48,537 nt of DNA from a virus: IMG/VR virus record IMGVR_UViG_3300021376_002614, positions 1 to 48,537 of that record; one strand, written 5' to 3'. Shown here in pieces: positions 1 to 48,537 of the stretch (position 1 is the stretch's first letter; each line of letters opens with the position of its first letter). A program made the translations under genes and the position numbers. The notes under the pieces were generated by a model, which made no database searches, was not told where the DNA came from, and worked only from the letters and a program-made list of their open reading frames with translations.

Positions 1-1041
1 TTTATAAGTGCTGTAAATGCAAATTTTAATAATTTAGTAAAGTTTAGTGATGCTGGTTTTCATGTAGGAGCAGATGAGGATCTGGCTGTTTACATAGATG
101 GTGGAACAGTCCCTACTGTTAAGAATAGAGTAAGTGATCTAATTAGATTTCAAACTACATTTAATGGATCTAAATTTCCGATGGAATTAAGTGGAAGTGA
201 CATTCTTCCTGGCTATGATCCTTCGGGTGCTCCTACGACCGGTGTTAACAATATAGGATCTTCTTCACGAAAATTTAATATTGTCGATGCTAACTCATTT
301 ACAGGTAATGCAGCAGGAGCCAATACATTATTAGTAGGTACTGCTTACAGGTCTTCAGCTGTTACAGCTACAGCCGATACAATTGTAGCAAGAGATGCTA
401 ATGGTGATATTTACTCAACTGTATTCAGGGGGAAAGCTACAGAAGCCAATACATTATTAGTAGGTACTGCTTACAGGTCTTCAGCAGTTGCAGCTACAGC
501 CGATACAATTGTAGCAAGAGATGCTAGTGGTAATTTTAGTGCAAACGTGATAACTGCTAACCTAACAGGGAATGTAATAGGCACAAGTGTACAATGTACA
601 ACATTGACAACAGGAGCGTCAGGCACGGCAGGCACAATTACAGGTGATTGGTCTTTAGGTGCAGGAAGTAAATTACGAGCAACCTATGCTGACTTAGCTG
701 AAAAATATCTTGCAGATGCAGAATACGACGTAGGAACTGTGTTAAAAGTAGGCGGTGAAAAAGAAGTTACTGCTAGTACATGGGGATCTCGTGCAATTGG
801 TGTAGTTAGCGCAAATCCTGCATTTATAATGAATACAGAGTTAGAAAACGGGACAGTTGTAGCATTAAAAGGTCGTGTGCCAGTTAAAGTAATAGGATTT
901 GTAAAAAAGGGAGATAGATTGATAGCTAGTAATAATGGTTGTGCAGTAATGGCAGGAAGTCATTCTTCAGATGTATTTGCTATATCATTAGAAACAAATG
1001 ATGATAATGGTGTTAAATTAGTTGAATGTATAGTGTTATAA
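1..1041 (+). CDS. Tail-fibre-like structural protein, 5' end outside window
   Basis: The reading frame is open from base 1, so the ATG at 181 is probably internal and the gene starts upstream of the window. The visible 346 codons are rich in Gly, Ala, Thr, Ser and Asn, as in phage fibre shafts. Two 42-residue repeats (EANTLLVGTAYRSSAV type) occupy roughly residues 106-180. The C-terminal ~120 residues, beginning at YADLAEKYLADAEYDVGTV, resemble the C-terminal domain of many phage tail-fibre proteins, where it may act in trimer maturation; an autoproteolytic role is possible but I cannot show it. The next gene lies 18 bases downstream and also looks virion-related. Tail-fibre assignment is inferred from composition, repeats and this C-terminal module. 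Confidence 0.75.
   Translation, partial: FISAVNANFNNLVKFSDAGFHVGADEDLAVYIDGGTVPTVKNRVSDLIRFQTTFNGSKFPMELSGSDILPGYDPSGAPTTGVNNIGSSSRKFNIVDANSFTGNAAGANTLLVGTAYRSSAVTATADTIVARDANGDIYSTVFRGKATEANTLLVGTAYRSSAVAATADTIVARDASGNFSANVITANLTGNVIGTSVQCTTLTTGASGTAGTITGDWSLGAGSKLRATYADLAEKYLADAEYDVGTVLKVGGEKEVTASTWGSRAIGVVSANPAFIMNTELENGTVVALKGRVPVKVIGFVKKGDRLIASNNGCAVMAGSHSSDVFAISLETNDDNGVKLVECIVL
319..534 (+). repeat. Two-copy in-frame 126-base repeat in the fibre gene
   Basis: Copy 1 begins at 319 and copy 2 at 445, an offset of 126 bases or 42 codons. The first 41 bases of each copy are identical, and most of the next 50 also match. The encoded unit runs from ANTLLVGTAYRSSAV to TADTIVARDA. Such units typically lengthen a fibre shaft by duplication. 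Confidence 0.85.
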
Positions 1042-1059
1042 ATAGCTTAAGGAAAAATA

Positions 1060-1956
1060 ATGCCAATCGGTCAAGGAAATCTAATATCAGCAGCTGACTA
1101 TAATGCTATTCAAACAGTAGTTGCTGGGGTCTTGGGAGGCATCGCGAGCGGGTCTCCTGATGCAACTTATGGATACGGTCAAACGCCAGCAAGTGCTCAA
1201 GTAGCTGCTGGGAATACTGTAGCTGCTAGTCATCTAATAAATCTTAAAAGTGATTTAGATAAAATTTCTACACATCAAACTAATGCTGCAAGCTCTGCAC
1301 CAACGATATCGTCTGGAGGCATTATATTGGCATCAAATTGGACAACTTATTCAACTCAAGCTTCAAATTTACAATCAACAAGATTCAATGCCAGTGCTGC
1401 ACAAATGTCCCTAACAGATAAAATAAGTCCAACATTTACAAATTGGAACGGCACAAGAACACATATAGTAAGTGTGGGTTTTGCTAGTAATAATGCTGCT
1501 AGACATTTCTTTAATGCAGGCGGCGAAATAAGGATTTCCCCTAGTCAGTCGGGGTATACTAGTAGCACTACTAAAGGAGGACGCTGGTATGCACTTTTTA
1601 ATAGTTTTGCAAATCTAGTAAAATTTAATTACACCAGCACCACTGCCAGTGGAGGCACTGGATCTAATATTGGTTGGTATGATATGACCTCATCAAATCA
1701 ACAAATTTTTACAGCAATTGATACAGGGACATATTCTGGTAATGATATAACAATTTTTGCTAGATGTGATGTAGCTAATAATAGCGGCGGAACTGCTTCG
1801 ACATTAACACTTACTATTCAATTTAATGACGATGGTGCTTCAGGGAATATTGATGAAAACGTAGATGGAACTACTACTAGCAAAATAAGTACATTTAGAG
1901 CTAACGGCGTAATATCTGTTGGCGATCCGAACGTAACAACTATATCAGGCCCATAA
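1060..1956 (+). CDS. Probable virion-associated protein, tail region
   Basis: 298 residues. The start is supported by an AAGGAAAA ribosome-binding site ahead of ATG. The N-terminal part (MPIGQGNLISAADYNAIQ, then a Gly/Ala-rich stretch) is followed by a helical segment and a Ser/Thr/Asn/Gly-rich beta-type C-terminal region ending GVISVGDPNVTTISGP. There is no signal peptide, membrane span or enzymatic motif. Similar low-complexity proteins lie beside fibre genes in marine myoviruses, so an adhesin or fibre-accessory role is likely from position and composition. I cannot place it in a named family. Confidence 0.6.
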   Translation: MPIGQGNLISAADYNAIQTVVAGVLGGIASGSPDATYGYGQTPASAQVAAGNTVAASHLINLKSDLDKISTHQTNAASSAPTISSGGIILASNWTTYSTQASNLQSTRFNASAAQMSLTDKISPTFTNWNGTRTHIVSVGFASNNAARHFFNAGGEIRISPSQSGYTSSTTKGGRWYALFNSFANLVKFNYTSTTASGGTGSNIGWYDMTSSNQQIFTAIDTGTYSGNDITIFARCDVANNSGGTASTLTLTIQFNDDGASGNIDENVDGTTTSKISTFRANGVISVGDPNVTTISGP

Positions 1957-2008
1957 ATTTTTCTTTATTATCTCTGAATAGATAATTAAATTAGCTATTG
2001 GAGGTTTT

Positions 2009-2356
2009 ATGGACGAACGTCTAGAAAAGGCATTAGAGTTTGCCAATTTTATGGTTACACTCAATAATCAAAAAAGAAGCCTTAAAGAAAAATATCGAAG
2101 CGATTGTGTTTATTATCAAAGTGGTGGTACATTTACAATTACTAAAGAATTAATTACTTTTGTTAAAGCGTTAGTTGATTTGGAAAATACTACTGACGTT
2201 GTTGTGATTGATGATAATGAGTTACCGATTCGTGTAAGTGATTTAAATCAATTTTTGTCAGATATTATAGATCAATATTTTCTAGCAAGTAATAGTTATT
2301 ATCTAGAATATCAAAATTTAAAAAAGAATAGATCAGTAGAGGCGCTGGTTAAATGA
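2009..2356 (+). CDS. Small hypothetical protein
   Basis: 115 residues behind a strong GGAGG ribosome-binding site. It is mostly helical and charged, with an internal segment (TDVVVIDDNELPIRVSDLN) that looks like a short beta-alpha unit. I recognise no family. Its stop overlaps the next start by 4 bases (ATGA), so it is translationally coupled to the glycosyltransferase-like gene. It opens the coupled chain that runs to 14686. Its size and place suggest a small phage accessory or chaperone-like protein, but no function can be assigned. Confidence 0.6.
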   Translation: MDERLEKALEFANFMVTLNNQKRSLKEKYRSDCVYYQSGGTFTITKELITFVKALVDLENTTDVVVIDDNELPIRVSDLNQFLSDIIDQYFLASNSYYLEYQNLKKNRSVEALVK

Positions 2357-4002
2357 GCCAAGGGGTGCTGATTTACGCTCTTAATAATGAGCAGCTTGAT
2401 TATGTAGAGCTAGCTTTAAATTCTGCTCGATTAGTTAAACAACATCTAGGTAAAGAAGTTGCCCTTGTTACCGATAGTTACGATTGGATGAAACATCAAT
2501 ATCCAAACTATAAAGATTTTGTTGATATAGTAATTAAGGTAGTATATGAATCAAATATATCTAATTGGACTCCATACTATGAATTTGCAGTCGGTGACAA
2601 GGTGTATTATAACAATAGCATATGGGTTAAAAAATTTCCAGGGCCAGAAACTTTAAACTTAATCACAGGTGAAGAAATTAGTAGTGAGGATCTTAATCAT
2701 AATTTAGATAATTATTCAAGGGTTTATCAAGGCATTGATATAGATAAGTGGTATCCTAATTTACCTTATCTTGCTGGCCAACATGTCTGGTATGATGATG
2801 TTTTATATAGATGTGAAGTTGGATACATTGAGGATGATAAATTTTCTAAAGACAAATATACTGTATTATTAGAAAATGTTAAAGATTTATCTAATGCTAA
2901 TTTAAAAAGAATTGAGACAGGCGATATAGTTTTGCATGAACGATCTTTATGGCAGTCTAAACTTACCTATGGTTTAGAAATTGATCAAATCATTGCTAGT
3001 TATAATACTGATAATTTAAGTCGTGTTTATCAAGGCATTGATATAGATAAGTGGTATCCTAATTTACCTTATCTTGCTGGCCAACATGTCTGGTATAAAA
3101 ACACGTTATATCGATGCAAAGAAGATTATCAAGAAAGCAATGAGTTTGATAATTCAAAATATGTTATTTTACTAGAAAATGTTAAGGATCTAATTAAAAT
3201 TAATATTTTTAATAAAGGTGACGTTTTACTTTTTAATAGAGTACTATGGCAAGCTAATACAGATTATGATGATGCTAAAATCTATAAAGGTTATATTAGA
3301 AATGATCTTTGGGAAGATACTAAAGAACGAGAATTAGTTTATGACGCTTCTCCTCAATATCGCAGATATTTTGACGGTGCTATGACTCATAAACGGTTAA
3401 AATTTAAAAATGATATCAGAGTTAAAAGTTTTGAATTAAGTCCGTTCGATAAAACTCTAGTGATTGATTGTGATTATTTGATAAACAATAGCTTATTAAA
3501 TTATTGTTGGAAACAAGAGCATGATTTTTTAATAAGCAAAGAGGGTGTAGATCTATGTGGATTTAGGTATGATCCAAGGTTACATAGTTTAAGTGACAAA
3601 TCTATCGATTTTTATTGGGCTACTGTATTTTATTTTGAAAAAAATTCTAATACAGAAACTTTTTTTAATTTGTTAGGGCATATACAAGATAATTACAATT
3701 ATTATAGATATGTCTATCAAATTCAACATAGTCTTTATCGTAATGATTATGCTTTTAGCATAGCAATTCATATAATGAATGGTTATCAAAAAGGATTATG
3801 GACACATAATCTTCCAGGAATGCTGTATTATACAATAGATAAGGACGTATTGTTAAAGCATAATGATACTACTTTAACATTTTTAGTTGAAAAAGAAAAA
3901 TATAAAGGAGAATATACCTTTATGAAGACTAAAGATATTAGTGTTCATGTTATGAATAAATTTAGTGTTTCTAGAGTAATTAGAGAAAATATTAATGAAT
4001 AA
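2353..4002 (+). CDS. GT8-like glycosyltransferase split by carbohydrate-binding-like repeats
   Basis: 549 residues. Residues 1-62 (GVLIYALNNEQLDYVELA, then VALVTDS) match the first Rossmann half of the neighbouring GT8-like protein at 3995. From about residue 330 the transferase fold resumes (SPQYRRYFDG), with a DxD-type metal and nucleotide-sugar motif VIDCDYL near 370. Between them, residues ~71-325 hold about five W..Y..G..V.Y..x.Y/W units, alternating in two types, that resemble CBM5/12-like chitin or carbohydrate-binding modules. Two of these units are nearly identical. The protein would transfer a sugar in the host cytoplasm; the repeats could bind the acceptor glycan. The transferase family is fairly clear, the repeat assignment is by pattern only, and the acceptor is unknown. 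Confidence 0.7.
   Translation: MSQGVLIYALNNEQLDYVELALNSARLVKQHLGKEVALVTDSYDWMKHQYPNYKDFVDIVIKVVYESNISNWTPYYEFAVGDKVYYNNSIWVKKFPGPETLNLITGEEISSEDLNHNLDNYSRVYQGIDIDKWYPNLPYLAGQHVWYDDVLYRCEVGYIEDDKFSKDKYTVLLENVKDLSNANLKRIETGDIVLHERSLWQSKLTYGLEIDQIIASYNTDNLSRVYQGIDIDKWYPNLPYLAGQHVWYKNTLYRCKEDYQESNEFDNSKYVILLENVKDLIKINIFNKGDVLLFNRVLWQANTDYDDAKIYKGYIRNDLWEDTKERELVYDASPQYRRYFDGAMTHKRLKFKNDIRVKSFELSPFDKTLVIDCDYLINNSLLNYCWKQEHDFLISKEGVDLCGFRYDPRLHSLSDKSIDFYWATVFYFEKNSNTETFFNLLGHIQDNYNYYRYVYQIQHSLYRNDYAFSIAIHIMNGYQKGLWTHNLPGMLYYTIDKDVLLKHNDTTLTFLVEKEKYKGEYTFMKTKDISVHVMNKFSVSRVIRENINE
2722..3096 (+). repeat. Exact 72-base direct repeat inside the glycosyltransferase gene
   Basis: Bases 2722-2793 and 3025-3096 are identical over 72 bases, offset by 303 bases (101 codons). 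They encode VYQGIDIDKWYPNLPYL and the following AGQHVWY. The flanking parts of the two ~100-residue units have diverged, so either selection or recent gene conversion keeps the core identical. Confidence 0.9.
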
Positions 4003-4840
4003 AGGTTATTTAATTTTTGCACAAGATGCTGCTATTAAAAAATACACTAAGTGTGCCTATGCATTAGCTTTAAGTATTAAAAAACAAATGTCTAATGCAA
4101 GCATTAGCATTGTTACTGATAATCAATTGCCTCAAAAATATAATTTAGTTTTTGATAATGTAATACCTGTTCCTTGGAGAGATTTCTCAAATACAGTTTC
4201 AACTACATATAAAACTGAAGACAGATGGAAGTTATATCATTGCAGCCCTTATGAAGAAACTTTTGTACTAGATGCAGATATGCTAGTTCTTTCAAATTTA
4301 GATCATTGGTGGCTCTATCTGGAAAAATATGATGTATTCGTAACCAGTACTGTTAAAGATTATAGATCTAATACGGTTACTGGACGCTATTATAGAAAAG
4401 CTTTTGATTCAAATAATTTACCTGATTTTTATTCAGGATTAATGTATTTTAAAAAGTCTGATTTTGCTAAAGAATTCTTTCAATGGGTAGAAGATATTAA
4501 TAATAACTGGCAGCTTTTTTATGGAGAGTTTGTTAGCCAAAATTACCCTAAGGTTCCTAGCATGGATGTATCTGTAAGTTTAGCAGCAAAAATTTTAAAT
4601 TGTGAAAATAATATATCGCATCAAGGTTCATTGGTAACATTTACACATATGAAATCTTATATTCAAGGTTGGGAAACAGCAACTGAGTCTTGGCAAGACT
4701 CAGTAGGATCCTACTTTAATCAAAATTGTGAATTAAAAATTGGTAATTATCAACAATACGGAGTTTTTCATTATACAGAATATAGTTTTTTAAATGACAT
4801 AATGATTAATCAGTTAGAAAAAAGTTTAGGAATAAGTTAA
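3995..4840 (+). CDS. GT8-like glycosyltransferase
   Basis: 281 residues, starting 8 bases inside the previous gene. It begins MNKGYLIFAQDAAIKKYTKC and has the beta strand SIVTDNQLP and the motif FVLDADMLVLSNLDHWW near residue 90, a DxD motif typical of GT-A retaining transferases (GT8 and related). Later features include SGLMYFKKSD and the His-containing THMKSYIQGW, in the usual positions of acceptor and metal-binding elements. It is a simpler paralogue of the upstream interrupted enzyme. Likely role: transfer of a sugar from a nucleotide donor in the cytoplasm. The acceptor could be a fibre protein, a host glycan or a small molecule. Confidence 0.75.
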   Translation: MNKGYLIFAQDAAIKKYTKCAYALALSIKKQMSNASISIVTDNQLPQKYNLVFDNVIPVPWRDFSNTVSTTYKTEDRWKLYHCSPYEETFVLDADMLVLSNLDHWWLYLEKYDVFVTSTVKDYRSNTVTGRYYRKAFDSNNLPDFYSGLMYFKKSDFAKEFFQWVEDINNNWQLFYGEFVSQNYPKVPSMDVSVSLAAKILNCENNISHQGSLVTFTHMKSYIQGWETATESWQDSVGSYFNQNCELKIGNYQQYGVFHYTEYSFLNDIMINQLEKSLGIS

Positions 4841-5499
4841 TGCTACAAGTTGAATGGGATATTACTGATGAAGAACTTGAAAAATTTAATTCGAGAAATT
4901 CTGTTATCGACGAATTTAGGCATGTGTATTATGATACAGATACAGGTATAATTAAAAGTATCTCAAATGGTCAAGAACTAAACATGCCTTATGTATTAGT
5001 ACACTTTAATCAAGTAAAAGATATATTAGAAGGCAAGGATCATGTTGAAAATTATAAAATAATTTTCTCTCCAGATGATAAAGATTTTGTTTTTATTAAA
5101 AAAGATGACGAAGAAGACACATTCCAAAGCATTGATGAAATAATTTTCCAATTACCTGCTATTGTAGATACCTCTTATCCTTTACAATATGATCCTTTTA
5201 ATGATATAACCATTGTCCAAGATTATACTGAAACGTGCTGGAAAATTTATATGAATGGGTCACTGGCTATTAGTCTTAAATCAAAGCATTTGTATTTTGA
5301 TAAAGAATTTCATTTTTATATTACAGCCTATAATGATCCTAATATTTTATACAAAACTATGATGATTCCTATTAAAGACCTAGTAGATAACTTTTATCAT
5401 ATTATGCCCTTTGATTCTATAGATTATAATGAAACTAAGGTTAGCATATTTACTAGAAAAATTTTTACTAAGTATCAGTATATTAAGACCAAGCTGTGA
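4840..5499 (+). CDS. Hypothetical protein in the modification operon
   Basis: 219 residues. ATG overlaps the previous stop by one base (TAATG), implying translational coupling. The sequence is acidic and beta-rich (VEWDITDEELEKF; VQDYTETCWKIYMNGSLAIS; FHFYITAYNDPN), without transmembrane segments or a recognised motif. The alternating strands suggest a beta-sandwich or binding domain. Its position between glycosyltransferase-like genes suggests a role with them, for example as an acceptor or accessory protein. I do not recognise the family. Confidence 0.6.
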   Translation: MLQVEWDITDEELEKFNSRNSVIDEFRHVYYDTDTGIIKSISNGQELNMPYVLVHFNQVKDILEGKDHVENYKIIFSPDDKDFVFIKKDDEEDTFQSIDEIIFQLPAIVDTSYPLQYDPFNDITIVQDYTETCWKIYMNGSLAISLKSKHLYFDKEFHFYITAYNDPNILYKTMMIPIKDLVDNFYHIMPFDSIDYNETKVSIFTRKIFTKYQYIKTKL

Positions 5500-6410
5500 A
5501 TAAACTTTTTAGACCAATTGACTATGATATTATCTATCTCAGTTATGATGAACCAAATGCTGAAAAAAATTATGCAGACTTATTAACTAAAGTGCCATGG
5601 GCCAAACGTGTCCATGGTGTTAAAGGTAGCGATGCTGCTCATAAAGCTTGCGCAAAATTAAGTGAAACACCTAGATTCACCACAGTAGATGGTGATAATA
5701 TTATAAAAGAAAGTTTCTTAAATGTAGAAATAGATATAAACAAATATCCTACTTTAGAAAACAGTGTTATCAGTTGGAGCGGATACAATGTAATAAACGG
5801 TCTAATGTACGGTAATGGTGGGTTAAAATGTTGGACTGTAGATTTTGTAATGAATATGCGTACACATGAAAATAGTGATCCGTCTGATAAAGTAGGCCAA
5901 GTAGATTTTTGTTGGGATAATAAGTATATACAGATGAATGACTGTTATAGTGATGTATATAACAATGCTACTCCTTTTCAGGCATGGCGTGCCGGATTTC
6001 GTGAAGGTGTTAAAATGAGTCTAGACAGAGGTGCCAAGCTAACAAAAGTAAGTGTAAAAGAAGGAGTACATTGGAAAAATCTTCATAGGTTATTAATTTG
6101 GTGTAATATTGGTACTGATGTTGCTAATGGTATATGGGCAATGTTGGGAGCAAGGCAGGGTTGTTATATGACTAATCTAACTGATTGGGATTATCGTAAT
6201 GTCAGAGATTTTGATTACTTAACTAATTATTGGAAAGAAAACGTAGAAGGTGCAGATTTTACAATAGTAAATTCTAGATTATCTTTTTATGAATCCGAAT
6301 TAAGAAATAATTTAGAATTGGATATAGTTACTTTTGATAGCAATCAATCAAAATTTTTTAAAAAGGTTTATCGAACTCATAATAGAGTAGATTTAATAGA
6401 AAATGACTGA
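5496..6410 (+). CDS. Putative GT-A-like transferase with DGD motif
   Basis: 304 residues. The start is GTG, overlapping the previous stop (GTGA). The N-terminus (DIIYLSYDEPNAEKNYADL, then AKRVHGVKGSDAAHKAC) and the motif TTVDGDN near residue 68 closely parallel the protein at 23066 (VIFISNSEPNADQNW, KRINGITG, WVVDGDA). The DGD is a probable DxD metal/nucleotide-sugar site. Both also share a YGNGGLK / YGYGGVK segment. A glycosyltransferase role is inferred from the DxD-type motif and from neighbours on both sides; no acceptor is evident. Confidence 0.6.
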   Translation: MNKLFRPIDYDIIYLSYDEPNAEKNYADLLTKVPWAKRVHGVKGSDAAHKACAKLSETPRFTTVDGDNIIKESFLNVEIDINKYPTLENSVISWSGYNVINGLMYGNGGLKCWTVDFVMNMRTHENSDPSDKVGQVDFCWDNKYIQMNDCYSDVYNNATPFQAWRAGFREGVKMSLDRGAKLTKVSVKEGVHWKNLHRLLIWCNIGTDVANGIWAMLGARQGCYMTNLTDWDYRNVRDFDYLTNYWKENVEGADFTIVNSRLSFYESELRNNLELDIVTFDSNQSKFFKKVYRTHNRVDLIEND

Positions 6411-7362
6411 GCAATATAATTATATAAAATTAGAACATTCTAATCCTTCCCACAACGACTGGTTTGTTGTAAATTGGTGTCTAGGTAATACTTGTAATTA
6501 TGAGTGTAGTTATTGTCCAGCTGCTCTACACGATGGTAGTAAGCGTTGGCCCGACCCACAAGTTATAAAAAAATTTATAACTAGAGTAAAAAATCATTAC
6601 TTTCACAAAAATATATATTTTGAATTTACTGGCGGCGAAGTTACACTTTACAAAAACTTTATTGAAATCTGTCAATTTTGTACAGAAATGGAAATTAAAG
6701 TTGGCCTTATTAGCAATGGTTCTAGAACCATAAGATGGTGGGAAGAAAATAAACAATATTTTGATCATGTTTGTTTAAGTTATCATCCAGAGTTCGCTGA
6801 CGAAGAACATTTTTTAAATGTAATTAGAGTTTTACACAATGATGTTAGAACTCATGTGAATATAATGATGAGTCCAGAAAAATTTGATAACTGTTATGCA
6901 TTTGCTAACAAGGTTAAAAATTTAGGAAATTTATCTATTGCACTACAGCCTTTAATACATGATTTTGGTGAAGTTTTGTTTGATTATAATGATTTCCAGA
7001 GAAAGCTTTTTACTAAACAACACGAATTAATAACTAGGCATATAAAATTTACCAAGAGTTTTGATTATTATAGAGGCGCAATGAAAATGGTAACCGCTGA
7101 TGGACAGTCAGTAGTTTCAAGCGCTCATAGATTTATTAGCGATAAAGCAAATGACTGGAGTGGATGGAGATGTTATGCCGGTATAGAACAATTGATTGTA
7201 GATATGGATGGCTCTATATTTAGAGGATGGTGCAAAGAAGGTGGGAAGATAGGGCACATAGAAGATGCTAACTTAGGCTTACCAGTTGATCCAGTAGTTT
7301 GTACTAAAAAAATGTGTCATTGTAATTTTGATATAATGAGCACCAAGGAAAAGGTTCAATGA
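6403..7362 (+). CDS. Radical SAM enzyme with C-terminal twitch/SPASM-like domain
   Basis: 319 residues, overlapping the previous gene by 8 bases. The radical SAM core begins near residue 25 with the 4Fe-4S motif CNYECSYC (C31, C35, C38) and the SAM-binding TGGEVTLY. The C-terminal domain carries cysteines at about 257, 277, 300, 305 and 307 around GWRCYAG, VDMDGSIFRGWC and CTKKMCHC, a layout for an auxiliary iron-sulfur cluster. Such enzymes use 5'-deoxyadenosyl radicals to modify peptides, sugars or small molecules. Its twitch-like domain is nearly superimposable on the N-terminal domain of the protein at 21975. Substrate unknown. Confidence 0.85.
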   Translation: MTEQYNYIKLEHSNPSHNDWFVVNWCLGNTCNYECSYCPAALHDGSKRWPDPQVIKKFITRVKNHYFHKNIYFEFTGGEVTLYKNFIEICQFCTEMEIKVGLISNGSRTIRWWEENKQYFDHVCLSYHPEFADEEHFLNVIRVLHNDVRTHVNIMMSPEKFDNCYAFANKVKNLGNLSIALQPLIHDFGEVLFDYNDFQRKLFTKQHELITRHIKFTKSFDYYRGAMKMVTADGQSVVSSAHRFISDKANDWSGWRCYAGIEQLIVDMDGSIFRGWCKEGGKIGHIEDANLGLPVDPVVCTKKMCHCNFDIMSTKEKVQ

Positions 7363-8759
7363 AACAAAAGATAATTCCCATTGTGGACACAAATAACATG
7401 ACTGATCCATTTAACACTATTTGTGATTTAAAATGGAATTATCCTATATTTCATATGGAACGTGGTGAGTTTAGAAGTTGCTGTAGAACTCCTAGCAAAC
7501 CAATCTCAGATGATTTAATAGATAAGTTAGGAACAGATGCTTTTTTAAATAACCCTCAAATGCTACAGTCTCGTCTAGATCTTGTGCAAGGCAGAAGGCA
7601 TGACGATTGCAAAAGCTGTTGGGGCTTAGAAGATACTGGAATGAGTAGCCCTCGACACGATCCCGATAAGTTTTGGTATCAATTACAAAAGATCAAAGTT
7701 ATTTCTGACAATCAATCATATTCAGATGACGCCTTAAGATTAGAAATGTCAAAGATTGATTCTCCTAGTCACAGAGCATTAAAAAGTGATTTCCCTTATA
7801 TGCTTGAAGTGAGCCTTGGTAATACTTGTGATATGAAATGTATGTATTGTAATCACATTTATAGCACACAATGGGCTACTGAGCGTATAAAATATGGTGA
7901 AATTACTCAACAACAATACGACAGAGAGTTTCCTAAAGCTAGTGACAAGTTTGACGAATATTATTGGAAATGGTTTGATACAGTAAAACTTCAATTAGGA
8001 AGGATCGGAGCAATTGGTGGCGAACCTTTAATTATGCCTGAGTTTTATAAATTTATAGAAAAATCAATTGCAGCTATTGAGCCTATAAAGAATAATAGAA
8101 AAAAGAAGATGACTTTCTGGATAGTTACTAATCTTAATACACCTCCTAATTATATTAATAAATTTTTAGAATATCTTCCAAAATTGACAGAGCATTTTGA
8201 TGTAGAAATACTAGGTAGTATGGAAGCTGTTGGTAAAAGAGCAGAATATATAAGGAATGGCCTAGATTGGGACAGATTCAATAACAATTTAGAGAAAATA
8301 TTAGGTAGCAAATATAACTTTGAATTTGGTTTTATTTCTAGTATAAATGCATTAAGTATTGCAACAACAATTGATTTTATTAAATTTACAGAGGAATTAT
8401 ATCAAAAATATAAAAGACCTGTGGCCTTAAAACAAGCTGTAGTAAATTATCCAAGCCATCAAAGCCCATTTATTTTAACTACTGATTTTGCCAAGTATAT
8501 TGATGATACAGTGGCATATATGCAACAAAGGGCAGATATTATGCCTGATGTTAGCGATTATTACGGTCGATGGGATCAGTACATACTGTTTTTACAAAAT
8601 TTAGCAAATAGTATAAGGAATAATAAACAAATACGAATTTCTGATAGGAAGAAGTTTGTTTCTTGGTTTAATACCTTTGATGAACGTAGAAAATTAAATT
8701 TTGTAGAAACTTTTCCTGAATACGAGAATTTTCATAACCTGTGTAAAACCTATGTTTAA
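7359..8759 (+). CDS. Radical SAM protein, N-terminal twitch type
   Basis: 466 residues, ATGA-coupled to the previous gene. An N-terminal Cys-rich region (FRSCCRTPSKP, then DDCKSCWGLEDTG) resembles the twitch auxiliary-cluster domain and precedes the core, as in the N-terminal-twitch radical SAM family. The core carries NTCDMKCMYC around residues 156-163 and GAIGGEPL as the SAM-binding GGE motif. A long C-terminal region (TIDFIKFTEELYQ to the end) completes a TIM-barrel-like fold. Its chemistry is presumably radical-based, with unknown substrate. It is one of four such paralogues in tandem. Confidence 0.85.
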   Translation: MKQKIIPIVDTNNMTDPFNTICDLKWNYPIFHMERGEFRSCCRTPSKPISDDLIDKLGTDAFLNNPQMLQSRLDLVQGRRHDDCKSCWGLEDTGMSSPRHDPDKFWYQLQKIKVISDNQSYSDDALRLEMSKIDSPSHRALKSDFPYMLEVSLGNTCDMKCMYCNHIYSTQWATERIKYGEITQQQYDREFPKASDKFDEYYWKWFDTVKLQLGRIGAIGGEPLIMPEFYKFIEKSIAAIEPIKNNRKKKMTFWIVTNLNTPPNYINKFLEYLPKLTEHFDVEILGSMEAVGKRAEYIRNGLDWDRFNNNLEKILGSKYNFEFGFISSINALSIATTIDFIKFTEELYQKYKRPVALKQAVVNYPSHQSPFILTTDFAKYIDDTVAYMQQRADIMPDVSDYYGRWDQYILFLQNLANSIRNNKQIRISDRKKFVSWFNTFDERRKLNFVETFPEYENFHNLCKTYV

Positions 8760-10152
8760 TAAAAAAGTTTTTGTACCCTTTAAAGAAAACGATGACGGGA
8801 AACATTCTTATGTGTGGTACACGTCAAAATATCTAGATGACAACTATGGTTATGACATAATAAATATAATCAAAAGCTCTAAATATTATGGGCAAAAAAC
8901 ATTTCTTCATGAAGAAGATTATACAGACAAATTAAGAAAACAAGTTCCAGATAATTTTTGTTTGTATCCTTTTACGCATTTTCAATTAGACCCCGACGGT
9001 CGTGCTAGACCCTGTTGTAAGTACAAGGTCGGTGATGCTAGTTGGCAACAGGATGTTCCTAAACTACCTGATGTTAATATTGAAGAATTATGGGAGCAAG
9101 AAGAGTTTCAAAAATTAAGATCAGAGTTTTTAAATAACGAGCGTCCAAGTGGTTGTAAAGCATGTTGGGATGAGGAGGCAGCTGGTATTAAAAGTATGAG
9201 GTTGCAACGGGAAAATGGTGGAAAGGAACATCCTTATGCTACATTTTATCATCATATTCCTAGACTTTATCCTAAGACTTTAGATTTAAAGTTAAGTAAT
9301 TTATGTAATTTAAAATGCAGAATATGCACACCCTTTTTAAGCAGCCAATGGATTAAAGAAATTAAAGATTTACAAGTTCTTGACATGGGTGCAGCTGATT
9401 CTTTTGTAGGTAATTCAAAAGAAAAGTTTTCAGCAAATATTGAAAACAAAGGAATTTTAAAGAAGTGGGCTCCTACTATAGATTTTTTAGAATTTTATGG
9501 CGGCGAACCTTTAATGCAACAAGAGCATGATGAAATTCTTCAAATAATCCATGATTACGGAAAGACATCAAATACAGGATTGTACTATAATACAAATTCT
9601 ACAGTGCTTAAAGAAAAGTTTTTTGAGTTGTGGAAATTGTTCAAAGAAGTAATTATAAATTTTAGTGTAGATGATTGCGGTGCTAGATTTGAATATCAGC
9701 GTAAAAATGCAAAGTGGGAAGAATCTTTACACAATATGCAAATGTTTAGAGAATATGGTAAAAAGCATGGAGTCAATTTAGATCTTAGGATCTATGTTAC
9801 AGTTGGAGTGTTAAATGTTTTTTATCTTAAAGAATTCTTTGACGAAATTCGTAATTTAGGAATTAAAATAACATTAAATATGGTTCATTATCCATATCAC
9901 TATGCAATAACAATTTTACCTACTAGCATTAAAGATATTATTCGAGATAAATTACTAACTATAGATACAGATATAATTAGGCAAGATTCATTACAGATTG
10001 ATAATATTATAAAATTTATGTATAATACTAAATACAATTCCCAATTATTAGAAACATTTTGGAAGAAAACTGAAATCCACGACGGATATAGGAATGAGTC
10101 ATTCGAAAATATCTTTTCTGAATTTTATAATTTGTTGAAAGGGTATAAATGA
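8752..10152 (+). CDS. Radical SAM protein, N-terminal twitch type
   Basis: 466 residues, starting 8 bases inside the upstream gene. After a ~65-residue unique N-terminus comes the twitch signature FCLYPFTHFQLDPDGRARPCC, then LWEQEEFQKLR and GCKACWDEEAAG. The radical SAM motif NLCNLKCRIC lies at about residues 183-192, with EFYGGEPLM for SAM binding and FSVDDCGARFEYQR typical of the family. It is closest in layout to the protein at 11494. Substrate unknown; probable cytoplasmic iron-sulfur enzyme. Confidence 0.85.
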   Translation: MFNKKVFVPFKENDDGKHSYVWYTSKYLDDNYGYDIINIIKSSKYYGQKTFLHEEDYTDKLRKQVPDNFCLYPFTHFQLDPDGRARPCCKYKVGDASWQQDVPKLPDVNIEELWEQEEFQKLRSEFLNNERPSGCKACWDEEAAGIKSMRLQRENGGKEHPYATFYHHIPRLYPKTLDLKLSNLCNLKCRICTPFLSSQWIKEIKDLQVLDMGAADSFVGNSKEKFSANIENKGILKKWAPTIDFLEFYGGEPLMQQEHDEILQIIHDYGKTSNTGLYYNTNSTVLKEKFFELWKLFKEVIINFSVDDCGARFEYQRKNAKWEESLHNMQMFREYGKKHGVNLDLRIYVTVGVLNVFYLKEFFDEIRNLGIKITLNMVHYPYHYAITILPTSIKDIIRDKLLTIDTDIIRQDSLQIDNIIKFMYNTKYNSQLLETFWKKTEIHDGYRNESFENIFSEFYNLLKGYK

Positions 10153-10817
10153 AAATAGGAATATTTGGTTGCAGTTATGCAGATGAGAACAGTTCGCCGT
10201 TACCTGAAATGCATCAAAAATCCTCTAAGCCATGGGCTCGTCTGTTAAGAGAAAATTATAATCATGATGTAACAAACTTTGGAAAAAGTGCTAGTTCTGT
10301 ATTTTTTAGCTATCAAAATTTTTTAAAACATTATCATGAATTTGAAAAGAATATTATAATAGTAACAACAACGGCTAGGCTTTACTTACCTCAAAATCAA
10401 AAGCATCCTCATTGGACCGTAAATTATAAGGAGGCACAACATAAGGTAGGTTATGTAATTGCAAAATTCTATTTCGAAAATATTTTCAACCCAATAGAAT
10501 ATGACCATTATCGAGAATTGATTTTAGAAAAATTACGAACATATAAGAATACATTAGTGATAGATGTAAACGAAGCTTTAGGGTTTATTGCACAAAAAGA
10601 ATATAATTTTTTTCAAGAGACCTTTTTAAATAAAATATCTATGATGAATGACAATAGGTATAATCATCTAAGTGAGCAAGCAAATGTATATGTTGCAGAT
10701 CAAATTCAAAAATGGATAGAAACAAACGAATTCAGTTTAAATGTTAAAGATTTTCCTTTACCAAGATCAGAGGATGCTGAAATATATTTTCCAAAGGATA
10801 TTTTAAAAAAAATATGA
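10149..10817 (+). CDS. SGNH-hydrolase-like protein, copy 1
   Basis: 222 residues. It starts with MKIGIFGCSYADENSS, where GCS replaces the GDS nucleophile block of SGNH/GDSL hydrolases. A later FGKSASSVFFSY matches the Gly-containing block, and RYNHLSEQANVYVADQI near the C-terminus gives the His of the catalytic block in an NH rather than DxxH setting. SGNH enzymes often add or remove acyl groups on sugars. The fold is likely and catalysis less certain. It lies ATGA-coupled between two radical SAM genes and has a twin immediately downstream. Confidence 0.65.
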   Translation: MKIGIFGCSYADENSSPLPEMHQKSSKPWARLLRENYNHDVTNFGKSASSVFFSYQNFLKHYHEFEKNIIIVTTTARLYLPQNQKHPHWTVNYKEAQHKVGYVIAKFYFENIFNPIEYDHYRELILEKLRTYKNTLVIDVNEALGFIAQKEYNFFQETFLNKISMMNDNRYNHLSEQANVYVADQIQKWIETNEFSLNVKDFPLPRSEDAEIYFPKDILKKI

Positions 10818-10875
10818 AAATAGGAATATTTGGTTGCAGTTATGCAGATGAGAACAGTTCGCGGTTACCTGAAAT
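10149..10875 (+). repeat. Duplicated 5' ends of the SGNH-like twins
   Basis: Bases 10149-10197 and 10814-10862 are identical over 49 bases, followed by one mismatch and another 12 identical bases. The copies are 665 bases apart. Identity falls sharply afterwards, so the shared stretch is far better preserved than the genes around it. Confidence 0.9.
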
Positions 10876-11497
10876 AAACGATAATGGACGATCGTGGAGC
10901 TCTGTTCTTAGAGATCGAAACTACAATATTACCAATTATGGGGCATCTGGATCATCAGTATACTATTCTTATAACTTGTTTAAACAATATTCTCAACTAT
11001 ACGATAAAATTATTTTTGTAGTAACTTCGGCTCAACGAATAACAATTAGAGATCCTAAAGAAGAAAAAAATTTCCTATACCTTACTTCTTGGAGTACTAT
11101 TACAGAACAAATTAGCCAGTATATGAAAAAAATTGGAGTTTATGAGGCCGTAAAACTTTATTTTGAATACATTTATAATGACGAAGAAGCAAATGATTAT
11201 CGAGATTTAATTATTAATTTTTTATCTAGTCAGCCAAATATTTTAGTGTTAGATATAAAAGATCTTTTAAAGATATCTAGAAAAGATTATGATTTTTATA
11301 AAAAGTTGTTAAATGAAGATATTCATAATATGCATAAATTTATTGACAACAGATATAATCATATAAACAATGAAAACAATATTATACTAGCGAATCTAAT
11401 TGAAGAATGGATTGAATCTGGAAATTTTAATTTTTCTTTTGATAAATTTGTAAATCCTAAATTGGACGATTACAAAAAATATTTTATTAAGATATGA
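10814..11497 (+). CDS. SGNH-hydrolase-like protein, copy 2
   Basis: 227 residues, overlapping copy 1 by 4 bases (ATGA). It has the same MKIGIFGCSYADENSS start, the GASGSSVYYSY block and DNRYNHINNENNIILANLIEEW carrying the probable catalytic-block His. The first 49 bases are identical to copy 1, whereas the remainder has diverged strongly. This pair may act as a heterodimer or on two acceptors. Function by family: possible O-acyl transfer or hydrolysis on glycans; unproven. Confidence 0.65.
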   Translation: MKIGIFGCSYADENSSRLPEINDNGRSWSSVLRDRNYNITNYGASGSSVYYSYNLFKQYSQLYDKIIFVVTSAQRITIRDPKEEKNFLYLTSWSTITEQISQYMKKIGVYEAVKLYFEYIYNDEEANDYRDLIINFLSSQPNILVLDIKDLLKISRKDYDFYKKLLNEDIHNMHKFIDNRYNHINNENNIILANLIEEWIESGNFNFSFDKFVNPKLDDYKKYFIKI

Positions 11498-12666
11498 ATA
11501 GCCTACCTGAAACTTTTTGTGCATTACCTTGGATAAACTTATCCACAGATGTTAATGGATCTCTTAGACCTTGCTGTAAGTTTGCGCAACCAAGTTTGAA
11601 TAATGAATATCAACTTCCTAATATGAAAGAAGGAAGTTTAGATGTTTTATGGAATGATCGACGATATCAAGAGTTACGCCAAGCATTTCTTGAAGGAAAA
11701 AAACCAACTGAGTGTAAAAGTTGCTGGGACGAAGAATCTGCAGGAATGGCAAGTTTTAGAGTTCAATTCGCTAAAGATAAAAAAATTGATCTAACTAGCT
11801 TAGAATTTAATCCTATTACAAGCTATGGGCCAAAAGCATTAGATCTAAAATTGAATAATGTTTGTAATTTAAAATGTCGAATTTGCGGAACACAAGCATC
11901 TTCTACATACTTAAAAGAATATCAAGAAAGACTTAATATAAAAATAGAAGATAGCTCTTATTGGTTATCTAATAAAATTTTAGGTACTGAAAATGAAGAT
12001 GTAATTAAAGAATGGGCTAATAATTTAATACATTTAGAAATTACTGGAGGAGAACCTATGGCATCTCCAGAGAATATAAAAGTTTTAGAGCTCTTAATTG
12101 ATGCAGGAAGATCTTCTTATATAACAATACTATTGAACACAAATGCTACTTTATATAACAAAAAATTTATAGATTGTCTTACAAAATTTAAAGAAGTTAC
12201 TATTTGTCTTTCTATAGATGATTTGCACGGTAGATTTGAGTATGAAAGATATCCTGCAGAATGGAAAGTTGTTCAAGAAAATTTACAAAAGTTTATAACC
12301 CTACGGGCAAATAATAAAAATATATTTTTGACATTATGTCCTACAGTGAGTAATTATAATGTTTATTATCTAAATGAATACTTAGAGTGGAGCGAGCCTT
12401 TGGGTATTTTTACTTATTTTAATATTTTACATTATGATCCGGCTTTTAGCATAAAAAATTTACCTAATGAAGTCAAGCACATCTTAAATCATAAGTTACA
12501 AAATCGTAAGTTTGAAAAAATTAAAAATTTTTTAAATTTGCCTCAAGATAGAGACGGCATGGTCTTTGATTTTATCAACAAGACGATTGTAATAGATAAA
12601 TGGAGAGAACAAAATTTTAGGACAGTGTTTGGAGAATGGGGCGAAGTTATATGGAAACTTAGATGA
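11494..12666 (+). CDS. Radical SAM protein, N-terminal twitch type
   Basis: 390 residues, ATGA-coupled. It opens directly with the twitch signature FCALPWINLSTDVNGSLRPC and CKF, then LWNDRRYQELRQAF and ECKSCWDEESAG. The core motif NVCNLKCRIC lies near residues 122-131, with LEITGGEPMAS for SAM binding and ICLSIDDLHGRFEYER further on. This is the clearest member of the N-terminal-twitch radical SAM family in the window. It shares most motifs with the protein at 8752, from which it is separated by the two SGNH-like genes. Substrate unknown. Confidence 0.87.
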   Translation: MNSLPETFCALPWINLSTDVNGSLRPCCKFAQPSLNNEYQLPNMKEGSLDVLWNDRRYQELRQAFLEGKKPTECKSCWDEESAGMASFRVQFAKDKKIDLTSLEFNPITSYGPKALDLKLNNVCNLKCRICGTQASSTYLKEYQERLNIKIEDSSYWLSNKILGTENEDVIKEWANNLIHLEITGGEPMASPENIKVLELLIDAGRSSYITILLNTNATLYNKKFIDCLTKFKEVTICLSIDDLHGRFEYERYPAEWKVVQENLQKFITLRANNKNIFLTLCPTVSNYNVYYLNEYLEWSEPLGIFTYFNILHYDPAFSIKNLPNEVKHILNHKLQNRKFEKIKNFLNLPQDRDGMVFDFINKTIVIDKWREQNFRTVFGEWGEVIWKLR

Positions 12667-13796
12667 ACAAGCTAACTGATACACAACTAAAAGAATATAA
12701 CTTGAAAAGGCAAGAATTTGATAAGTCAAGAACTATTAATACTATTAGTCCTTGCATTGCTGCACATAATAATATGTATTTTGATACAGAGGGAAGAGTA
12801 GCACCATGTTGGTTGTTAGTAGGGCATGTTGATCAATACAGCTCATCTAGGTCAATGAAAGACATATGGTTCGGAAATGAATTTTCTACTATTAGAAAGA
12901 ATTTAGAAAACGGTATATTTGAAGACCAATGTAGGATTTGTAAGCAAAAAATTGAAGCAGATACATGGCCTCTAGCATTAGCCTATGATGGGTTTTCTAT
13001 TAAAAAATACCCTACTTTGTTAGAATTAGAATTAAGCAATCAGTGTAATTTAGAATGTGTAATGTGTGAAGGCCGGCTTAGTTCTGGTATCAGGAAAAAT
13101 AGAGATAAACTTCCCCCCTTGCCAATGATGTATGATAATTCTTTTATAGAGCAATTAAAAGAATTTATTCCTCATTTGGAAGAACTTAGGTTTAACGGCG
13201 GAGAACCTTTTGCTCAAAAAATTGTTTTAGACATTTGTATGCTAGTTGCAGAGATGAAACCGGAGTTAAAAATTAATATTGCTACAAATGGCACTGTTTA
13301 TAATAAACAGGTTAAAGCAATATTAGAAAAATGTAATCTACACTTGAACATAAGTATTGATAGTCTTACTAAAGAAATTTATGAAGCTGTTCGTATTAAC
13401 GGAAATTTTGATGATCTAATGGAAAACTTTTTGATATTCAAAGAATATTGTCAAAAAAACAATCGTGGCCTTAGTGTAATGGTAAATCCTATGAGGGACA
13501 ACTGGTGGGAAATGCCCAAATTTGTAGAATTTACGAATAAACATTTAGTCCATCTTTGGTATAATACCATACATCATCCTGAGCATTTAAGTTTATGGAG
13601 TTGGTCTAGTGAAAAGTTAAAAGAAATTATTGATGCTCTACAACCAGAGGTAGATAGACTTAAACCACTGGATTATGAGAATCATGTTGCTTGGGGTAAC
13701 TGGAAAAAGCTAGATCATTTTTTAAATAATCAAATCACTAACTGGTATAATAAACAATTAGAAAGAGAAAAAGTAATTAGGATTCAAAAAGTATGA
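12663..13796 (+). CDS. Radical SAM protein, N-terminal twitch type
   Basis: 377 residues, ATGA-coupled. The N-terminal domain has MYFDTEGRVAPCWLLVGHVD and DQCRICKQKIEADTWPL, a divergent twitch domain. The radical SAM motif NQCNLECVMC falls near residues 126-135 and the SAM-binding motif is LRFNGGEPFAQ. NIATNGTVYNKQ and NISIDSLTKEIYEAVR are typical core elements. It is the last of four consecutive N-twitch paralogues interrupted only by SGNH-like genes. Likely iron-sulfur radical enzyme with unknown substrate. Confidence 0.85.
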   Translation: MNKLTDTQLKEYNLKRQEFDKSRTINTISPCIAAHNNMYFDTEGRVAPCWLLVGHVDQYSSSRSMKDIWFGNEFSTIRKNLENGIFEDQCRICKQKIEADTWPLALAYDGFSIKKYPTLLELELSNQCNLECVMCEGRLSSGIRKNRDKLPPLPMMYDNSFIEQLKEFIPHLEELRFNGGEPFAQKIVLDICMLVAEMKPELKINIATNGTVYNKQVKAILEKCNLHLNISIDSLTKEIYEAVRINGNFDDLMENFLIFKEYCQKNNRGLSVMVNPMRDNWWEMPKFVEFTNKHLVHLWYNTIHHPEHLSLWSWSSEKLKEIIDALQPEVDRLKPLDYENHVAWGNWKKLDHFLNNQITNWYNKQLEREKVIRIQKV

Positions 13797-14686
13797 AAAA
13801 GATTATTTTAAATGGATGTAGTTGGATCGCAGGAGACGAAATTGTATGGAAAGAATTTTGCGAAGAAAAAGGCCTTGAAAATGAAGATTTTATGACATTT
13901 TCTGAAAGGTACGGAGGTACAGAAAAGAAACACTTGATAACATATTATAGAACCGTGTGGAGAAAAAATCATAATCAAGGGTCGATGTTATCAAGAATGC
14001 TCGAAACTCAAGTTATTGATTTAGCTATTGACGGTAATTCTAACGACGGAATAGCTTTAGGGACTATAAACTATGTTAATACCATTCCAGTAAATGAAAG
14101 AAAAGACTACCATGTAGTAATAGGATGGACAATATTAGAAAGAAAGGCACTATGGTTAGACTATTACTGGGATAATTGTAATTATTCTCATTATACAGAA
14201 AAACAGGGTAACTGGTCAAGATGGAAAAATAGGATTTTAGGTGGTATAATTGAGAATACTGATAATGATTGGTATCTAAGTTACTATAAGAATGTAATAA
14301 TGTTAGAAAGTTTTCTTAAATCTAATGATATGACTTATACTTTTTATCGTAGCTTAGGATCAAAGGATCAATTTTTCTTTAGGCCGGACAAAATCGGCAT
14401 AATCAAATCTAAAATGTTTTATACTCGACAGCCTATACCTATATCAACATTAAATTTTCATAATCTTAGACCGGAATTTATAGATAAAGATAACTGGTTT
14501 GTATTTTTTGATAGAGATACAGATTTGCCTTTTTGTAGTGATTCTTGGACTCGATATTGCGAGTCGATATATGATTTTGACGAATGGGTGATTAGACCGG
14601 AAAATAGACATCCTAACAAAAACTGTACAGAAAATTTGTCAAAACGGTTAAGCGATTTTATTTTAGAGAGGAAATACTTAGAGTAA
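13793..14686 (+). CDS. SGNH-hydrolase-like protein, long form
   Basis: 297 residues, ATGA-coupled to the last N-twitch gene and closing the chain. It begins KKIILNGCSWIAGDE, a block I-like motif with GCS in place of GDS. AIDGNSNDGIAL resembles the Gly/Asn blocks, and ENRHPNKNCTENLSKRL near the C-terminus fits the catalytic His block. It is Trp-rich (WTILERKALW; GNWSRWKN), which may indicate carbohydrate contact. The 3' end overlaps the convergent gene by 9 bases. The SGNH assignment is by motif; the reaction is unknown. Confidence 0.6.
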   Translation: MKKIILNGCSWIAGDEIVWKEFCEEKGLENEDFMTFSERYGGTEKKHLITYYRTVWRKNHNQGSMLSRMLETQVIDLAIDGNSNDGIALGTINYVNTIPVNERKDYHVVIGWTILERKALWLDYYWDNCNYSHYTEKQGNWSRWKNRILGGIIENTDNDWYLSYYKNVIMLESFLKSNDMTYTFYRSLGSKDQFFFRPDKIGIIKSKMFYTRQPIPISTLNFHNLRPEFIDKDNWFVFFDRDTDLPFCSDSWTRYCESIYDFDEWVIRPENRHPNKNCTENLSKRLSDFILERKYLE

Positions 14687-17218
14687 CTTTTTATAAATTT
14701 CTATAGATTCTTCAGAGGCTATTTTAGAATAATGTTCGTGATTTATACTAAATTGATTCATTAGTTCTTCAAAATTTATAACTGGGTAAACAATGAAAAA
14801 TCCTCCTACCTCAAGGTTAGATATATATTCTTTTTTGATATAGGAACTGTAATATGTGTTAAGAAATAACACATTATAAGATTCATTAACTGTATGATTA
14901 ATTGATACCTTTTCTGTGTGTTTAATAATCTTTTCTACTAGCGAACTACTGGTAATGTTATTTTTAAGGGTTAATTTTAAATCATCTAAAAATGACTCAC
15001 CTACAGAGTTATCTAACCCTTGTTCTCTACAAATATCAGAGATTTGATAAGGCAACCAAGATTGAAGATTATTAAATTCTTGATTAAAGTTATAATCTTT
15101 AAAGTTAATAAAAGTAAAAACCTTATCGACATTAGGGGAGCTTGAAAAGATAGATGCTCTACCGCCCATATCGCCATAACTTTCTAAAACTTTACTATTA
15201 CTTGGGAGACGACTTACTAATTTATGTAGTAGCAAGCGATCCTTAATGCCCAATCCAGAGAAACAACCATTAAAGGTTAATACGCTTTTTTCTATTTGTT
15301 GTTCTTGTTTTATAAAGATAGTTTTTTTAGGTCGAACTTTTTTACCATCAGTCCACTGTCCTTGTGAAGTATAATGGTGAGTGAACCCGTCTGTCTTGAT
15401 AACATTTTTAAACTTATTAACAAATTTATAATAACTGTCCACTACGTAGTTCCCGTTATCATCTATCTTAAAGTTTATTTTAGCAGTGTATTCCATTGTA
15501 TTAGGAACTATAGCAAATATAAAATCCTTATGATCCAAGTCTTCATTAAAGTTAATAGTAATTTCATATCCGCCCTTAACTCTATACAGAATCCTTAGAA
15601 GGTTAAAAACTTCATTCATCACCGAATTGGCAAAATCACCGAGGGGTGATTGTATGATATTGAAATCAAATGTTTCATATTCAATTTCTTCTGCAATTAA
15701 ATCGTTGGAAAAGTTAACAGTAAAATGATCTGTAATGTTTCCGATCTTATGCACATTTTGTAGAGTTCCGTTAAATTCTCTGCAAAGGTGTAACCAAATA
15801 TGCATTAGCTTAATTCTTATAAATCTATGAAGTTTTGTATTGGTTAAGTCATTAGTGTACCATCCTCCTAGCCATGGCTTATTCCGAGGGTTAATATCAA
15901 ATTTTTCTCTATCATCATATGCAGATCCAAAGTTATCTCCAAGACCGGGACCTGGGCTAACTGCATAAATTCTTGTTCTGTGATTCCATAAAAGATTAAA
16001 ACTGTGATTGAATGCTTCAATGTCTTCGCCTGGAGCTCCAATTACCCAACATGCGCTTACTTTCATTCCAACAGCATGACTGTCTATTATGTTTTGATTT
16101 ATTTCTGCTACTGTATTTTTTTTATTGATAGCTTTTAAAACTTTATCGCTGCCTGATTCAAAACCGTAGTTAAATCCCTGAGCACCAGCATCGGCCATAA
16201 GTTGATATAAATTTAAATCCATTCTGCCATCTGCTCGAGCATAGCCCCACCATTGAATATTCAACTTTCTATCAACAATCTCTTGACAAAACTTTCTAAA
16301 TTCTTTAAGGTTACCATTCATTAGGCTATCAACAAACTGAATAAATCTAATGTCATATTTCTTAACCTGATATTCAATTTCATCGACTACAGTATGGGCA
16401 CCTCTGTCTCTAAATTTCCAATAGTATACTTCAGTGCAATATGTGCATTTGGCTACACATCCTCTACTTATTTCTGCACAAATACTATTTTTACCCCAGT
16501 ACTTTGTTAAATCAAAATCACTGTAATCAGGGTAGGGTAGGCTATCGATGTCTATCCTTGTATCACTATATAAACTACCGATGTTTTCAGTTTTTGGTTT
16601 GATACCATTTTCCCAGTTGTTTAGAAAATCTAAGATATTTTGTTCGCTTTCCCCGACAAAGTAATAATCAACATTATCTGGTTTTTTAAAATATCCTTCA
16701 TGGCATTCAGGTCCGCCTAAGATAATTGTAACATTTGGTTTTCTTTTTTTAATTTCATTAATCACCCATTTTGTGGGCAAGATATTAGTGTAGTATGTAC
16801 TAAACCCTATTATATCTGATTCTTCCTCTAAAATTTGATCAATATAGGTTTTTAAAATTGGTTCGTAAGTTGGATGAATTCTTGAATAATACTCCGGATT
16901 TTGCCACCAAAAATAGTTTGCTCCATTCCATGCATCAGATAAATTTTCATTAGCGTCTTTTAAATCATAATGGGATTCTACATTAAAGTCAAAAACTCTT
17001 GTATAATATCCTGCTTCTCTTGTTAAAGCAGACAATCGAGCTATATTATATGGTGGCATATAAATGGCCCAACTGCCTAAAATGCAAAGTGTAAGCCTTG
17101 TTTTACGAGATGAAGTATCTACCGATACTGATTTTACATTAAGTCTAGGTCTTCTAACTTTTCCTGCGTCTAGATTCTTGGGAAATATTTCCTGAGCAAT
17201 GAAGGTATCTTTATCCAT
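14678..17218 (-). CDS. Cobalamin-type radical SAM enzyme fused to a methyltransferase-like domain
   Basis: 846 residues, the longest non-polymerase gene. Residues ~40-215 form a B12-binding-like Rossmann domain (LCILGSWAIYMPPYNIARLS; IIGFSTYYTNILPTKW; IILGGPECHEG) without the DxHxxG base-off motif. The radical SAM core has SRGCVAKCTYC (C254, C258, C261), then FVDSLMNGN, GYARADGRMD and the FESGSDKVLKAINK stretch usual in this class. From about 640 a C-terminal domain with VLESYGDMGGRASIF and YNVLFLNTYYSSY resembles a class I methyltransferase fold, though its SAM motif is degenerate. It may methylate or rearrange a glycan or peptide. It is convergent with the SGNH-like gene. Confidence 0.8.
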   Translation of the reverse strand: MDKDTFIAQEIFPKNLDAGKVRRPRLNVKSVSVDTSSRKTRLTLCILGSWAIYMPPYNIARLSALTREAGYYTRVFDFNVESHYDLKDANENLSDAWNGANYFWWQNPEYYSRIHPTYEPILKTYIDQILEEESDIIGFSTYYTNILPTKWVINEIKKRKPNVTIILGGPECHEGYFKKPDNVDYYFVGESEQNILDFLNNWENGIKPKTENIGSLYSDTRIDIDSLPYPDYSDFDLTKYWGKNSICAEISRGCVAKCTYCTEVYYWKFRDRGAHTVVDEIEYQVKKYDIRFIQFVDSLMNGNLKEFRKFCQEIVDRKLNIQWWGYARADGRMDLNLYQLMADAGAQGFNYGFESGSDKVLKAINKKNTVAEINQNIIDSHAVGMKVSACWVIGAPGEDIEAFNHSFNLLWNHRTRIYAVSPGPGLGDNFGSAYDDREKFDINPRNKPWLGGWYTNDLTNTKLHRFIRIKLMHIWLHLCREFNGTLQNVHKIGNITDHFTVNFSNDLIAEEIEYETFDFNIIQSPLGDFANSVMNEVFNLLRILYRVKGGYEITINFNEDLDHKDFIFAIVPNTMEYTAKINFKIDDNGNYVVDSYYKFVNKFKNVIKTDGFTHHYTSQGQWTDGKKVRPKKTIFIKQEQQIEKSVLTFNGCFSGLGIKDRLLLHKLVSRLPSNSKVLESYGDMGGRASIFSSSPNVDKVFTFINFKDYNFNQEFNNLQSWLPYQISDICREQGLDNSVGESFLDDLKLTLKNNITSSSLVEKIIKHTEKVSINHTVNESYNVLFLNTYYSSYIKKEYISNLEVGGFFIVYPVINFEELMNQFSINHEHYSKIASEESIEIYKKLL

Positions 17219-17224
17219 ATTAAC

Positions 17225-18001
17225 TTACCATCTCCAGTTGACTGAGTTTTTTGTAAAAGTCATCGCCGAAAGGCGATCATGATCAAATGTTATCGACTGA
17301 TTAATTTGAGGGAAAAATTTTGACAATGCTGTAAATGAATTTGCAGTGTTACTTTTATCAACGTGGTTAGACTTTTTTCTTAAGAAAATAGACATTTCAT
17401 ATGAGTAAAAATTAATTGCTATTTCCTTACAATCAAATCCTGAGCTAATCAAATGATAAATCATTATGCCTATGCCTAATTTGTTGATGTGTCCATCGAC
17501 TAAATGTTCTATATTATTATACTCATTATATGGAACTGTTAATGCTAATATGCCCTCCTCTTTTAGATCGACAAAGACCTTATCTAAAAAAATTCCAGGA
17601 TTTCGTAAATGCTCGAATACATGAGAGCACCAAATTACATCAAATTGTCTGTTAAAAGTAATATCTAGATAGTCTTTTTTGTAATCTGGTTCTAACACTG
17701 CAAACTCTTGTGATTTAGGAGACATATCATATGGTTCTATAGAAATAGTTTCTTTTCCTAAAAACTTAAAAATTTGTGTAATCTGTCCATCTCCACTACC
17801 GATATCTAAAAATGAATCAAATGTATGATGTTCTTTTAATAAGGCGATAATGTTTTGATGAGCAACCCAAGAATAAAATATTCGCTCATTACCTTTGTAA
17901 TTTATTTTATATATAAACGATTCATATGACCAGGGTTGGGGCATTGATTCGGCCCTCACAATTCCGTCAGCTATGTCAAAGTTATACTTGATTAATTCCA
18001 T
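17225..18001 (-). CDS. Class I SAM-dependent methyltransferase
   Basis: 258 residues. The Rossmann SAM motif FLDIGSGDGQITQIF near residue 65 is followed by an acidic strand end (ISIEPYD) and a motif IV-like DVIWCSHVFEHLRNPGIFL, the HVxEHL signature of Methyltransf_11/23-type enzymes. It ends 6 bases before the downstream radical SAM gene start and begins one base after the upstream stop, so it belongs to a four-gene minus-strand unit. The substrate is probably a sugar or small molecule, judging from neighbours. No DNA-methyltransferase motif (DPPY-type) is present. Confidence 0.85.
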   Translation of the reverse strand: MELIKYNFDIADGIVRAESMPQPWSYESFIYKINYKGNERIFYSWVAHQNIIALLKEHHTFDSFLDIGSGDGQITQIFKFLGKETISIEPYDMSPKSQEFAVLEPDYKKDYLDITFNRQFDVIWCSHVFEHLRNPGIFLDKVFVDLKEEGILALTVPYNEYNNIEHLVDGHINKLGIGIMIYHLISSGFDCKEIAINFYSYEMSIFLRKKSNHVDKSNTANSFTALSKFFPQINQSITFDHDRLSAMTFTKNSVNWRW

Positions 18002-18002
18002 A

Positions 18003-18821
18003 TTAGTTTAGATTTATAATCTTTAAATTTTCAGAACAGTAATTATGGCCAATTATTGAAAAAATTACTGCCCTTGCAATGTCTCGTTCAGAGTATGATT
18101 GATTAAACACAAATTCTACATTATGATTGATGTGATAAAATGTCTTTAAAAATGGAATATCAATATTAGATTTAATTTTCAAATTTTTTATCTTTTCATA
18201 AATCTGATTTATGTAGAAAAAGCGAGATAGAATCTCTTTATCATGAAAGTGTATTTGCGGAATAATGCTACCATGATCAAAACTAAACCCGAGTAAAAAC
18301 TCATGACCTAAATTAAGTATCTCAATAAGGTTAATTTTTTTAAAATTTTGAGTATTAATAATCCCAATTGTTTCTAGTCCCACTGCTCTTGTATTATAAA
18401 AAAAGCAATGTATCGAGGAACAGTTAAACAATCGTTGTACTTCTAATCTTCCTAACCCTGGATGACAAATATTTTTTCCTGTTCTTGGGTTATAGTACAC
18501 CATAATTGGATGATTAAATTGTTTTTTTAATTTAAACACTTCTGAAAGATAACAAATCTTTGTAAAGAAATATAATACATTATTTTTTTGCAAATCATCA
18601 ATACTTTTACAATCTTTCAATAATTCATATAATTTGGAATCAAAAATATTTTTCAAAGATGGAAATAGATTATATTGAGAGTCAATCAATGAAATATCTA
18701 AATTTCCAATATATAAATTTTCGTTCGGCATTCTACAATTATTAAAAAGATCTGCTTTGTATTCAAATGTTTTATTAACTAATGATGAATGAGTTCCAAT
18801 CCATCGATCATCGTAAATCAT
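18003..18821 (-). CDS. Hypothetical protein
   Basis: 272 residues, not assigned to a family. It is Asn, Ile and Phe rich, with several histidines (KNICHPGLGRLE; FDHGSIIPQIHFHDKE; TFYHINHNVEF) and no transmembrane segment or signal peptide. The HPG and HFHD stretches could bind a metal, but no fold is evident. Its 5' end overlaps the oxygenase-like gene by 14 bases and it sits one base ahead of the methyltransferase, implying co-expression. Probably part of the same modification route. Confidence 0.55.
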   Translation of the reverse strand: MIYDDRWIGTHSSLVNKTFEYKADLFNNCRMPNENLYIGNLDISLIDSQYNLFPSLKNIFDSKLYELLKDCKSIDDLQKNNVLYFFTKICYLSEVFKLKKQFNHPIMVYYNPRTGKNICHPGLGRLEVQRLFNCSSIHCFFYNTRAVGLETIGIINTQNFKKINLIEILNLGHEFLLGFSFDHGSIIPQIHFHDKEILSRFFYINQIYEKIKNLKIKSNIDIPFLKTFYHINHNVEFVFNQSYSERDIARAVIFSIIGHNYCSENLKIINLN

Positions 18822-19524
18822 TTAGATCCTTACTGTATGACCATCCTACTAGTGCTCTTTTTTGAAGAATTTGTTTAGCAGGGAAATTATCACTACAATG
18901 AAAAGAATGCCGAGCCATTGAAAGTAGGTTTCCTTTCTTCCATGGAAATATCGTATCTATAGAAAAATGTGATATAATCTCGGGAGACTCATGAGTAAAA
19001 TATTGTTTATAAAGATCTGAATCGATAGCATTGATAGGGCTATGACCGGTCTTTTCGATCCATCTTTTTGGAATTTTTGAAATATTACTATATTCATTAA
19101 AAACAATAGTATTTGTATTGAAATCTTCTAAGGGAATTAAGAATGTGTATGCATACTCATACGGGGCTGGCAATTGAGTGGCTTGATGATCCTCTTCGTC
19201 GTAAGAATCACTGTGAACACCATAGGGCATAAAAGCATTAAGTATATGCCAGTTTTCGCATTCTAGGTCTACACCGTATTTGTCTTGAACTTTTGAAGTT
19301 AAAAAATTGTTTATTTGATTTCTACAACTTGGACCAGGGTACCAATAATGACTACGTGCTGTAGGATGCCCAATGCCAGCAGCGGCGCTCATAGTTAAGC
19401 CATATTTTTCAACTTGTATATCAATATCTGCAAATTGTCGAAATAGAAATTCTATTTCAAAAATTTCCTCATCAGTTAAAAAATTTTCAATTACTTCTGC
19501 CTTAGGGATGAATAAATGTTTCAT
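18808..19524 (-). CDS. 2OG-Fe(II) dioxygenase-like protein
   Basis: 238 residues. It has an HxD pair (VHSDSYDEED, H104 and D106), a downstream strand YTFLIPLEDFNTNTIVF and a distal SMARHSFHCSDNF with an Arg a few residues later (QKRALVGW). This HxD...H...R order is typical of Fe(II)/2-oxoglutarate oxygenases of the phytanoyl-CoA or cupin-hydroxylase type. It would hydroxylate or desaturate a small molecule, sugar or peptide in the cytoplasm. It heads the minus-strand unit, divergent from the gene at 19594. Family assignment is moderately sure; substrate unknown. Confidence 0.6.
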   Translation of the reverse strand: MKHLFIPKAEVIENFLTDEEIFEIEFLFRQFADIDIQVEKYGLTMSAAAGIGHPTARSHYWYPGPSCRNQINNFLTSKVQDKYGVDLECENWHILNAFMPYGVHSDSYDEEDHQATQLPAPYEYAYTFLIPLEDFNTNTIVFNEYSNISKIPKRWIEKTGHSPINAIDSDLYKQYFTHESPEIISHFSIDTIFPWKKGNLLSMARHSFHCSDNFPAKQILQKRALVGWSYSKDLNDLR

Positions 19525-19557
19525 TGTATATTCTACTATTTTGTTCTATATTTACTC

Positions 19558-19565
19558 GATAAATA
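19558..19565 (+). promoter_or_regulatory. Late-promoter-like element
   Basis: GATAAATA, one mismatch to the T4-type late element TATAAATA, lies 28 bases before the start codon of the plus-strand gene at 19594 in the divergent gap 19525-19593. Activity is inferred from spacing and motif only. Confidence 0.4.
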
Positions 19566-19593
19566 AAACTAATTAATTTTTCAAAGGAATATT

Positions 19594-20271
19594 TTGAGAG
19601 TCGCTGTTGTTTTTAGAGGACACAAACGTAATTGGGATTATGTTAAATCAGATCTTTTAAATTTTTTCGAAGATTTAAGTTTGTCCTGTGAAGTTTTAGA
19701 CTATTATGTAGCAGTATGGAAAAAGAATTCTAATTATGAAGAAATGAGATTAGATTTTCCAGCCCATAGGTTAAAAGCTTTTTTAATATCTGACGGAGAT
19801 ATTAATTATACGGCACTAACTGGGCCTGTTTATCTTTCTCAATTACTGAATCCATTACTATTAGTGGAAGAATCAAAAACAAAAAATTATGACATAATTA
19901 TTGAAACAAGATTTGATATGAGATTTAAAAAAATATCATCGTTTGCATTACCTCCTAAAACAAGTTTAGGATATACTACTGTATTTCCAGACATTCCACA
20001 TATGGATGATCACTGTTTCGTGCATGACAGGTTAGGGTATTCGATATGGCATAATAACATTTTAAAGTTTCCGAGAGCAGGAGATATACATGCATATTTT
20101 ATGCATTTATCAAATTTTTGTGAATTAAAAACTTACATTATTCCCTGGTGGATCGGTGGAATACATAGACCTGTTAAAGAATGGAATAAATCAGATATCG
20201 AAACTCGTAGAGGCATTATATTAGATATGGGATTAGACATGGATGATTTTTTTAAACATTTAAAAAAATAA
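19594..20271 (+). CDS. Putative glycosyltransferase-like protein
   Basis: 225 residues starting at TTG, chosen because AAAGGA lies about six bases upstream and no ATG precedes the conserved N-terminus VAVVFRGHKRNW. The RGHKRNW start, the IIIETRFDMRF strand and DIPHMDDHCFVHDR are typical of small phage and bacterial proteins that resemble exostosin or GT-type transferases, but a strict DxD is not evident. It is an island on the plus strand between minus-strand operons. It converges on the nucleotidyltransferase gene and overlaps that gene's frame-shifted 3' remnant. Transferase function is inferred. Confidence 0.55.
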   Translation: MRVAVVFRGHKRNWDYVKSDLLNFFEDLSLSCEVLDYYVAVWKKNSNYEEMRLDFPAHRLKAFLISDGDINYTALTGPVYLSQLLNPLLLVEESKTKNYDIIIETRFDMRFKKISSFALPPKTSLGYTTVFPDIPHMDDHCFVHDRLGYSIWHNNILKFPRAGDIHAYFMHLSNFCELKTYIIPWWIGGIHRPVKEWNKSDIETRRGIILDMGLDMDDFFKHLKK

Positions 20272-20366
20272 TTTTTAACATTTGATGTATGTTCTCGTAC
20301 AAGTGCTTTGGACGAGCAGTTGTAAAAATAATTAGGCATCCGTTTTCTGCCATGTCTTTAATTTTT
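20252..20366 (-). pseudogene. Out-of-frame remnant of a HAD phosphatase domain
   Basis: The nucleotidyltransferase gene ends in frame just after HAD motif I (FCDIDGT). Skipping one base in the T7 run at 20362-20368 opens a frame continuing IKDMAENGCLIIFTTARPKH and YENIHQML to a stop at 20252. TTARPK is a good HAD motif II. The frame then stops, overlapping the convergent gene, so the C-terminal HAD motifs are missing. Either a one-base indel (real or from sequencing) broke the domain or frameshifting restores it. Confidence 0.7.
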
Positions 20367-21149
20367 TTGTAGATTATTAGCCAAAGGCACTGGAGGCTCA
20401 CTGAAATTATGTCTATGTTGTGCTTTTACAATAGTACCATCAATGTCACAAAATATAACAGCCTTATCATTATATTCAAACCAATCATCAGCCGTACCTA
20501 CATCAATATAATTATAAACTGGTTTTTCTAAAAAAATATAACCTAAATTTAAGCATTCTTCAATAATATGACTAACAAAGATTTCTCTATCATATGAGTT
20601 TGAAAGTTGTTTATATATTTGTACAAATAATTCTGCACTTTCAAATTTATAACCGCCTACACAAAACTTACCTGACACTACTTGTTTTTCTACTATAGTG
20701 TTAATTATTCCTTGATTGTTAGATATAACAAAACTTTTACTACCTAGACGCTTTAATATTAAGTGATCTTTTATGTCAGAAATGCAAACATAGTTGCCTT
20801 CAGAAACGTCATGATCAAAAAAACTATCGCAATCTTTAATCATAATCTCACATGTTGGGTCTATGCTTGCTTGTTGTAGTATTTTATAAACTGTATCAGC
20901 AGGTCCTAAAGTTCTGTCTTTTAAAATTACTAGAGTAATCTCATTTCTATAAACTGAAGACACATAATCACTTATATTATATTTTTCTTCATGCTCTTGC
21001 AAAATACCTAAAGTAATATGAAATTTGCCTAGATAAGGTGCTAATGCTTTTTCAAACATCATTTTTCCTGTAAAATCTGTAAGCGTATATTTTGGTCGCA
21101 TATTAGGAAAGCGTGTAGATAAACCTGCTGCCGGCATAATTATTTCCAT
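20358..21149 (-). CDS. Sugar or choline-phosphate nucleotidyltransferase with truncated HAD tail
   Basis: 263 residues. The N-terminal IIMPAAGLSTRFPNMRPK is the nucleotide-binding loop of NTP-transferases (LicC / sugar-1-phosphate nucleotidylyltransferases). MIKDCDSFF near residue 107 supplies the metal-binding acidic pair, and GGYKFESAELF and YIDVGTADDWFEYN are typical later motifs. The last ~35 residues start a HAD domain (VIFCDIDGTIVKAQHRHNF) that is cut by a frameshift. The enzyme would activate a phosphorylated sugar or alcohol. It overlaps the kinase-like gene by 10 bases, which probably makes its substrate. Confidence 0.78.
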   Translation of the reverse strand: MEIIMPAAGLSTRFPNMRPKYTLTDFTGKMMFEKALAPYLGKFHITLGILQEHEEKYNISDYVSSVYRNEITLVILKDRTLGPADTVYKILQQASIDPTCEIMIKDCDSFFDHDVSEGNYVCISDIKDHLILKRLGSKSFVISNNQGIINTIVEKQVVSGKFCVGGYKFESAELFVQIYKQLSNSYDREIFVSHIIEECLNLGYIFLEKPVYNYIDVGTADDWFEYNDKAVIFCDIDGTIVKAQHRHNFSEPPVPLANNLQKN

Positions 21150-21886
21150 AATGAATTTATTCCTTTAAGTACAAATGAACGTTCAACTGTATTTGGTTTA
21201 GTATGTCGAAAAACTCTCAATAACATTAAAATTAACAAATAATCGTTATGTGCTTCTGGAAAAATATCTAAAATATGTTTTTGAATTCTCTTAGTTTTAA
21301 TATCTAAATTTACAGGGCTATTCATTAAAAACCATCCAATTTCAAGATCCTGCCTGAGTTTTGCAATATCAAAAATATAGGAATCATATTCAATATAGAC
21401 ACAATCTATTAGATAAAATCCTTTATCCTCGGTGTAGATTATATTTTCTAAAGTCAGGTCTCCATGGTAATTAGATGAAGGTAGGACTTCTGGAAGTTTC
21501 TCTAATAATTCATTTTTAGAAAATTTTATTTCAGTGGTAAATTCAATTTCATCTAACTTAGTGACATAGACCTCCTTGTAATTTTTCGTTACAGAGGTTG
21601 ATTTAAATTTAGTCAAGATATCGCAGATAAAAGTTGTAAGATTACTGCCATTATTATTCAGCAGATATGTTTTTATATCTAATCCGTGGATATATTCCAT
21701 ATCTATTGCAACATTAGAGTATTTTACAATTTTTGGAACAGGAAAATTATTTGCTAAAGCTAACATACGCTCTAAATTCCTTTCAACTTTTCCTATTTTC
21801 CTTACAAATAAATTTCCCCGCTCCCCCATTAAGAAAATTTGATTCCCTGAAAACCCATGTAGTTCTTTAATAATTTTTGCAGCCAT
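21140..21886 (-). CDS. APH/choline-kinase-type small-molecule kinase
   Basis: 248 residues. The catalytic motif YHGDLTLENIIY (HxDxxxxN) and the metal-binding LIDC follow the aminoglycoside phosphotransferase / choline kinase pattern; VRKIGK may supply the N-lobe Lys, and AIDMEYIHGLDIKTYL fits the hinge region. Together with the overlapping nucleotidyltransferase it forms a kinase-nucleotidyltransferase module, comparable to LicA-LicC or to sugar activation pathways. ATP-dependent phosphorylation of a sugar, choline or similar alcohol is the likely role. Resistance to aminoglycosides is unlikely given this context. Confidence 0.72.
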   Translation of the reverse strand: MAAKIIKELHGFSGNQIFLMGERGNLFVRKIGKVERNLERMLALANNFPVPKIVKYSNVAIDMEYIHGLDIKTYLLNNNGSNLTTFICDILTKFKSTSVTKNYKEVYVTKLDEIEFTTEIKFSKNELLEKLPEVLPSSNYHGDLTLENIIYTEDKGFYLIDCVYIEYDSYIFDIAKLRQDLEIGWFLMNSPVNLDIKTKRIQKHILDIFPEAHNDYLLILMLLRVFRHTKPNTVERSFVLKGINSLWK

Positions 21887-21900
21887 TTATTTCTCAGCAA

Positions 21901-21978
21901 CTATTCTACTATCAATACTAGACTTAGCAATTTCTTATAGTCGTCACTAAGTAATTCACTAAGTAACATATTATTCAT
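21901..21978 (-). CDS. Very small ORF between radical SAM and kinase genes
   Basis: An ATG overlaps the upstream stop as ATGA and encodes 25 residues (starting MNNMLLSELLSDDYKK) to a TAG at 21901. If one A is added to the short A-run after DDYK, the frame instead continues IAKSSIDSRIVAEK and ends at a TAA directly before the kinase ATG. The tight coupling on both sides suggests a real mini-gene, possibly with a one-base indel. No function is visible. Confidence 0.35.
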   Translation of the reverse strand: MNNMLLSELLSDDYKKLLSLVLIVE

Positions 21979-23024
21979 TTACGGTCACCAAATAAAATAT
22001 AATCTTCTTTAGTGTAGCCTTCCATAATTTCACTACCTGACCCTTGATTAGGGGAACTTACTTTATTATCTAATCCTCCTCTAATAGGAACTATTGCCCA
22101 TGTGCAAAGTTCTTTGAAGTGAGGAAGAAGTTTTAATTCTTCTTCTAGACTTAATGTTTCTTCTCTATTGTGAGGAGCCATCATAAATTTTACTTCTAGA
22201 TGTCCTACATTTTGATTATTATTTTTAGCTTTCTCATCTGCCACTGCTTCTACTACCTTAACAAATTTATTTCTGTCATAAAATTCATAATGCACGCTAA
22301 GGTTTAAATCACCGTAATGAATAATTTCTCTGTAATAATCAGGTTTACGACTACCGTTGCTATGTAAGCTTACATGATGATTACAGGCATTAAGATATCG
22401 AAGCCAATCTAAGAAGTCTTTATTAGCAGTAGGTTCTCCACCACTTATTATAAAATTAACACTTTCACCTTTGGTAAATTTCTTTTCTATTAAATGAGTA
22501 GCTTTCATTAAGTCAGCCAAGGGCTTATGGGGGTCGGTGTTGTTATGTATCCAAGGCCAGCAATAACTACAATCATAGTTGCAACGACGACCTATTTCCC
22601 AATATACTTGTTTTTGAGTACTAGCATGGGTTCTTTCCATCGCAACAAAGCTAGTTAGGCTATTATTAAATTTTTCATTTTCTGTAGGATAATTTTTACT
22701 TTTATAAAGCAATGGTTTGTATTCGTCCTGTTTGACCTTAGGTATAAAAAGGTCTGCTCCACAACTACAAACATTTCTAGTACAGGTAATCCAGTCATTA
22801 GGAGTATCAAAATCTGTCCATACGTTTCCTAATTTTCCGCCCACTCTACAACTGGCAGTCCATACTCCGCCGTCCATGTCTATGTAAAGATTATCAACCC
22901 CAGCTCCGCACTTCCAACCTGGAAGATAATTTAATTTAGCACCAACCAGTTCATCGGTACTCCAATCTCTCCAAATGCCATTAGTGTCATAGGTTCTGAT
23001 TGGTTTGCCAGGTGTAAAATCCAT
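21975..23024 (-). CDS. Radical SAM enzyme with permuted N-terminal twitch/SPASM-like domain
   Basis: 349 residues. Residues ~35-95 form a cysteine-rich auxiliary domain (C39, C59, C81, C86, C88; GWKCGAG, IDMDGGVWTASC, CTRNVCSC) that matches the C-terminal domain of the protein at 6403 in sequence and Cys spacing. The radical SAM core follows with RRCNYDCSYC (C148, C152, C155) and FIISGGEPTANKD. LSVHYEFYDRNKF and VKFMMAPHNRE are core elements shared with the 6403 paralogue. It probably uses a radical mechanism on an unknown substrate. A TATAAATA element lies about 30 bases upstream of its ATG. Confidence 0.85.
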   Translation of the reverse strand: MDFTPGKPIRTYDTNGIWRDWSTDELVGAKLNYLPGWKCGAGVDNLYIDMDGGVWTASCRVGGKLGNVWTDFDTPNDWITCTRNVCSCGADLFIPKVKQDEYKPLLYKSKNYPTENEKFNNSLTSFVAMERTHASTQKQVYWEIGRRCNYDCSYCWPWIHNNTDPHKPLADLMKATHLIEKKFTKGESVNFIISGGEPTANKDFLDWLRYLNACNHHVSLHSNGSRKPDYYREIIHYGDLNLSVHYEFYDRNKFVKVVEAVADEKAKNNNQNVGHLEVKFMMAPHNREETLSLEEELKLLPHFKELCTWAIVPIRGGLDNKVSSPNQGSGSEIMEGYTKEDYILFGDRK

Positions 23025-23054
23025 AATTTTTTGGTATCGTTTATTAAAGCTATA

Positions 23055-23062
23055 TATTTATA
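23055..23062 (-). promoter_or_regulatory. T4-type late promoter element
   Basis: On the minus strand the bases read TATAAATA, a perfect match to the T4 late -10 element, 30 bases before the ATG of the gene starting at 23024. There is no need for a -35 box in this class. It sits in the short divergent gap before 23066. Confidence 0.55.
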
Positions 23063-23065
23063 TCC

Positions 23066-23743
23066 ATGTATGACGTAATTTTTATTTCTAACTCTGAACC
23101 TAATGCCGATCAAAATTGGTTTAGGCTACAAACACGATTTCCTACAGCCAAAAGAATAAATGGTATAACAGGAATTCATTTGGCACACAAAGTAGCAGCC
23201 AAAGCAGCTTTTACAAAAATGTTTTGGGTAGTCGATGGCGATGCTTATGTACTTGATACATTCAACTTCGATTATAAAGTTCCTGATTATGATCAAGACG
23301 TTGTTCATATTTTTAACAGTATTAATCCTGTAAATGATTTGCAATATGGCTACGGGGGTGTCAAATTGCTCCCTAAAAAACTTACACAAGACTTGGATAT
23401 ATCAAGTTTAGATATGACCTTATCTATCAGCAATAAGGTTAAGGTAGTTAAAGAGGTATCCAATGTTACGCATTTTAATACTGATTTTTTTAACACTTGG
23501 AAAAGTGCCTTTAGAGAATCTGTAAAATTAACTTGTAATATAAAAAATCAAATTGATATAGAAGATAGCCAAGAAAGGTTACAAGCATGGATAACCAAAG
23601 GTCTAGATAAACCATTTGGGGGAGAGTGTGTCAGAGGTGCTCAAGCTGGTAATGCCTATGCACTAGATGTTTGGCCAGATAAAGATAAACTTAAAAACAT
23701 TAATGACTTTGCATGGCTTAAGGAACAATTCAATAATGTTTGA
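23066..23743 (+). CDS. Putative GT-A-like transferase with DGD motif, short paralogue
   Basis: 225 residues. It parallels the gene at 5496: VIFISNSEPNADQNWFRL, then AKRINGITGIHLAHKVAAKA, then MFWVVDGDAYVLDTF with the DGD motif near residue 57 and YGYGGVKLLPKK. It is about 80 residues shorter at the C-terminus. A nucleotide-sugar-dependent transferase is plausible because of the DxD-like motif and the GT-A-like strand order. It overlaps the next gene by 8 bases. The start could also be the ATG four bases further on, but that is out of frame; the present start is kept. Confidence 0.6.
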   Translation: MYDVIFISNSEPNADQNWFRLQTRFPTAKRINGITGIHLAHKVAAKAAFTKMFWVVDGDAYVLDTFNFDYKVPDYDQDVVHIFNSINPVNDLQYGYGGVKLLPKKLTQDLDISSLDMTLSISNKVKVVKEVSNVTHFNTDFFNTWKSAFRESVKLTCNIKNQIDIEDSQERLQAWITKGLDKPFGGECVRGAQAGNAYALDVWPDKDKLKNINDFAWLKEQFNNV

Positions 23744-24281
23744 TTATACCGCGTTTAGTCATGGACAAATAGAAAGTAAAATTTGGCTTTGTTCAGAATT
23801 AGAAAAGTTTTTGCCTCGTAAAGCTAAAATTGCTCTTTTAGGTGGCTGGTATGGAATTATATCTTTATTGTTGTTTTCAAGGGCTCAATCGTCTATAGAT
23901 TATATCAGATCATATGATATAGATCCTAATGTTGAACCAATAGCAGATAAAATCAATAATACTTGGGTCTATAGTAAATGGAAATTTAAGGCTATTACTC
24001 TTGATGCTAACCTTGTAAATTTGTCAGAATTTGATGTTGTAATAAACACAAGTTCAGAACATATTATAGACAAAGAATGGTTTAGAAATATCACAAATCA
24101 ACTAGTAGTGATACAAGGAACAGACCAAATACATGATGACAATGATCCTCATGATTATGTGTTCGATATAGAACAATTAAAACAAAAATATCCTATGCTA
24201 AATTATTTTGAAGGACAGAAAGAATTTGTCTATCCAGATAAGACATTTAATCGTTTTATGCTAATTGGAAGAAAATTCTAA
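23736..24281 (+). CDS. Methyltransferase-like Rossmann protein
   Basis: 181 residues from ATG at 23736, chosen because it overlaps the upstream stop (ATGTTTGA) and begins the conserved-looking FDYTAFSHGQIESKIW; a frame extension to 23667 lies inside the previous gene. AKIALLGGWYGIISLLLF resembles motif I of class I methyltransferases, YDIDPN the acidic strand 2 end, and FDVVINTSSEHIID motif IV. It is compact and could be a SAM-dependent enzyme or a degenerate relative. The 3' end overlaps thyX by 21 bases on the opposite strand. Confidence 0.62.
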   Translation: MFDYTAFSHGQIESKIWLCSELEKFLPRKAKIALLGGWYGIISLLLFSRAQSSIDYIRSYDIDPNVEPIADKINNTWVYSKWKFKAITLDANLVNLSEFDVVINTSSEHIIDKEWFRNITNQLVVIQGTDQIHDDNDPHDYVFDIEQLKQKYPMLNYFEGQKEFVYPDKTFNRFMLIGRKF

Positions 24282-24929
24282 CATAATAGGAAATATTTTA
24301 GCTATAACTTTTGCACAGGTAACAGCTATTTCTTGATGTTCTAGTTGTGTACCATTTTCTCGTCTCAGCTCAATATAATGCACCCAACTACGAATAGTTC
24401 CATTCATATACAACTTACTTTCCATTAGACCTTCTGGTAGCACTGCGCGAGCTTGTTCTTTAGCTATGCCATTTTTAATTGCCCATTCATAAGCTGCTTT
24501 TGATTCGTGGATTACACGTTTTTGTGCAAGTTCCCATTTTGTCTGTAGCTTTTCATCTTCAGTTACTATAGAATTTTGTCTATTTTTAGGATCTTGCAAT
24601 CTGGCTTCACGATATACAAAATTAAGATCTTTAGTAGGGTCAGCATAACGTTGACTAAACTCTTGGAAACTAAAGCTTCGATGTCTTAGTATCTGTCTTG
24701 CTATATCTCTGGTTGTTGTGATTTCTATACAGGCTGAAATCATTTCTAAAGGTGACCAATGTTTATTTTTGATTAGATACTTAATTAATTTTTCGCTAGT
24801 TTCAGTATTCAATTGGTTAGATGGATTGCTTACTCTTGCACAAAAAGCAATTAGATCTTGTGCATTTTGAATATTTAAACTTTTTAATTCTTCTGTTGGT
24901 TCAGAAGAAGAAATTAATTTTACATTCAT
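24261..24929 (-). CDS. thyX: Flavin-dependent thymidylate synthase
   Basis: 222 residues, the usual size. It contains the ThyX signature as RHRSFSFQEFSQRY (residues 82-95), close to RHRxxSxNExSxRY with Gln at the usual Asn position. AIKNGIAKEQARAVLPEGLM follows the family pattern for dUMP binding, and the C-terminus has WVHYIELR and HQEIAVTC. It converts dUMP to dTMP using methylene-tetrahydrofolate, NADPH and FAD, supplying thymidine for an AT-rich phage genome. It ends a minus-strand unit with small genes and is coupled (ATGA) to the gene upstream of it. Confidence 0.95.
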   Translation of the reverse strand: MNVKLISSSEPTEELKSLNIQNAQDLIAFCARVSNPSNQLNTETSEKLIKYLIKNKHWSPLEMISACIEITTTRDIARQILRHRSFSFQEFSQRYADPTKDLNFVYREARLQDPKNRQNSIVTEDEKLQTKWELAQKRVIHESKAAYEWAIKNGIAKEQARAVLPEGLMESKLYMNGTIRSWVHYIELRRENGTQLEHQEIAVTCAKVIAKIFPIMLEFSSN

Positions 24930-25246
24930 AATAATTTTCTTTTTTTTAAAAAACGTCTTGATTCTTTGATCATATCTTTTTTAATTTGTTCAGTATCTAA
25001 TTTAAAATCGATATTATCAATTTGTGAATCATAAGAATTTATAATTTCTTTGATATTTTTTTCTACAAGTTCCCAATCAGGATCAACTTTTTTAGATCTT
25101 ATATTCACTTCCCAAATTTTGTTATTTTTAAAACGTATTGAAATCTTATCAAGATATTTTAATGGAATAACATTTAAGGTTATTTCTCCGAATACTTCTG
25201 GCCAATGTTCAATTACATCTTTGGGAAATTTTTTCCCATGTTTCAC
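24926..25246 (-). CDS. Small conserved phage hypothetical protein
   Basis: 106 residues, Lys/Asp/Ile rich and soluble. It opens MKHGKKFPKDVIEHWPEVFG, then a beta hairpin (ISIRFKNNKIWEVNIRSKK) and C-terminal helices ending in a basic KESRRFLKKRKLL. It is ATGA-coupled on both sides, between thyX and the gene at 25243. The basic tail might contact nucleic acid. Proteins with this look occur in T4-like marine phages, but I know no function. Confidence 0.65.
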   Translation of the reverse strand: MKHGKKFPKDVIEHWPEVFGEITLNVIPLKYLDKISIRFKNNKIWEVNIRSKKVDPDWELVEKNIKEIINSYDSQIDNIDFKLDTEQIKKDMIKESRRFLKKRKLL

Positions 25247-25830
25247 TTCGATTTTAGAACCCGTTTTGTAGGAATTAAATCTTCTGCTTTCCGCCTTAGT
25301 TCTGCCGCTTGTTTACTTAACTTGTCTGCCTCACTTCTGTATTTTTTAGCTAAATCTTCAGGAGACAATTGTTTGTCAGAATTTGTTGCTTGGTCATCTT
25401 GTACAGGAGGTAATTCTTTAGAAGATGTATCTACTTTTGTGCTATCTTGAAGAGCAAGATCTTGTACACTTACTCCTTTTTGCTCTGCAATATTTTGATT
25501 TAATTCCGCTAAATTAATTCTACTTTGAGTATTAGGAATCATTTCAATTTTATCTGTAGGCATTTTTACTAAAAGCCCTCTTCTGTGCAAAGACGAAAGC
25601 ATATTTGAGCCATCTGAAAAAAGATTTCTAGCTAAAACTTCTGCTAATTCATATGCTGATTGTCCTGCGTTTGACTCTACTATACTAATAAGTGAGTCAT
25701 GCTGCTCACCCTCTAATTTATCGGTTGGTATTATTAAGCAATTATATGCATCGTTTGGAATAGTCCTATAAGCTATCAGACATTTTCTTCCTGTATCAAT
25801 AGCTCGTCCTACGTGTTTAATATTTTGCAT
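25243..25830 (-). CDS. Conserved phage hypothetical protein with C-terminal coiled coil
   Basis: 195 residues. The N-terminal ~110 residues (MQNIKHVGRAIDTGRKCLIA; YNCLIIPTDKL; HDSLISIVESNAGQSAYELA) appear folded and globular. A Gln/Asp/Ser-rich linker follows, and residues ~155-185 (SPEDLAKKYRSEADKLSKQA) form a probable coiled coil. No catalytic motif is seen. The gene is coupled to the 106-residue gene downstream and lies two bases from the small gene upstream. The layout suggests a virion or assembly protein; function unknown. Confidence 0.6.
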   Translation of the reverse strand: MQNIKHVGRAIDTGRKCLIAYRTIPNDAYNCLIIPTDKLEGEQHDSLISIVESNAGQSAYELAEVLARNLFSDGSNMLSSLHRRGLLVKMPTDKIEMIPNTQSRINLAELNQNIAEQKGVSVQDLALQDSTKVDTSSKELPPVQDDQATNSDKQLSPEDLAKKYRSEADKLSKQAAELRRKAEDLIPTKRVLKSK

Positions 25831-25832
25831 TA

Positions 25833-26060
25833 TTAAACTCCGGTAGGTGTTTTCGGAATACTATTTAGGAAATTTTGAAGTTTACTATACACAGTTCCTA
25901 CTGCTATCATTTCGCTTGGTCTAAATGCTCCCCTAGAACTAGCTAAATCTATTACTTGTCTAATATTGTTTAGATCCGTAATTGTAAGGTCAGGTGTTTC
26001 TGTCTGTGGTACTTCTTGTCCAGGCAGCTGAGTTTCTACCGTTTTTGTTTCTTCTTTCAT
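25833..26060 (-). CDS. Small hypothetical protein
   Basis: 75 residues with a good AAAGGAG ribosome-binding site. An acidic, Pro/Thr-rich N-terminus (EETKTVETQLPGQEVPQTE) leads into a helical C-terminal half (LNNIRQVIDLASSRGAFRPS, then EMIAVGTVYSKLQNFLNSI). This resembles small phage proteins found next to structural or replication genes. No function assigned. Confidence 0.6.
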   Translation of the reverse strand: MKEETKTVETQLPGQEVPQTETPDLTITDLNNIRQVIDLASSRGAFRPSEMIAVGTVYSKLQNFLNSIPKTPTGV

Positions 26061-26099
26061 TTGTTCTCCTTTAAAATAGGTATTATTTTTAATTAGCTA

Positions 26100-26378
26100 T
26101 TATTCTTCAAAGGTATAGGCAAGACTGAAATAAGTCAGTTCTTTTTCCTGCTCAAATCCAATTTTCGTTACATACAAGAATTGATTGTTAATTAAATCTA
26201 TACCTTGACCAATATAATATCTTCCATTCATATTATGATATATCCACCGATTAATATGCTTGACTATGTATGGAGAATATTTATAAATTTTTGTGAAATA
26301 AAAATGATTTGCTGGAAATTGAACTCTACGCAGTTTTAATATATTAAGAGAATTTACCTTTCCGGTTTTTAAACTCAT
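26100..26378 (-). CDS. Small hypothetical protein
   Basis: 92 residues, overlapping the upstream metallopeptidase stop by 4 bases (ATGA). It is aromatic- and basic-rich (HFYFTKIYKYSPYIVKHINR; MNGRYYIGQGIDLINNQFL), probably a small beta protein. Coupled translation suggests it works with the VWA metallopeptidase or is simply carried with it. Not recognised. Confidence 0.55.
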   Translation of the reverse strand: MSLKTGKVNSLNILKLRRVQFPANHFYFTKIYKYSPYIVKHINRWIYHNMNGRYYIGQGIDLINNQFLYVTKIGFEQEKELTYFSLAYTFEE

Positions 26379-27544
26379 TGCGTTGTTTCATAATAAGCGT
26401 ATGAACCGAAAGGCGGAACAATAGTTTTACTACCATGGATTACAAAGAATGTATCACAATAGTTTTCATCACCCCAGCTACCAAATGGATAGCCATCGGT
26501 AAACATAATAAACTTTTTAGGATGTATGTCATTTTCTTTCATATATTCCCAGTTGCACATAAATTCTGTACCACCACCACCCATAATTTTATATTCAGTA
26601 ATATCGTCACTATACCCGTCAAAGTCTTGTTCGTTATACACTGCTGTATCAAAACACCATAATTTTATTTTATATTCCTTGTACTCGTCCATAATACCTT
26701 TAATTTCGCTTACAAAGTCTTTAGATTGGTCATCGCCTATACTACCTGACATGTCTATCCCAACACAAATGTCAATAGTTTCTGCAAAGTTTGTTCCAGG
26801 AAGGATAGCGTTCATATGCCAACTCTTGCGATTTGGACGTATAAAGGTATAGTCATTTTTAATAATGCTTTGAATTTGTTGACGAAGAATTTCTCTCCAG
26901 TTCATTTTTGGCTCAGTAAGATCCTTAATCATACGCTGGATTTCTTGTGGTGTATTACCTGCACCCGCAGCCTGAGCAGCCTGCATCATTTGCTCTTTTA
27001 TTTCATCACGGATCTGTTTAAGTTCTTCTTTCGTATATTTTGGACGTCCGTCCTTACTATCTTTTTCCCAATCAACGTGTTCGTCTAGCAATTGTCCAAG
27101 AGCTTCTAAAGACTGACAGTCTAAATTCTCAAAGATCTCATCGTAGATCTGCTCAGTGCTTTTACCATAGTGTTTGGTATCGTGGAAGATTTTGATTTTA
27201 GGTGGAACCTCACCAATTCGATCACGAACCAAAGTACCATTTACTGAGTAGTCTGCGGCAGCATTCCAAATAGTTCGATGACGACCTTCAACACGTAGCA
27301 TATGCTCAAACACATTGTGTAGAATTTCATGTGCTACTACGAACTCAACTTGTTTAGTACTAAGATTCTCAAAGAAATTTCTACTGTAAAAAAGATGACG
27401 CCCATCTGTAGCAGCAGTATTACACCAGTCTGTTGCATCTACAATTTTAAGACGAGTAGCCATATTGCCAAAAAACGGATGACGTAATAGTAGTCCAACA
27501 CGGGCTACAATAATCTTATCTACAATAGGATCTAAATGATTCAT
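26375..27544 (-). CDS. VWA-domain metallopeptidase-like protein
   Basis: 389 residues. The N-terminal region holds the zinc motif VVAHEILHNVFEHM (H72, E73, H76). The C-terminal VWA domain starts ICVGIDMSGSIGDD, a MIDAS DxSxS, and continues KLWCFDTAVYNEQD and MGGGGTEFMCNWEY. This is the DUF2201 / VWA-like metallopeptidase type often paired with MoxR ATPases, which remodel or activate protein complexes; in phages the role is unresolved. The gene has its own promoter region at 27559-27599 and an AGGAG ribosome-binding site. Confidence 0.85.
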   Translation of the reverse strand: MNHLDPIVDKIIVARVGLLLRHPFFGNMATRLKIVDATDWCNTAATDGRHLFYSRNFFENLSTKQVEFVVAHEILHNVFEHMLRVEGRHRTIWNAAADYSVNGTLVRDRIGEVPPKIKIFHDTKHYGKSTEQIYDEIFENLDCQSLEALGQLLDEHVDWEKDSKDGRPKYTKEELKQIRDEIKEQMMQAAQAAGAGNTPQEIQRMIKDLTEPKMNWREILRQQIQSIIKNDYTFIRPNRKSWHMNAILPGTNFAETIDICVGIDMSGSIGDDQSKDFVSEIKGIMDEYKEYKIKLWCFDTAVYNEQDFDGYSDDITEYKIMGGGGTEFMCNWEYMKENDIHPKKFIMFTDGYPFGSWGDENYCDTFFVIHGSKTIVPPFGSYAYYETTQ

Positions 27545-27558
27545 AATTTGCTCCTGTG

Positions 27559-27566
27559 TATTTATG
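27559..27566 (-). promoter_or_regulatory. Late-promoter-like element before the VWA gene
   Basis: On the minus strand CATAAATA, one base from TATAAATA, lies 15 bases before the ATG at 27544 with AGGAG between them. It is downstream of the sigma70-like promoter at 27571-27599, so the gene may be transcribed early and late. Confidence 0.35.
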
Positions 27567-27570
27567 GCAA

Positions 27571-27599
27571 AGTATAACAGGGACTAAAGTCCCTGTCAA
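27571..27599 (-). promoter_or_regulatory. Sigma70-type promoter with a palindromic spacer
   Basis: Minus strand: -35 TTGACA (27599-27594), 17-base spacer, -10 TATACT (27576-27571). Bases 27577-27596 form a perfect inverted repeat ACAGGGACT-2-AGTCCCTGT, overlapping the -35 end and filling the spacer. It sits in the 72-base gap between moxR-like and VWA genes. It looks like an operator; the dyad could also be a weak terminator for the upstream gene, but no T-run follows. Confidence 0.7.
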
Positions 27600-27616
27600 T
27601 TGTGCCTATTTTCAAA

Positions 27617-28708
27617 TTATCGTTTCTCTGTGGCAGCCGCGATGTATTTGCCGTATTTTGCATGAAATTCATCAAAACATTTAATTTCATCAGGGTCTAA
27701 AGGTAGCTGATATTGTGTAAGTGCTAATTTTGTTCCCATAACTACAAGTTCAGTTTCAAAATTTTCCATGATAAATTCAAAGAAATAATTCACTTGATTG
27801 TTCCAGTCTTTAGCATTTTTGCTGCATGCATCTTGTAGTTCATAACAGAGACTAACAGTCAGACTGTACATAGCAGAAATTTCTTTAGTCTCTAATTTTT
27901 TTACTTTTCCTTTAAGAATATCTGTAGGATCAGGCAGTTTAGATGCAACCTTACGATGTGCCATAAACTTAATAGCAAGACCTTCTCCGACGGCACCTGA
28001 AACCAAATCGGTCAAAGTGTTTTCATCTTCGTCGTCATCAAACAAGAGTTCAGAAACAAAGGTCCAGCTACGTGGTGTGGCAAAAGCACGTGAAGCAGAT
28101 TTTGGCTCGAAGTCGTAGAGATCCTTTTTGCTGAAAGTCAAAAAGCCAACTACGTCCTTGTGGATACGATTATCCACAGCCCAAGTAAAGTAGTCATCCC
28201 AGTCTACCTTCATTTCCAAATGCACAAAGCGGTTAGCCAACGGAGCAGGCATGCGATACGTAACACCTCTGTCAGTTTCACGGTTACCTGCCGCAACAAT
28301 ATGTACATTGTCTGGCAAACGATAAGTACCAACGCGGCGATTAAGAACCAGCTGATACGCCGCAGCTTGAACGGCAGGTGCTGCACTGTTCATTTCATCC
28401 ATAAAAAGTATGATCATTTTATGTTTTTCTGCCACTGCATCATCTGGAAGCTCAATAGGAGGCGCCCAGAGCATTTTACTTTGGTTAGAGTCAAAGTAGG
28501 GAATACCTTTGATGTCTGTAGGCTCCCAAAGGCTTAGACGAATGTCAATAACGTGAGCCTCTAGTTCTTCGCCAATTTGTTTGACAATGTCAGACTTGCC
28601 TATACCTGGTGGGCCCCATAAAAATAACGGACGTTTAGCTTTAAAAGCTCGGCGAATACTATTTTTCGCTGCCTTTGGTCCTACTGTACGACTTGTAATT
28701 TCGCTCAT
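27617..28708 (-). CDS. MoxR-family AAA+ ATPase
   Basis: 363 residues. Walker A is WGPPGIGKSDIV (residues 31-42), Walker B MIILFMDEMNSA, sensor 1 HIVAAGNRETD, and an Arg-rich segment MPAPLANRFVHLEM follows, all typical of MoxR ATPases. These hydrolyse ATP to remodel complexes, usually with a VWA-domain partner, and that partner is the next gene downstream. A consensus-like promoter lies at 28756-28784. The C-terminal ~130 residues are family-specific helices. The pair is known in T4-like cyanophages but its function in infection is unsettled. Confidence 0.88.
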   Translation of the reverse strand: MSEITSRTVGPKAAKNSIRRAFKAKRPLFLWGPPGIGKSDIVKQIGEELEAHVIDIRLSLWEPTDIKGIPYFDSNQSKMLWAPPIELPDDAVAEKHKMIILFMDEMNSAAPAVQAAAYQLVLNRRVGTYRLPDNVHIVAAGNRETDRGVTYRMPAPLANRFVHLEMKVDWDDYFTWAVDNRIHKDVVGFLTFSKKDLYDFEPKSASRAFATPRSWTFVSELLFDDDEDENTLTDLVSGAVGEGLAIKFMAHRKVASKLPDPTDILKGKVKKLETKEISAMYSLTVSLCYELQDACSKNAKDWNNQVNYFFEFIMENFETELVVMGTKLALTQYQLPLDPDEIKCFDEFHAKYGKYIAAATEKR

Positions 28709-28755
28709 GTATACTCCTATAGTTTAACGAACGTAGTTTGTTTGAACTAGCCTTT

Positions 28756-28784
28756 ATTGTACAGTATTTAGATATCTTAGTCAA
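28756..28784 (-). promoter_or_regulatory. Sigma70-type promoter for the MoxR gene
   Basis: Minus strand: TTGACT (28784-28779), 17-base spacer, TACAAT (28761-28756). Five of six bases match consensus in each box. It lies in the 84-base gap upstream of the ATG at 28708, preceded by an AGGAG-like ribosome-binding site, and supports expression by host polymerase. Confidence 0.65.
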
Positions 28785-28792
28785 GCAGAAAT

Positions 28793-29200
28793 TTAGTCAT
28801 CCTCACTATTTTGATTAGATCTGGTTTTGGCATTCATGGCTTTTACCAATCCAAATTTTCGAATGTCATCTGAAAACAACATCAACTCAAAACTTTTCTT
28901 TTCAGAAAATACAACAATTATTTGATTAGTTAGATAATAAGGACTGTCCATATGACGATCAAAAAATATTATTGTTTGTGGACTTAAGTCAATTGGCTGA
29001 GTGAATGGTATTTCAAAACTTTTTAATTCTAAAGTTTCAGTTAAAAATTTAAATCCTTCGTAGTTTAGTCTTAGTCCTCCTACGTCTTTAGAACGATGAC
29101 TCTGCCACCATTTGTACAAATGGTGTTTTACATTAGCACTGTCGATACTTCGTTCATTTTGTTTAAGGAAAATTTTTGTATATGTTTCTTTCGAAATCAT
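28793..29200 (-). CDS. Hypothetical protein
   Basis: 135 residues, coupled ATGA to the upstream gene. The N-terminus is basic and helical (KIFLKQNERSIDSANVKHHL; KWWQSHRSKDVGGLRLN). A beta-rich half follows (TIIFFDRHMDSPYYLTNQII, then VVFSEKKSFELMLF), and the C-terminus is charged. Its shape suggests a small phage regulatory or structural protein. No family is recognised and no catalytic motif is seen. Confidence 0.6.
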   Translation of the reverse strand: MISKETYTKIFLKQNERSIDSANVKHHLYKWWQSHRSKDVGGLRLNYEGFKFLTETLELKSFEIPFTQPIDLSPQTIIFFDRHMDSPYYLTNQIIVVFSEKKSFELMLFSDDIRKFGLVKAMNAKTRSNQNSEDD

Positions 29201-29481
29201 TTAAAAACTTCACCTTTTGTTAATTTTACAACTTGAAAGTCTTGACAATTAAATTGAGAGTTTAATTTACTACATAGGTTGTGTGCATGACCAGGATTAG
29301 CAAAGCTGACTTTTTTGTATTTTGGCCCAGGATAACTTGTAATACTTGATGAGCTTTTTAAATTGAATGGGTTTCCTTTGTAAAATACTGCCCACACAGC
29401 TTCCGCTTCAAGTATTTGTTCACTTTTATAGTTTTTTTTATTAATATATTCTAAAAGTATTGTTGGCTTTGGTCTTGACAT
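29197..29481 (-). CDS. Small hypothetical protein
   Basis: 94 residues. It contains AEAVWAVFYKGNPFNLKSSS and a PGPKYKKVSFANPGHAHNLC stretch, a mix of basic and aromatic residues that suggests a small alpha-beta domain, perhaps nucleic-acid binding. The ribosome-binding site is AAAGGA and a late-promoter-like GATAAATA lies upstream at 29507-29514. It is coupled to the next gene. Function unknown. Confidence 0.6.
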   Translation of the reverse strand: MSRPKPTILLEYINKKNYKSEQILEAEAVWAVFYKGNPFNLKSSSSITSYPGPKYKKVSFANPGHAHNLCSKLNSQFNCQDFQVVKLTKGEVFK

Positions 29482-29506
29482 ATGCGTCCTTTATTATGTG
29501 CGCATA

Positions 29507-29514
29507 TATTTATC
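29507..29514 (-). promoter_or_regulatory. Late-promoter-like element
   Basis: Minus-strand GATAAATA, one mismatch to TATAAATA, 25 bases upstream of the ATG at 29481. It overlaps the stop codon of the preceding gene. Confidence 0.4.
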
Positions 29515-29755
29515 AATTTTTATTGAAGCCTCCTCCATCCATTTCTATGGATACCTGTGTATTATTTTCTTTTGTTAAATGTACTAACAACGATTCATAA
29601 TCTTGTAATAATTTTAATGAAATTTCAGCTAAACAGAATGCTAGTGTTTTGGCTGTTTTTATGTCTATTTTGATTTCTTTCTGTTGAGAAAGTTCAGCAG
29701 ATTTAACCTGTTGAATGAATTGTGTCAATGGTAATGTATTAATCGGATTTAACAT
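29513..29755 (-). CDS. Small hypothetical protein
   Basis: 80 residues, helical (TQFIQQVKSAELSQQKEIKI; AKTLAFCLAEISLKLLQDYE), ending in a Gly/Asn-rich tail (EMDGGGFNKN). No transmembrane or catalytic motif. It overlaps the preceding gene by 17 bases and follows it in the same direction. The helical, acidic-to-basic pattern could suit a dimeric accessory protein, but nothing identifies it. Confidence 0.55.
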   Translation of the reverse strand: MLNPINTLPLTQFIQQVKSAELSQQKEIKIDIKTAKTLAFCLAEISLKLLQDYESLLVHLTKENNTQVSIEMDGGGFNKN

Positions 29756-30212
29756 GTTGCATTGCCTGTTTCAATTCAATATCAGTTTTATAAGGTCCTT
29801 TATTTTCATACCGTTCTATTGTAATTTGTTTTGGGCAAAAACTTTTTACCCAGCCTTTATTGAATTTAATTAAGTAATATCCTGCGCAGTAGAGACTTTT
29901 ACTTGCGGGACTTTTGGTAAACAATGGCAGTTTTTTCCTTAAATCGAAAATAGGATTGAAAGGATAACAGCTAGTTGGATAACCGTACATTTCTTTTTTG
30001 TCATCTGTTTTTACACTAACGTTGTCATGTATTTGAAAAAATTCTCTACCAAATGTATTTTCAATATCAGATTTTTTTAGAAAAGTTTCTCCCTGTTTAC
30101 TGCTTATTAAATATCTGTTTTTTTCAAATTTATGTAACAATCCTATTTTTACACCGTTATTTTCTACGATCCAAAATTTTCCATCTATGATAGGTTTAGC
30201 TTTTATGTTCAT
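29739..30212 (-). CDS. Hypothetical protein downstream of the nuclease
   Basis: 157 residues from the ATG at 30212, preferred over one 27 bases upstream because AAGG lies about 8 bases before it. The N-terminal MNIKAKPIIDGKFWIVENNG and VKIGLLHKFEKNRYLISS look like a small beta-barrel domain. The C-terminal half contains SLYCAGYYLIKFNKGWVKSF. The gene starts inside the 3' end of the RNase H-like gene, implying coupling with it. A role in DNA metabolism is possible by position only. Confidence 0.6.
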   Translation of the reverse strand: MNIKAKPIIDGKFWIVENNGVKIGLLHKFEKNRYLISSKQGETFLKKSDIENTFGREFFQIHDNVSVKTDDKKEMYGYPTSCYPFNPIFDLRKKLPLFTKSPASKSLYCAGYYLIKFNKGWVKSFCPKQITIERYENKGPYKTDIELKQAMQHVKSD

Positions 30213-31194
30213 AAGGATACCTTGCTTGAAACGGAACACTGTATAAATTTATATTTTCAATTATTTTTTTCATGTCATACAATTGACAGAATTTAAGTAA
30301 CCTGATACCAACTTGTGATACATTTTTTGGATTTGATATTGCTGTGTTAATAGTAGAAGTCATTTCATTTTTTATATCTAAAGGTTGAGCATTAAGATCA
30401 ATCAATATACGATTACGTTCATAATCATCTTTTACCCTGTGTTCTTGTCCATTATGATCTACCCATCTTTGAAGCATAAGGTTATTCCAATTATAACCTT
30501 GTTTTAGTCTATCATGAAATGCTTCTAATAACCCTACTGTATTTTTTGTTCCTTTTGTTCTAACTCCTGGATAAGCGCTAAAAACATTATCACCAGAATC
30601 TCCTCTAATACATTTTTCAAATAGGAGCCATTCTGGATTTGGTGGTAGAGCTTCTGCTTTTGTTTTCTTATCAATTATTGAGTTATTCTTTTTATCAAAG
30701 ATACCTTTATTTGTAGTTGTTGTTTCATTTACTCCATTGTATTGCTTGACATTTTCTGAAATTAATTGTGCAAAATCGCTATCAGTGCTGATAATGATAT
30801 GATTGTCATCAGGATGATTTTTAATAAATCCTGCAATTAGATCATCTGCTTCTAAAATAGGATTGTGCAAGACTGTACAATTTGTTTTTTCAATTATAAA
30901 TTCTTTAAACTTATCAAATGTTTCCCAGAATAATTTATCTTCTTCTTGTTCTTTTGGAGTCATTGCATTGCGAATTTCCTGACGATTACGCTTGTAAGGC
31001 TTGTATACATCTTTACGCCAGCTACGGCCTTCTAGGCAAAAAACAACATGATCACCGTTAAAATCTTTCCATGCTTTTTTAATACTATTAAGCATGATAT
31101 GTAATGCCATGCCAATTTTAGTATCTGCGTCTCCTTTGACAACGTGTCTACTACGGAAAAATGTATTAGCAGTATCTACTAAAATATAGTTCAT
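30196..31194 (-). CDS. rnh: T4 RNase H-like 5'-3' exo/flap nuclease
   Basis: 332 residues, close to the ~305 of T4 RNase H. The acidic active site is visible in NYILVDTANTFFRSR, NPILEADDLIAGF, IIISTDSDFAQL and RGDSGDNVFSAYPGV, the last being the helix-hairpin-helix/acidic motif of the FEN family. GRSWRKDVYKPYKRNRQ is the basic DNA-contact region. The enzyme removes RNA primers and 5' flaps during lagging-strand synthesis. It is ATGA-coupled to the coiled-coil gene upstream and agrees with the T4-type polymerase and clamp in this window. Confidence 0.9.
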   Translation of the reverse strand: MNYILVDTANTFFRSRHVVKGDADTKIGMALHIMLNSIKKAWKDFNGDHVVFCLEGRSWRKDVYKPYKRNRQEIRNAMTPKEQEEDKLFWETFDKFKEFIIEKTNCTVLHNPILEADDLIAGFIKNHPDDNHIIISTDSDFAQLISENVKQYNGVNETTTTNKGIFDKKNNSIIDKKTKAEALPPNPEWLLFEKCIRGDSGDNVFSAYPGVRTKGTKNTVGLLEAFHDRLKQGYNWNNLMLQRWVDHNGQEHRVKDDYERNRILIDLNAQPLDIKNEMTSTINTAISNPKNVSQVGIRLLKFCQLYDMKKIIENINLYSVPFQARYPYEHKS

Positions 31195-31661
31195 GATATT
31201 TCAGATTTTCCTTTTGATATAGGAACAACGTTTATAAATCCAGAAGCTCTGTTTGTATCTAATCCTTCTTCTTCCAGCATATTTCTAACGATATCTTTAA
31301 ACCATCTATCAACGATTTCTTCTTCTGGGTCACTTTCAAATCCATATCCTGCTTCTCTTAATTGTATAATAAAATACTCGTTCCAGTCAAGTTCAAAAAA
31401 TCCATTTCTAACATTTTCATTGTTCACTTTTGTTTCTAAAACTGCTATCCAAGGTTCTTTTCTCATTGTAGCTTTTTCTTTTGCACTTAAGTTTTTTTCT
31501 TTTTGTTTTTCAATAACTTTTGAAAGTGCTGTTTCAGCATTTTGTTGAGCCTGTTCTGCTTTAGTTACAAGCAGCTTGGTTTCCTGAATAGTCTGCTCCA
31601 TTTCTTCAATAGTCTGTTCCATTTTGGTTATACCAAATATTTTCTTTAATAAGTCTTTCAT
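31191..31661 (-). CDS. Coiled-coil hypothetical protein
   Basis: 156 residues. I take the ATG at 31661, one base after the upstream stop and before MKDLLKKIFG; an earlier in-frame ATG at 31694 lies inside the membrane-protein gene. Residues ~14-60 form a heptad-like coiled coil (EQTIEEMEQTIQETKLLVTK). The second half (GFFELDWNEYFIIQLREAG; EEEIVDRWFKDIVRNMLEEE) is acidic and conserved-looking. Soluble, with no known domain. It precedes the nuclease, so a replication or virion role is possible. Confidence 0.6.
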   Translation of the reverse strand: MKDLLKKIFGITKMEQTIEEMEQTIQETKLLVTKAEQAQQNAETALSKVIEKQKEKNLSAKEKATMRKEPWIAVLETKVNNENVRNGFFELDWNEYFIIQLREAGYGFESDPEEEIVDRWFKDIVRNMLEEEGLDTNRASGFINVVPISKGKSEIS

Positions 31662-31662
31662 A

Positions 31663-31953
31663 TTAATACCATTCCATAGCTCTGCCAAAACCAAATAAGT
31701 GTAGGAAAGAAAAATAACAGGTCATGACTAGGGGCCAACCTGCTCCTCTCCTAACAAAACCTAATATACTAAAAACGGCTCCTGTAAAACTTACAGGATA
31801 GATTAAATGCATTGGTGGGTGTTGGGCTGTCACACTAATCCACGTCATAGAAATAAAAACATGTATACTAGCAATTGTTTCATAATAGAAAGCACGTCTG
31901 TCGCTGGTATAACTCCTAATCCAAAATTCTTTTACTTTTTCCCATAAGGACAT
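31663..31953 (-). CDS. Small membrane protein
   Basis: 96 residues from the ATG at 31953, which overlaps the queE stop as TAATG with a GGGGAA-like ribosome-binding site; an ATG 12 bases upstream is less likely. It has about three hydrophobic spans (ETIASIHVFISMTWISVTA; HLIYPVSFTGAVFSILGFV; WPLVMTCYFSFLHLFGFG). It could sit in the inner membrane as a transporter-like or accessory protein. No family identified. Confidence 0.55.
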   Translation of the reverse strand: MSLWEKVKEFWIRSYTSDRRAFYYETIASIHVFISMTWISVTAQHPPMHLIYPVSFTGAVFSILGFVRRGAGWPLVMTCYFSFLHLFGFGRAMEWY

Positions 31954-32798
31954 TAGGTTCCCCATTCATTCTTAAATAACGGTACTTGTAGTCTATCACT
32001 GTATCTGTAACCTTTTTTCATTGCCATTATAGCCACATTTTTATTATTCATAGCATATATAGACTCTACACCCCCTACGGGCATAAGATAGACTGGTCCA
32101 AAGAATCCATGATCTCTATAACACTCTACTGCCGTTTCTGCTTCTGCTACATCTAGTTCATTAGCAACTACAAATTTGAGATACACAAAACCATGTTCTT
32201 GATACTGCTTTACTACTTCAGGCTTAATTGCATCAGACCACTTTTCCCCACTTACACTAAGTTTTGGACTTACACTAAAGGTTAAACAGTCCCAGCGTCC
32301 CTGCCAGTGGTTTTTCAAAAACTTAGAAAAATCTTCAGTTAACTCTTGGGTTCCGTTTGTTTCAAACGTAAGTTGTTCCAAGTCAACCATCTTGGTATGT
32401 GAAAGGAGATCAGTGTAGGACCTTTGCCACCCAAGGAGAGGTTCACCTCCTGTAATGACGAGGTGTTCATGTTTCCACTGACCATAAGGAAGCATATGTA
32501 CAATGGCATCAACAATACCATCAACTGTAAGCATAGGACTAAGATGCTTAAACCTAACATCCCAGCTAGCATAACTATCACAGCCTGTACTAACCAAAGG
32601 CAAAGATTTATAATCTTCATACTCGTCTGCTTTAATCGCAATAATATTTCTTTCTTCACTAGTTTCTCCTTTAGGCATACCAAAACCGTCACAGGTGAAG
32701 TTGCAGCCAAATGTGCGTAGGAACACACTGGGCACACCCATAAACCTACCTTCACCCTGTATGCTGTAGAATAATTCTGATACTTTTAATTTACTCAT
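31953..32798 (-). CDS. queE: 7-carboxy-7-deazaguanine synthase (radical SAM)
   Basis: 281 residues. The start KLKVSELFYSIQGEG, the second motif GVPSVFLRTFGCNFTC and LVITGGEPLLGWQ are characteristic QueE motifs. The iron-sulfur cysteines appear to be C32, C36 and C73: the usual CxxxCxxC(D/S) is split by a ~36-residue insertion before GCDSYASWD. QueE turns 6-carboxytetrahydropterin into 7-carboxy-7-deazaguanine. It is separated from folE by several small genes on the same strand and works with QueD upstream in the pathway. The product is a precursor of queuosine or of modified DNA bases. Confidence 0.9.
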   Translation of the reverse strand: MSKLKVSELFYSIQGEGRFMGVPSVFLRTFGCNFTCDGFGMPKGETSEERNIIAIKADEYEDYKSLPLVSTGCDSYASWDVRFKHLSPMLTVDGIVDAIVHMLPYGQWKHEHLVITGGEPLLGWQRSYTDLLSHTKMVDLEQLTFETNGTQELTEDFSKFLKNHWQGRWDCLTFSVSPKLSVSGEKWSDAIKPEVVKQYQEHGFVYLKFVVANELDVAEAETAVECYRDHGFFGPVYLMPVGGVESIYAMNNKNVAIMAMKKGYRYSDRLQVPLFKNEWGT

Positions 32799-33079
32799 GT
32801 TTTCATAACTTCCAATGTGGCAATTTTGCTAATCCGTTCGCCAAAGTCCTGTTCGTTAGTAATAATGTATGTAGTAGTATGACTACGATCCATCTTACGA
32901 TCATAATACCTAAACTCCACTACCCGACCACCAACAGCAGGGAATACTTTAAAATTAAGTATAGGCTCAGAACCAACACTATCACTGTCAGCACTTGAAA
33001 TTAAACCTTCTCGAACCTGTTTAGGCTCATGAGTATAATCATTGACCCATTTGGCTAACTTGCGTTTAAGCCATCTCAT
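32795..33079 (-). CDS. Small hypothetical protein upstream of queE
   Basis: 94 residues, coupled to queE by a 4-base ATGA overlap. It has a basic N-terminus (MRWLKRKLAKWVNDYTHEPK) and a beta-rich remainder (VVEFRYYDRKMDRSHTTTYI; EQDFGERISKIATLE). Comparable small proteins occur in T4-like phages without known role. It may bind nucleic acid through the basic segment, but nothing shows this directly. Confidence 0.55.
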   Translation of the reverse strand: MRWLKRKLAKWVNDYTHEPKQVREGLISSADSDSVGSEPILNFKVFPAVGGRVVEFRYYDRKMDRSHTTTYIITNEQDFGERISKIATLEVMKT

Positions 33080-33332
33080 TTTTGTTCTCTATTAATGTTT
33101 TATCTTGTATGTTCCAAAATCGTTCAACTGAACGACAAGCAGAAGTCTGATCAATATAATGCCCTATAAATTTCTCACTTGAATTAGTAAAAGGAAATTC
33201 ATCCTCTAATATTTTACTGATCCAAACAATATGATTATTAACATATTGCCAAACTGTGCCTAGAATTTTACCGTCTGATTCTCTGTAGTAATGTTTTACA
33301 GTGCTTGTCTCAGAACGCCAATTATATGACAT
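33066..33332 (-). CDS. Small hypothetical protein
   Basis: 88 residues starting MSYNWRSETSTVKHYYRESD, with beta strands (KILGTVWQYVNNHIVWISKI) and a TSACRSVERFWNIQD segment. It shares the small aromatic-rich style of its neighbour at 33357 (WR near the N-terminus, short strands). The upstream ribosome-binding site is GAGAGGA. The 3' end overlaps the next gene by 14 bases. Unknown function. Confidence 0.55.
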   Translation of the reverse strand: MSYNWRSETSTVKHYYRESDGKILGTVWQYVNNHIVWISKILEDEFPFTNSSEKFIGHYIDQTSACRSVERFWNIQDKTLIENKNEMA

Positions 33333-33356
33333 TACTCGTCCTCTCCATGGAATTCA

Positions 33357-33518
33357 TCACCAGTATCTACCTTGGTTTACGGGTTGTTCATCGCTTTCAC
33401 ATTCCCAAACACCCCAGCGGTAGGTTTCTATTTTTTGAAATTCGTCTTTACCTTTACGCCAATTTTGGATTTCGTCTGCTGATTTCTTTTGATAGTTTGT
33501 TATTCGCCAAACAGCCAT
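33357..33518 (-). CDS. Very small protein
   Basis: 53 residues (starting MAVWRITNYQKKSADEIQNW) ending TGA at 33357. Its ATG overlaps the upstream stop (TAATG), and the 3' end is followed by a gene with a proper ribosome-binding site. It contains a helical basic segment and a Trp-rich RWGVWECESDE. The coupling on the 5' side makes it a likely real gene; no function is visible. Confidence 0.5.
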   Translation of the reverse strand: MAVWRITNYQKKSADEIQNWRKGKDEFQKIETYRWGVWECESDEQPVNQGRYW

Positions 33519-33715
33519 TATTTTTTCCGTGTGCGTTTAGGTTTATTTTCTGGCATAGGTGCTGCTTCTACTGACAATGCTGCTTCCTTTACATTAGCAG
33601 CGATTTTATCCCAGTCAATGTCAAATTGAACTAAGGGTTTGACTTGTATTTGTTCTAGCTGACTGTCTGTTAAAGGACCATCATCCTTGGGATATTTCTT
33701 TTTACGTTGCGGCAT
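33518..33715 (-). CDS. Small basic hypothetical protein
   Basis: 65 residues from the ATG at 33715, chosen because it follows a perfect AAGGAG ribosome-binding site and lies just after folE; a longer frame would run back into folE. It is Lys/Pro rich (PQRKKKYPKDDGPLTDSQLE, then WDKIAANVKEAALSVE), ending KPKRTRKK. Likely a small DNA-binding or accessory protein by charge. Function unknown. Confidence 0.6.
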   Translation of the reverse strand: MPQRKKKYPKDDGPLTDSQLEQIQVKPLVQFDIDWDKIAANVKEAALSVEAAPMPENKPKRTRKK

Positions 33716-33725
33716 AATTTTCTCC

Positions 33726-34490
33726 TTATCGTGGTGCAAATTCTTGCTGTAGTTTGATATTATCCATAAATTCTTTCTTAGTGCCTTGATCGTCTTTAAA
33801 GGCACCTTTTAATACCGTAGTTTGTGTAAGACTACTATGTGCCATAATGCCTCTATTCTCACAGCATCCGTGAGTAGCCTGTATATAAACACCTAGATCC
33901 TGTGCTCCGGTAGCACGTTCAATTTCTCTAGCAATGTCATTGGCTAGTTCTTCCTGTAGTGTTCCTCTTCGCGCACACCATTGAGCAATACGAGTATATT
34001 TACTGAGACCTATTAACTTTTGTGCTGCAATTACACCTATATATGCAATTCCGTTAACAGGTTGGTGATGATGACTGCACAAACTACGAAGTTCGCTACG
34101 AACAACAAGCATACCTTCGTAACGGTCCTGCGAGCCATTTGGAAATGATGTTGAGTCTGGTCTTGGGTCATAACGTCCACTCATTAGCTCATTAAAATAC
34201 ATTTTAGCCAAACGGCGAGCAGTGCCTTTACTATTAGGATCATTGTGTCTATCAATCAATAAAACATCTAACACACGTTCAAAAGCTTTTGTGGCTTCAT
34301 GTATTAGGATCTCTTTGTCAGATTCTTTGACATAGTCGCTGATATTATCTCCCGCCCAGAATCTTTTATTAGTTGCTTGCATACGTTCACGAATTACTTG
34401 ACTTAGTGGACGTCCTACATCTGTAAAAACTGCGCCTTCATAGCCAGGATGATAAGGCGCTTGTTCGACTAATTCTTTTGTATATTGCAT
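33726..34490 (-). CDS. folE: GTP cyclohydrolase I
   Basis: 254 residues from ATG at 34490, supported by GGAG six bases upstream. The family signature GTARRLAKMYFNELMSG, zinc ligands in SLCSHHHQPV and CCENRGIMAH, and the catalytic GLSKYTRIAQWCARR stretch are all present. FolE opens the GTP ring and yields 7,8-dihydroneopterin triphosphate, the shared first step for folate and 7-deazaguanine bases. With queE and queD-like in the same operon-like block its role is most likely the deazaguanine route. It could also help supply folate for ThyX. Confidence 0.95.
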   Translation of the reverse strand: MQYTKELVEQAPYHPGYEGAVFTDVGRPLSQVIRERMQATNKRFWAGDNISDYVKESDKEILIHEATKAFERVLDVLLIDRHNDPNSKGTARRLAKMYFNELMSGRYDPRPDSTSFPNGSQDRYEGMLVVRSELRSLCSHHHQPVNGIAYIGVIAAQKLIGLSKYTRIAQWCARRGTLQEELANDIAREIERATGAQDLGVYIQATHGCCENRGIMAHSSLTQTTVLKGAFKDDQGTKKEFMDNIKLQQEFAPR

Positions 34491-34528
34491 AAATTCTCCA
34501 GTGTACTTATTATACATCATTATTTAGG

Positions 34529-35317
34529 TTAATGCAAGCGAAACAATGTATTTTTTTGTACTGCTTCTTTCAAAATATTTAAATTAACACCTAGATGCCG
34601 CGCATAAGATAGTAATGCTGATGTATCTTTAGGAAAGCAAGATCCTCCAAATCCAAACTGACCATCTGGACCAGGAACTGACAAATGGCTTTTACCAATT
34701 CTTGTGTCTAATGATAAAAGTTGCTTCATGATTTGCCAATCTAGACCAAGTTTACTAGATAAAGCAAACATCTCGTTCATAAAAATAACTTTAGTAGCTA
34801 GAAAGCTGTTAATTATATACTTGACTATTGCAGCTTCTTCTATAGAGCAATACTTAATTGTGGTAATTTTTTTGGTTAAAGATATAAGTCTAGCTGCTTC
34901 TCGTTGATAAGCTTCTATTTTCCCCCCAACAATAATCCAATTTTGTTGTGCATACTCTTGAACGCAGTTTCTCTCAGTTAAAAATTCAGGACAATAAATT
35001 AAGTTAGGATATTTATTTTGTAAGTTCTTATATATATCAGGTGTAATAGTTGTTTTACTTATTATAACACCATTATACGTTTCTAATTTGCTAAGAACTT
35101 CTTCTAATATAGAGCTATCGCATGTTCCGTCTTGTAAAGAAGGACTAGGCACACAGACAAATATGCCATTGCATTTCATTATTTCATCATAGGTACCAGT
35201 TGTTTTTTTATTATGGTCTGGATCTATAAGACACAAAGGGATTATTGGATCACAATTTTCTTTTATTGCAGTTCCAACGTATCCTAATCCAATTATTCCA
35301 AGCTTTGAATCTAACAT
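34529..35317 (-). CDS. UDP-glucose/GDP-mannose-type dehydrogenase, short form
   Basis: 262 residues. The NAD-binding GIIGLGYVGTA is N-terminal, then FVCVPSPS, SKTTITPD and CPEFLTERN follow family order, and FGFGGSCFPKDTSAL carries the catalytic Cys. Typical enzymes are ~390-450 residues; this one stops after the central domain and lacks the C-terminal UDP-binding Rossmann domain. It could oxidise a nucleotide sugar at C6. Short phage forms occur, so truncation may be functional. The stop precedes folE by about 40 bases and its ATG overlaps the upstream stop by one base. Confidence 0.85.
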   Translation of the reverse strand: MLDSKLGIIGLGYVGTAIKENCDPIIPLCLIDPDHNKKTTGTYDEIMKCNGIFVCVPSPSLQDGTCDSSILEEVLSKLETYNGVIISKTTITPDIYKNLQNKYPNLIYCPEFLTERNCVQEYAQQNWIIVGGKIEAYQREAARLISLTKKITTIKYCSIEEAAIVKYIINSFLATKVIFMNEMFALSSKLGLDWQIMKQLLSLDTRIGKSHLSVPGPDGQFGFGGSCFPKDTSALLSYARHLGVNLNILKEAVQKNTLFRLH

Positions 35318-35544
35318 TATAGCCTTTCACTTAATAATAACTCACAAAGTGACTTATCTTTTACCGATTTAAATTTAAACAGCATATGGTCTATGCTAGG
35401 CTTATATATAAACCTATGTCCAGGAAGTCCAAATACATCTAATACCAGAGCGACGGTTTCATTCCACCAAATAGTTCCTTGATAATTCTGCCAATCTACT
35501 TGAACTATGTGAGTGAAATCTTCAGGATTTATTGGAGTGTTCAT
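35317..35544 (-). CDS. Small hypothetical protein
   Basis: 75 residues starting MNTPINPEDFTHIVQVDWQN, then WWNETVALVLDVFGLPGHRF and YKPSIDHMLFKFKSVKDKSL. A compact alpha-beta protein, tightly coupled to the dehydrogenase downstream (TAATG, one base) and overlapping the upstream gene by 23 bases. The conserved-looking VDW...LPGHRFIYK region is reminiscent of small phage proteins with no assigned role. Confidence 0.55.
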   Translation of the reverse strand: MNTPINPEDFTHIVQVDWQNYQGTIWWNETVALVLDVFGLPGHRFIYKPSIDHMLFKFKSVKDKSLCELLLSERL

Positions 35545-35710
35545 ATTCTAGTTGCTCAAGCCTTGTAATTTCGTCTTTAAAATGTAGCTTACGTCTTTTA
35601 AGTTCTTGTATGCGGAATTGGTCTCCATTTAGCATTTCTAAATTATGAATTTCGTTGTCTAATACTCTGTGTTTTTCTTTTAGATGTTTAATCTTTTCTT
35701 GATAAGACAT
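35522..35710 (-). CDS. YdcH/DUF465-like coiled-coil protein
   Basis: 62 residues, nearly all helix: IKHLKEKHRVLDNEIHNLEM and FRIQELKRRKLHFKDEITRL. The LKRRKLxxKDEI segment matches the signature of the DUF465/YdcH family of small coiled-coil proteins in bacteria. It may form a dimeric hairpin; function unknown. Its start follows GGAG in the upstream leader, 9 bases after the HIT gene stop. Confidence 0.65.
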   Translation of the reverse strand: MSYQEKIKHLKEKHRVLDNEIHNLEMLNGDQFRIQELKRRKLHFKDEITRLEQLEYEHSNKS

Positions 35711-35719
35711 AAGTAACTC

Positions 35720-36124
35720 CTAGTAATTTACTGATTCTTGATATGGTTCTAACTTTTCTTTTCGATAATTGCCACATTCGGGTATCACGTGCCTAACGCC
35801 GCCTCTAGGATCAGCCATATCTCCTACTCTACGTGGTATCATGTGTACATGCGGATACATTATTGTTTGACCAGCAGCCTCCCCACAGTTCTGACCAATG
35901 TTGTATGCATCCCATCTTTCATTTTCAACTCCATCAAATCCAAATCTGTATGCTGCTTTGTAGCATTCATATAGCGAATTCGATGTTCTGTTGGTAGGCA
36001 CAAATAGCAAATGCCCTTTGGTAACTGGATATGCGTCTCTAAATACCCAATAGTCTCTTGATCTGAATTCAATTTCTTTCCACGGAACTGTTCCATCTTC
36101 TAATGCCCTTTCTAAGTCAGTCAT
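35720..36124 (-). CDS. HIT-family nucleotide hydrolase/transferase-like protein
   Basis: 134 residues, the usual HIT size. The histidine triad is seen as PHVHMIPRR (HxHxxx); the upstream WVFRDAYPVTKGHLLFVP is the family's nucleotide-binding strand-loop. HIT proteins cleave dinucleoside polyphosphates or nucleotidyl-phosphoramidates, or transfer nucleotides to sugars. The context (nucleotide-sugar dehydrogenase, glycosyltransferase) is compatible with a nucleotide-sugar function. It overlaps the upstream gene by 8 bases. Confidence 0.82.
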   Translation of the reverse strand: MTDLERALEDGTVPWKEIEFRSRDYWVFRDAYPVTKGHLLFVPTNRTSNSLYECYKAAYRFGFDGVENERWDAYNIGQNCGEAAGQTIMYPHVHMIPRRVGDMADPRGGVRHVIPECGNYRKEKLEPYQESVNY

Positions 36125-36311
36125 TTAATGAACTCGCAACTATTTTTTTACGTGCGTCTTGACCTATAATGTCATCTAACATTTCGTTTACACGTTGTAA
36201 CATGGCGCAGGCCATCATTAACATATCTTCAGTATTATCACACATCATAATTTGCTGATCAACCGGACGCATTAATTCTGCCATACGAATTTCTACATTG
36301 TTATTTTTCAT
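36117..36311 (-). CDS. Small helical hypothetical protein
   Basis: 64 residues, methionine-rich and helical (VEIRMAELMRPVDQQIMMCD; EDMLMMACAMLQRVNEMLDD). No signal peptide. It overlaps both neighbours by 8-11 bases, implying coupling. Unrecognised; possibly a small regulatory or scaffold partner. Confidence 0.55.
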   Translation of the reverse strand: MKNNNVEIRMAELMRPVDQQIMMCDNTEDMLMMACAMLQRVNEMLDDIIGQDARKKIVASSLND

Positions 36312-36657
36312 CTTTTAACCTCTTCCAAGTTCTATATTTTTCTAATTCAAGCATATAAGCATCGTAGGCTTTTTTTAGTTTGGGGAATTCTTTTTCCAAC
36401 TCTGTATCACGCTCTGGTATCATTAATACCTTTTCAATAGTTTCTAATCTTTCTTCCAAGTCTCTACCGTTATGGACGATTTTACCTTTAACTTCTAAAC
36501 TGGCTGGATTGTTATTAAGTTTAACATGTTCACCTAATGAATATCCACTGGCATTAGTAGTAGTAGTATAAGTATATCCACTGGTGCTGGAACCGTTATT
36601 GGCAGCGATGTATACTTGATTAGGGTTGGAGTTTACGGGAAGCGAGGTATTGCTCAT
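36301..36657 (-). CDS. Hypothetical protein with conserved C-terminal helices
   Basis: 118 residues. The N-terminal half is Asn/Ser/Thr-rich and probably disordered (STSGYTYTTTTNASGYSLGE). The C-terminal half (GRDLEERLETIEKVLMIPER, then EFPKLKKAYDAYMLELEKYR) is a helical module. A YP/FPxLKxAxDxF-type segment recurs in the C-terminus of the protein at 37074 (KYPGLKIAFDNFKTFYEMVK), so the two may share a domain. The layout suggests a virion-associated protein. Function unknown. Confidence 0.6.
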   Translation of the reverse strand: MSNTSLPVNSNPNQVYIAANNGSSTSGYTYTTTTNASGYSLGEHVKLNNNPASLEVKGKIVHNGRDLEERLETIEKVLMIPERDTELEKEFPKLKKAYDAYMLELEKYRTWKRLKDEK

Positions 36658-37105
36658 TAGGTATCCATTTATTCTTCACCAAGAATCCCCATTCTTTACG
36701 CTGTGGGCCTGGCATAAACAGCGTCCAACAAGTAATATCTGGATCAAGTTCAATACGGTGATAACTACTGGCCTTACTAAAACGAAAATGTCCTGCACCA
36801 CGCCAATGTGCTATTTCGTTTACCTTACGACCCTGCTCATCAAACTGTGGGATCCATTCATAGTAACCTCCTTTAAGAATAAGAGTAGCGTAAGGCCAAG
36901 GATGATCATGTACATCATCTGGATCACTCTTAAGGAACTTGTGTAGGAATATGTTAAATGGAAACCATTTACGATCTTTTAGGAAGATATAATAGCGTTC
37001 CAAATAAGGTTCCTCGCTAACACGATCCAGTATGATACGCTTGCGCCCTATACGATCAAACAGGTTTAACAATTTATTTTTTAGGTGTAGGATTATCATA
37101 ATCAT
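36620..37105 (-). CDS. Cupin-like protein
   Basis: About 160 residues. The cupin motif is visible as DPDDVHDHPWPYATLILKGG (two His and Asp/Glu-type ligands), with YYEWIPQFDEQG and the second motif SSYHRIELDPDITCWTLFMP. Cupins bind metal and act as dioxygenases, isomerases or sugar-modifying enzymes. The start is uncertain: I chose the ATG at 37105; a TTG at 37072, one base after the upstream stop, and an ATG at 37141 are alternatives. It lies between helical genes and near the GT-B transferase. Confidence 0.65.
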   Translation of the reverse strand: MIMIILHLKNKLLNLFDRIGRKRIILDRVSEEPYLERYYIFLKDRKWFPFNIFLHKFLKSDPDDVHDHPWPYATLILKGGYYEWIPQFDEQGRKVNEIAHWRGAGHFRFSKASSYHRIELDPDITCWTLFMPGPQRKEWGFLVKNKWIPNEQYLASRKLQP

Positions 37106-37622
37106 CTTTGACCATTTCATAAAAAGTTTTAAAATTATCAAATGCTATTTTTAATCCAGGGTATTTGTTACACATATCTTGAACTCTAGCCCAATCTGGG
37201 AAACGTTGTTGCCAATCTAATTCATTTAATCCCCAATTAAATGATGCTTGACTTTGAATATTTGTCAAGGTGTAAATCTGCGACGTGGACAAAGGTGCTA
37301 AACAATAATTAGGTGAAGCAGTAAGTAACGTGTGGTTTGCAGCAGCACCTGTTAGAGTTATAGTATCAGAATAACCAGTTGTAATATTGTTAGAATAGGA
37401 CTGAACCGCCATATTGTCAAGATTTAAATTTGCCATTGACTGGGATAAATCTATGCTGTGATTGTCTGCACTTATTACTAAGTCGTTTAGTTCTTCATTA
37501 CAGTCATTTATTGGATAGAACGTAATATTATCTGATTTCGTTCTATAGTTTTCTAATCTATCATAGATAGTAGTGCTATCTGATTCTGTCGTATAGTTTT
37601 TTAGCTGTGAAGAATCGATCAT
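37074..37622 (-). CDS. Hypothetical protein, possible virion component
   Basis: 182 residues with AAGGAAG ahead of ATG 37622, although it overlaps the upstream glycosyltransferase end by 47 bases. The N-terminal ~130 residues are Ser/Thr/Asn/Ile-rich (DSSQLKNYTTESDSTTIYDR), with LTGAAANHTLLTASPNYC and beta-type stretches. The C-terminus has WQQRFPDWARVQDMCNKYPG and a helical tail that resembles the protein at 36301. Composition suggests a structural or attachment protein. No enzyme motif. Confidence 0.58.
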   Translation of the reverse strand: MIDSSQLKNYTTESDSTTIYDRLENYRTKSDNITFYPINDCNEELNDLVISADNHSIDLSQSMANLNLDNMAVQSYSNNITTGYSDTITLTGAAANHTLLTASPNYCLAPLSTSQIYTLTNIQSQASFNWGLNELDWQQRFPDWARVQDMCNKYPGLKIAFDNFKTFYEMVKDDYDNPTPKK

Positions 37623-38673
37623 TAAGTGCTTCCTTTTGTTTTTCTAATTGAACCAGTCTTTTTTCATAATGTGTCATTGTAACAATGATACGATAGCACA
37701 TTTCTTTTTTATGCTGTAGATAATTATTCCAGTCTAAGGTCCAATGACTGGGATATTTGAATCCTTCAAAATACATTTCTGTGTAACTTAGTCTATCAGG
37801 AACCATAGGAATAGCGTTAACTAAGGCACCTTCATAACAACTAATGCCTAAGGTTTCCTGTAGGTTAGCTGAAAATACAATTTTGGCCTCTCCTAATAGG
37901 TTATGATATTCATTTTTAGTCAGTGTTTGGTCCTGACAGACCACAAACTCATATTGTGGTAACTGTTCTTTTAAGTCTCTAAATATTTCTACCTGCTTTT
38001 CTGGTGCAATACGATGTGGAAATAATATAAGATCACGTTTTGAAACATTTTTATAAACATTTAAAGTACTGCTTAGGTACTCCATCGGCCATCCAGATCT
38101 GACAATTTTTTTAAATTTGCCAGCAAGTATTTCACTAAGGTCTTCTTGGAACCAAGGATTTTCTGATTCTAAACTATTGTTCAATAAATTACGCACAAAC
38201 ATTTCAATATGAAAGTTTGTGGCAAAGTAATTATAATCAATAGCATGGAAGAAACTTTTTTCTGCATGTCTTACCCACGGAGCATCGCCGATAAGCCTGC
38301 CTAAAAAGTCTTGGGGATCGTATGATCCAGCGTGCCACAGTGCATGGATAGTGACTGGAATTTTGAGCAAGCTGCTCATGTATTTTAAATTTAAAATGCC
38401 CGGGTGCCAAGCATCAGTAAAAATAAAATTGTCGCCGGATACAATGGTTCCCTCGGTAAAAAGACGAGCAATTTGCTCAATCTGTTTAGACTTATAGATA
38501 TTAGTCCCGCCAAAATTAAGAAAGGCACCAGGAGTAGTGGCACGAGGAATATCTTCAGGACCAGAAATAACCTGAACCTTATGTCCTTGCTTTTTAAGGA
38601 TTTTAGGAACATGATCTTTCCATTGTGCTGTATATCTTGTTTCTACAGCTTCTAGATCAACAACATAGATCAT
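37576..38673 (-). CDS. GT-B fold glycosyltransferase (GT4-like)
   Basis: 365 residues. N-terminal IYVVDLEAVETRY and GHKVQVISG form the first Rossmann half. The C-terminal half has ILFPHRIAPEKQVEIFRDL, EFVVCQDQ, and QETLGISCYEGALVNAIPMV, the E-x7-E-type donor-binding motif of GT4-family enzymes. It would transfer a sugar from a nucleotide donor. T4 glucosylates modified DNA with GT-B enzymes, and this gene sits in the deazaguanine block, so DNA decoration is one possibility; a glycan route with the nucleotide-sugar dehydrogenase is another. Confidence 0.82.
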   Translation of the reverse strand: MIYVVDLEAVETRYTAQWKDHVPKILKKQGHKVQVISGPEDIPRATTPGAFLNFGGTNIYKSKQIEQIARLFTEGTIVSGDNFIFTDAWHPGILNLKYMSSLLKIPVTIHALWHAGSYDPQDFLGRLIGDAPWVRHAEKSFFHAIDYNYFATNFHIEMFVRNLLNNSLESENPWFQEDLSEILAGKFKKIVRSGWPMEYLSSTLNVYKNVSKRDLILFPHRIAPEKQVEIFRDLKEQLPQYEFVVCQDQTLTKNEYHNLLGEAKIVFSANLQETLGISCYEGALVNAIPMVPDRLSYTEMYFEGFKYPSHWTLDWNNYLQHKKEMCYRIIVTMTHYEKRLVQLEKQKEALNDRFFTAKKLYDRIR

Positions 38674-38891
38674 TAACGGCTTGCCTTGTCACGTCTGTCT
38701 TTATTTTTTTTTGGTTTGTTATGAAAGTAAAATTTGTTCCAAATATCACTAGAACGATTATAAAGGTTAGCTTCGTCATAATTGCACATTTCTAATCTAC
38801 AAAAATTTTTAAATGCTTCGAGGTCGTCAAAAATTTTGACTACATCTGGACGATCTTGGAAATAACTTACTTCTTTGTAATTTTTAGCCAT
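38673..38891 (-). CDS. Small basic hypothetical protein
   Basis: 72 residues (AKNYKEVSYFQDRPDVVKIF), then helical DDLEAFKNFCRLEMCNYDEA, and a basic tail ending KKNKDRRDKASR. Its 3' end overlaps the start of the glycosyltransferase by one base, so it is coupled to it. The basic tail suggests nucleic-acid or membrane contact. Unknown. Confidence 0.6.
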   Translation of the reverse strand: MAKNYKEVSYFQDRPDVVKIFDDLEAFKNFCRLEMCNYDEANLYNRSSDIWNKFYFHNKPKKNKDRRDKASR

Positions 38892-38905
38892 TGTTTAACC
38901 TATAT

Positions 38906-39301
38906 TTAGTATTTGATAAATGAACCATTTTCTCCATCTTCGGAGACCTCAATCCAGATTTCACGATCTGGATATCTAGTATGAATCTGAGCATATAAGT
39001 CATCGCTCATCATCTCGCAACTTTTATAATCTAACGACAATACACCTTCGTTGCTAGAATACAGTTTTTCCAACCACCTTTTGAATTGTATAAATTCCAC
39101 ATCTCTGTCATTGTGGGTGACACTAAGCCATACCCTAAAATGAAAGATATGGCGATGGGGATGAGCCAAGAACGATACATCATATTCATCTCCTGTTGCT
39201 AATTTTGGATCGGTCGCCGCCGCAGGAAATTTATGTATTCCTTCCTTGCGAAATGTGACCCAGATCATTTTTAATGGTCTTACGTCCTGTTTTATAATCA
39301 T
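38906..39301 (-). CDS. queD: QueD / 6-pyruvoyl-tetrahydropterin-synthase-like protein
   Basis: 131 residues from the ATG at 39301, which overlaps the upstream stop (ATGA). The zinc-binding pattern is seen as GIHKFPAAA followed by LAHPHRHIFHFRV, then VTHNDRDVEFIQFKRWLEKL and DYKSCEMMSDDLYAQI in the order of the family. QueD makes 6-carboxy-5,6,7,8-tetrahydropterin from dihydroneopterin triphosphate, between FolE and QueE. The catalytic Cys of classical QueD, normally just before the HxH zinc pair, is absent here. The assignment therefore rests on fold and context. Confidence 0.78.
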   Translation of the reverse strand: MIIKQDVRPLKMIWVTFRKEGIHKFPAAATDPKLATGDEYDVSFLAHPHRHIFHFRVWLSVTHNDRDVEFIQFKRWLEKLYSSNEGVLSLDYKSCEMMSDDLYAQIHTRYPDREIWIEVSEDGENGSFIKY

Positions 39302-39801
39302 ATTATTGAGTCTCCTTCGTACTCTTTCCAATCTGTATAAACATCACGACTCATAAGGTTGTGTAAGTAATGACACCATACTCCAGGATTAGTGTCACCC
39401 CAAGTATTGTCATCAATTTTCAATACTGTGTTATAGTTATATAGTTGGATATAGGGCAGTTTAACACTGATCATAGGAATAAATCTTTTGTGTTCTGTAA
39501 ATCCCATCTCGTGCATTTCCTTAGCATATTTTACATCAAAGTCAAGAGTGACCCAATAACCAATATCCAATAAACCATAGACCATTTTACTCCAAGCACG
39601 CCAGTCATCAAGACTACTGGGCGTAAAACTTTGACTAGTGCCTAAATAGACGTGATCTAGGTTATCTACTTTGCTAACTATTTCATCTACGGGTTTGACA
39701 CCAACTACAAATAATGTTCTTTGACCTTTCATTGGAGTATTTTCAACTTCGGTTCCAATAAAATAGTCTACATGTTTTCTACCTTCTGTGCCTATGGCCA
39801 T
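39298..39801 (-). CDS. Hypothetical protein adjoining queD-like
   Basis: 167 residues from ATG 39801, inside the end of the MDR gene; an upstream ATG at 39864 is less likely. The sequence (TEGRKHVDYFIGTEVENTPM; LFVVGVKPVDEIVS; LDHVYLGTSQSFTPSSLDDW; GYWVTLDFDVKYA) looks like an alpha-beta enzyme fold. It is ATGA-coupled to queD-like and probably shares its pathway. I recall no named family; similar proteins may accompany queD-like genes in marine phages. Function unknown. Confidence 0.6.
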   Translation of the reverse strand: MAIGTEGRKHVDYFIGTEVENTPMKGQRTLFVVGVKPVDEIVSKVDNLDHVYLGTSQSFTPSSLDDWRAWSKMVYGLLDIGYWVTLDFDVKYAKEMHEMGFTEHKRFIPMISVKLPYIQLYNYNTVLKIDDNTWGDTNPGVWCHYLHNLMSRDVYTDWKEYEGDSII

Positions 39802-40712
39802 ATTATATAACCTCTGCTGTAATTTGCTGGTCTTTTTATACCGTCGCTGAATGCCTGTTGCCACTCTGAATCACGACTATATCCTCTTGTCCAAAATTTG
39901 TCAACAGTTAATTTACCATTTTTAATCCAATCTACTGCTAGTTCCATACAACCGTGAAATCCAGCATTTCGTGGACTGGGTCTTACTGTGGTAACACTTT
40001 TCCACTGAAGTAGATCATTTTCTTTTTTACTAATATCTCTACTTACTGCTTCTATTAGTAAGGCATTATCGTTTATTATGTTTTGATTAAGGAATAAAGG
40101 CACATTACCATTTATGTCAATCACTATGTCATAGTAGTCGCCTGTGTCTTTGAGTAGAGTAACTCCCATCTCTTCCCACATGTCTTGATTACTTGATCCT
40201 ACCACATCAATTTCAGCAGTATTAAATTCACTTCCCCAAAGTTTTAATGTGTTATAAGCAATGTAACTTAAAAAACCACTGCCCATTAGTAATATTTTTT
40301 TACCGAATAATACGTGGTTACTTATTTCTTCTATGTAAGCTAATATAATGTTTATCCCGCAGGCTACCGGTTCTATAATATAACAAGGATCTGCTTTGGG
40401 CACCACAACAAATTCATTGTTTTTTACACTGTATTGATCAGCATATGCAGGTTCTCCTCTTGTAGCAACGATATCTCCTATTTTTACTGTGGTAAAAAGG
40501 TCATCGCCTACGTCTATAACTTTACCTAATCCTTCATGACCTTGCATACATAGTGGTAGAGGACCAAATTTTCCTTGCATCATGTCTAGATCACTACGGC
40601 AAACTCCTGTCATTATATTTTTTACAATAATATGAGCTTTTTTACTTACAGGATAGTCATAACTACACTCTTCAAAATAACCTTTTCCTGTAGTGTAAAG
40701 CAATCTATTCAT
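39792..40712 (-). CDS. MDR-family zinc-type dehydrogenase
   Basis: 306 residues from ATG 40712 (ATGA overlap with the upstream gene). TGVCRSDLDMMQGKFGPLPL and CMQGHEGLGKVIDVGDDLF carry the Cys and GHE motif for catalytic zinc and the VGDD turn of MDR dehydrogenases. VKIGDIVATR and IEPVACGINI follow in family order, and ILLMGSGFLSYIAYNTLKLW is a Rossmann nucleotide-binding segment. The structural-zinc Cys cluster is absent. It likely oxidises or reduces a sugar or alcohol with NAD(P). It is coupled to the Gfo/Idh gene upstream. Confidence 0.78.
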   Translation of the reverse strand: MNRLLYTTGKGYFEECSYDYPVSKKAHIIVKNIMTGVCRSDLDMMQGKFGPLPLCMQGHEGLGKVIDVGDDLFTTVKIGDIVATRGEPAYADQYSVKNNEFVVVPKADPCYIIEPVACGINIILAYIEEISNHVLFGKKILLMGSGFLSYIAYNTLKLWGSEFNTAEIDVVGSSNQDMWEEMGVTLLKDTGDYYDIVIDINGNVPLFLNQNIINDNALLIEAVSRDISKKENDLLQWKSVTTVRPSPRNAGFHGCMELAVDWIKNGKLTVDKFWTRGYSRDSEWQQAFSDGIKRPANYSRGYIIWP

Positions 40713-41578
40713 AGATTTTCTATTTGTTGATGTATCCACATATCTTGTTCGTAATGCTGTCTCCAAAACTCATCATATTTTCTATTCTTCACAGCTTGCC
40801 TTATCATTTCTCTATATGCTATTTCTGGACATAGACCTAAATTGAATCTGACTCCGTCAATATCAACGTAAAATTCGTCATGACCATGTCCGCTTTTCCA
40901 GTCTGCAGTCAGACTAAATTTAGTGTTTCCTTGAGAGAACTCTAATGTGCAAATATCATCTACATTATATATACCGTTTTTATTGACTATTCCATAGTCA
41001 CTTGTGGTAAGGTCCTGTAGTTTGTAACGCTGTATTGCACTGACAAAAGTTTTTTCATTTGCTTGAAAATTACTGATAGTTGTGTATATGCTTAATAAAT
41101 GCGGCATTAAATCTCTGCTTACTCCTCCAAACGATAGAGATTTATTTGTAAACCAACTTCCTGGACTTGGAATACGGTTATTATTAATCCAATTTAATGT
41201 AATATTTTTGGCATTAGCAGTCAAACTTTTTAATTGTTTTATCTCATCTCTATATTGATTGTTTTTTACCATACATATTCTAGTATTTGGGAAGTCGTTA
41301 ATTAAATTATTCCAGGAAAAACTATTAATTAGTCCTGGCTTTTCCACAAATATAATTTTTGAATGTGGTGCTATCTGCCTCGCGATCTCATCATGTGTAG
41401 AATTAGGAGTGCAGATATTAACAGTTTCAAATTCTTCATAAAGATCAATAGCTTGTTGAAGATTTTTAAACATAGCCGGCGCTATTGGATCAACAGTTAA
41501 AACATCATACCCTAGGCTTTTCAAAGCAGGTTGATAAACTGCTGCTCCAAAGTTCATACCTATAATTAAACTACGCAT
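40709..41578 (-). CDS. Gfo/Idh/MocA-family oxidoreductase
   Basis: 289 residues. MRSLIIGMNFGAAVYQPALK is the N-terminal nucleotide-binding strand, VNICTPNSTHDEIA and IIFVEKPGLINS give the EKP motif, and GGVSRDLMPHLLSIY the GGxxxDxxxH-type catalytic motif. The C-terminal beta-sheet half ends QHYEQDMWIHQQIENL. Such enzymes interconvert sugar hydroxyl and keto groups with NAD(P). It is ATGA-coupled with the MDR gene; fused MDR-Gfo/Idh proteins exist in polysaccharide loci, so the two probably work together on a sugar. Confidence 0.85.
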   Translation of the reverse strand: MRSLIIGMNFGAAVYQPALKSLGYDVLTVDPIAPAMFKNLQQAIDLYEEFETVNICTPNSTHDEIARQIAPHSKIIFVEKPGLINSFSWNNLINDFPNTRICMVKNNQYRDEIKQLKSLTANAKNITLNWINNNRIPSPGSWFTNKSLSFGGVSRDLMPHLLSIYTTISNFQANEKTFVSAIQRYKLQDLTTSDYGIVNKNGIYNVDDICTLEFSQGNTKFSLTADWKSGHGHDEFYVDIDGVRFNLGLCPEIAYREMIRQAVKNRKYDEFWRQHYEQDMWIHQQIENL

Positions 41579-41580
41579 TT

Positions 41581-41808
41581 TTATTGTTTTCCTTTATTAC
41601 TGAATATTTCTCTCTCTTTGGCAAAGTATTCAGGCATATTCTCATTCATCATTTCTAAAACGTAATCATTAGGGAAGTGTTTTAATAAGTTCCTTGCACT
41701 ATGACGCACGACTCTTGGAACCCTTGGAGTCATAAGTGGACTTGTCAGTTCCATTAGAAACTTCCTAGTTTGAACAATAGTATAATAGCGTTCGTCAGGT
41801 AAGGTCAT
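41581..41808 (-). CDS. Small BPSL0761-like protein
   Basis: 75 residues: MTLPDERYYTIVQTRKFLME, then PRVPRVVRHSARNLLKHFPN. The layout MT.P.ER...V.QTR.FL and RxxAxxLLxHFP matches small bacterial proteins named BPSL0761-like, of unknown role. It is ATGA-coupled to the transglycosylase-like gene upstream of it, so it may be a partner of that enzyme. Confidence in the family is moderate. Confidence 0.6.
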   Translation of the reverse strand: MTLPDERYYTIVQTRKFLMELTSPLMTPRVPRVVRHSARNLLKHFPNDYVLEMMNENMPEYFAKEREIFSNKGKQ

Positions 41809-43343
41809 GATTCAATCTCTTGTAGTTTGTCTAAATCATCTTGATCGAATTCTTCTTGTTCATCTAATTTTACAGGTTCCGATTCTTCTGTGTCAAATAA
41901 TTTGAAGAAGCTTGTGTCCGCATTAACGGTGCGCTTGCCTGTATTTCCTCTGGTACCAGGTATGCTGATCCAAAATTTACTAAATTCTTCCACTATACTA
42001 TCTGCTACTCCACGATCACTAGTGCTAAAAATAGCATCAACGACATCTCTAAAAAATACTTGATCAAAATTTTCTTGTACTAGCATAGCTGGGCACAAGC
42101 CCGCATCATATTGACGATTAGCTTCTTGTACAGCATTGATATGCATCCATACGTTATGACCCATCATAATAGCATAACTGAAGCTATCCCAACTTGTTTT
42201 GCCTATTTTACTTAATTTATTTAGGTCATTATGTCCATATATACACACGTCTTTTATTAATACACCATCTATTACGGGGCTAGTTTCAAAGTTTTTAAAG
42301 TGCCCATCATGAACAATTGCATTCTTAAATAATCTTGTATCATAACTATATTTTTTATTATCAATACTGGGCAACATTCTGTATAACCATTTTTCTCTAT
42401 CTATAATTTCTGTCTGCACATAGATTTGACCATTAGCTGTGGCTAAAAACGGACTAGCGCAGTCATAACTAATAGTAAAATTTGGATTATGGTATTTGCG
42501 TACAGCACGTTGTATATCTGTCAATAGCAGTGCCCATTCTAATTTACTAGTTCCTAGAAAGTGCATCCAATCTTGTTTGCCCTGTTCCAACAGATTATCA
42601 AATCTAAGAGACACTAGGCGTTTAAGTGTTAGGTGAACATCGCACATGTTCTGTCCACCCATTGCCCATCCATTAAAATGATCATTTGGAAATTGTTTTG
42701 GATCGCAATAATGTTTCATACGCTGATACCAGTCTTCAGCATCTGTATGATTTTCACCTTGTAGAACATTTAGAAATTTACAATTACCATTACGATTGCG
42801 GATAAAATAATCGTTATTGATATAAGTGGCATTAACTGCTTCTGTATGTGTTCTAATTCCTGTAGCCTTCTGCCCTGCTTCACTGCGAGACACCCACGCA
42901 GGAACATCTAATATCATACCATAATCCATTAGGCTGTCCATCCAGGTTAGGACCTGGCTACGTTTTTTCTTTGCCTTTGGACAATTAGAATCCTTCCAAT
43001 CTCCTTCCCATTTGCCCTTACCAATTTGAAAACCACCACTGTCACCTAGTACCCAGCTTGTAGCTCTATTTCGATTTCTAAACATATCTTCACTATCATC
43101 TTGTTTATTTAGGTCTAAGTTAGCATGACCTGCACTGTATAAACACCAATAATAGTAAAAAAGGCCTTTATCTGGTTCGAGATAATTTAAACTCTCTACT
43201 CCATTAGGGAAGCTTGCAGGAATTCGCACAGGATCAACATAATTTGCATAACGTTGCTTACCTATGTAAGTAGCGTAAAAACCAGAAGTAGCTGGTAGAA
43301 AAACAGCGTAATCTTTTTGTGTTGAGGTTAAATCATAATTCAT
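41805..43343 (-). CDS. dpdA: tRNA-guanine-transglycosylase-like enzyme, probable DNA transglycosylase
   Basis: 512 residues from ATG 43343 (TAATG overlap). TGT signatures are clear in order: VLGDSGGFQIGKG (D101), FLNVLQGE, GWAMGGQ for substrate recognition, HFLGTSKLEW, and ISYDCASPFLATANG with D294 as the likely nucleophile (TGT: FDCVxPTRxARxG). The CxCxxC-H zinc site of bacterial TGT is missing, and the protein is ~130 residues longer than TGT. With FolE, QueD-like and QueE nearby it is best read as a DpdA-type enzyme that exchanges guanine in DNA for a 7-deazaguanine, protecting phage DNA from restriction. A tRNA target cannot be excluded. Confidence 0.8.
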   Translation of the reverse strand: MNYDLTSTQKDYAVFLPATSGFYATYIGKQRYANYVDPVRIPASFPNGVESLNYLEPDKGLFYYYWCLYSAGHANLDLNKQDDSEDMFRNRNRATSWVLGDSGGFQIGKGKWEGDWKDSNCPKAKKKRSQVLTWMDSLMDYGMILDVPAWVSRSEAGQKATGIRTHTEAVNATYINNDYFIRNRNGNCKFLNVLQGENHTDAEDWYQRMKHYCDPKQFPNDHFNGWAMGGQNMCDVHLTLKRLVSLRFDNLLEQGKQDWMHFLGTSKLEWALLLTDIQRAVRKYHNPNFTISYDCASPFLATANGQIYVQTEIIDREKWLYRMLPSIDNKKYSYDTRLFKNAIVHDGHFKNFETSPVIDGVLIKDVCIYGHNDLNKLSKIGKTSWDSFSYAIMMGHNVWMHINAVQEANRQYDAGLCPAMLVQENFDQVFFRDVVDAIFSTSDRGVADSIVEEFSKFWISIPGTRGNTGKRTVNADTSFFKLFDTEESEPVKLDEQEEFDQDDLDKLQEIES

Positions 43344-43696
43344 TAGTTTATCAATTGTTGTGATAATACCATACAGCTTATCCAAACCCATATAGTATTA
43401 AATCCTACAAGTGTAGGTAGTAATTTTTTATTGCTTGCCCATATTAGTGTAAGACTGGTAGCTAAAGTTAGGAAAAATAGCCACCAAATTTGTATTCCAA
43501 ATATCAATCCAGGAATTATAATTATAGCCTTAGCAGCCCAACTCAAAAATTCTACAATATTATAGTTTGTCCAGTAGGATTTGGTAAACCATAGCTGATA
43601 ACAATTTTTAATTGCTTTAAACGTACTATGTTGGTAAACTATAATAATTAGAATAACACAAGTTAAGTTTGCCGCTATAAGCTGATTTATAGTCAT
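43343..43696 (-). CDS. Small multi-span membrane protein
   Basis: 117 residues with about four hydrophobic segments: NLTCVILIIIVYQHS, FLSWAAKAIIIIPGLIFGI, WWLFFLTLATSLTLIWA and LVGFNTIWVWISCMVLSQ. It is coupled by 4 bases to the clamp gene upstream and by TAATG to the transglycosylase-like gene downstream. It resembles a small inner-membrane protein; I recognise no transport family. Possibly carries a solute needed for the modification, but no evidence shows this. Confidence 0.6.
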   Translation of the reverse strand: MTINQLIAANLTCVILIIIVYQHSTFKAIKNCYQLWFTKSYWTNYNIVEFLSWAAKAIIIIPGLIFGIQIWWLFFLTLATSLTLIWASNKKLLPTLVGFNTIWVWISCMVLSQQLIN

Positions 43697-44424
43697 TTAC
43701 TTTGAGCTGGCAATATATATTCGTATTCTGCTAGACCGCTATCTACGGTAATCATCATAGCACCAGAATCAGATAATTTCATAAATTTATCTCCATCTAA
43801 ATTTAGAATAGATTGTACTTGACTTACAGGCCACGCCCAGTTCTGTTTCAATTTACTTTTTACCTGCTGTTCGAAGACAAATGTGCCTCTATGAGTAGAT
43901 GCGTCTCCGAATGAAAAAACAAGATTAGAATTTTCTGTCTTAACTTGGAATGTCTGTTCTTCAGAATGTGCTTGTGCCTGTAATTTTAATCTGTTTATTG
44001 AGGCGATACTTGGTTGGAACACGATGTCCCAATTAGCTCCTTTAAATTTTAAAGGCTTCAATTTTTCATTTATAACTTCTGTTGTCATAAACCTGTAGTC
44101 ATTTACAAAGTCTCCACTTTCATTTTCAAAATGTAAATTCACAGGAGTATCAGTGCCGTCTCTGTTCTGCCTTATCAGTTCTATAGTTGCATTTTCCTTG
44201 TATTCAGGATTTTTTAAATGCATGTTAAGTTTATCAAGATTAGGCATGCCGAATGTTCCTATAAATTCATCTATAGGAGATTTAGTTTTAGCCATCATTA
44301 TAACAGAGCGATCATCAGCCATGCTTTCTATTGTGGTATTTTTTTTGTCTCCTGTAACTTTTGCTACAGGAAGAAACCCAAGACTATGAGTGTGTGCAAC
44401 TATATCTTGTAATATGTCTTTCAT
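43693..44424 (-). CDS. 45: DNA polymerase sliding clamp (T4 gp45-like)
   Basis: 243 residues, near the ~228 of T4 gp45. It shows the beta-rich, helix-poor pattern of the clamp: MKDILQDIVAHTHSLGF, MPNLDKLNMHLKNPEYKENA, FQPSIASINRLKLQAQAH, and the C-terminal VDSGLAEYEYILP typical of T4-like clamps. The trimer encircles DNA, gives processivity to the polymerase and in T4 also activates late promoters. The gene lies directly after the polymerase gene. A promoter-like element is at 44439-44465. Confidence 0.85.
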   Translation of the reverse strand: MKDILQDIVAHTHSLGFLPVAKVTGDKKNTTIESMADDRSVIMMAKTKSPIDEFIGTFGMPNLDKLNMHLKNPEYKENATIELIRQNRDGTDTPVNLHFENESGDFVNDYRFMTTEVINEKLKPLKFKGANWDIVFQPSIASINRLKLQAQAHSEEQTFQVKTENSNLVFSFGDASTHRGTFVFEQQVKSKLKQNWAWPVSQVQSILNLDGDKFMKLSDSGAMMITVDSGLAEYEYILPAQSK

Positions 44425-44438
44425 AATTATCCTTTCTA

Positions 44439-44465
44439 ATTATAGTATATAGATATTTAGGTCAA
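44439..44465 (-). promoter_or_regulatory. Candidate promoter before the clamp gene
   Basis: Minus strand: TTGACC (44465-44460) overlaps the polymerase stop and a perfect TATAAT lies at 44444-44439 with a 15-base spacer, shorter than the usual 16-18. AAAGGA follows before the ATG at 44424. A plausible but weak middle or early promoter. Confidence 0.35.
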
Positions 44466-47125
44466 AAGTCAAATAGTTTATTAAAAGTATTTGTCTGTTC
44501 GGTAGATTTTATATCCCAAGACAATACTCCAATTAAATTTGTTAATTTTCCGTCAATTATAGTAGCTTCCATTTCTTCGTGATCAAATGGAAGATCTTTA
44601 AACCATTGGGGCAATCGTAATTCATCTACAGGATAGGCCACTGAAGTAAATTCTAACGGATTGTCTTTTAATTTACAGACAATCACTTTAGCGCCGTCTG
44701 TTATGTTCATGCTGTATTTGTCACCATGTATTCTTTTTAGAGTATTCCAATTTATACTTGCTCTCACATGTCCAGGCATGTTTGTTTTTCCAAGTTTTTC
44801 TTCTTTGCGTTGATATTCTGTAATATTATTAGCGCGACGTGGACTGCCTTTTTCCCAACCTGGTCTGCCTTTAAAGTCTGTTCTAAAGTCTGTAATAAAA
44901 TCTAATACCTGTTGTTGTGTAGATCCAGTTAAAACCATTTCTAAGACATCACTTAAAAAGTCTTGTATAAATTCTGGAGTATCACTACGCTTAAGATCTA
45001 GCCCCATGGCCTTGATTTTTCCAGGTTTTCCCTCAACGTCTTGTCGTTTGCCTTCTTTGTCATAATACAAAACTGCATATCGTTTCTTAGTAATAAACAG
45101 TCCTTTGCTGGCAACAAGCTCTCTACCTGCTTTGATTACTTCTCCTCGAACTTTTGGAACATGAAATGCATTTAGCATAAATTGAGGGAATGTTTGATTC
45201 ACTTCATTAGCTATTTGATCATATAAATTTATAATTGATTCTTTGGACCAAGGTATTTGTCCTTTGTTAATATCTTTTTCTAGAATTTTGTATGCACTAA
45301 AATAACAGCTGTCTGTGTCTCCATATATGATGGATTTGCCTACGTAATTATTGTCACCTGTAATAATTTCATTTACTTTTCCAGCCATATATTTTACAAT
45401 AGTTCGTCCTGTAAGAGTAGTAGATTGACCAATCCGTTTGTCGAAAAATCTACAGCCTGCATTTAGTATTGCTCCGTACAAGCTATTCAGGTTAATTTTT
45501 TTAACTAACTGGCGTTTGTCCCAATACTCCTCTTCTATCTTGTTTCCAGCGGCGATTGATTCTTTTAGTTTACTCTGCATTTCTTTTCGTTCTTTATACC
45601 AACGAGCAAGCAGTCCAGGAATGATACCTTCTTTTTCATAACTGAATATTGTTCCATTTGCACTTAATATAAATGGTTGATTACTTTCAAATATTAGTTT
45701 GTATACTTCTGCTGCACTAAAAACATCTACAGTGCCATCTTCCCAATCTATTGTAATCTCAGTGCCTATTTCTTTATTCATCACTGATTCATATTCTAAA
45801 CTGCCAAATTGACCCTCCCAACTTGCGGCAAAACTTTTTCCCTTATTCATCAATGTACTAATATATTCTTCTGTAGCAGTTTGACGTAGTTGACCTACAA
45901 TAGTTTCAGGCCCCATGTTCAATGCTCTAATCGCACTAGGATAAAGACTGTTTATATCTAATGATCCAATCCAATCGTGAATGCCTTCTTTAGGGTAAGC
46001 AACATAAGCGCCAGCAGCGGTAGCATCGTCTCGTTCTTCCATTTTAGTTCTACTAGGTACCTGTAGTCCTCTACGATGTGCTTCGTTAATAATGGCCTGT
46101 TCTGTAACAGCTACAGCACCCATGGTGGTTTGTAAAAGAACTGTATTTTCATGTGCTAATTTATTACTGAGATCAAGGAATTTTAATTTTTGATCTAATT
46201 TGTTAAGTAGTGAGCAGTCTTGTCTATTATATTCAATGAACTTTTTAAAATCATTATTGTATAATTGATCTAGTGTGCCTTCATAAACCGTTTTTCTTTC
46301 TCCAACCTCCATTTCTCCGATAGCATCTAATCTGTAACTATGACGTTCTTCATACGTATATTTTCTATAAAGTTCTAAACTGTCCATATGTATACGACCA
46401 GTTAAATCATAAGTAGTAGCTGTTCTTCCAAATCTCTCAAATTCTCGCTTGCGAGGATATTGATCCCATAAACAGAATCTACGTGTATCGTCTTTACTTA
46501 GGACTTTTGTAACACGATTAACAGTATAAGGAATATCATAACCTTCTGAATTCCAACCACTTAGTATGTCTGCGTCTTCTATTAGATTAAGAAATGTGTC
46601 TAACATTTCTGCTTCTGTCTCAAATAAATGTGTGTTTGGGAAATCTGTTACTAGTGTTTTAGCTTCATTTATGTTAATTTTTTTTGGAGGCACTGCAAGG
46701 CAAATAAGAGTATCTAGCCATTGTAAGTGCAAACTAATCGCGGTAATTGGCATGAAAGCATCGTCGGGCGATGCATAGCCGCGTTCTGGATCAAAACCTA
46801 CCTCAATGTCAAAGAAAGCTGTGTGTAACTTAGGGGATTCTGCGTTAAGATAGTGTTCACTTAGGCAAACAAAAATCGGATTGATATCTGCTTCGTATAA
46901 TTTTTTATTGCTATGTATTGCTATTTCCTTACGGAAATCTTTTTGATTTTTACAGATTAGTCTTGATAAAGGCTCTCCGTAAATACTGACAAATTTTCCT
47001 TTTTGATCTGGGTAGTAAAAAATATATTTTACTGGGTATTCTTTAAAAACTCTGCGGCCTTCAGAATTACGTTCAACAACTTTTATAATTTCAGCATCGC
47101 GCTGAAAATAAGCATCTACATACAT
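44462..47125 (-). CDS. 43: Family B DNA polymerase (T4 gp43-like)
   Basis: 887 residues, against 898 in T4, and uninterrupted. Exonuclease motifs: FFDIEVGFD, NSEGYDIPYTVN and YNRQDCSLL. Polymerase motifs: A SLDINSLYPSAIRALNMG, B KKINLNSLYGAILNAG, C IYGDTDSCYF, and KKRY (ITKKRYAV). All catalytic acids are present, so both proofreading and synthesis should be active. It is the replicative polymerase and acts with the clamp encoded next to it. The start has a GGGAG site upstream. The ~80-base leader at 47126-47206 holds no gene. Confidence 0.96.
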   Translation of the reverse strand: MYVDAYFQRDAEIIKVVERNSEGRRVFKEYPVKYIFYYPDQKGKFVSIYGEPLSRLICKNQKDFRKEIAIHSNKKLYEADINPIFVCLSEHYLNAESPKLHTAFFDIEVGFDPERGYASPDDAFMPITAISLHLQWLDTLICLAVPPKKININEAKTLVTDFPNTHLFETEAEMLDTFLNLIEDADILSGWNSEGYDIPYTVNRVTKVLSKDDTRRFCLWDQYPRKREFERFGRTATTYDLTGRIHMDSLELYRKYTYEERHSYRLDAIGEMEVGERKTVYEGTLDQLYNNDFKKFIEYNRQDCSLLNKLDQKLKFLDLSNKLAHENTVLLQTTMGAVAVTEQAIINEAHRRGLQVPSRTKMEERDDATAAGAYVAYPKEGIHDWIGSLDINSLYPSAIRALNMGPETIVGQLRQTATEEYISTLMNKGKSFAASWEGQFGSLEYESVMNKEIGTEITIDWEDGTVDVFSAAEVYKLIFESNQPFILSANGTIFSYEKEGIIPGLLARWYKERKEMQSKLKESIAAGNKIEEEYWDKRQLVKKINLNSLYGAILNAGCRFFDKRIGQSTTLTGRTIVKYMAGKVNEIITGDNNYVGKSIIYGDTDSCYFSAYKILEKDINKGQIPWSKESIINLYDQIANEVNQTFPQFMLNAFHVPKVRGEVIKAGRELVASKGLFITKKRYAVLYYDKEGKRQDVEGKPGKIKAMGLDLKRSDTPEFIQDFLSDVLEMVLTGSTQQQVLDFITDFRTDFKGRPGWEKGSPRRANNITEYQRKEEKLGKTNMPGHVRASINWNTLKRIHGDKYSMNITDGAKVIVCKLKDNPLEFTSVAYPVDELRLPQWFKDLPFDHEEMEATIIDGKLTNLIGVLSWDIKSTEQTNTFNKLFDF

Positions 47126-47206
47126 CTATAACTCCCATGCGATTTACGGCTCACATATACCTAGGGTGCGGTTTATGGCCCTGCCTGCCTTTCTCTGAAT
47201 TATTTA

Positions 47207-47464
47207 TTAAATTTTTTTAGTGATATCAAGAATTGCCTCAACTTCTTTCCAGTCTTGATCATGAGATGACCAATCACCTTTGTGAGCTATTTTTATAGCT
47301 CGATTTATAACACTAGTTTTAATATTAAGTTCTTCTGCTACTGCTTTAACCGTGTCTTTTAGACCTTCTTGTAGATCTTCAATTTCTCTTAGGACAGTTG
47401 ATCCTTCATTAATAAGTCTTTCTAATTTGGCTTTTTCTTCTGGTCCATACATGCGTGTACTCAT
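47207..47464 (-). CDS. dsbA: DsbA-like double-stranded-DNA-binding protein
   Basis: 85 residues from ATG 47464, chosen for GGGAG six bases upstream; the longer frame would need a start without a good site. The helical sequence (MSTRMYGPEEKAKLERLINE; LREIEDLQEGLKDTVKAVAE; NIKTSVINRAIKIAHKGDW) matches the small T4 DsbA type (89 residues), a dsDNA-binding protein that helps late transcription. The name is the phage one, not the bacterial disulfide enzyme. Its start codon overlaps the -35 box of a divergent promoter. Confidence 0.75.
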   Translation of the reverse strand: MSTRMYGPEEKAKLERLINEGSTVLREIEDLQEGLKDTVKAVAEELNIKTSVINRAIKIAHKGDWSSHDQDWKEVEAILDITKKI

Positions 47465-47492
47465 TGACACTCCCTTCAATCTAGTGTATAAT
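47464..47492 (+). promoter_or_regulatory. Consensus sigma70 promoter
   Basis: TTGACA (47464-47469), 17-base spacer, TATAAT (47487-47492): a full match to consensus in both boxes and spacing. A second TATAAT follows at 47495-47500. It faces the small secreted protein gene at 47526 and its -35 overlaps the dsbA start codon on the other strand. Confidence 0.88.
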
Positions 47493-47525
47493 TGTATAAT
47501 ACTTATCCACACAGAGTCAACTATT

Positions 47526-47837
47526 ATGAAAAAACTTTTAATATTTGCATTACTTGCCTGCTCAGTAGCTCATGCAGAAGATCCTAAAGCTCCTTTTCCT
47601 ACAAAAGAAAATGCGCATGAAACTATGCTGATTACTTGGAAGCCTGTGGACAATGTTCAACAAGTTTGCCAAAATGAATATAAGCGCCGAGGGTTTGGTG
47701 GGTTTAATTATCAAGTTGATGCTTGTTCATTTTGGAACTTTGCAACAAGAACTTGTACCATTTATACAAAGAAAAACCCCACATTGCATGATGTGGGGCA
47801 TGAGATTAGACATTGCTACCAAGGTAGCTTTCACTAA
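47526..47837 (+). CDS. Small secreted HExxH protein
   Basis: 103 residues from ATG 47526. The N-terminus MKKLLIFALLACSVAHAEDP is a signal peptide with cleavage likely after AHA; LLAC could also serve as a lipobox. The mature part is Cys-rich (VCQNEYKRRG; DACSFWNFATRTCTIY) and carries VGHEIRHCYQG, a zinc-protease-type HExxH. It probably acts in the periplasm, maybe on the envelope or as a superinfection or lysis-related factor. It is alone on the plus strand among minus-strand genes and has its own strong promoter. Family not recognised. Confidence 0.75.
   Translation: MKKLLIFALLACSVAHAEDPKAPFPTKENAHETMLITWKPVDNVQQVCQNEYKRRGFGGFNYQVDACSFWNFATRTCTIYTKKNPTLHDVGHEIRHCYQGSFH
47771..47798 (-). terminator. 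Intrinsic terminator inside the opposite-strand gene
   Basis: On the minus strand an 8-bp perfect stem CCCCACAT / ATGTGGGG with a 6-base loop (47798-47777) is followed by TTTTTCTTT. It lies 40 bases after the stop of the peptidoglycan-binding gene at 47838 and overlaps the HExxH codons of the plus-strand gene. Confidence 0.75.
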
Positions 47838-48537
47838 TTATTGTGGAGTAGCGATTTGGCCTGCATCAGGACGTAACTTTAAATGACGGTCAATAAGATC
47901 ATCTAGCTCGCTATTCTGTCCTTTTAGTTTAGCCATATCTGCCGCTAACAGAGCTAGTTCTTGTTCTTCTTGAGGTGTCAGACCTGCTGCCGCTGCCGGT
48001 GCCGTTGCCGCTGCCGGTTTTGTACCAGATCCTGTTGCTGGCTTTACTGGTGCAACTGGCTTAGCTGGCTCAGCTGGCTTAGTACCAGCGCCACCCATCA
48101 TGGCTGCTGCACCTAATGCACCAGCTGCTGCACTACCAGCTGCAACTTTGCCTGGATTACGAGCGATAGCCGCACCAGTTTGTTGTGGCAAATTTTTACC
48201 ACTAGGTAAATTTGTGGATCTTGGATTGCTTACACCTGTTTTAAACTTTTGAAAGCCTTTGCCAATTCCTTTAAATACATCGCCAATACCTTCATCAGCA
48301 ACTTGTGGTTGACTTTCTAGTTGACTTAATCTTTCGCGTAAAGCCGCGATTCTTTCTGCTTCGGTCATTTTATTTTCCTTTATCGATTCTGCCAGCTTTA
48401 CATCTGGAAATTGTTTCATAGCAGCTTGGGTTTGAGGACCCATTTTTCCGTCTGCTGTAATTTTAGCACCTTTTGCTTTTAATTGTTGTTGTAGTGCGAA
48501 TACTTTTGGATTCCCACCAGCCGGAACTTGTGCAGCA
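47838..48537 (-). CDS. Peptidoglycan-binding-domain protein, 5' end outside window
   Basis: The frame remains open to the window edge, so the ATG at 48443 is internal. The N-terminal visible part (PKVFALQQQLKAKGAKITAD and GKMGPQTQAAMKQFP) is a peptidoglycan_binding_1-type motif. The rest is a Lys/Glu helical stretch, a GIGDVFKGIGKGFQKFKTG segment, and a long Ala/Pro/Gly/Lys low-complexity linker (GSAAAGALGAAAMMGGAGTK) before a helical, charged C-terminus. It is probably a virion or lysis-associated protein that contacts the cell wall. It ends at the terminator at 47771-47798. Confidence 0.72.
   Translation of the reverse strand, partial: AAQVPAGGNPKVFALQQQLKAKGAKITADGKMGPQTQAAMKQFPDVKLAESIKENKMTEAERIAALRERLSQLESQPQVADEGIGDVFKGIGKGFQKFKTGVSNPRSTNLPSGKNLPQQTGAAIARNPGKVAAGSAAAGALGAAAMMGGAGTKPAEPAKPVAPVKPATGSGTKPAAATAPAAAAGLTPQEEQELALLAADMAKLKGQNSELDDLIDRHLKLRPDAGQIATPQ

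Follow-up and report, generated by a model that had tools for sequence, protein, structure and literature searches.

Phage-encoded glycosylation is known from prophages, where O-antigen seroconversion by gtrABC requires membrane proteins. In T4-like marine phages, namely the pelagimyophages, radical SAM cassettes and glycosyltransferases of the GT8 type accompany the tail fibres in a hypervariable host recognition cluster, and Zaragoza-Solas and colleagues proposed that these glycosyltransferases alter the O-chain of the host (PMC7029224). Besides this cluster, the T4-like environmental genome TARA_ERS488813_N000010 is reported to carry 12 radical SAM genes (PMC5332604). The present locus had been put forward in a sequence-only reading as the best candidate in the window for an undescribed system, which is only partly right, since radical SAM and GT8 genes near phage fibres (PMC7029224) and a genome rich in radical SAM genes (PMC5332604) were on record. 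In the literature searched, most subscription journals lying outside the search, no account was found of phage radical SAM tailoring together with sulfo- or carbamoyltransferases, nor of relevant virion glycosylation, and no description of the conserved core of seven radical SAM enzymes, of the fusion, of the exchangeable cargo or of a mechanism. The unit would thus fall under phage-encoded glycan modification, known in kind, and there is a real chance that the chemistry itself is new.

The window, i.e., the whole stretch of DNA analysed, is a linear IMG/VR virus record of 48,537 nt (48.5 kb) with a family B DNA polymerase, for which the nearest cultured phages are the jumbo phages Sinorhizobium Phosso (50%) and Agrobacterium Atu_ph07 (46%), and on this polymerase a pelagimyophage origin was rejected; the DNA polymerase of a 229,851-base relative is 61% identical to it. 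Twelve ORFs of the + strand, designated A to L, run from 2353 to 14686, each overlapping the next gene, and the successive junctions within A-L (8, 1, 4, 8, 4, 8, 4, 4, 4, 4 and 4 nt) confirm the chain with overlaps of 1-8 nt first proposed. Its limits, on the other hand, were drawn too narrowly. Upstream, the gene g0 (2009..2356, +), encoding a conserved protein of 115 aa, overlaps A by 4 nt, while downstream a block from M to T (14678-23024), chiefly on the - strand, converges on L, with U and V (+) extending to 24281. The fibre genes fib1 and fib2, g0, M to T, U and V share the theme of A to L and belong to the same unit, which as a whole covers about 2.0-24.3 kb. A search of the window against Rfam gave no match, and sigma-70-like sites showed no excess over shuffles.

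The chain opens with A (2353..4002, +), in which two CBM5/12-like modules interrupt a GT8-like domain, and its homologue B (3995..4840, +). For B, a GT8/glycogenin fold with a DxD-type motif is supported by its AlphaFold model (pTM 0.87; Foldseek match to glycogenin, E 8.5e-10), by profile comparison to glycogenin (E 1.5e-4) and by a DAD motif at 93. While alike in fold, profile and DAD motif, B differs from GT8/glycogenin in its identity of 14-18%, A differs by its CBM5/12-like inserts, and neither matches Pfam PF01501 at E 0.1 or attains its gathering score; the two GT8-like proteins of the sequence-only reading thus stand by fold for B and by homology for A, but not by the Pfam family. The modules of A match PF02839 at E 1.9e-4, below cut-off, and vary in number from 0 (L014-L019) or 1 (L013) to 2 in the window and 3 in L012, a repetition seen in the protein, whereas a tandem-repeat search at the DNA level found none. 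Further along, D (5496..6410, +) exhibits an invariant DGD motif and is probably a GT-A glycosyltransferase, judging from a predicted structure (pTM 0.82) whose best fold matches are GT-A enzymes (E 5e-4, TM about 0.3); the conserved motif agrees with its original description as a DGD transferase-like protein, but these fold matches are weak. U (23066..23743, +) is a paralogue of D by alignment (30% identity). Neither B nor D had a tblastn match among 50,697 phage records. Between B and D lies C (4840..5499, +), a conserved protein with 29-66% identity in L012, L013 and L016 and no family match. A small protein in the C slot of other phages, c44, looks alike by eye, but homology found no support in profile comparison.

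All five radical SAM enzymes announced for the chain were recovered, namely E (6403..7362, +), F (7359..8759, +), G (8752..10152, +), J (11494..12666, +) and K (12663..13796, +), and two more lie in the opposing block, i.e., M (14678..17218, -) and T (21975..23024, -). The CxxxCxxC and GGE motifs are intact in E, F, G, J, K and T, as is CxxxCxxC in M, and PF04055 is above cut-off for E (43 bits), G, J, K, M and T (54 bits), not for F. M combines PF04055 with a B12-binding domain (PF02310, also above cut-off) and a C-terminal extension, and shows 60-61% identity in relatives. E and T have an auxiliary Cys domain in common but in permuted order, E carrying it at the C-terminal end and T at the N-terminal end, and two relatives (L009 and L010) encode E as a natural fusion, preceded by a D/U-like domain. 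F, G, J and K are characterised by an N-terminal twitch domain, and with respect to the curated NCBIfam cut-off of 170 bits for N_Twi_rSAM (NF033640), a family whose name carries no function, F (248 bits), G (338 bits) and J (304 bits) pass, while K (146 bits) falls just below and is a relative rather than a strict member. Each of the four constitutes one clade of its own, with support of at least 99/98, and mean identity is 54-74% within a family and 23-33% between families, K being the most conserved (71-75% in aligned relatives). From their sequences, the four are best viewed as old, separately kept orthologous enzymes.

The twitch domain of the J-type enzymes matches BtrN, an aminocyclitol enzyme (E 8e-5), and M matches AprD4 (E 1e-6), both from aminoglycoside-type biosynthesis; these matches are partial, the matching twitch segment being C-terminal in BtrN (165-237) and N-terminal here (5-79), and the reaction is not transferable to the J-type enzymes or M. 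Since peptides are the substrates of most SPASM/twitch radical SAM enzymes, the side chains of fibres could undergo radical chemistry, and sub-threshold profile matches to the peptide maturases PapB and WgkB, together with the linkage to fibre genes, agree with a scheme where the radical SAM enzymes would alter side chains of the fibres (or of g0 or C) and the transferases would glycosylate those residues. Such a protein or peptide modification is nonetheless rather unlikely, considering that the twitch domain is nearest to an aminocyclitol enzyme, that genes of sugar pathways surround these enzymes in phages as well as in bacteria, and that the overlapping chain contains no short gene of RiPP-precursor size and the cluster no RRE/PqqD-type Pfam match. 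The peptide initially entertained as a target finds no precursor gene in the chain; a precursor, if any, would be long or encoded remotely.

Besides these enzymes, the unit contains SGNH-like proteins and further cargo. Three SGNH-like proteins had been recognised in the chain, namely H (10149..10817, +) and I (10814..11497, +), both in variable cargo slots and with GCSY / DNRYNH motifs, and L (13793..14686, +), which is part of the core and has counterparts of 30-36% identity at this position in relatives; this assignment holds at the level of motifs, but the family profile evidence is limited to a weak, sub-threshold match of L to DUF6071 (PF19547, E 6e-4). Proteins similar to H are found in L013, L042 and L082. 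The cargo of the M-T block comprises N (17225..18001, -), a methyltransferase (PF13489, E 3e-12), O (18003..18821, -), with no family match, P (18808..19524, -), a possible 2-oxoglutarate/iron oxygenase by its HxD motif only, to which similar proteins occupy the M-T slot in relatives, R (20358..21149, -), of the phrog_3980 family (E 1.3e-20) and nucleotidyltransferase-like by eye, and S (21140..21886, -), a kinase of the APH family (PF01636, E 1e-6). The block also includes Q (19594..20271, +), with no family match, and beyond it V (23667..24281, +), possibly methyltransferase-like, has no Pfam match and a homologue of 45% identity in the same area of L010/L011. In relatives, the slots hold carbamoyltransferases, sulfotransferases, methyltransferases, nucleotidyltransferases, a cytidylyltransferase, a mannose-6-phosphate-isomerase domain, HAD and APH proteins, as well as SGNH-like proteins and further radical SAM enzymes.

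Searching the viral contigs of IMG/VR with K yielded 73 loci, of which 31 are at least 60% identical to K; the queries were K and M, so that the sampling is conditional on both, and near-duplicates among the 31 (L023/L024, L027-L029, L032/L033 and L045-L047) make the independent number smaller. The core E-F-G-J-K-L, with M...T converging on the - strand, keeps its order in about 30 of these contigs and in the 229-kb relative. Across the 31 loci, J is directly upstream of K wherever room exists, G stands upstream of J, separated from it by no more than a few cargo genes, and M approaches convergently from the opposite side, except in L045-L047; adjacent core gene pairs overlap in 116 of 129 cases. 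Contigs of the group measuring 88-230 kb exhibit 5-13 radical SAM matches each, mostly in one block. Other T4-like viruses have remoter homologues of K (about 50-58%), along with a SPASM-less radical SAM protein and a stand-alone SPASM-like piece, identified by eye. As order and coupling recur across relatives, the chain goes beyond chance; random gene content was looked for across relatives and a conserved core order was found instead. This order, the coupling and the fusion of a D/U-like domain to E support the single pathway originally suggested. They also bear, along with the four long-separated orthologous families, against a mere assortment of auxiliary genes that Fe-S metabolism would connect but no common pathway would unite, which is very improbable here even if Fe-S metabolism was the frame in which the 12 radical SAM genes of the T4-like genome were discussed (PMC5332604).

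A genome scan with K gave no bacterial relative, whereas a scan with the J-type enzymes did. Among 120 genes neighbouring the bacterial J-type enzymes were other radical SAM proteins (29), GT2 (5), PhyH (4) and, with 2 each, carbamoyltransferase, RmlD, GDP-mannose dehydratase, epimerase, methyltransferases, APH and GDSL, as well as TylF; the agreement with the phage cargo is qualitative, no matched control gene set standing behind the counts. In Vibrio phage K566, NF033640 enzymes alternate with PF01501 GT8 genes above cut-off. Taken together, the cargo, the bacterial neighbours, the pairing in K566 and the matches to BtrN and AprD4 point to sugars, and the substrate is very probably a sugar. 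The setting of a distant member in Paenibacillus (L152), unlike the others and with lipid/polyketide-like genes, counts against this. Regarding the fibre or host surface glycan of the sequence-only reading, the glycan pathway is upheld by the cargo, the bacterial neighbourhoods and the K566 pairing, the fibre being the likelier of the two targets.

The fibre genes themselves precede the block. fib1 (181..1041, +), whose ORF is open at the window edge, corresponds to the C-terminal part of a fibre protein (phrog_19602 tail fiber, E 4.6e-8), with homologues upstream of the block in L012, L013, L016, L196 and L197, and fib2 (1060..1956, +) is fibre-like, with no family match, in a slot just before g0 that is kept in relatives. 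g0 shows 56-84% identity in L012-L019 and has a distant form in the L031-L089 group. In two large relatives (L196 and L197), a protein of >4,000 aa is followed by one of 206-208 aa, then by fib1, fib2, g0 and the block. The word TATAAATA, the core of the T4 late promoter, occurs 15 nt before fib2 (1037..1044, +) and 30 nt before T (23055..23062, -). There are 3 copies in the window versus 12 expected, and across the group 13 of 32 copies are located at most 80 nt upstream of a start versus 1.1 expected, when five control words of similar composition have 93-123 occurrences each in the same group, 3-13 of them upstream of starts. In both relatives checked (L196 and L197), the motif is absent directly before the fibre genes. 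Neither fib1 nor fib2 contains a sequence marking it as an acceptor, and both observations count against the fibre as target.

The main rival is a remodelling of the host surface glycan, where the O-chain or capsule would be altered, blocking superinfection or aiding release. It follows the proposal published for similar host recognition clusters (PMC7029224), and the sugar-nucleotide and tailoring enzymes do resemble LPS or capsule loci. Yet, no transmembrane segment was detected in A to V by hydropathy (no 19-residue hydrophobic segment >1.6), so that no flippase or membrane transferase is encoded there; in addition, the late-promoter motifs stand before fib2 and T, whereas exclusion would be expected early, and the linkage to fibre genes is strict. 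This alternative has a low probability. A DNA hypermodification, in which the enzymes would decorate the bases of the phage genome, has in its favour that phages use glycosyltransferases on bases and that the window has QueE- and GTP-cyclohydrolase-like genes; such genes, however, are in a separate region (31953-43391), and it is with fibre genes and late-promoter motifs that the cluster is associated, which makes this reading most improbable.

The best explanation, held with middling confidence, is a late, cytoplasmic glycan pathway of a large T4-like aquatic phage, radical-tailored and acting most likely on its own tail fibres. Within it, a late and soluble pathway of glycan synthesis and radical tailoring is very probable, and the acceptor may well be a virion fibre, since a soluble pathway that is late and linked to fibre genes would suit a target on the virion. 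We infer the sugar substrate, the fibre acceptor and every individual reaction, including each radical step. First, sugar-nucleotide enzymes (R and S here, others in relatives) would provide the donors, which the GT8-type A and B and the DGD transferase D would transfer to a soluble acceptor. E, F, G, J, K, M and T would then each introduce one carbon-centred change (epimerisation, dehydrogenation, deoxygenation or C-methylation), and the SGNH proteins with the exchangeable carbamoyl-, sulfo- and methyltransferases would finish and diversify the glycan. More tentatively, it can be envisaged that in jumbo-type aquatic phages at least seven radical SAM enzymes rebuild the sugars of fibre glycoproteins, giving radical-tailored, carbamoylated, sulfated or acylated residues, with the cargo diversifying the virion surface. 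If true, phages would possess a protein- or glycan-modifying chemistry that ranks with the most elaborate known among viruses, a conserved core with exchangeable decorations would adjoin the host-recognition fibres, with a bearing on adsorption, host evasion and diversification of aquatic phages, and the large family of N-terminal-twitch radical SAM proteins, common to phages and bacterial sugar-gene neighbourhoods, would acquire its first functional setting.

Respective to known systems, gtrABC and A-V have phage-encoded glycosylation in common, but the membrane flippase and lipid-linked transferase of the former were not found in A-V. The pelagimyophage cluster is defined as variable, with the host O-chain as proposed target, while the conserved radical SAM core, the SGNH/carbamoyl/sulfo set and the fusion are features of the window group undescribed for pelagimyophages in the accessible part of the source (PMC7029224). 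TARA_ERS488813_N000010 resembles the window in its many radical SAM genes, which the accessible part of its source treats without gene order or pathway (PMC5332604). Among the closest known systems, Vibrio phage K566, with which the radical SAM genes of KVP40 are grouped, shares the pairing of NF033640 with PF01501 but differs by an identity of 22-30% and another gene order, and adjacency to fibres is established for the window group, not for the K566 block; as this pairing of enzymes exists in Vibrio phages available in culture, the idea is testable. With NF033640 at large, the cluster shares the N-terminal twitch and CxxxCxxC, and differs by four conserved paralogues side by side.

Within the GT8-like domain of the first gene product of the overlapping chain (A, window 2353-4002), CBM5/12-like modules are inserted at a single place, and the number of copies varies from zero to three when A is compared with its counterparts in the relatives L012, L013 and L014. 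The radical SAM paralogues E (6403-7362) and T (21975-23024) share a homologous auxiliary Cys domain, located at opposite ends of the two proteins, i.e., in permuted order.

Upstream of the fibre genes of the large viral relatives L196 and L197 lie ORFs of at least 4,190 aa (7326-19898) and at least 4,463 aa (3-13394), respectively, which probably encode giant fibre or tail proteins. Three further contigs (L123, L125 and L126) are assigned to Rickettsiales, Pelagibacter and Betaproteobacteria MAGs; those read through, L123 and L125, each carry a GT8-like gene, four to five twitch radical SAM genes and an SGNH gene, with additionally a carbamoyltransferase in L125. All three are probably viral contigs sorted into bacterial bins. 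Twitch radical SAM genes also occur in tandem arrays in two uncultured bacteria, one of the Bdellovibrionales, neighboured by ATP synthase genes at one locus and large membrane proteins at the other.

Beyond the radical SAM-glycosyltransferase cluster, window 34529-41578 holds more sugar genes on the minus strand, where a UDP-glucose dehydrogenase (phrog_9148), a GT4-like protein (assigned by eye) and an alcohol dehydrogenase/oxidoreductase-like pair are encoded; positions 36620-37141 match phrog_4786, annotated as cysteine dioxygenase (E 9.8e-37). Within 31953-34520 and 41805-43391, PHROGs families further identify a QueE-like radical SAM (phrog_2076) and a GTP cyclohydrolase (phrog_2197), and these intervals also include a TGT/DpdA-like protein, recognised by eye without a family match. 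These three genes may serve 7-deazaguanine DNA modification.
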